Source: Phycisphaeraceae bacterium (lineage in GTDB: Bacteria > Planctomycetota > Phycisphaerae > Phycisphaerales > SM1A02). Taken from it: a stretch of DNA of 32,091 nucleotides. A program made the translations under genes and the position numbers. Shown in pieces: positions 1 through 32,091 of the stretch. The stretch covers positions 1 through 32,091 of the forward strand of contig PWVT01000195.1 in NCBI GenBank assembly GCA_003562195.1. Reading direction: 5' to 3'. The notes under the pieces are model-generated. The model was given only the letters and a program-made list of their open reading frames with translations, was not told where the DNA came from and searched no databases. Each line of letters begins with the position of its first letter. Positions within the stretch are counted from its first letter, which is position 1.

Positions 1-2
1 AT

Positions 3-293
3 GCCCAGCCGGATGAACACGTGGCCATTTGGATCGTGGATCGTATTCAAGAAAGACTGAAAGCTGTTAATGCGTTTGTCGGGCGGCAGCAGAGGAACTT
101 GGTTGTGGCATTCGGCGACATCCCAGTGCACCTCGCCGAAGATCGACGTTACGCGCAGAAGAATTCGCAAATCATTCAAATGGGTGATACGCTCAAGCCC
201 TCAACTCTGCGCGACATGCTTCGCAAGACAATCGCAGTTTCGCTGCAACACGAGAACGACCACCATGATCAGCGAGATGAAACCACCAATTAA
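3..293 (+). CDS. C-terminal end of a protein starting upstream of the window; function not recognised
   Basis: Frame 3 is open from the window edge to the TAA at 291-293; it overlaps the start of the downstream response regulator by about 29 bp. Confidence 0.45.
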   Translation, partial: AQPDEHVAIWIVDRIQERLKAVNAFVGRQQRNLVVAFGDIPVHLAEDRRYAQKNSQIIQMGDTLKPSTLRDMLRKTIAVSLQHENDHHDQRDETTN

Positions 294-696
294 GATCCTC
301 TGCGTTGATGACAATCCAATGATTGGAGAGGCGGTCGAGATTAAGCTCCAGCCGCATACAGAACTGGAACTCATCGGCCAGGTCATGAGTGCCAGCGAAC
401 TTCTTGAGCAAGTGGAAACCTTACAGCCCGACATCCTCTTGCTGGATATCGACATGCCCGGTAAGGATGCGTTTGAGGCAATGCAGGAGATTGCGGCCTC
501 GTTTCCGGAGCCGGACGGTCCACGAATCATCATCTTGAGTGGCTTGATTCGGCGCGACCTCATCGATAAGGCGTTTGAAAGTGGGGCGTGGGGATATCTC
601 TCAAAGAGTGACGTTGAGATCCTGGCTGAGGCCATTGGTCAGGTGATAGCCGGAGAAATCGCCATCAGTCCCGATGTGCGCTCGCTCATGGGTTAA
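265..696 (+). CDS. Response regulator, receiver domain only (CheY/NarL-type receiver)
   Basis: ATG at 265; MKPPIKILCVDDNPMIGEAVEIKL...PDILLLDIDMPG...IIILSG...GAWGYLSKSD has the DD pair, phospho-Asp and Lys of receivers; no HTH follows. Confidence 0.9.
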   Translation: MISEMKPPIKILCVDDNPMIGEAVEIKLQPHTELELIGQVMSASELLEQVETLQPDILLLDIDMPGKDAFEAMQEIAASFPEPDGPRIIILSGLIRRDLIDKAFESGAWGYLSKSDVEILAEAIGQVIAGEIAISPDVRSLMG

Positions 697-768
697 CCGG
701 GTCGCCCAACCGTGGCATCGTGACGCGAAAGTCAGGATCAGATAGCCGTACTGATACACTTGAATCCG

Positions 769-823
769 GTGGCACAGGCGTCCCGCCTGAGGAACGTATC
801 AACAGGCCAGAGGCCTGTTCCAC
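769..823. repeat. REP-like nested palindromic element (two hairpins within imperfect terminal inverted repeats)
   Basis: CAGGCG-TCC-CGCCTG (775-789) and AACAGGCC-AGA-GGCCTGTT (801-819); outer arms GTGGCACAGGC (769-779) and GCCTGTTCCAC (813-823) are complementary at 10/11 positions. Confidence 0.7.
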
Positions 824-955
824 TTTCAAACTGTACCAGTACCCAAATGGCCGGATTGCCGCTCTCCGCTTGACGTAGCAGCAATTCCCTCAACAATCGC
901 GGGAACTTTTCCACCGCGACATTGCCGCGGCGGCTTCACGTACGGAGAAAAGGCC

Positions 956-2809
956 ATGACCTCGGGTACCAGCGAACGTCCCTCATCCTCGCCATCACAA
1001 CAGCCCGGCAACGGGTTCAGCATCCTCGACATGATTGAATGGTCGGGCAACAAGCTGCCTGACCCGGTCACGCTGTTCGCGTTGGGAACGCTGCTCGTGA
1101 TGGTGCTGTCTTTCGTTGGTGCAAAGCTCGATTGGCGGGTTACTGAGCGGTTGCCCCAGCCCATCTTGCAGGATGTGATTGATGCTGACGGCAACCCTGT
1201 GATTGACGAAGAAACAGGCAAGGTCGCCCGCGAACCGGTGCTCGATCCAGACACGGGCGAGCCGATGCTTACCTGGGAAGTGGTGCAACAGACGCGTGAA
1301 GAGATTGTCACGCGCATCAAGCTTGATGACGATGGTGAGCCGATCTTGGATGATGAAACCGGCCACCCAATGACTGAAGTCGTACTGGGTGATGACGGTG
1401 AGCCGCTCACACGGAAGGTGCTGACCGACGAGCCGCGATCGCATGGCGTTACGAACATCCTGACCGCTGATGGAATCTTCTGGGCGTTGAGCAGCATGGT
1501 TTCGAACTTTGTCTCCTTCCCGCCGCTGGGTGTGGTGCTTGTGGGCATGCTCGGCATTGGTGTGGCGGAGCGCACAGGGTTGATCCGGTCGCTGCTCAAG
1601 GCGTTCATGCTGATCGTACCGGGCCGACTGCTCACGCCGTCGATGGTGTTCATCGGCATCATGAGTTCGCTGGCGACCGACGCGGGCTACGTCGTGCTGC
1701 CGCCGCTGGCTGCGGCGTTGTACAAGGCCGTGGGTCGATCGCCGCTGGTTGGTCTGGCTGCGGTGTTTGCAGGGGTGTCGGCCGGTTTCAACGCAAACTT
1801 GTTTATCACTGGTCTCGACCCGATGCTGGCGGAGTTTTCCACGATTGGTGCGCAGGTGATTGATTCGGATTATGTCGTAAACCCCGCAAGCAACTGGTTA
1901 TTTCTGATTGCGTCAACTTTTGTCATCACCCTTACTGGTTGGTTCGTCACTTCACGGTTCGTCGAGCGGCGATTGAACAAGCGATCGCCGGAGGACGGTG
2001 GGCCGAGCGAGCCGACCGCTGCTGATCTTGCCGAGCAGCAGCTCAAGCCGGAGGAGTTTCTCGGCATGGCCTGGGCGGGGTTGGGAGCGTTGGCGACGGT
2101 GGGGGTGTTCCTGGCGTTGATTCTCATTCCGGGCATGCCGCTGTACGGTCCGGGAGCTGTCTTCGATCGTTGGATCGAAGTGATCGTGCCGATGCTGTTT
2201 TTCATCTTTGTCGTGCCGGGCATTGTGTACGGCGTGTACATGAAGGACGTCAAGAACGACAAGGACGTGGCGAAGCTGTTCATGGAGTCCATGGCTGCGA
2301 TGGCGCCGATCATCGTGCTTGCGTTCGTCGCAGCGCAGTTCATCGAGCACTTTCAGTATTCAGGTCTCGATCGAATGCTCGCAATGGCTGGTGGTCAGTG
2401 GCTCGGCCAAGCAGGGTTTGGTGCGGCGATGCTGATCGTGTGCTTCATCCTGCTGACGCTCCTTTTCAACCTGTTCATGGGTTCCATGAGCGCGAAGTAT
2501 GCGATGTTTGCGCCGATCTTCATTCCCATGTTCATGCTTGTCGGCATCAGCCCGGAATTGACGCAGGCGGCGTATCGCATTGGTGACTCGGTGAGCAACA
2601 TCATCACGCCGCTCAACGCGTACCTGATCATCATCCTCGTGTTCATGCAAAAGTACGTTCCCAAGGGGGGCATGGGCACGCTGGTGGCGACGATGTTCCC
2701 GTACACCGTGGTCTTCACGATCGTGTGGACTGCGATGTTGCTGGTATGGATGTGGCTGGGTCTGCCATTGGGAATTGACGGCGGCCTGACGTATGACCTG
2801 ATGAACTGA
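956..2809 (+). CDS. AbgT family transporter (p-aminobenzoyl-glutamate transporter-like) with an inserted acidic repeat loop
   Basis: 617 aa polytopic protein; FPPLGVVLVGMLGIGVAERTGLI, LATDAGYVVLPPLAAALYKAVGRSPLVGLAAVFAGVSAGFNANLFITGLDP and NIITPLNAYLIIIL are typical of the AbgT family. Confidence 0.9.
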   Translation: MTSGTSERPSSSPSQQPGNGFSILDMIEWSGNKLPDPVTLFALGTLLVMVLSFVGAKLDWRVTERLPQPILQDVIDADGNPVIDEETGKVAREPVLDPDTGEPMLTWEVVQQTREEIVTRIKLDDDGEPILDDETGHPMTEVVLGDDGEPLTRKVLTDEPRSHGVTNILTADGIFWALSSMVSNFVSFPPLGVVLVGMLGIGVAERTGLIRSLLKAFMLIVPGRLLTPSMVFIGIMSSLATDAGYVVLPPLAAALYKAVGRSPLVGLAAVFAGVSAGFNANLFITGLDPMLAEFSTIGAQVIDSDYVVNPASNWLFLIASTFVITLTGWFVTSRFVERRLNKRSPEDGGPSEPTAADLAEQQLKPEEFLGMAWAGLGALATVGVFLALILIPGMPLYGPGAVFDRWIEVIVPMLFFIFVVPGIVYGVYMKDVKNDKDVAKLFMESMAAMAPIIVLAFVAAQFIEHFQYSGLDRMLAMAGGQWLGQAGFGAAMLIVCFILLTLLFNLFMGSMSAKYAMFAPIFIPMFMLVGISPELTQAAYRIGDSVSNIITPLNAYLIIILVFMQKYVPKGGMGTLVATMFPYTVVFTIVWTAMLLVWMWLGLPLGIDGGLTYDLMN

Positions 2810-2817
2810 GACGCTTT

Positions 2818-3756
2818 ATGCTTTCGTGGGCGATGATCGCCATCCAACTCGTCCTTGTCGCGCTGGCATTGCACCTTTGGCGGTGGCATGTGCTGCCGAA
2901 CCTTCGACCGTTGGGCCACCGCGCGTTGATTGTGGATGTGTGGGGGCCGATGTCGGTGGTGATTCCGCTTGTGTTCACGGTCGGTTGGGTTGGCTATTCC
3001 GTTCGTGAAAGCGGGTGGGTGATGCTGGGTGGGCCGATCGTGTGTGGCCTGTTTGCGGTGGCGGTCGCGGCCGTGATGAGGCCGCATGGTGAGCGCAGCG
3101 CGACCTTCTCTAATGCAGATGGGCTGAGCTGGTCGGCAGGGGCATGGGCTTCAATTGTCGGCATCATCTTGCTGCTACTCGGAGCAGCGCATGTGATGAA
3201 CATCTGGATGGGCCAAATCGCCTTTGCGCTGCTTGCAGTGGTGCTCTGGACGAACACACCGCCTGCACGCGAGAGCAACGTGGACAATGACCAGGCCGCC
3301 GCGTGGCTTGGGATGATCGGCATTGTCCTCGCAGGATTCGTACTCGGCGGGACATCGTTGGCGGTCGCCGAAGGGCACCGCGTGGCGAGCGCAGTGATTC
3401 TCGTGGGGTATGGCGGTGCAGTGTTCTTGCTGGCTGCCCGATACGCAGGACCAGCCGTGGCAGTACGAATGGGTCTTTGGGCTGCGGGCCTAGGCGTGCT
3501 GGCTGCACTGGGGGCGATTTCTATCCTTCACATGCTGCCGCAAGCGATTCAGCTCGCCCTTGGCGGTCATGTCGCGGATGTTCGCTCGGTGGCTCACAGT
3601 TTCGGGGCATTTGCTCTGGAGGCGGTGATGCTGCTTGTTTTGCCGTTACTGGTGCTTGGCCTGTGGCGGCTGGACGCGCCAGCACGGCGAATGGCCGGCT
3701 TGTTCCTGATGGCTGCCATTGTTGCCGTGGTGACTTGGCGACTGGCCGGGATGTGA
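2818..3756 (+). CDS. Polytopic integral membrane protein of unknown function
   Basis: 312 aa with many hydrophobic helices; starts 8 bp after the AbgT stop, same strand. Confidence 0.7.
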   Translation: MLSWAMIAIQLVLVALALHLWRWHVLPNLRPLGHRALIVDVWGPMSVVIPLVFTVGWVGYSVRESGWVMLGGPIVCGLFAVAVAAVMRPHGERSATFSNADGLSWSAGAWASIVGIILLLLGAAHVMNIWMGQIAFALLAVVLWTNTPPARESNVDNDQAAAWLGMIGIVLAGFVLGGTSLAVAEGHRVASAVILVGYGGAVFLLAARYAGPAVAVRMGLWAAGLGVLAALGAISILHMLPQAIQLALGGHVADVRSVAHSFGAFALEAVMLLVLPLLVLGLWRLDAPARRMAGLFLMAAIVAVVTWRLAGM

Positions 3757-3824
3757 AACTCGTGCTGAAGCCGCCGGGTAGCCGATGAAATTCCACACGT
3801 CGGCTGATTGCCAGGCCGGGTAAG

Positions 3825-4232
3825 ATGATTTGTATGTCCGAGTCGGAAGAATCCATGGTCGCGACACACCGAAGCGTATTGCCCACGACCCGCGAGTCCG
3901 TGACGCACAAGTTCGTCATCGCTGGGCACGAGGGCTATCTCACCATTGGCCTGTTTGAAAACGGTCAGCCGGGTGAGATTTTCATCAAGATGAGCAAGGA
4001 AGGATCAACACTCTCCGGGTTGATCCAGGGTTTCTGTCGAGCGTTCAGTCTTGCGTTGCAATACGGCTTATCCACGCAGGATGCAGTCGATCGGTTCCGG
4101 GGGATGCGCTTCGATCCGATGGGGCCGACCAACAACCCTGACATCCCCGAGACACTGAGCATACTGGACTACGTTGCGCGGTACCTGGAGTGTCATTACT
4201 GCAATTCCGGGCAATCGCGCGTCAGGTCGTAG
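3825..4232 (+). CDS. Stand-alone TSCPD-domain protein, similar to the C-terminal region of adenosylcobalamin-dependent ribonucleotide reductase
   Basis: GEIFIKMSKEGSTLSGLIQGFCRAFSLALQYGLSTQDAVDRFRGMRFDPMGPTNNPDIPETLSILDYVARYLECHYC resembles the B12-RNR C-terminal segment; exact start uncertain (3825 or 3834). Confidence 0.8.
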   Translation: MICMSESEESMVATHRSVLPTTRESVTHKFVIAGHEGYLTIGLFENGQPGEIFIKMSKEGSTLSGLIQGFCRAFSLALQYGLSTQDAVDRFRGMRFDPMGPTNNPDIPETLSILDYVARYLECHYCNSGQSRVRS

Positions 4233-5166
4233 CGGTTGCTGAACGAGGCACTTCACGCCGAGTTCGCGCAACATCGCGAGCGATTTGTTCCTGCAGGTTC
4301 TGGACATTGCAATACGCAAGCTGATCGCGCAGCCAGTGATGAAACGTCACTCGGATCGGCCAGTTGTAATCATCAAGTGGACCTTCGTAATCCAGCAGAT
4401 GGGCCTCACAGACGCGCGGTGAAGTCCCGAAGGTTGGTTTGGTGCCAACGCTGATCGCTGCCTGGTATGTGTGACCATCACGCACAGCCGTGCCGGCGTA
4501 GATGCCGTCCTTAGGCAGCATGAGATCGCCATGATCCAGGTTGACGGTCGGGATGCCGATGGTTCGTCCGCGTTGATCGCCCCGCACGACTGTTCCGGGC
4601 AACTCGTATGGTCGGCCGAGCAGGCGTGCTGCGTCGCGCACGCGGCCGCGCTGAAGCAGCCAGCGAATGACCGAACTGCTGATAACTGTCGTGCTGTGAT
4701 CGTCCAGGGTGGCCCGGAGCGATTCAACGACGACAGTGCGAAAGCCATGCGTTTCGCCATATTGGTGCAAGGTATCGACCGATCCGGCTCGATGTTTGCC
4801 AAAGCGAAAGTCCTGTCCTTCAATGATTGCCTTTGGTTGGTAGCTTTGCACGATGGAGGTGATAAAATCGGACGCAGTCTGACTGAGAAATTCGCGTGTT
4901 GGCTTGAGAGCCACAACCCTGTCCGCCCCTGCCTGTTTGAGGAGTTCACAAAGCTGCTGGAAACTCGTCAGACGCTGGGGTACCCGACTGGTTGACTTCT
5001 GTGCAAGAAGGACAGACAGCGGGTGCGGATCAAAGGAAAGCACCACCACCTGACCCGCGGCCCCGACCGCTTTACGGGCCGTTTGTACAAGTTTGGCATG
5101 CCCACGATGCACGCCATCAAAGTTGCCGATAGTTAACGCAGTTTCAGTTTCAGTACGGTTGACCAT
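4222..5166 (-). CDS. ribF: Bifunctional riboflavin kinase / FAD synthetase
   Basis: Start chosen at MVNRTETETALTIGNFDGVHRGHAKLV; also FDPHPLSVL, IIEGQDFRFGKHRAGSVDTL, ISSSVIRWLLQRGRVRDAARLLGRPY and RGRTIGIPTVNL. The longer track start at 5301 adds non-homologous-looking sequence. Confidence 0.92.
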   Translation of the reverse strand: MVNRTETETALTIGNFDGVHRGHAKLVQTARKAVGAAGQVVVLSFDPHPLSVLLAQKSTSRVPQRLTSFQQLCELLKQAGADRVVALKPTREFLSQTASDFITSIVQSYQPKAIIEGQDFRFGKHRAGSVDTLHQYGETHGFRTVVVESLRATLDDHSTTVISSSVIRWLLQRGRVRDAARLLGRPYELPGTVVRGDQRGRTIGIPTVNLDHGDLMLPKDGIYAGTAVRDGHTYQAAISVGTKPTFGTSPRVCEAHLLDYEGPLDDYNWPIRVTFHHWLRDQLAYCNVQNLQEQIARDVARTRREVPRSATATT

Positions 5167-5233
5167 GAATCTGCACGATAGAGGCCAATTCGACTGAGGC
5201 CAAGTTTCGCTCGGCTTGGCCGAGGCATACTGG

Positions 5234-8209
5234 ATGGATCGGAAGGACCAACTCGAGATGCGCGAAGATGTTTCATCTACATTCGTTGATGGGAAGCCCA
5301 CTGACCCTGATGCCCTCGTCGACGAGTTGACACGGGGGATTCGAGAGACAGCAGACAGTGTGGTCCCGTGGTTTCTTCAGCAAATGCCGGTGAGCTATTT
5401 CCAGGACACCGACCACTCCAGCCAGCTCAGTCATCTTCGAGCCATCATCGCAGCCAAGGCCTCAGGCCGCCCGATCGAGTTGACCCTGCGCAGTGAGGAC
5501 GGATCGGAGTGGACCTCAATGCGACCGTTGGACTATCCCGGCGTGTTGGCTGAACTGGTCCGGGAGCTTCCGCATGACCGCCACCTTCGAGCTGCAAAAA
5601 TTCATACCGCTAACGACGGCCATCTGGTGCTGGATACCTTCGAGTTTGGTGAAGCGCCGATGTTTGATCCGGATGATCCCGAGCAGGCGCGAAAGCTCGA
5701 ACAGACCATTGAATATGCTGCAAAGAATGTCCCTTATTTTTCGCCGGATGAGATTGCCGATCATATGCGCCGCTGCCAGGCGGAGTACGTCACCACGGTG
5801 ACGCCGTTGCGTGTGTGCAAGAACTGGGAACTGTACAAGCGCGTTTCACAAACGGATGGTGCTGCTGTCTCACTTGAGCCGGAATCTGACCCGACCCAGT
5901 GCCGCATCACTGTGGCCGTTGGTAACGCGACGCAGCGTGTTATGTTCGAGCGCATCGCTACTCGATTGGCACGCTCATCGATCAACATTCATCGTGCGTA
6001 TCTGGACATAATCGACGATGGTGCCAACGGCACAATCGGCCTGCTTGGGTTCGTGGTGCAGGGGCCTGATGGCGGACCAATTGATCCCAATGGCTATCTC
6101 TGGCAAACGCTGCGGCCTGAGTTGCTTCGTAACAAGTGGCTCGACGATCGCGTACTCGATATGGCCCATCAGCACGGTGAAGTGGAGACCATCACAGCGG
6201 AAGTCATCTGCGCATTGTGCGACCTTATTCACCAGGTCCTCGTCAAGCAGAACCCCTACGCCTTCAGCCCGGACCGAATCGCGCGGCTGGCAGAGCGCAA
6301 CTTGATGCAATCGATCAGCATTGCGAACCTTTTCCTGAATCGATTCAATCCCAGCAGTCCGCTGGATGATGCGACATTTGCACTGCGCTCAGACCAATTG
6401 CGTCGTGAGATCGCCAGCGGTGTCGACCTGGAAGATGCCCGCACCGTGCTGCTGAAGATGCTCGATGCCGTCGATGCTGTATTGCGCACCAATGTCTTCG
6501 TCGAGGAGCGATACGGGCTTTCCATGCGGCTTGATCCAGGCCTGCTGATGACAGAAGAACGATCAGAATTGCCATTCGGTGTGTTTTTCGTTCACGGTCG
6601 TGGCTTCAATGGATTCCATGTGCGGTTCCGTGATATTGCGCGCGGTGGTGTACGAGCAATCTGTCCGATCGGCATCGAACAGTACGCCCGAGAAAGTGAG
6701 CGGCTGTACGATGAGGCCTACGGCCTTGCGTTTGCCCAGCAACTCAAGAACAAAGATATTCCCGAAGGCGGAGCCAAAGCCGCTATCCTCGTTGCGCCCG
6801 GCGCACGAGTCAGCCGCAGCGTCAAAGGTTTCGTTGACAGTTTGCTTGATTTGATCTCACCCGACGAGAGCATCAACGCATGCATTGTTGATCGGCTTGG
6901 GTTCAAGGAGCTGTTGTATCTCGGCCCCGATGAGAACATCACGCCGGAACTGATTGAATGGATCGTCGATCGCGCCAAGCGGCGTGGCTACCCCACACCG
7001 GCTGCACTGATGAGCTCCAAACCAGGCGCGGGTATCAATCACAAGCAATACGGTGTGACCAGTGAAGGGGGGGTGGTCTTTCTCGAAGTGGCGTTGCAGT
7101 CCATCGGCATCGATCCACGAACGCAACCGTTTACCGTCAAGATCACCGGCGGTCCTGATGGTGATGTCGGCGGTAACTGTTTGCGCATTTTGCACCGAGA
7201 CTACGGTGAAAATGCAAGAATTGTCGGTATCGCAGACGGCACCGGATGCGCCGAAGATCCTGACGGGTTGGATCATGAAGAACTCATGCGACTGGTCACG
7301 CTCTCCAAGCCCATCAGCTTCTTCAGCCGAGACAAACTCGGCCCCAAAGGCCACTTGGCCTTGCTGGATGAGCCCGATGGCGTGCGACGCCGCAACACCA
7401 TGCACAACCGCGTGGTCGCTGATGCGTTTGTCCCGTGTGGTGGTCGGCCCAACACCATTCACGGTGGGAATTGGCGTGATTACCTCATGTCCAACGGCAC
7501 ACCGAGCAGCAAACTGATCGTTGAGGGGGCGAACCTCTTTCTCAATCCCGAAGCCCGCACGCGGCTGTCCGAAGCAGGAGCGCTGATTGTCAAGGACTCA
7601 TCAGCGAATAAGTGCGGGGTGATCTGCTCAAGCTATGAGATCATTGCATGCATGCTGCTGTGCGATGAAGAGTTCCTCGCGATCAAGGATCAGTTTGTGG
7701 ACCAGGTGCTGGCCAAACTTCGCATATTGGCGCGTCGCGAAGCGGAATTGCTGCTTCGCGTGCACCGGCACCGGCCGCACATTCCGCTGCCGGATTTGAG
7801 CATTCGTCTCAGCCGCGTGATGATTCGCACCGCTGATGCGATTGAAACTGCGCTTGACGGCTTGGCCAGTGACGATGCGAGCATTGTGCAGCGGCTTGTG
7901 ATGGATCATTTGCCGCCGATCCTTATTGAATCGGCTGAGGATCGCATCTGGCACCGTCTGCCCCAAGCATATTTGAAATGGATGATGGCCAAATCACTGA
8001 GTGCGCGAATCGTGTATCGCGAGGGCTTCGAGTATATCGAGACCATGCCGGTCGAGGCCATTGCAGAAATGGCAGTTCGATACCTGCGTTTGGAAGTTGA
8101 ACGGGCCAATTTGGCGGCTGAACTGGCTTGCTCGAACGACCCCAACCGCGAGCGAATTGCAGCATTGCTCGAAAAATCAGGCATCCTGTCCACGCTCGGC
8201 TACGTGTAA
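5234..8209 (+). CDS. Large NAD-type glutamate dehydrogenase
   Basis: RFRDIARGGVRAICP, LKNKDIPEGGAKAAIL, FTVKITGGPDGDVGGN, LIVEGANLFLNPEARTRLSEAGALIVKDSSANKCGVICSSYEI are typical of large bacterial NAD-GDHs; ATG at 5234, alternative TTG at 5216. Confidence 0.9.
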   Translation: MDRKDQLEMREDVSSTFVDGKPTDPDALVDELTRGIRETADSVVPWFLQQMPVSYFQDTDHSSQLSHLRAIIAAKASGRPIELTLRSEDGSEWTSMRPLDYPGVLAELVRELPHDRHLRAAKIHTANDGHLVLDTFEFGEAPMFDPDDPEQARKLEQTIEYAAKNVPYFSPDEIADHMRRCQAEYVTTVTPLRVCKNWELYKRVSQTDGAAVSLEPESDPTQCRITVAVGNATQRVMFERIATRLARSSINIHRAYLDIIDDGANGTIGLLGFVVQGPDGGPIDPNGYLWQTLRPELLRNKWLDDRVLDMAHQHGEVETITAEVICALCDLIHQVLVKQNPYAFSPDRIARLAERNLMQSISIANLFLNRFNPSSPLDDATFALRSDQLRREIASGVDLEDARTVLLKMLDAVDAVLRTNVFVEERYGLSMRLDPGLLMTEERSELPFGVFFVHGRGFNGFHVRFRDIARGGVRAICPIGIEQYARESERLYDEAYGLAFAQQLKNKDIPEGGAKAAILVAPGARVSRSVKGFVDSLLDLISPDESINACIVDRLGFKELLYLGPDENITPELIEWIVDRAKRRGYPTPAALMSSKPGAGINHKQYGVTSEGGVVFLEVALQSIGIDPRTQPFTVKITGGPDGDVGGNCLRILHRDYGENARIVGIADGTGCAEDPDGLDHEELMRLVTLSKPISFFSRDKLGPKGHLALLDEPDGVRRRNTMHNRVVADAFVPCGGRPNTIHGGNWRDYLMSNGTPSSKLIVEGANLFLNPEARTRLSEAGALIVKDSSANKCGVICSSYEIIACMLLCDEEFLAIKDQFVDQVLAKLRILARREAELLLRVHRHRPHIPLPDLSIRLSRVMIRTADAIETALDGLASDDASIVQRLVMDHLPPILIESAEDRIWHRLPQAYLKWMMAKSLSARIVYREGFEYIETMPVEAIAEMAVRYLRLEVERANLAAELACSNDPNRERIAALLEKSGILSTLGYV

Positions 8210-8284
8210 ATCCGCAGCAGTCGTTCTGGTACACTCGCTCACCCTGTGGGCTACACACAGGTTCTCATAGAGTTCGCGGGCCTT

Positions 8285-8320
8285 GCCTGCCTTTCATGTC
8301 GCGAGACATGAAAGGCAGGC
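8285..8320. repeat. Perfect 16-bp inverted repeat with 4-nt loop (GCCTGCCTTTCATGTC-GCGA-GACATGAAAGGCAGGC)
   Basis: Arms at 8285-8300 and 8305-8320 are exact reverse complements; lies between the GDH stop and the SDR remnant. Confidence 0.9.
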
Positions 8321-8350
8321 TATGCAGCACAACGACGCAGCATCTCGATA

Positions 8351-8580
8351 GTTTCGCGAGCAAGGGTACGGCACCCTGATGAACGTCAGCTCCATCGTCG
8401 GCCGTATCGGCGCGCCATTCGTGAGTGTGTACACAATGACGAAATTTGCCATCGCAGGATTGACCGAGTCGCTGCGGATGGAGTTTATCGACGAGCCGAA
8501 TATTCATATTGTTACCGTTCTGCCGCCCAGTGTTGATACGCCGCTTTTTCAGCATGCTGCCAACCTCACTGGCCGACGAC
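8351..8580 (+). pseudogene. Remnant of a short-chain dehydrogenase/reductase (SDR) gene
   Basis: In-frame FREQGYGTLMNVSSIVGRIGAPFVSVYTMTKFAIAGLTESLRMEF...IVTVLPPSVDTPLFQHAANLTGR contains the SDR NVSS and YxxxK regions, but the N-terminal Rossmann half is missing (TAG just upstream of FREQG) and homology-like sequence stops near 8575. Confidence 0.8.
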
Positions 8581-8584
8581 ACGA

Positions 8585-9360
8585 TTGCAGGACCGGCACT
8601 ACTTCCAATTTGGTGCCCTCGGAGGCGCGACAATCGAGGAGTTTCATCACGGCTCTTCGCGCGTTGATGAGTTTCTGCGGGATTATGAATCGCCCTATGA
8701 GCAATGGAATCCGCCGGAACCGGACGCAGACCACCCGGAAGCTGAGTGGGGTTTTCAACCCGATCTGGGGACGATATCGAACGTTTTGCCCGTACCCATG
8801 GATATGTCGTCCGTCGCATCAACTTTGATATGCCTGATGATGTCAGCCCGCTCGCAGCAAATTTTTACCGTCTCTTCAATCGGCATCGTGGTGTGATCGG
8901 CAACCGGCTGTTGGTGGAGTCGTTTGTGCTCATGGAGCCCTACTAGACCGTTCGCACCGGTTCCACACTCTATTGGATGGTGTTCAACAAGGAACCATCC
9001 GTCGAAGATGTCGAGCAGTACCTGGATGAACGCGAGCAGTTCGACGAGATTTATATGATGCTGTTCTCGCACGGCGTCGAATCGGTGGGACTGGTTTCCA
9101 TTGAACGCTGGCGTGAGATACTGGCTCGAACACGACGAAAGGGCGAGTTTGTCGGCGTCGATCCAGAGAAATATCCCCACGATTTCGCGATCTATGCTCG
9201 CTACTTCACCGCAATTCAGCAGCAAATGGCGTCACGATATCCCATTCCTACACCCTTGGAACTCTCTGTACTCGACGATTTCCTGCGTGAAAATGGCGAT
9301 CGGTACCGCGTCCGCGTGTCGGGTTCGTTGAGGCAGGTCGATCAGGCATTGGTTGGCTAA
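8585..9360 (+). pseudogene. Decayed gene of unknown function (5' truncated, one frameshift, one in-frame stop)
   Basis: Frame 8585-~8763 (LQDRHYFQFGALGGATIEEFHHGSSRVDEFL...EWGFQPDLG) continues after a 1-nt shift at GGGG into DDIERFARTHGYVVRRINFDMPDDVSPLAANFYR...LMEPY; then TAG at 8944-8946, and the same frame continues (TVRTGSTLYWMVFNKEP...) to 9360. Confidence 0.75.
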
Positions 9361-9454
9361 CCAGCCGTTGGCATGCAACAGGTGCGGCCTCGAGTACGAA
9401 AAGTACCATGATCCTGCTTCTGTGAGTTGACATTGGCGGTAGGTGTGCAGGACA

Positions 9455-10966
9455 ATGAGCCAAATGCATTCAGCCCGGTCTATCTGTTGTTGGTGTGCGC
9501 TGTCGGTGATCGTCCTGGCAATGGTGTGGACAGTCCCTCCACTGTTTGCTGGGGACACCTCCGGTGACGAGAACGGCGCGCCGCCAGAAGATGTCTCGGA
9601 GTCGCTCCCGCACAAAGGTGAAGAGACGGTCGAGCGCCATGACGACGAAGTCGTTCGTGCTGGCGAACGTGTCATTTTGCGTGTCAATCGCAACGAGACT
9701 GTAGCTGGGGAAGTCCAACTCGAGAACAGCGATGTGATCGTCGTACGCACACGGCGCGGCGAACTCCGCAGTTTCCCGCGCATACGCATACTGCAGGTCA
9801 TTCGTCTGGTTGAGCCGGAGCCAGGCCAGCACGGCGTGGTGCATTTGCGAAATGGTCAACGGCGCGAGGGGGTAATCGTTGAGGATGAGTTTGATTACGT
9901 GCTTGTGGAGATCGAGGGCATCCCAGCCCGGCTTCGCCGTGAGTTCGTGGACTATGTTGTGCTCGAACCCACATTCCAACAGCGCTATGAGCAGTTCCGC
10001 GAGACGATTCGCCCGAACATGTTTGATCGGCACCTCGCGTTATGCCGTTGGCTGATTCGCCATCGCGAATATGACTTGGCCAAGGAAAACCTTGAGGAGA
10101 TTCTCGCTCAGAAGGAATTGCATGATGCTCGGGAATTGCTCAAACTCGTCAACGCACAACTTGCCCTACGTCGAAATTCTGTAAGTGAGACACCGCAACC
10201 TCCGCAAGAGTCAGGCGATCCAACCCCACGGCGTGTACCGGCTGATCTACTGACGCACGAGGATGTCAATCTGATTCGCGTGTACGAAATCGACTTCGAC
10301 AACCCACCTCGTTTGCAAGTCGATCCGCCGACAGTACGCCGCCTGTTTGAATCCTACGGCACGCATGAAAGCGTACCCTCAACGCAGAGTGAGCGCAATG
10401 CGATGATTCGCGGTGACGCTTCAAAGATCGTCCGCTTGATGTTTGAATTGCGTGCTCGTGAGCTGTATCCGGAGATCCAGGTCAACTCCGAACCGCATTC
10501 GCTGAACCAGTTTCGCCTTCGAGTGCACAACACGTGGCTATTGAACAACTGCGCTACCAGTGGGTGTCACGGCGGGCAGGATGCGGGCGATCTGTTGCTT
10601 CATCGTCGCAACCACACGGATGCGCGCGTCCGGTACACCAACTTCATGATCCTTGAGAATTTGGAAGTCGATCCGGAATGGCCGCTGATCAACTACGATA
10701 ACCCGGAGATGTCGCTGATCATTCAATACGGCATGCCGCGTGAATTGGCCCGCTTGCCACACCCGGATGTCCGTGGCTGGCGGCCGGTGTTTTCTCGCCC
10801 GAATGACCGGATGAAGCGCGATGCAATGGCGTGGATTAAGTCGATGATGCAGCCACGACCTGCGTACCCGATCGAATTCGACCCCAAGCCGCAATGGATC
10901 AACGGCCCCGAGGACGCGGTGTCTGATATAACACGAAGCAAGGATGCTGCGTCGAGTGATCGCTGA
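9455..10966 (+). CDS. Secreted/periplasmic hypothetical protein with a CX4CH (cytochrome c-like) motif
   Basis: N-terminal signal-like segment (ICCWCALSVIVLAMVWTVPPLFAG); NNCATSGCHGGQDAGDLLLHRR in the C-terminal half; start at 9455 preferred over 9443. Confidence 0.75.
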   Translation: MSQMHSARSICCWCALSVIVLAMVWTVPPLFAGDTSGDENGAPPEDVSESLPHKGEETVERHDDEVVRAGERVILRVNRNETVAGEVQLENSDVIVVRTRRGELRSFPRIRILQVIRLVEPEPGQHGVVHLRNGQRREGVIVEDEFDYVLVEIEGIPARLRREFVDYVVLEPTFQQRYEQFRETIRPNMFDRHLALCRWLIRHREYDLAKENLEEILAQKELHDARELLKLVNAQLALRRNSVSETPQPPQESGDPTPRRVPADLLTHEDVNLIRVYEIDFDNPPRLQVDPPTVRRLFESYGTHESVPSTQSERNAMIRGDASKIVRLMFELRARELYPEIQVNSEPHSLNQFRLRVHNTWLLNNCATSGCHGGQDAGDLLLHRRNHTDARVRYTNFMILENLEVDPEWPLINYDNPEMSLIIQYGMPRELARLPHPDVRGWRPVFSRPNDRMKRDAMAWIKSMMQPRPAYPIEFDPKPQWINGPEDAVSDITRSKDAASSDR

Positions 10967-11072
10967 GGCGGATTGGGCATGTGCCGCATCACGGTGTTGT
11001 TGCTACACTGGGCACTCAGGGGAGTTATGAAATCACCGGCGACGGTGCATCAAGAATCTGGAGTGAATCTGC

Positions 11073-12467
11073 ATGATGTGTAACGCTAGCAAGTCATCGG
11101 CCCTCGGACGTCGTCACCGTTTGGGTGGTGCGGTCGCCAGCGTCCTTCTTCTTACTGGCGGTGTTCTCGTCGGGTGTGAAGACAGCGCGGCGGAGCAACG
11201 CGTCGATGCGCAGCGAACGATCCTCGCTGCGTCGGCTGATTTCCGCAACGCCACGGTGGGAACTGTGACGGTTGAGGATGAAGAATTTGAGTCGCGTCAG
11301 CAGGAACTCAATGCCTTGATCGGTCGAGTCAGCAACCTTCCGAATGCTGATCCCGGCCAGCAGGCCGCAGGTGGCATGCTGGCGGCCGAAGCGTTGAGCG
11401 AGTTGGCCTCGATGCACCTTGCTCATGCGCAAACGATGCAACGTCAGCAACGGTTTGACCGCCGCAAGATTCAGCACGCGCTGGATGCAGCAGGCCGGCT
11501 GAGTGCACGCGCCGACGCACAGGCCGAGCTTACGACATCATCTGAACGTGCAATGCTTCAGGGCCAGCGTGATGCGGCTGAGGAATCACTCAATGAGCTG
11601 AATCGCCAGATCGGAGCACTGGAAGGGCCGATTGCAGACCGCCTTGATCGCAATGCACAAGATGTCGCTGAGGCAGACCGATTGCGAGAGGAAGCCAATG
11701 ACCTGATCCGCCTTGCCATTGAACTCGGCCATGCCAACGGTTTTCCAAGTTTTCAGCAAGCGATTGACATTCGCCGCGATGCCGATGGCATCGACTTTGA
11801 TGTTTCCCTGCGTGAGCTGGAACTTGAGTATGAGCTTCAGCCGCAGCATGAGCTTGTTGAGTTGCAAATCCACCATCTGCGAAGCGCCGTGGAGTCCATC
11901 CGCAACACGCTGGCAGAATTTGATCGACTCGATGAGCAATTGACGGGCGACCTCGATGCCACGCGTCAGCAGGTTTCAGCATTGGTACAGGAGATTTCTC
12001 GAAGCGTGGATGGGCTGAGTGATCGTGTCCGTAGCGATTTGGCTGAGCAATACGAACAGGCGGGTGAATACCTGCAACGCGCGGTCACGCAGGCACGCCA
12101 GGCCGCCGGCCGACTCAGAGGCGATCAGGCCGGGGCTGCGCGCATGCTACAGGTCAAGGTGAGTGAGTCGCTGGGCAGCGCGCTGAAGAGCCAGGCAGCA
12201 GCCATGGGCGACCATGCTGACCTCCTCACGCAATTGATCGAGGTAGGGGCGGGCCTGCTCCCGGATCTTGAGACCTATCGATCGATTCGTGATGAACTCA
12301 ACGAGACACGGCAGCGGCTCACAGCCGAAGCGCGAGAAGCATTTGCCGAAGCTCAATCAGCATTAGGCGGTGTCAGCGGTAGCGCAGCCGATGCGTACCG
12401 CAGTCACCTTGAGCGTGTCACCGGGAACGAGAGTGCCACTGAAGGTATCATGAACACCGATCTGTAA
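11073..12467 (+). CDS. Coiled-coil lipoprotein of unknown function
   Basis: Signal peptide with lipobox-like LLLTGGVLVGCED followed by long Glu/Gln/Ala/Arg-rich heptad-like sequence. Confidence 0.75.
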   Translation: MMCNASKSSALGRRHRLGGAVASVLLLTGGVLVGCEDSAAEQRVDAQRTILAASADFRNATVGTVTVEDEEFESRQQELNALIGRVSNLPNADPGQQAAGGMLAAEALSELASMHLAHAQTMQRQQRFDRRKIQHALDAAGRLSARADAQAELTTSSERAMLQGQRDAAEESLNELNRQIGALEGPIADRLDRNAQDVAEADRLREEANDLIRLAIELGHANGFPSFQQAIDIRRDADGIDFDVSLRELELEYELQPQHELVELQIHHLRSAVESIRNTLAEFDRLDEQLTGDLDATRQQVSALVQEISRSVDGLSDRVRSDLAEQYEQAGEYLQRAVTQARQAAGRLRGDQAGAARMLQVKVSESLGSALKSQAAAMGDHADLLTQLIEVGAGLLPDLETYRSIRDELNETRQRLTAEAREAFAEAQSALGGVSGSAADAYRSHLERVTGNESATEGIMNTDL

Positions 12468-12475
12468 CGCTTGGC

Positions 12476-12500
12476 CACCACAACGATGTAGGTTGTGGTG
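12476..12500. terminator. Stem-loop downstream of the lipoprotein gene, possible terminator
   Basis: CACCACAAC-GATGTAG-GTTGTGGTG, perfect 9-bp stem, starts 8 bp after the stop codon; no clear T-tract. Confidence 0.45.
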
Positions 12501-12590
12501 CGCGATCTGAACTTGAGGTGTTAGGATTGTGCTTTCCACATTGGCGATCGGCCGATGTTGTGAATCGAATGAATCGCCCATCGCCTGCAC

Positions 12591-13649
12591 ATGATGAACA
12601 CTCAACCGCCACCGACTGAACAGTACGCGTCGAACGCAAGTTACGCTGACCTTGCATCGCGCTTGAACAGTGCCAAACGCATTGCATTGGTGTCGCATTA
12701 CAAGGCCGATGGCGACTCCATCGGCTCGATGCTTGCCTTGGCCCGCGCAATGCAGGCCCAAGGCAAAGAGGCGTTGGTCACGCTGACAGGCCCGGTTGAT
12801 GAAAAGCTGCTCATGCTTGTTGGTGAAACGCCATATGTACGCATTGATTCAGTGGATGATGCTCCGGAGGATGACGTTTTCGATCTCATTGTTCTTGTGG
12901 ATACCGGGGCATGGTCGCAGTTGGAACTTGTCGAAACTTGGCTCCGCCGTAACCGCGATCGTGTCATTGGCATCGACCATCACGCACACGGAGATGATGT
13001 CGCATTGGACCGCGTGGTTGATGCAAATTGTGCTGCGACGGCACAGATGATCGTGCAATTGCTGGATGTTATGAACATCACGATTACCGGTGGAATCGAG
13101 AGTATCGGCGAAGCACTGTTTCTCGGCTTGGCCACCGCTACTGGATGGTTCCGGCACTCCAATGCTGGTGCGGAGGTGTTCTCGGTAGCGGCACGTTTGC
13201 TGGACGCTGGCGTGGACAAGATTCGACTGCATCAGATCATTGAAGAGTCACATCGGCCGCAGCGCCTTTCACTGGAAGCACGCGCCCTCGCTTCATTGAC
13301 ATATGCTGCTGACCAAACTGTCGCCATCATGTCACTGGAATTGAAGGATTTTACCGAGACCGGAGGGCTGGTTGAGGATCTCACTGGCATGGTCAATTTG
13401 CCATTAGTCGTGCAACGCACGCAGGTGTCTATTCTCCTCGCTCAGTCCGAGCAAACGCGCACGAAAGCCAGTTTCCGTTCAAAATCGTCAATCAATCCGC
13501 TTGATCCGGATGAGTTTGTCGATGTCAACGAGCTGGCGCGGCGATTCGGTGGTGGCGGGCATGTCCATGCGGCTGGGGCAAAGTTCGATATGGATGTCGC
13601 TGAAGCTCGCAAGCTCATTCTCCAGGTTCTGGAGCAGCAATCAGCGTGA
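12591..13649 (+). CDS. nrnA: DHH/DHHA1 family phosphoesterase (NrnA-like oligoribonuclease / pAp phosphatase)
   Basis: IALVSHYKADGDSIGSMLAL, VDTGAWSQL, GIDHHAHGDD and C-terminal GGGGHVHAAGAKF motifs; start at 12591 or 12594. Confidence 0.88.
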   Translation: MMNTQPPPTEQYASNASYADLASRLNSAKRIALVSHYKADGDSIGSMLALARAMQAQGKEALVTLTGPVDEKLLMLVGETPYVRIDSVDDAPEDDVFDLIVLVDTGAWSQLELVETWLRRNRDRVIGIDHHAHGDDVALDRVVDANCAATAQMIVQLLDVMNITITGGIESIGEALFLGLATATGWFRHSNAGAEVFSVAARLLDAGVDKIRLHQIIEESHRPQRLSLEARALASLTYAADQTVAIMSLELKDFTETGGLVEDLTGMVNLPLVVQRTQVSILLAQSEQTRTKASFRSKSSINPLDPDEFVDVNELARRFGGGGHVHAAGAKFDMDVAEARKLILQVLEQQSA

Positions 13650-13664
13650 GGCCTCCAAAAAGGA

Positions 13665-14429
13665 TTACTCCGCCCGCTCGCCCACCCTCAGCAAGCTGCG
13701 TGGTTCAATGGTGAAACCAAACTCGGCAAACGGGCCGATCAGTCGTGGACTGTCAAACGCACCTGCTTCGTGGCGTTCCGGGTTGACCTGCACGGCTGGA
13801 ATCAGCGTGCCGCGAAGCACCAGGATCGTTGTCTCCGTCTGTTCACGCATTGCTTCGTAACGACGGGCCACGCTGCGCGGCAAGGTGAGATCAAACGGGT
13901 CCCCAAGCTCAGCGTGCGATTCTGGATCAATAGCCGTCAGACGAAGGTCGTATCCGGTGCGCGTCTGATGCTCACGGTCCACACGAACGTGCCACTGGAT
14001 CGGAGAGCGATATTTCCTTGCTGCTGCGGCTTGCCAACGCGTCAATTGGCGCATGTAGAGGTTCCGTTCACGGCTGTCGGCACTGCCGATCTCCTGGTCG
14101 CCTAATGTCTCAGCGTAATCCTGTGAAAGGGCTCGCCGGAGTGCACGTGGGCTTGCAGAGGGCACTGATTCATCAATCGTGACTTCGGGTTCGTCGTCAT
14201 CACGTTGTCGCTCTCCATGAGCAGCGGCCAGTGCACGCTCTAACTCTGCGATGCGTGATTGAGCTGCTTCAAGTTCCCGGACTTTCTCTTCAAGTTCGGC
14301 TCGAAGTCGTTGGTTCTCTCGACGCAATTCGTCAATATTCTGGGCGGCAGCGTGTGGAGCGATCAGGCCGAGTTGCATCACCGCAAAAATGAGCATAATC
14401 GGCAATCGGCAGGTCATGGAAGGGGTCAT
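13665..14429 (-). CDS. Secreted protein with N-terminal coiled coil, unknown function
   Basis: Signal peptide MTPSMTCRLPIMLIFAVMQLGLIAPHAAAQ followed by NIDELRRENQRLRAELEEKVRELEAAQSRIAELERAL; start set at 14429. Confidence 0.7.
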   Translation of the reverse strand: MTPSMTCRLPIMLIFAVMQLGLIAPHAAAQNIDELRRENQRLRAELEEKVRELEAAQSRIAELERALAAAHGERQRDDDEPEVTIDESVPSASPRALRRALSQDYAETLGDQEIGSADSRERNLYMRQLTRWQAAAARKYRSPIQWHVRVDREHQTRTGYDLRLTAIDPESHAELGDPFDLTLPRSVARRYEAMREQTETTILVLRGTLIPAVQVNPERHEAGAFDSPRLIGPFAEFGFTIEPRSLLRVGERAE

Positions 14430-14653
14430 GGTAAACTCGCTTTCTTGTGAGACTCGCGGGCGCGGCGAATGATGATTCTCTTCCGGGCTGTGCAGGTCAG
14501 CCATATACAAATGGCCTTAAATCTGCGGCTGTCGCACTGAATTGACGACATTTTAGCTTTATGCGGTAATTTCCTTCGCTTGAAACAGTTTAATCATATC
14601 ATCAGGACATTGCCGTCGTGTCCCTGCGCGCCGGGGCGTACCTGCAGGAGGTC

Positions 14654-16330
14654 ATGCGTATGAACGAGATTCGCGCGTTACTGAAAATTGCTGCTCGTCG
14701 GCTGGAGGCGAGTATCATGCTCGCCAAGGCACATACCGTCGGCATTGTGCTGGCGGCTGTTGGCTTGAGTTTGATCATTGCAGACCGACTGCCTGCAACG
14801 CCATTTGTCCCATGGCAATGGGTGTTTCCCACCATGTTGGTCGTCGGTGGCATTGCAGCGTTCGCGATGTGGCTGCGATCTCGACCGAGCGAACACCACG
14901 TTGCACTCTTGGTCGATGAACGATTGGACCTTCGCGAAAAAATCTCGACCGCGCTGCACGTGGGCAACCGTGACGACGCATTCGCTCGCGCAGCGGTGGA
15001 AGATGCTGTGGCGGTGGCCACCGATCCAAAGAGCCACGAGCGTGCACGACGACGATTCAACGTGACGCCTCCGACGAATTGGTGGATCGCGCCGATGTTG
15101 ATTGCAGTGGCGGTACTCATTTCCTTCATTGAGCCGATGGACGTCTTTGCACGCGAACAACCAGAGTCGCAGGAGGTGATTCAAGCCCGGCATGAAGTCA
15201 GCGAAACGCTTGATGCAGTCATGCGCGAGATTGAATCCCAGCCGCAATTGAGCGGTGAGTTGGCTGATCTTCTCGGTGACCTGGGTGATCTCAGCCCCGA
15301 CCGAGACACGCTGAAGTCGCCTGATGACATACGCCGGGATGCCATCAAACGCGTGACTGATCTGAATGAACGTCTTGAGGAGATTGTCAGTGGCGAGCGT
15401 GGCAAAACAATGGATGCCATCGACCAAGCCATGAAACAGATGCGCGTCCCTGAAGACGGCCCGGCAAAGGAATTGGCGGAAGCTATGGCACAAGGAGACT
15501 TCCAGGCAGCGAGTGAGGCACTCAAAGAGCTCATTGAGAAGGTCGAAGCTGGTGAACTCACCGCCGAGCAGCAGGAGCAGCTTGTCGAGCAGCTCAAGGA
15601 CCTCGCCAAGCAACTCGAAGATATGGCTCGTCAACAGCAGCAGCTTGAAGATGCACTGCGCAAAGCGGGCATGGATCCGCAGCTCGCGCAGAATCCCGAG
15701 GCGCTCAAGCAGGCAATCGAGAACAATCAGAATCTCAATGAACAGCAACGCCAGCAATTGCAGCAAGTGGCGCAGGCGCAGCAGGCATCGAGTGAAATGT
15801 GTCAAGGCCTTGGCGCTGCTGCAATGGCGCTCGCCCAGGCCCTTGAATCAGGGCAGATGGGTGATGCAGCAGGGCAGATGTCCGACCAACTCAGTGAGCT
15901 TGAGCAACTGCAGATGCTTCTGCAACAGGCCCAAGCCGCTGCGAGCATGTGCCAGGGGACGTGTCAGGGGTTGGGCCGTGGCCTTGGCTTGCAGGCGGCC
16001 ATGCAACAATGGGGGCAGGGCATGGGCGCTGGTGGTGCGGGCGGGCCGAGGCCGACTGCACCATCACCAACGCGAACGCGCGAAGTCCGTGCCGAAGGAC
16101 AGACCGGTGAAGGCGACATTATCGCTCGCATGCTCGTGGATGGTCCGCAGACCGTTGGTGAATCCCGCATTGTTCCAAGCCAGGTTCTCGCTGAAGTCGT
16201 CGAAGGGTTTGAAGAAGGCATTGATGAAGATCAATTGCCACGCAAGTATCATGAAGCACAGAAGCGATATTTCGGTGAATTGGAACGTCAGGTTCGTGAA
16301 GCAGAAGCGCAGACGCAGCAGGAAGAATGA
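14654..16330 (+). CDS. Membrane-anchored Gln-rich coiled-coil protein (DUF4175-like organisation, uncertain)
   Basis: Two to three N-terminal TM segments, long E/Q-rich coiled coil, C-terminal IDEDQLPRKYHEAQKRYFGELERQV; ATGA overlap with the next gene. Confidence 0.65.
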   Translation: MRMNEIRALLKIAARRLEASIMLAKAHTVGIVLAAVGLSLIIADRLPATPFVPWQWVFPTMLVVGGIAAFAMWLRSRPSEHHVALLVDERLDLREKISTALHVGNRDDAFARAAVEDAVAVATDPKSHERARRRFNVTPPTNWWIAPMLIAVAVLISFIEPMDVFAREQPESQEVIQARHEVSETLDAVMREIESQPQLSGELADLLGDLGDLSPDRDTLKSPDDIRRDAIKRVTDLNERLEEIVSGERGKTMDAIDQAMKQMRVPEDGPAKELAEAMAQGDFQAASEALKELIEKVEAGELTAEQQEQLVEQLKDLAKQLEDMARQQQQLEDALRKAGMDPQLAQNPEALKQAIENNQNLNEQQRQQLQQVAQAQQASSEMCQGLGAAAMALAQALESGQMGDAAGQMSDQLSELEQLQMLLQQAQAAASMCQGTCQGLGRGLGLQAAMQQWGQGMGAGGAGGPRPTAPSPTRTREVRAEGQTGEGDIIARMLVDGPQTVGESRIVPSQVLAEVVEGFEEGIDEDQLPRKYHEAQKRYFGELERQVREAEAQTQQEE

Positions 16331-17388
16331 AGCAACAGTCGATGTACCGTGTATGCGGCTTTGTCCGCTTTCTGGTCGTGGCGCTTCTCGCCACGGTGGT
16401 TTCTTTTGGGTGCGGGCGATCGGATCGGCCGGAAGTCGTGCTGTACGTCTCCGCCGATGAATACGTCGCGCGAGAAGTGGTGGCGGCGTTCGAGCAGGAA
16501 ACCGGCATCCGTGTTCGCTTTGTTGGCGATACCGAGGCCAAGAAAACCACCGGCTTGGTCGAACGCCTGATGGCTGAAAAAGACAATCCTCAGGCAGATG
16601 TCTTCTGGTCTTCGGAAGTCTTCTTTACCATTGATTTGGCCAATGCAGACGTACTTGAACCGTATCACTCGGCGGCGACTTCAGATTGGCCGAGAACGTT
16701 TCGATGTCCCGAGGACCGTTGGTACGGTTTTGCCGCCCGAGGCAGAGTGATTGTGTATGCTCCCGATCGCGTTGATGAGAAGGACATCCCAAAAACGTGG
16801 ATGGACCTCACCAATGACTACTACCATGGGCGCATCGTCATGGCAGACCCGCGCTTCGGCACGACGGGCGGACATCTTGGTGCAATGAAAGCGTATTGGG
16901 ACCGTGCCTATCAGCCCGGTATTTTCGAAGCATTCGTGTTGGGCCTTGCTGCCAACGAAGTGCGCATGCTGACGAGCGGGAACGCCGGTGTGGTTCGAGC
17001 GGTGGCGGGCGGTGAAGCCGACCTGGGGATGACCGACACCGATGATGTCTGGGCAGCGCAGGCCCAGGGCATGATTGTAGAGATGGCGTTCCCACGACAC
17101 AGCCGGGATGATATCGAAGGCTCTGGCACGCTTTTGATTCCCAATACTGTCGGTCGTGTTGCTGGTGGACCAAACCCGGACCACGCCACTGTCCTGATTG
17201 ACTTCCTGCTGTCCGAACGCGTTGAGCGCATTCTGGCGGAAACAGTGTCCGGCAATGTGCCATTGCGTCCCGGGCTGGCATCGGAGTATGAACACCTCCA
17301 GGTTCCTGATCCGCTGCAGGTTGACTTTCATAGGGCCGCAGCCCTGCGCGTCGCGGCTGTTGAGGAAACGATGAACGCACTGCGGTAA
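16327..17388 (+). CDS. ABC transporter solute-binding lipoprotein, Fe(III)-type family
   Basis: Lipoprotein signal ending VVSFGCG; VVLYVSADEYVAREVVAAFEQETGIRVRFVGDTEAKKTTGLVERLMAEKDNPQADVFWSSE is characteristic of iron-type periplasmic binding proteins. Confidence 0.87.
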   Translation: MKQQSMYRVCGFVRFLVVALLATVVSFGCGRSDRPEVVLYVSADEYVAREVVAAFEQETGIRVRFVGDTEAKKTTGLVERLMAEKDNPQADVFWSSEVFFTIDLANADVLEPYHSAATSDWPRTFRCPEDRWYGFAARGRVIVYAPDRVDEKDIPKTWMDLTNDYYHGRIVMADPRFGTTGGHLGAMKAYWDRAYQPGIFEAFVLGLAANEVRMLTSGNAGVVRAVAGGEADLGMTDTDDVWAAQAQGMIVEMAFPRHSRDDIEGSGTLLIPNTVGRVAGGPNPDHATVLIDFLLSERVERILAETVSGNVPLRPGLASEYEHLQVPDPLQVDFHRAAALRVAAVEETMNALR

Positions 17389-17442
17389 CGTCGGGCTTCA
17401 CGATGCACGGAGTCAACACGCTGGCGATTGTGCGGAACCATC

Positions 17443-19950
17443 ATGCGAGGTAGCGCGTGGTCTATGCCGGTCCTGGCCATGGCGCTCTGGTTGTGCGCGA
17501 TTGGCTGGCCGATGGTTGCTGCAATTGAGACTGTGTCACGCCAGCACACAAGCGGAATCGAAATGCGCGGCTCTGGGGAACTGTTGCTGGTCAGCGGGGC
17601 ATGGGGTATGGGCGCTGCGATCGGTGCGATGCTACTTGGATGGGGGCCTGGTCGTTGGCTTGGCTCGGCTCTTGCACGCAAAGGATTTGTCCCACTGGCA
17701 GCAGTAATGCTGGTGCCCATCTGCCTGCCGGCGTACGTCATCTTCTTTGCGTGGTGGCAGGCATGGCCGGCTGGTTCGTGGCTGTACCATTGGGCCGTGG
17801 CGAATCAGCAAGTACAGTTGGTTCGCCATTGCACGTTGCTCCTTGGTTTTCTCTGCTGGTCATGGCCGGTGGTGGCGCTGTGTGTGGCGGGATCTGTTGC
17901 GAGCACGCCCGCTCAGCGCTCTGAATTGCTCCGCCTCGATGGTGCGACTTGGTGGCGGCGCCTGGTTGATCGGTTTCGCTGCGATTGGCGTGGCCTGATC
18001 ATCGGCGGGCTGATCGTCTTTCTTGCGACGTTCAACAACACAACGAGCTTTGACCTGGCGGAAGTCTTTACCTTTGGCAATGAGCTTCGTGCAATTGAAG
18101 CGCTTGGCGCGACCAACCGTGATGTCCTTGCCGCTGCACTTCCGGCAACGGGATTGACTATCTTGGGTGCAGCGGCAATCTGGGTGTTGCTCAGTTGGCG
18201 GCCGCATGATCTCGCGACACGAACTGTTGCTGCAGCACCGCTGACAAAGGTTGCGACAATCGCACTCTGGTTCGTTTCCGTCGCGTTTCCGCTGGCACTG
18301 TTAGCGAGAAATGTTCGTACAGGTGCTGGCGGAAGAACATTCGGGGAACAGGTGCGCGAGTTCAACTTGTTTTATCTACAGGGACTGATGAACACGATCG
18401 GTGTGGCGTTGGCGTGCGCATCGCTGTCGGTGCTCGTGGCAATCGGCTTGGCATGGATGTGGCAGGATCGGCGTGGGTGGGTGCGCTGTATCGCGCATGT
18501 GCAAGCCGTGGGATGGATCGTCGCTGCTGCGCTGCCCGGCACCATGCTCGGGGTGGCGATGCGGGCAGCGTACAATCGTGGTCAGCTAGCCGAACTGGTG
18601 TACAACCAGCCGGCGGTGCTTGTGTTCGGTCACCTTGCGAGCTTTGCGTTTCTCGGTGCACTGCTTGGCCGGTGGGTCGCCATGCGTGAGCCGCAGTCGC
18701 TGCAGGACCTTCGCAGTATTGATGGAGCAGATCGGCTCATCGGGATCATGCGGACCACATGGCCGCGACTTCTTGCAGCTGGAGGCGCAACATTTGCGAT
18801 CGTCTTCGTGTTATCACTCAGCGAGATTCCAGTAACAGCAGCAGTCAGGCCAGCCGGATTTGATGCCATTACCTCGAGCATTCTCAACGACATGCACTTT
18901 CAGCGACCACAGACGGTGATGATTGCGACCGGCATTTTCCTCTCGCTCGCAACCATTGCTGCGATCATCACTGCGCTGGTTTGGGCCATGGTGGGCCGCA
19001 TGAACATACGCGAAGGCACGCGCGGTGTGATGACATTTGGTCTTGTGAGTGTGATCGTCGTGACAATATTCGGCTGTGGCGGAATTGATCCTGAAAATGC
19101 GCCGCCGCTGCGAAGTGAATATATATTCGGATCGCCTGGACGCGGTTTGGGGCAGTTCAGCTATCCGCGAGCGTTAGCGCTGGATTACGAACACGAGTTT
19201 CTGTACGTCGTTGACATGTCCGCACGCATTCAACGCTTTGATCTGCAAGGCAACCCCCAGTTTGCCTGGCAGATGCCCGAATGGGAACTCGGCAAACCTA
19301 CGGGCATCACGGTGGATGACAACGGCATCGTCTATCTTGCCGACACGCATTACTTTCGTGTGATGGCGTTTGATTCGGAGGGGCATGAAGTGCTGCGTTT
19401 CGGCCGGTTCGGCCAGGGACCGGGTGAGTTCATGTATACCACTGGCGTCGCAATCGGACCGGAAGGCCGCATTTACGTCTCCGAATCAGGTGGCAACGAT
19501 CGTGTGCAGGTGTTTGATGCGCAAGGCAACTACCTGTTTCATTTCGGCAGCTTCGGAGCAGGACGCAATCAGTTCAACCGACCGCAGTCGCTGGCATTCA
19601 GCCATGACCTCAGCGAGTTGTACATTGTCGATGCGTGCAACCATCGCATAGTCGTGACTGATCCTGAAGGCCACGTCCTGCGGCTGCTCGGCCAGGCGGG
19701 TGTGGGAGCGGGGGAGTTTTCCTATCCATATGACGTGGCGGTCCTGCCTGATGGGACGCTGATGGTGTGTGAGTTTCACAATTGTCGAATCCAGCATCTT
19801 ACACCTAAAGGCAAACCGCTCAGGGTGTACGGCCGTGTTGGGCGTGCAAAGGGCGAACTGCAGTATCCATGGGGCGTGGCAGGACATGCCCGCCACGTTT
19901 ACGTGCTTGATTCGGGCAACAACCGCGTGCAAGTGATCCGCACGCCCTAG
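17443..19950 (+). CDS. Two-module ABC permease (FbpB/iron-type) fused in frame to a C-terminal NHL-repeat beta-propeller
   Basis: About 530 aa of polytopic sequence with two EAA-like loops (ELLRLDGATWWRRLVDRF; QSLQDLRSIDGADRLIGIMRTTWPRLLAAG) followed by about six NHL repeats (e.g. GQGPGEFMYTTGVAIGPEGRIYVSESGGNDRVQVFDAQG); single uninterrupted ORF, start 17428 or 17443. Confidence 0.85.
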   Translation: MRGSAWSMPVLAMALWLCAIGWPMVAAIETVSRQHTSGIEMRGSGELLLVSGAWGMGAAIGAMLLGWGPGRWLGSALARKGFVPLAAVMLVPICLPAYVIFFAWWQAWPAGSWLYHWAVANQQVQLVRHCTLLLGFLCWSWPVVALCVAGSVASTPAQRSELLRLDGATWWRRLVDRFRCDWRGLIIGGLIVFLATFNNTTSFDLAEVFTFGNELRAIEALGATNRDVLAAALPATGLTILGAAAIWVLLSWRPHDLATRTVAAAPLTKVATIALWFVSVAFPLALLARNVRTGAGGRTFGEQVREFNLFYLQGLMNTIGVALACASLSVLVAIGLAWMWQDRRGWVRCIAHVQAVGWIVAAALPGTMLGVAMRAAYNRGQLAELVYNQPAVLVFGHLASFAFLGALLGRWVAMREPQSLQDLRSIDGADRLIGIMRTTWPRLLAAGGATFAIVFVLSLSEIPVTAAVRPAGFDAITSSILNDMHFQRPQTVMIATGIFLSLATIAAIITALVWAMVGRMNIREGTRGVMTFGLVSVIVVTIFGCGGIDPENAPPLRSEYIFGSPGRGLGQFSYPRALALDYEHEFLYVVDMSARIQRFDLQGNPQFAWQMPEWELGKPTGITVDDNGIVYLADTHYFRVMAFDSEGHEVLRFGRFGQGPGEFMYTTGVAIGPEGRIYVSESGGNDRVQVFDAQGNYLFHFGSFGAGRNQFNRPQSLAFSHDLSELYIVDACNHRIVVTDPEGHVLRLLGQAGVGAGEFSYPYDVAVLPDGTLMVCEFHNCRIQHLTPKGKPLRVYGRVGRAKGELQYPWGVAGHARHVYVLDSGNNRVQVIRTP

Positions 19951-20067
19951 TAGCACAATGTGTTATCAACAGACCGAGTGATCGTTTTGGTAGATTGCAT
20001 CGTTACAATGCATACGCAGTGCTCCGGCTGAGGGGTCTCACCCGGAGATGCGCTGCAGGGAGCATTC

Positions 20068-23058
20068 ATGTTCGTGGACTTTCCACTTCAATTCGAGCAT
20101 CCTGCATGGCTTGCTTTGCTGCTGCTCATTCTCCCGGTCTACCTCATCGCACGGCGGAGTATCGGTGCAGTCTCGCGCACCAAGGCGACGCTCACGTTCG
20201 CGCTGCGCGTCATCGTGATTCTGCTGCTCACTACGGCCCTGTCTAACCCGACGTGGGAACGAACTGGTGAAGGTCTGACAGTCACAATTGTGCTGGACCG
20301 CAGTTACTCCATTCCATTGCCGCTCATGGAAAGTTCACTGAACTTTCTGCGCGATGCAGCAGCAGAGCGGACGAACGATGCTGACCGCGTTTCCTCAATC
20401 ACGCTCGGTAAGGACGCTCAGATTACCGCCACGCCGGATCGGTTTTCCATCGTCAACACCGGCCTGGATGAGCCGGATCGCACTGCTACGAATCTCGCAG
20501 CGGGAATACGCCTGGCCATGGCCATCATGCCTGACGATACGGCGAACCGCATCGTGCTTGCGTCCGATGGCAACGAGACCGTAGATTCGGTGCTGGCTGC
20601 AGCCGAAATGGCGCGGGCCAACAATGTGCCGATTGATGTGCTGGTACTGGAATATGAACACGCCAACGAAGTGATCTTCGAGCGAATCGCTGCACCGGCG
20701 CGGGCGAGGTTGGGTCAGTCGATCAATCTCCGAATGGTGCTTCGCAGTCAAAGCGAAGCCCGCGGCACTGTTCATCTGCGCATGAACGGCGAGCCGTTGG
20801 ATCTTGATCCATCGTCGCCGAGCACCGGGCTGGCAGTCGAGTTGGATCCGGGCGTGCACGTGATTCCCGTGACCTTGCGCCTTGACGATCCAGGGCCATC
20901 GCAATTTGAAGCGGTCTTTGATCCTGCCACGCCCGATGATGACACAATCCATCAGAACAACCGAGCATTGGCGGTGACGTTCGTGAGCGGCGAAGGACGC
21001 GTGCTTGTACTGGATGAGGGTACAACGGAGTCGGAACTGTTGGTGCGTGCACTAACCACCGCGGATATCGCGGTGGATCGTCGTACGCCGGAAGCGCTCG
21101 CTGGTGGATTGGTGTTTCTCAGCGGCTACGACGCTGTGGTGCTGGCCAACATACCGCGATGGTCAGTGGACGATTCGCAGGATCGCATGCTCTACGCGTA
21201 TGTGCATGACCTTGGCGGTGGCCTGGTGATGCTCGGGGGGCCGCAATCATTCGGTGCCGGTGGCTGGATCGAATCCCGTACCGCCGATGCGCTGCCTGTG
21301 CGAATGGACCCGCCGCAAACGCGGCAGATGCCGCGCGGTGCGTTGGCGCTGATCATGCACTCCTGTGAAATGCCGCAGGGCAATTACTGGAGCCAGGAGG
21401 TGGCCCGCGCAGCCATCAATGCGTTGTCACGAATGGACTACGTTGGCATTGTCGAGTGGAACTGGGCTGTGCGCGAGAACTCCGGCGCAACCTGGGCGTT
21501 CCCGATGCAACTGGCCGGCGACAAACAGGCCGCGTTGGCGGCCACGCGGCAGTTGGTTGTGGGTGACACCAAAGACTTCGGTCCGCTGATGCAGCTTGCC
21601 TACAACGGCCTGACTGGCGTCAATGCAGGTCAACGCCATGCCATCATCATCAGCGACGGCGACCCGTCTCCGCCATCGGCAGCACTGCTCCAGGACTACA
21701 TCGATGCAAAAATCACCGTCACTACGGTGATGGTGATCGGTCACGGCAATGCACTGGATCGGGCCCGTATGCAGATGATCGCCAACCAAACCGGCGGGCG
21801 GTTTTATCACGTGCTCAATCCCACACAGTTGCCTCAGATTTTTATCAAGGAATCGCAACTTGTGTCGCGATCGCTGATTCAGGAAGGCGAGTACCAGCCG
21901 CAGGTCGTCAGTCTTCTGCCGGGGCCGACGGATGGATTTGCCGCCGTACCGGGGATCAACGGATATGTACTCACAGCCATGCGTGAAGGATTGACGCAAA
22001 CACCCATCGTTCATCGCACAACCGAAGGTGATGATCCGATCTATGCTCATTGGAATTACGGCTTGGGGCGTTCGATTGCATACACCTCCGATCTCATCGG
22101 CCGGTGGGGTAGTCAATGGGCGTCGTGGGACCATTTTCAGGCGTTTTGGGCGCAGTCTGTTCGCTGGGCCATGCGACCAAGTGCGCCCACCAACATGTCA
22201 GTCAACACTCGTACCGACGGTGATGAGACCATTGTTGAAATCGAAGCCATGGATCAGGATGCAGCGTTCCTCAACTTTCTGGAAACCCGTGCAGTAGTTC
22301 TGCGTCCGGACAACACGGCTGATCCCTTGCCATTGCAGCAGGTCGGTCCGGGCCGATATCGCGGCACTTTTCGCACCGAGGAAGCAGGCGCGTATCTTGT
22401 CAATGTGAACTACAAGACGCCTGGTGCCGATGATGCCAAAGGACAAGGAAATCTGCAGGCAGCGGTAACTGTGCCGTATTCGCGCGAGTTTCGCGATGTC
22501 ACTCACAACGCAGCGTTGATGCGGCAACTCGCTGAGATGACCGGCGGCCGGGTGCTCAGCGGGACCGACCCCTCGATGGTTGATCTGTTTTACCGTGGAG
22601 ACTTGATCGTCCCGCGCAGCGCCAAGCACATCTGGGATCTGCTGGCCATCATCGCAGCCGGCCTGTTCCTGCTTGATGTGGCTGCGCGTCGGCTGGCCGT
22701 GGACTCCAAATGGATGCGTGCAACATTTGGATGGGCGGTCGGCAAGCGGGGCGAATCGCGCGGGGAGACTGTTTCGGCATGGAAGCGGGCACGCGAGCAA
22801 GTGGCTCATCGCAAGGAGGGGGTGTCGCAGCAAGACATGCGCGAGCGACGATCGACACGATTCGAGGCGGATGAGGCCGACGCCCAGCATGCGATTGATG
22901 TCAGTGGTGAAGGTCCCGCAGAGAAGAAGACTGCATCAGACTCATCCACACCCACACCGAAGCCGGCGCAATCTGATGACAAGGATGATGGTGATTACAC
23001 ATCGCGGCTGCTTGCCGCCAAACGGCGTGCTCGCAAGCCGGGTGAGGAGCAATCATGA
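20068..23058 (+). CDS. Membrane protein with vWA modules and a glutamine amidotransferase-like domain
   Basis: N-terminal TM helices (HPAWLALLLLILPVYLIARR), vWA with DRSYS MIDAS, GATase-like region (VLVLDEGTTESELLVRAL...LGGGLVMLGGPQSFGAGGW), second vWA-like region (VGIVEWNW...HAIIISDGDPSPP), C-terminal TM helix. Confidence 0.85.
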   Translation: MFVDFPLQFEHPAWLALLLLILPVYLIARRSIGAVSRTKATLTFALRVIVILLLTTALSNPTWERTGEGLTVTIVLDRSYSIPLPLMESSLNFLRDAAAERTNDADRVSSITLGKDAQITATPDRFSIVNTGLDEPDRTATNLAAGIRLAMAIMPDDTANRIVLASDGNETVDSVLAAAEMARANNVPIDVLVLEYEHANEVIFERIAAPARARLGQSINLRMVLRSQSEARGTVHLRMNGEPLDLDPSSPSTGLAVELDPGVHVIPVTLRLDDPGPSQFEAVFDPATPDDDTIHQNNRALAVTFVSGEGRVLVLDEGTTESELLVRALTTADIAVDRRTPEALAGGLVFLSGYDAVVLANIPRWSVDDSQDRMLYAYVHDLGGGLVMLGGPQSFGAGGWIESRTADALPVRMDPPQTRQMPRGALALIMHSCEMPQGNYWSQEVARAAINALSRMDYVGIVEWNWAVRENSGATWAFPMQLAGDKQAALAATRQLVVGDTKDFGPLMQLAYNGLTGVNAGQRHAIIISDGDPSPPSAALLQDYIDAKITVTTVMVIGHGNALDRARMQMIANQTGGRFYHVLNPTQLPQIFIKESQLVSRSLIQEGEYQPQVVSLLPGPTDGFAAVPGINGYVLTAMREGLTQTPIVHRTTEGDDPIYAHWNYGLGRSIAYTSDLIGRWGSQWASWDHFQAFWAQSVRWAMRPSAPTNMSVNTRTDGDETIVEIEAMDQDAAFLNFLETRAVVLRPDNTADPLPLQQVGPGRYRGTFRTEEAGAYLVNVNYKTPGADDAKGQGNLQAAVTVPYSREFRDVTHNAALMRQLAEMTGGRVLSGTDPSMVDLFYRGDLIVPRSAKHIWDLLAIIAAGLFLLDVAARRLAVDSKWMRATFGWAVGKRGESRGETVSAWKRAREQVAHRKEGVSQQDMRERRSTRFEADEADAQHAIDVSGEGPAEKKTASDSSTPTPKPAQSDDKDDGDYTSRLLAAKRRARKPGEEQS

Positions 23059-24158
23059 CGGTGCACGCCTCATCTGGAGTGGACCGCGTGGCCAATCTTC
23101 CGGCACTTGATCTGGCATTTGACGATGTGCAGGCCGTCCGCCGGGCATGTGGCGAGTTTTGCGAGGTGTATCAGCAACTTCGCGACGAGGTTGGCAAGGT
23201 GATTGTTGGTCAGGAGGAGATCGTTGAACAGACGTTGATCGCGTTATTTGCCAATGGCCACGTGCTGTTGGAAGGTGTGCCTGGCCTAGGGAAGACGCTG
23301 CTCGTCAGCACGCTCGGCAAAGCGTTGACACTGCCATTTGCACGAATCCAGTTCACGCCCGACCTCATGCCGGCGGATATATGCGGAACGAGCATCGTGC
23401 TCGAGAACCCGAACACCGGCGTGCGTGAATTCTCGTTTAAGCCGGGTCCAATCTTTCATCAACTGATTCTCGCCGACGAAATCAACCGCGCTACACCGAA
23501 GAGTCAGTCGGCATTGTTGGAGGCGATGCAGGAGCGGTCGGTGACGATTGCTGGCCAGACGCGGACACTCGCGTTGCCGTTTTTCGTGATGGCGACGCAG
23601 AACCCGGTTGAGCAGGAGGGCACGTATCCGCTGCCCGAGGCCCAGCTTGACCGTTTCCTGTTCAAGATCGTTGTGCCCTATGCGAACCGGGAGGAGATGT
23701 TTACCATCCTCAGCCGCACGACGCGAAACGAAGTCGCGGCTGTGTCTCCGATGATCGACGGTTCTTACATCATGGCCGCGCAGCAACTTGCACGGCGCAT
23801 TGTCGTAGCACCGCATGTGCAGGACTATGTCGTGCGGTTGATCCTCGCGACGCATCCCGGCAGTGCCCACGCTAGCGAAGCAATCAGCAAGTACATCCAC
23901 CTCGGTGTGAGTCCGCGGGGAGCGCAAGCCTTGATTTCCGCAGCGAAAATCAAGGCGCTGATCGACGGCCGATATGCTGTGAGCTTTCGTGATCTTCATG
24001 ACATTGCCTTCGCTGCGTTGCGTCATCGCATTGCATTGAGCTTTGAGGCAGAATCAGATGGCGTGACCGGTGATGATGTCATCCAGCGATTGATCGACTT
24101 CGTCCCGCGTGAATATCCGTCAACGAACAGCACCGATGGACAATGGGGCAAGGAATGA
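23055..24158 (+). CDS. MoxR family AAA+ ATPase
   Basis: VGQEEIVEQTLIALFANGHVLLEGVPGLGKTLLVSTLG (Walker A), ILADEINRATPKSQSALLEAMQE (Walker B), FVMATQNPVEQEGTYPLPEAQLDRFLFK; ATGA overlap with the preceding gene. Confidence 0.95.
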   Translation: MTVHASSGVDRVANLPALDLAFDDVQAVRRACGEFCEVYQQLRDEVGKVIVGQEEIVEQTLIALFANGHVLLEGVPGLGKTLLVSTLGKALTLPFARIQFTPDLMPADICGTSIVLENPNTGVREFSFKPGPIFHQLILADEINRATPKSQSALLEAMQERSVTIAGQTRTLALPFFVMATQNPVEQEGTYPLPEAQLDRFLFKIVVPYANREEMFTILSRTTRNEVAAVSPMIDGSYIMAAQQLARRIVVAPHVQDYVVRLILATHPGSAHASEAISKYIHLGVSPRGAQALISAAKIKALIDGRYAVSFRDLHDIAFAALRHRIALSFEAESDGVTGDDVIQRLIDFVPREYPSTNSTDGQWGKE

Positions 24159-24243
24159 TCCACACCATGGTTCGCAAACTTCTGAAAACGTCCTAGCATG
24201 TGCACGTCGACTTCTTGAATACTCTGAATCTCTGACCGTTCAT

Positions 24244-25173
24244 ATGGCATCCTTCGGCACAACAACCACACCCAAACCCAAGCGAGTCGATGAATTGATC
24301 GACAGCAAACTGATGGCCAAGCTCGATCAGGTGGATGTCATGTCGCGCAAGATTTTTTCCGGCAAGCTTCAGGGCGAACGGCGCAGCAAGAAACGCGGCA
24401 TGAGTGTTGAGTTCGCGGATTACCGTCATTACGTCCACGGTGATGATCTGCGATTCGTGGATTGGAACATTTATGCACGGCTGGACAAGCTGTTCATCAA
24501 GATGTTCCTCGAAGAAGAAGATCTCTCGCTCATCATCGCTCTGGACACCAGTTCGTCCATGGACTGGGGCAACCCGAATAAACTCGTGTTCTGCCAGAGA
24601 CTGGCGATGGCGCTTGGGTACATCGGGCTGGTCAATCACAATCGCGTTTCACTGTACGCCTTCAGCGATGGCGGCCTGCGCCCATTGCCCAACCTTCGCG
24701 GCATGCGGCGAACGCAGGAAATGGGCTCGTGGCTGCTCAATCAGCAAACCGGTGGTGCAAGCAATTTTGATGACGCCATGCGCGGTATCGCGCTGACTCG
24801 TCAGGGCAAGGGCGTGATGGTGGTGCTGTCGGACTTTCTCTATAAGGAGGGGTATGAGAAGGGGTTGCGTTATCTCTCCGGCGGCGGATATGACACCTTC
24901 TGCATGCAGGTACTTGCGCCTGAGGAGATTGACCCCGGCAAGGCGGGCCTCTCTGGTGACTTGCGGCTGACGGACATTGAAGACGATGACGTTGCGGAAG
25001 TGACCGTCAGTGCCGGACTCTTACGTCGCTACAAAGAGAATCTTGATGCGTATTGTGGGAAGCTACGCGAGTTTTGCGTCCGTCGCGGCATGATGCATCT
25101 GACGATCGACACCGCGACCGACCTCAACGTGTTGCTCTTGGACTACCTGCGCAAACGGGGCTTGCTCCGATGA
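24244..25173 (+). CDS. DUF58 domain (vWA-like) protein
   Basis: RRSKKRGMSVEFADYRHYVHGDDLRFVDWNIYARLDKLFIKMFLEEEDLSLIIALDTSSSM; start at MASFGTTTTPKPK. Confidence 0.93.
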   Translation: MASFGTTTTPKPKRVDELIDSKLMAKLDQVDVMSRKIFSGKLQGERRSKKRGMSVEFADYRHYVHGDDLRFVDWNIYARLDKLFIKMFLEEEDLSLIIALDTSSSMDWGNPNKLVFCQRLAMALGYIGLVNHNRVSLYAFSDGGLRPLPNLRGMRRTQEMGSWLLNQQTGGASNFDDAMRGIALTRQGKGVMVVLSDFLYKEGYEKGLRYLSGGGYDTFCMQVLAPEEIDPGKAGLSGDLRLTDIEDDDVAEVTVSAGLLRRYKENLDAYCGKLREFCVRRGMMHLTIDTATDLNVLLLDYLRKRGLLR

Positions 25174-27167
25174 CGTGGGTGTCGCCGCTGACGGGGCTGA
25201 TCCTTGCCGCCGCGGTGATCCCGCCGTTGATCCTTCTGTATTTCCTCAAGCTACGAAGGCGCACACAGCCAATCGCATGCACATTGCTCTGGAAGAAATC
25301 GATTGAAGATCTCCAGGCCAATGCGCCGTTTCAGAAGTTGCGCCGCAACATCCTCTTGCTGCTGCAACTGTTGGCGTTGATCCTCCTCATACTCTCAGTG
25401 ATGCAGCCACAGGTGCAGGCCGGGCAGCAGACAGGCGGCAAGACGGTCATCATTATTGATAACTCCGCCTCCATGAGCGCCACGGACGGGCCGGACGGTA
25501 TGACGCGGTTGGAACAGGCCAAGCAGCTTGCCAAGCAGCGTGTTGAAGCGATGTATCGAGGCGGCTTGTTCTCCAGATCGCCGGGTGAAACGATGGTGAT
25601 TGCCTTTTCTGATCGCGCGGAGATTTACAGCCGCTTCTCCAGTGCGCGACAACAACTTCTCGCGGCGATCGACCGCATCCAACCCACGCATGGCGAAACA
25701 CGCATTGCTGAAGCGCTCCAATTGTCGAGGGCGTACACCACTAACGTCGTGGACATCATGGGCGAGGCACGGCCGACCGGGGAACCGGCACACATTGAAC
25801 TCTTCAGCGACGGCAACATCACCGATCTTGACGATCAGGTGCTGCGACCGGGTGAATCCATGACGTTTCACGCCCTCGGCACGGATGATGCTGACAACGT
25901 CGCCATCAATGCCATTTCTGTCGAACGGCCGTTTGACCGACCGACTGCGGTGGCGGTGTTCGTGTCGTTGCTCAATTTCAATCAGCGAGAAGTGCGATGC
26001 GATGTGCAACTTTCTGTTGATGGCACGGCACGCGGCATTCGGGAAGTACAGATTCAGCCGGCACGCCTCGATCCCGCTACCGGTGAACTGTTGCCCGGAC
26101 GAAACAATGTCGCATTCGCTCCGTTTGAACAACCGCGCGGCGCGGTGATCGAAGTTGCCAACCTGCGGCAGGATGCTCTGATGGCAGACAACGTCGCGCA
26201 ACTGGTTGTCCCGCCGCCGAGGCAACTCAATGTTGCATTGGTGCGATCGAATTATCGCATCCTCGAAGCTGCATTGGATCCAGAAGGTATGCGATTGCAA
26301 CGGTTGGATGTGATCACACTGGAGCGTTTTGAGGAGTTAGCAGCAGAGAACGCGCTCGACCAGTATGACGTTGTTGTGTTTGACAACCGCGCTCCGACCT
26401 CGCTACCGCCTGGACGGTATCTCTCCTTTGGTGCGACTCCGCCCGTTGAAGGTCTCAATGAATACGGTCAAGGTGGCACGCAATTGATTCTGACGACAAG
26501 GCATGAACATCCGGTCATGCAGAATGTCATGCTGGATGATCTTCGCATTGCGGAAATGACGTTGCTGCAACCGGGTGATGATGTGCAGGTGCTGGTCGAA
26601 GCGACTGGTGGGCCGGCAATGATTGCTGTTTCTCGCGGCTCATTCCACCTGATTCACGTGACCTTCGATCCGCTCGCAAGCAGTTGGCCATTCAAGCGAA
26701 GCTTCATCAATTTCATCTACAACGCCATCGAGCATCTGGGTCACATCGGCGAGGCAGTTACAAGTGAAGGGCTGCGGCCCGGTGAGGTCCTGACCGCACG
26801 ACTGCCCGCTTCGGCGCAGGACATCGAATTGCTCACACCGGATGGCACAACCCATCGCCTCACACCAGCCGATCCTTCACAGTTGAGCTGGGGACCGCTT
26901 CGCCTGTCCGGTCCGCACCTGCTTCGTTGGACCGAGCCGGGTGTGACCGGCTCACGTCGCCAATCGCGTGCGTATGCAGTCAACCTGCTCAGCGAGACAG
27001 AAGGAAATCTCGCTGTGGCGGAGAGCATTGACATCGGGCAGGATTCGGTGACAGGTACGCGTGCTGACGCCTCCACACACACGCCCTTGTGGCCGTGGGC
27101 CATTGCCTTGTGCCTGGGGCTGTTGATGGTGGAATGGTGGGTGTACCACCGCAAAGCGTATTTTTGA
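25170..27167 (+). CDS. BatA-like N-terminal domain / vWA membrane protein
   Basis: MTWVSPLTGLILAAAVIPPLILLYFLKLRRRTQPIACTLLWKKSIEDLQANAPFQKLRRN; MIDAS IIIDNSASM; C-terminal TM; ATGA overlap with the DUF58 gene. Confidence 0.9.
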   Translation: MTWVSPLTGLILAAAVIPPLILLYFLKLRRRTQPIACTLLWKKSIEDLQANAPFQKLRRNILLLLQLLALILLILSVMQPQVQAGQQTGGKTVIIIDNSASMSATDGPDGMTRLEQAKQLAKQRVEAMYRGGLFSRSPGETMVIAFSDRAEIYSRFSSARQQLLAAIDRIQPTHGETRIAEALQLSRAYTTNVVDIMGEARPTGEPAHIELFSDGNITDLDDQVLRPGESMTFHALGTDDADNVAINAISVERPFDRPTAVAVFVSLLNFNQREVRCDVQLSVDGTARGIREVQIQPARLDPATGELLPGRNNVAFAPFEQPRGAVIEVANLRQDALMADNVAQLVVPPPRQLNVALVRSNYRILEAALDPEGMRLQRLDVITLERFEELAAENALDQYDVVVFDNRAPTSLPPGRYLSFGATPPVEGLNEYGQGGTQLILTTRHEHPVMQNVMLDDLRIAEMTLLQPGDDVQVLVEATGGPAMIAVSRGSFHLIHVTFDPLASSWPFKRSFINFIYNAIEHLGHIGEAVTSEGLRPGEVLTARLPASAQDIELLTPDGTTHRLTPADPSQLSWGPLRLSGPHLLRWTEPGVTGSRRQSRAYAVNLLSETEGNLAVAESIDIGQDSVTGTRADASTHTPLWPWAIALCLGLLMVEWWVYHRKAYF

Positions 27168-27196
27168 ATCATTCCAAAAAACTGCCGGATCTCGTA

Positions 27197-27211
27197 GAAT
27201 GGGTCCCATTC
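27197..27211. promoter_or_regulatory. Perfect 7-bp inverted repeat upstream of the Rrf2-suf operon, candidate operator
   Basis: GAATGGG-T-CCCATTC; overlaps a TAGAAT -10-like hexamer (27195-27200); about 80 bp upstream of the Rrf2 start. Confidence 0.4.
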
Positions 27212-27289
27212 CGGTACTATTATGCGTCGTGTGCTCCGAGCGGTGCGGTGCCAAGCGACTGAAACCCTCAAATTGGATGATTTTCGCCG

Positions 27290-27790
27290 GTGTTTTCCCT
27301 GACGCGTAAGACTGACTACGCCCTCGTCGCATTGACTGCGATGGTCCATGAGCGTCATCTGGTCAGTGCGCGGGGCTTGGCAGATCGGCTGAACCTGCCG
27401 CTGCCGGTGCTTCGAAACATCCTGAAGCATCTCACGCAAGTCGGCCTGATCAACTCCACGCGAGGGCAGCAGGGGGGCTACCAACTGGCCCGTACAGCGG
27501 AGGAAATCTCCCTCGTTGACCTGATCGAAGCGATGGAAGGACCGCTGCGATTGACGATGTGCTGCCGCCCATCGGGCGACCCTGATCGCGACAAGTGCGA
27601 TCTGGAAGGGTCATGCATGATCAAGCGACCGGTGCAGCGCGTGCACGCACTGATGCAGCAGTTTCTCAGCCGCATCAGTCTGGCCCAACTCGCACACGAC
27701 GAGGTGCCTCGGGAGGTGCAGGTGCTTGTCGGGGGCGATGTGTGCCAGTGCCAGTCTCATACGAACGGATCTACCACGACGAAAGACTAA
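27290..27790 (+). CDS. Rrf2 family transcriptional regulator, SUF-associated
   Basis: FSLTRKTDYALVALTAM...VSARGLADRLNLPLPVLRNILKHLTQVGLINSTRGQQGGYQLARTAEEISLVDLIEAMEGP and a Cys cluster MCC...CDLEGSC; GTG start; immediately upstream of sufB. Confidence 0.92.
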   Translation: MFSLTRKTDYALVALTAMVHERHLVSARGLADRLNLPLPVLRNILKHLTQVGLINSTRGQQGGYQLARTAEEISLVDLIEAMEGPLRLTMCCRPSGDPDRDKCDLEGSCMIKRPVQRVHALMQQFLSRISLAQLAHDEVPREVQVLVGGDVCQCQSHTNGSTTTKD

Positions 27791-27814
27791 TCGAACTCTT
27801 GTGAATTTCGCCTT

Positions 27815-29263
27815 ATGACTACAGCAACAGAACAAACCATCAACGAATTCACTGGCAAGGGCTACAAGCACGGATTCGTTACCGAGATTGAGTCCGACTC
27901 GCTCCCACCCGGATTGAACGAAGACGTCATCCGCTTCATCTCCGAAAAGAAGAAGGAGCCGGACTGGATGCTCGAGTGGCGTCTGAAGGCCTATCGCGAC
28001 TGGCTGGAAATGGAAATGCCCGACTGGCAGAATGTGAACTTTCACCCCATCGATTTCCAGAAGATCATCTACTACTCAGCTCCGAAGAAGAAGCCCCAAC
28101 TCGACAGTCTTGATGAGGTCGATCCGGAACTGCTGCGCACCTACGAAAAGCTCGGCATCCCGCTGGAAGAACAAAAGATGCTCACGGGCGTTGCTGTCGA
28201 TGCGGTCTTTGACAGCGTATCGGTTGCGACCACGTTCAAGGAAAAGCTTGCCGAAGCGGGCGTGATCTTCTGCCCCATGTCTGAAGCGCTGCAGAAGCAC
28301 CCTGACCTCGTCAAGAAGTACATCGGCAGCGTCGTCCCGACCAATGACAACTATTTCGCAGCATTGAACTCGGCTGTGTTCTCCGATGGCTCGTTCGTGT
28401 ACATCCCCAAGGGCGTGACGTGCCCGATGGAACTGTCCACGTACTTCCGCATCAACGCGATGAACACCGGCCAGTTTGAGCGCACGCTCATCATTGCAGC
28501 GGAAGGCGCATCGGTCAGTTACCTTGAGGGCTGCACCGCCCCGATGCGTGATGAAAACCAGCTTCACGCAGCAGTCGTGGAACTCGTCGCGCTCGACGAT
28601 GCGCACATCAAGTATTCCACCATCCAGAACTGGTATCCCGGCGATGAGAACGGCAAGGGCGGCATCTACAACTTCGTCACCAAGCGTGGCGATTGCCGCG
28701 GCGATCGTTCGCACATCTCCTGGACGCAGGTTGAAACCGGTTCTGCCGTCACTTGGAAGTACCCAAGCTGCGTACTCAAGGGCGATGACTCCATCGGCGA
28801 GTTCTACAGCGTCGCGCTGACCAACAACCGACAGCAGGCCGACACCGGCACGAAGATGATTCACATCGGCAAGAACACGCGGAGCTACATCGTCTCCAAG
28901 GGCATCTCTGCCGGGTTCTCAGACAACACCTATCGCGGCCAGGTGAAGGTGCTCAAGAACGCATCCAACGCTCGCAACTACACCCAGTGCGATTCACTGC
29001 TGATGGGCGACAAGTGCGGCGCGCATACCTTCCCTTACATCGAGGTCGGCAACTCCACCAGCCAGGTCGAGCACGAAGCCACGACCTCGAAGATCGGCGA
29101 AGATCAAATCTTCTACTGCACGCAGCGCGGTATCTCCGAAGAGGATGCCGTCTCACTCATCGTCAACGGCTTCTGCAAGGAAGTGCTCAAAGAACTGCCT
29201 ATGGAGTTCGCTGTTGAAGCTGACAAGCTCCTGGCGATCTCGCTTGAAGGCAGCGTGGGCTAA
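27815..29263 (+). CDS. sufB: Fe-S cluster assembly protein SufB
   Basis: [90 protein letters not shown]. Confidence 0.97.
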
Positions 29264-29319
29264 GCCGCACGTGGCGATATTCGAAATAACACTGACAACT
29301 GCAAACTGACGACAGACCA

Positions 29320-30093
29320 ATGACCACACCACTCATCGAAATCAAGAACCTGCACGCAAACATCGACGGCCAGGAAATCCTCCGCGGCCTTGATCTCACC
29401 ATCAATCCCGGCGAAGTGCATTCGATCATGGGGCCAAATGGCTCTGGCAAGAGCACGCTCGCTCAAGTGCTCGCCGGCCGTGATGCATTTGAAGTCACCG
29501 AGGGCGAGATCATCTACGAAGGCAAGGATCTGCTCGACATGGACCCGGATGAACGCGCCTGCGAAGGCGTCTTTCTGGCGTTCCAGTACCCCGTTGAGAT
29601 TCCCGGCGTGCGCACCACGCAGTTTCTCAAGGCCGCGATCAACGCCGTGCGCAAGCATCGCGGCGAAGATGAGATCGACGCTCTTGACGCGGTCAAGCTC
29701 TTCCGCGAAAAGATGAAGCTCGTTGACATGGATGAATCGCTGCTCAAGCGTGCGGTCAACGAGGGCTTCTCCGGCGGTGAGAAGAAGCGCCATGAAATCT
29801 TCCAGATGGCGGTCCTCGAGCCGAAGCTCTGCATCCTTGATGAAACCGACTCCGGCCTGGATATCGACGCGCTGCGCATCGTTGCGGACGGCGTGAACGC
29901 CATGCGGTCGAAAGACCGTTCGTTCCTGCTCATCACCCACTATCAGCGTCTACTCGATTACATTGTCCCCGATTTCGTTCACGTGCTGGTCAACGGCCGC
30001 ATCGTGCAGTCTGGCGACAAGGGACTCGCCCTGGAACTCGAGAAGAAGGGCTATAGCTGGGTCGAGAAGGAACCGGCTGCCGCCACGGCGTAA
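29320..30093 (+). CDS. sufC: Fe-S cluster assembly ATPase SufC
   Basis: [83 protein letters not shown]. Confidence 0.97.
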
Positions 30094-30135
30094 GTGAACG
30101 ATGCGCTCGATTTGAACAGCAACACCAATACACCC

Positions 30136-31476
30136 ATGACCCAAGCAACAGACCAACGAATGATCCGACTCTCCGACGAAGCTGCGCTTCAGCTGACGCT
30201 CAACGGCACCGCTACCGAGTGGCTGCGCGCCATTTGTGAGCAGGGTGCTGCCAAGTTCGCCGAACTTGGACTACCCAGCCGTCGGCATGAAGAATGGCGG
30301 CTGACGAGCATCAAGCAGATCGCTGAAACGGACTTTTCCTTCAGCGATGAACTGCCCGCGCTTTCGCCCAAGGACGTTGCGCGATTTGATATCCCCGGCA
30401 TGGCCGCCTCGCGGCTGGTGTTCATCAATGGCCGCTACGCGCCGGATCACTCCTCACTGCAATCGCTGCCCGCAGGCGTCACTGTGCTGCCGTTGATGGA
30501 AGCGGTCAGTTCGCATGGCGATCTCGTGCAGCAGCATCTCGCCAAGCACGCGGACATGACCGATGAGGCGTTCACCGCGCTGAACACCGCCATGCTCGGC
30601 GATGGCGTGTTCGTGCATGTGCCCGATGGCATGACGGTTGAGCAACCGATTCACGTCGTGAACATCACCACTTGCGCGGGTGAGCCGCTCATGACCAACC
30701 CGCGCAACCTGATCGTCGCTGGGGACAAGGCCAAGGTCACCGTCATTGAAGATTACGTCTGCCCCGACGATGATGTGTACTTCACCAACGCCGTCACCGA
30801 AGTCGTGGTCGGCAAGGAAGCGAACGTCACGCACTACCTGCTCGAACGCGAAAGCCGCAAGGCGTTCAATATCGCGACGCTGAACATCCATCAGAGTGAA
30901 TCGAGCAACTTCACTTCGCATTCGGTCATGCTTGGCGGCGCGAGCGTGCGCAACAACATCGTTCCAGTTCTCGATGGCGAACACTGCTTCAGTACGCTCA
31001 ACGGTCTGTACCTCACCAGTGACAAGCAGCACGTGGACAACCACATGCGCGTCTTTCACAACATGCCCAATTGCGACAGCCGCCAGTACTATCGTGGCGT
31101 GTTGGATGACAAGTCCACGGCTGTATTTAGCGGCCGCATCATCGTCGCCCGCGATGCCCAGAAGACCGATGCCGTGCAGTCCAACGCCAATCTGCTGTTG
31201 ACGGACACCGCCCGCGCCAACACACATCCGCAGCTTGAGATTTACGCTGATGACGTGAAGTGCACACACGGCGCGACGATCGGCGAGCTGGATGACAACG
31301 CGATCTTCTATCTGCGAGCTCGCGGTATCAGCGAGGCCGCTGCACGCGGCATGCTCATTCATGCCTTCGCGGCGGAGAGTCTCGAACGCATGGACATTGA
31401 GCCAATTGTGGAACTGCTCGAAGCTGAACTCTACAAGAGACTGCCTGAAGGCAAGATGGTGCAGGCCACATTATGA
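30136..31476 (+). CDS. sufD: Fe-S cluster assembly protein SufD
   Basis: PSRRHEEWRLTSIKQIA, GGASVRNNIVPVLDGEHCFSTLNGLYL, VDNHMRVFHNMPNCDSRQYYRGVLDDKSTAVFSGRIIV; ATG at 30136 preferred over GTG at 30094. Confidence 0.95.
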   Translation: MTQATDQRMIRLSDEAALQLTLNGTATEWLRAICEQGAAKFAELGLPSRRHEEWRLTSIKQIAETDFSFSDELPALSPKDVARFDIPGMAASRLVFINGRYAPDHSSLQSLPAGVTVLPLMEAVSSHGDLVQQHLAKHADMTDEAFTALNTAMLGDGVFVHVPDGMTVEQPIHVVNITTCAGEPLMTNPRNLIVAGDKAKVTVIEDYVCPDDDVYFTNAVTEVVVGKEANVTHYLLERESRKAFNIATLNIHQSESSNFTSHSVMLGGASVRNNIVPVLDGEHCFSTLNGLYLTSDKQHVDNHMRVFHNMPNCDSRQYYRGVLDDKSTAVFSGRIIVARDAQKTDAVQSNANLLLTDTARANTHPQLEIYADDVKCTHGATIGELDDNAIFYLRARGISEAAARGMLIHAFAAESLERMDIEPIVELLEAELYKRLPEGKMVQATL

Positions 31477-32091
31477 CACTTGCGGCCTCCAACACGGCCG
31501 CTTTCGACGTGCAGCAGGTTCGAGCGCAGTTCCCCGCGCTGCAGCAGAACGTCCACGGCCAGCCGCTGGTGTATCTTGACAGCGCTGCCACGACGCAAAA
31601 GCCGCGCTGCGTGCTCGATGCGTTGATGCACTACTACGAGCACGATAACGCGAACGTGCACCGCGGCACGCATGAGCTTGCGAATCGTGCGACCACGGCG
31701 TACGAAGGTGCCCGCAATCTTGTTCGCAGCCACCTCAATGCAGGCGATGCGCGAGAGGTCGTGTTCACGCGCGGCACGACGGAGTCAATCAATCTCGTCG
31801 CGCAGTCCTACGGCCGAGCCAATCTTAAGCCCGGCGATGAAGTGATCGTCTCCATCATGGAGCATCACTCCAATATCGTGCCCTGGCAATTGGTGTGCGA
31901 GCAAACAGGCGCTGTGCTGAAGGTCATTCCGATCAACGATGCCGGAGACCTGCAACTTGATGCGTACGCAGGTCTGCTCAACGAACGCACGAAGATTGTC
32001 GCAGTGACGCACGTGTCCAACGTGTTGGGCACAATCAATCCCATCAAAGACATGGCTGACATGGCGCATCGGGTCGGGGCGGTTATTGTCG
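31473..32091 (+). CDS. sufS: Cysteine desulfurase SufS (truncated by window end)
   Basis: VQQVRAQFPALQQNVHGQPLVYLDSAATTQKPRCVLDALMHYYEHDNANVHRGTHELANRAT...VFTRGTTESINLVAQSYG...SIMEHHSNIVPWQ; ATGA overlap with sufD; not in the ORF track because it runs off the window. Confidence 0.95.
   Translation, partial: MTLAASNTAAFDVQQVRAQFPALQQNVHGQPLVYLDSAATTQKPRCVLDALMHYYEHDNANVHRGTHELANRATTAYEGARNLVRSHLNAGDAREVVFTRGTTESINLVAQSYGRANLKPGDEVIVSIMEHHSNIVPWQLVCEQTGAVLKVIPINDAGDLQLDAYAGLLNERTKIVAVTHVSNVLGTINPIKDMADMAHRVGAVIV

Follow-up and report, generated by a model that had tools for sequence, protein, structure and literature searches.

In teaching and in prediction, lipoprotein signals are treated as features of the N-terminus. 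The stretch of DNA that we analysed (the window, 32,091 nucleotides from a Phycisphaeraceae bacterium) contains a gene with what looks like a lipoprotein signal in the middle of the protein, between a transporter permease and a beta-propeller. Is this signal left over from the joining of two genes, or is it used? And if it is used, does the gene make one protein or two?

A permease and a propeller in one frame

The gene is a single unbroken frame on the forward strand (17443-19950) that starts with an ATG at 17443 and encodes 835 amino acids. Residues 1-519 (17443-18999) form a permease of two modules with 12 long helices, from residues 4-31 to residues 489-519. They are followed by a stretch that resembles a signal peptide (residues 520-544; 19000-19074), with a charged region (MNIREGTRG) and then a short hydrophobic helix (527-542). 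Next come the lipobox cysteine, Cys545 (19075-19077), a tether (19078-19113), and a propeller (residues 558-835; 19114-19947). There are in-frame ATGs near the joint at 18988, 19000, and 19030. A re-reading of the sequence agreed with the original prediction about the Cys codon and about the ATGs at 19000 and 19030. The central claim of that prediction, an in-frame fusion of a permease and an NHL protein that has a complete lipoprotein signal where the two meet, is borne out by the frame, by profile and fold matches, and by the intact lipobox.

The AlphaFold model, which was computed from the window protein together with 69 of its relatives, has a pLDDT of 91 and a pTM of 0.90. The short helix before the cysteine spans 16 residues, is modelled with low confidence, and lies outside the permease fold. 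Its end and Cys545 (residues 540-548) make up the only segment with pLDDT below 50. The C-terminal part was expected to contain about six NHL repeats, and it is indeed a six-bladed NHL propeller: Pfam NHL matches within residues 558-835 (4e-28), the model places strands at 558-833, and the Foldseek matches of this half are animal NHL domains such as 6d69.

The permease had been described as a two-module, iron-type permease, and both profile and fold agree. A profile of the permease matches FbpB (9j4r; 1.9e-8 over residues 21-508), which is the one solved chain that this profile recovers and which is covered along its whole length, and a profile from the full-length proteins matches it at 1.8e-19. 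The fold of the permease also matches 9j4r_A (Foldseek E of 3.6e-13, TM-score on the target of 0.75). A profile was needed to reach 9j4r, as a phmmer search of the PDB with the permease half of the window protein alone gave no match. Also, none of 44 members matches a Pfam permease family, including BPD_transp_1, at a threshold of 0.01, and residues 1-519 of the window protein have no Pfam match of any kind. So the permease half is a divergent member, and in the absence of a match to BPD_transp_1, we classify it as FbpB-like by fold only.

In the regions of the coupling motifs (17920-17990 and 18700-18770), the consensus retains LDGA/LDG, but EAA is not kept, and in module 1, I-x-LP is replaced by a conserved R-x-D. 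The operon appears to lack an ABC ATPase, as no open reading frame in the 20-kb loci has both a Walker A motif and an LSGGQ-type signature. The genomes encode many ABC ATPases, none of which could be assigned to this permease, and the TOBE_2-type ATPases (one to a few per genome) are located elsewhere. With its altered coupling motifs, the permease may rely on a shared ATPase, or it may have another role.

Fused and split genes among relatives

The original prediction asked whether relatives encode one frame or two, and the answer depends on the family. The same fused frame is present in most genomes from the same family, at 31-58% identity, so the fusion is not a local assembly error. The single-contig chromosomes of G032 and G009 carry it as well. 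A first set of 101 genomes of relatives contained 47 distinct fused frames, and all of the loci that we fetched contain 120 fused proteins and 34 separate NHL proteins. In other families of Phycisphaerae, the permease and the NHL lipoprotein are encoded by two adjacent genes, which meet through overlapping frames, across short gaps, or at one in-frame stop codon. Where there is a single stop, a new ATG lies a few codons past it. In G023 (locus L045), the two genes are about 4 kb apart with other genes between them, one of which (827 amino acids) is on the opposite strand, and the NHL protein has kept its lipobox.

To see how often the gene has changed state, we removed near copies (keeping loci below 90% identity), which left 114 fused and 23 two-gene loci, or 137 in total. 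A quick tree of these implies at least nine changes between fused and split, of which seven lie on strongly supported branches; the tree does not give their direction. In the clade of the window's own family, 79 of 80 rows are fused. Elsewhere, a locus with a stop at the joint (L089) and a fused locus (L094) are supported sisters, and another fused locus (L102) groups with one that has the stop (L104). The proposal that the two genes merged by the loss of a stop codon is therefore credible as a route, since some relatives have exactly one in-frame stop at the joint (compare L089 and L094). But merging as a single event is too simple a description, given the number of changes. In 246 genomes drawn from across the phylum, the matches from outside the class extend over the NHL part alone, and the arrangement with a separate NHL lipoprotein is therefore probably the older one.

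Two observations about individual records should be mentioned. An apparent triple fusion of permease, NHL, and VWA in L145 (5901-10962) was rejected because the record contains a run of N. Also, L153, L161, and L196 are labelled as Singulisphaera or Vicinamibacteraceae, while their genes match relatives from the Phycisphaerales; the labels are probably wrong.

The signal at the joint and the fate of the protein

Conservation along the protein is lowest around the joint. The mean frequency of the top residue is 0.28 for residues 497-541 and 0.26 for residues 546-560, in the tether, as compared to 0.40 in the permease and 0.60 in the propeller. Within this region, the column of Cys545 is invariant in each of three alignments (47/47, 44/44, and 70/70 fused proteins), whose sets overlap. 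In each of the 120 fused proteins, the cysteine follows a G, S, or A. The cysteine was chosen leniently for this count (any C after G, A, or S within 72 residues), so the alignments test its conservation more strictly. The same lipobox is found in all 34 separate NHL relatives.

The rest of the signal has the expected form. Ahead of the stretch from the last charged residue to the cysteine, the net charge is positive in 98% of cases. The median length of this stretch is 16 residues in the fused proteins, 15 in the separate NHL proteins, and 16 in the substrate-binding lipoproteins of the same operon, so a positive n-region and a short h-region are present with the lengths seen in separate relatives and in these controls. 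The signal departs from that of a typical bacterial lipoprotein in its location, which is not N-terminal: some 520 residues of permease precede it within the one frame. All seven genomes that we tested encode both Lgt and LspA.

The joint had been called the remnant of a signal, and we believe that this was wrong. The parts of the tree that contain only fused proteins add up to about 58 changes per column, and across so much change, a cysteine that was not used would have been lost. Instead, the lipobox is intact and the cysteine is invariant in every aligned fused relative, which is what a functioning signal, rather than a relic, would show.

We propose, with a probability of roughly 0.6, that the product of the gene is a precursor: Lgt lipidates its internal signal, LspA cuts there, and a permease and an NHL lipoprotein with a membrane anchor result. 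The usual topology of FbpB-type permeases puts the C-terminus in the cytoplasm. With 12 long helices ahead of the short one, the permease should also end there, and the short helix should lead out. After the 12-helix permease is inserted, with its C-terminus in the cytoplasm, the short helix would act as a working lipoprotein signal peptide and would bring the NHL propeller to the other side of the membrane. Lgt would then add a diacylglyceryl group at Cys545, and LspA (signal peptidase II) would cleave just before this residue. This would yield equal amounts of the permease and of an NHL lipoprotein anchored in the membrane, both made at the same place. We infer the lipidation, the cutting, and the equal amounts. 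Cutting would account for the frequent fusion and splitting with little consequence, as well as for the unchanging lipobox. On the other hand, a lipid on an uncut chain would preserve the cysteine equally well. Furthermore, the loop in the model between helix 12 (which ends at 519) and helix 13 (which starts at 527) has only about eight residues, which may hinder access by Lgt and LspA. In our search of the literature, we found no case described in which LspA cuts a polytopic protein at an internal signal, and nothing direct about NHL-permease fusions or internal lipoboxes.

If the chain is not cut, then the short helix would be a 13th membrane helix, Cys545 might carry a lipid, and the propeller would be tethered to the permease on the outside. 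Such tethering of outside domains is known (GlnPQ, PMC8025302), and the long retention of a single frame in the family clade would fit with it. But a permanent anchor needs neither the cysteine nor the G, A, or S that precedes it, yet both are conserved; the helix has only 16 residues; and in the two-gene relatives, the lipoprotein works without a tether. We consider an uncut chain to be unlikely, albeit plausible enough to be taken seriously. We are more doubtful that the lipoprotein is made from an in-frame internal start, either beside the full chain or in place of it, as had also been suggested. The window gene does have its three ATGs, and 78 of the 120 fused relatives have an ATG at 13-45 codons before the cysteine. 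This proportion (65%) is not far above the 52% for random stretches of the permease half, however, and the positions of the starts are out of register among relatives. ATG is absent from the other 42, and four of the 120 lack ATG, GTG, and TTG alike. A Shine-Dalgarno-like motif together with a start is found in 9 of 120 fused genes, as compared to 11 of 34 separate genes. Across the 120 fused relatives, we did not find a conserved internal start codon at 13-45 codons before the cysteine, which means that starts inside the gene cannot account for the fused relatives in general. They may be used in individual genomes, for instance in that of the window, with its three ATGs.

As for a joint that is a functionless relic or an artefact of assembly, the genome of the window is a draft (306 contigs, 79% complete), which might raise suspicion. 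But dozens of independent genomes have this frame, the two on single contigs among them, and a relic would not have held its cysteine over so long a tree. We find this explanation very hard to believe.

In many Phycisphaerae, then, a transporter and a propeller with a lipoprotein signal share one gene, and the cell probably makes one chain that is cut into two proteins. Throughout many switches of the gene between one frame and two, the signal has been kept without exception, and processing, by undoing the fusion, would show how a fusion can be nearly neutral. The locus also allows a direct test of whether Lgt and LspA accept the internal signal of a multi-pass protein. Annotation pipelines that are restricted to N-termini would overlook such lipoproteins.

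The operon and comparisons with known systems

The fused gene is part of a block with a conserved order (14618-27167 of the window), all on the forward strand. The block begins with a membrane coiled-coil protein (14618-16330) and a substrate-binding protein (16327-17388), which is a predicted lipoprotein (VSFGC) and was assigned from substrate-binding protein families, sequence, and conserved position. The fused gene is followed by a VWA/GATase1-like membrane protein (20068-23058), a MoxR-type AAA+ ATPase (23055-24158), a DUF58 protein (24109-25173), and a BatA-like VWA protein (25053-27167). Downstream of the operon (27290-31476) are an Rrf2-type regulator and then SUF iron-sulphur genes. 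In locus L046, the fused gene is separated from the VWA gene by about 3.7 kb (11141-14894) with two large, secreted-looking frames.

The propeller seems to be linked to the operon no less closely than to the permease. In L128 (1336-4687) and L132 (1973-5010), the coiled-coil gene is immediately followed by the NHL gene, which leaves no space for a permease and a binding protein. One family has the fused gene on its own (L044, L058, and L060-L062). A common role of NHL propellers is to act as protein-binding platforms. Because some lineages retain the NHL protein in the operon without the permease and the binding protein, we suspect that the propeller is probably such a platform for the VWA/MoxR/DUF58 membrane operon, although our case for this is weaker than for the processing.

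Ternary systems of MoxR, vWA, and a beta-propeller, which are present in planctomycetes, have been described (eLife 2020, PMC7159879), and they resemble our operon in having all three in one neighbourhood. However, NHL and DUF58 are not mentioned in the text of that article, and the match of the window's MoxR to AAA_3 (6e-61) is far stronger than that to bpMoxR (1.7e-10). FbpB of Thermus thermophilus (9j4r) has the same permease fold across its whole length, but the window protein is only about 19% identical to it, has altered coupling motifs and a C-terminal NHL propeller, and lacks a nearby ATPase gene. ABC importers of the GlnPQ (PMC8025302) and OpuA type also have an outside domain in the same chain as the permease. 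In the window, by contrast, the domain that is fused to the permease is an NHL propeller and not a substrate-binding domain, the substrate-binding protein has a gene of its own, and there is a full lipobox at the joint.

The nearest precedent is FbcH of Bradyrhizobium japonicum, a polyprotein of cytochromes b and c1 that is cut into two subunits by signal peptidase I. As in the window, one gene encodes a polytopic protein and, after an internal signal peptide, a domain that is exported and anchored, with the likeness here being one of architecture. FbcH differs in that the cut is made by signal peptidase I and yields a haem protein, whereas the window gene has a lipoprotein-type signal and an NHL propeller. 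On balance, we lean towards the view that these genes form a class-wide family of polyproteins that has repeatedly switched between the one-gene and the two-gene form. The enzyme that splits the polytopic transporter from the lipoprotein, via an internal lipobox, would be signal peptidase II and not signal peptidase I.
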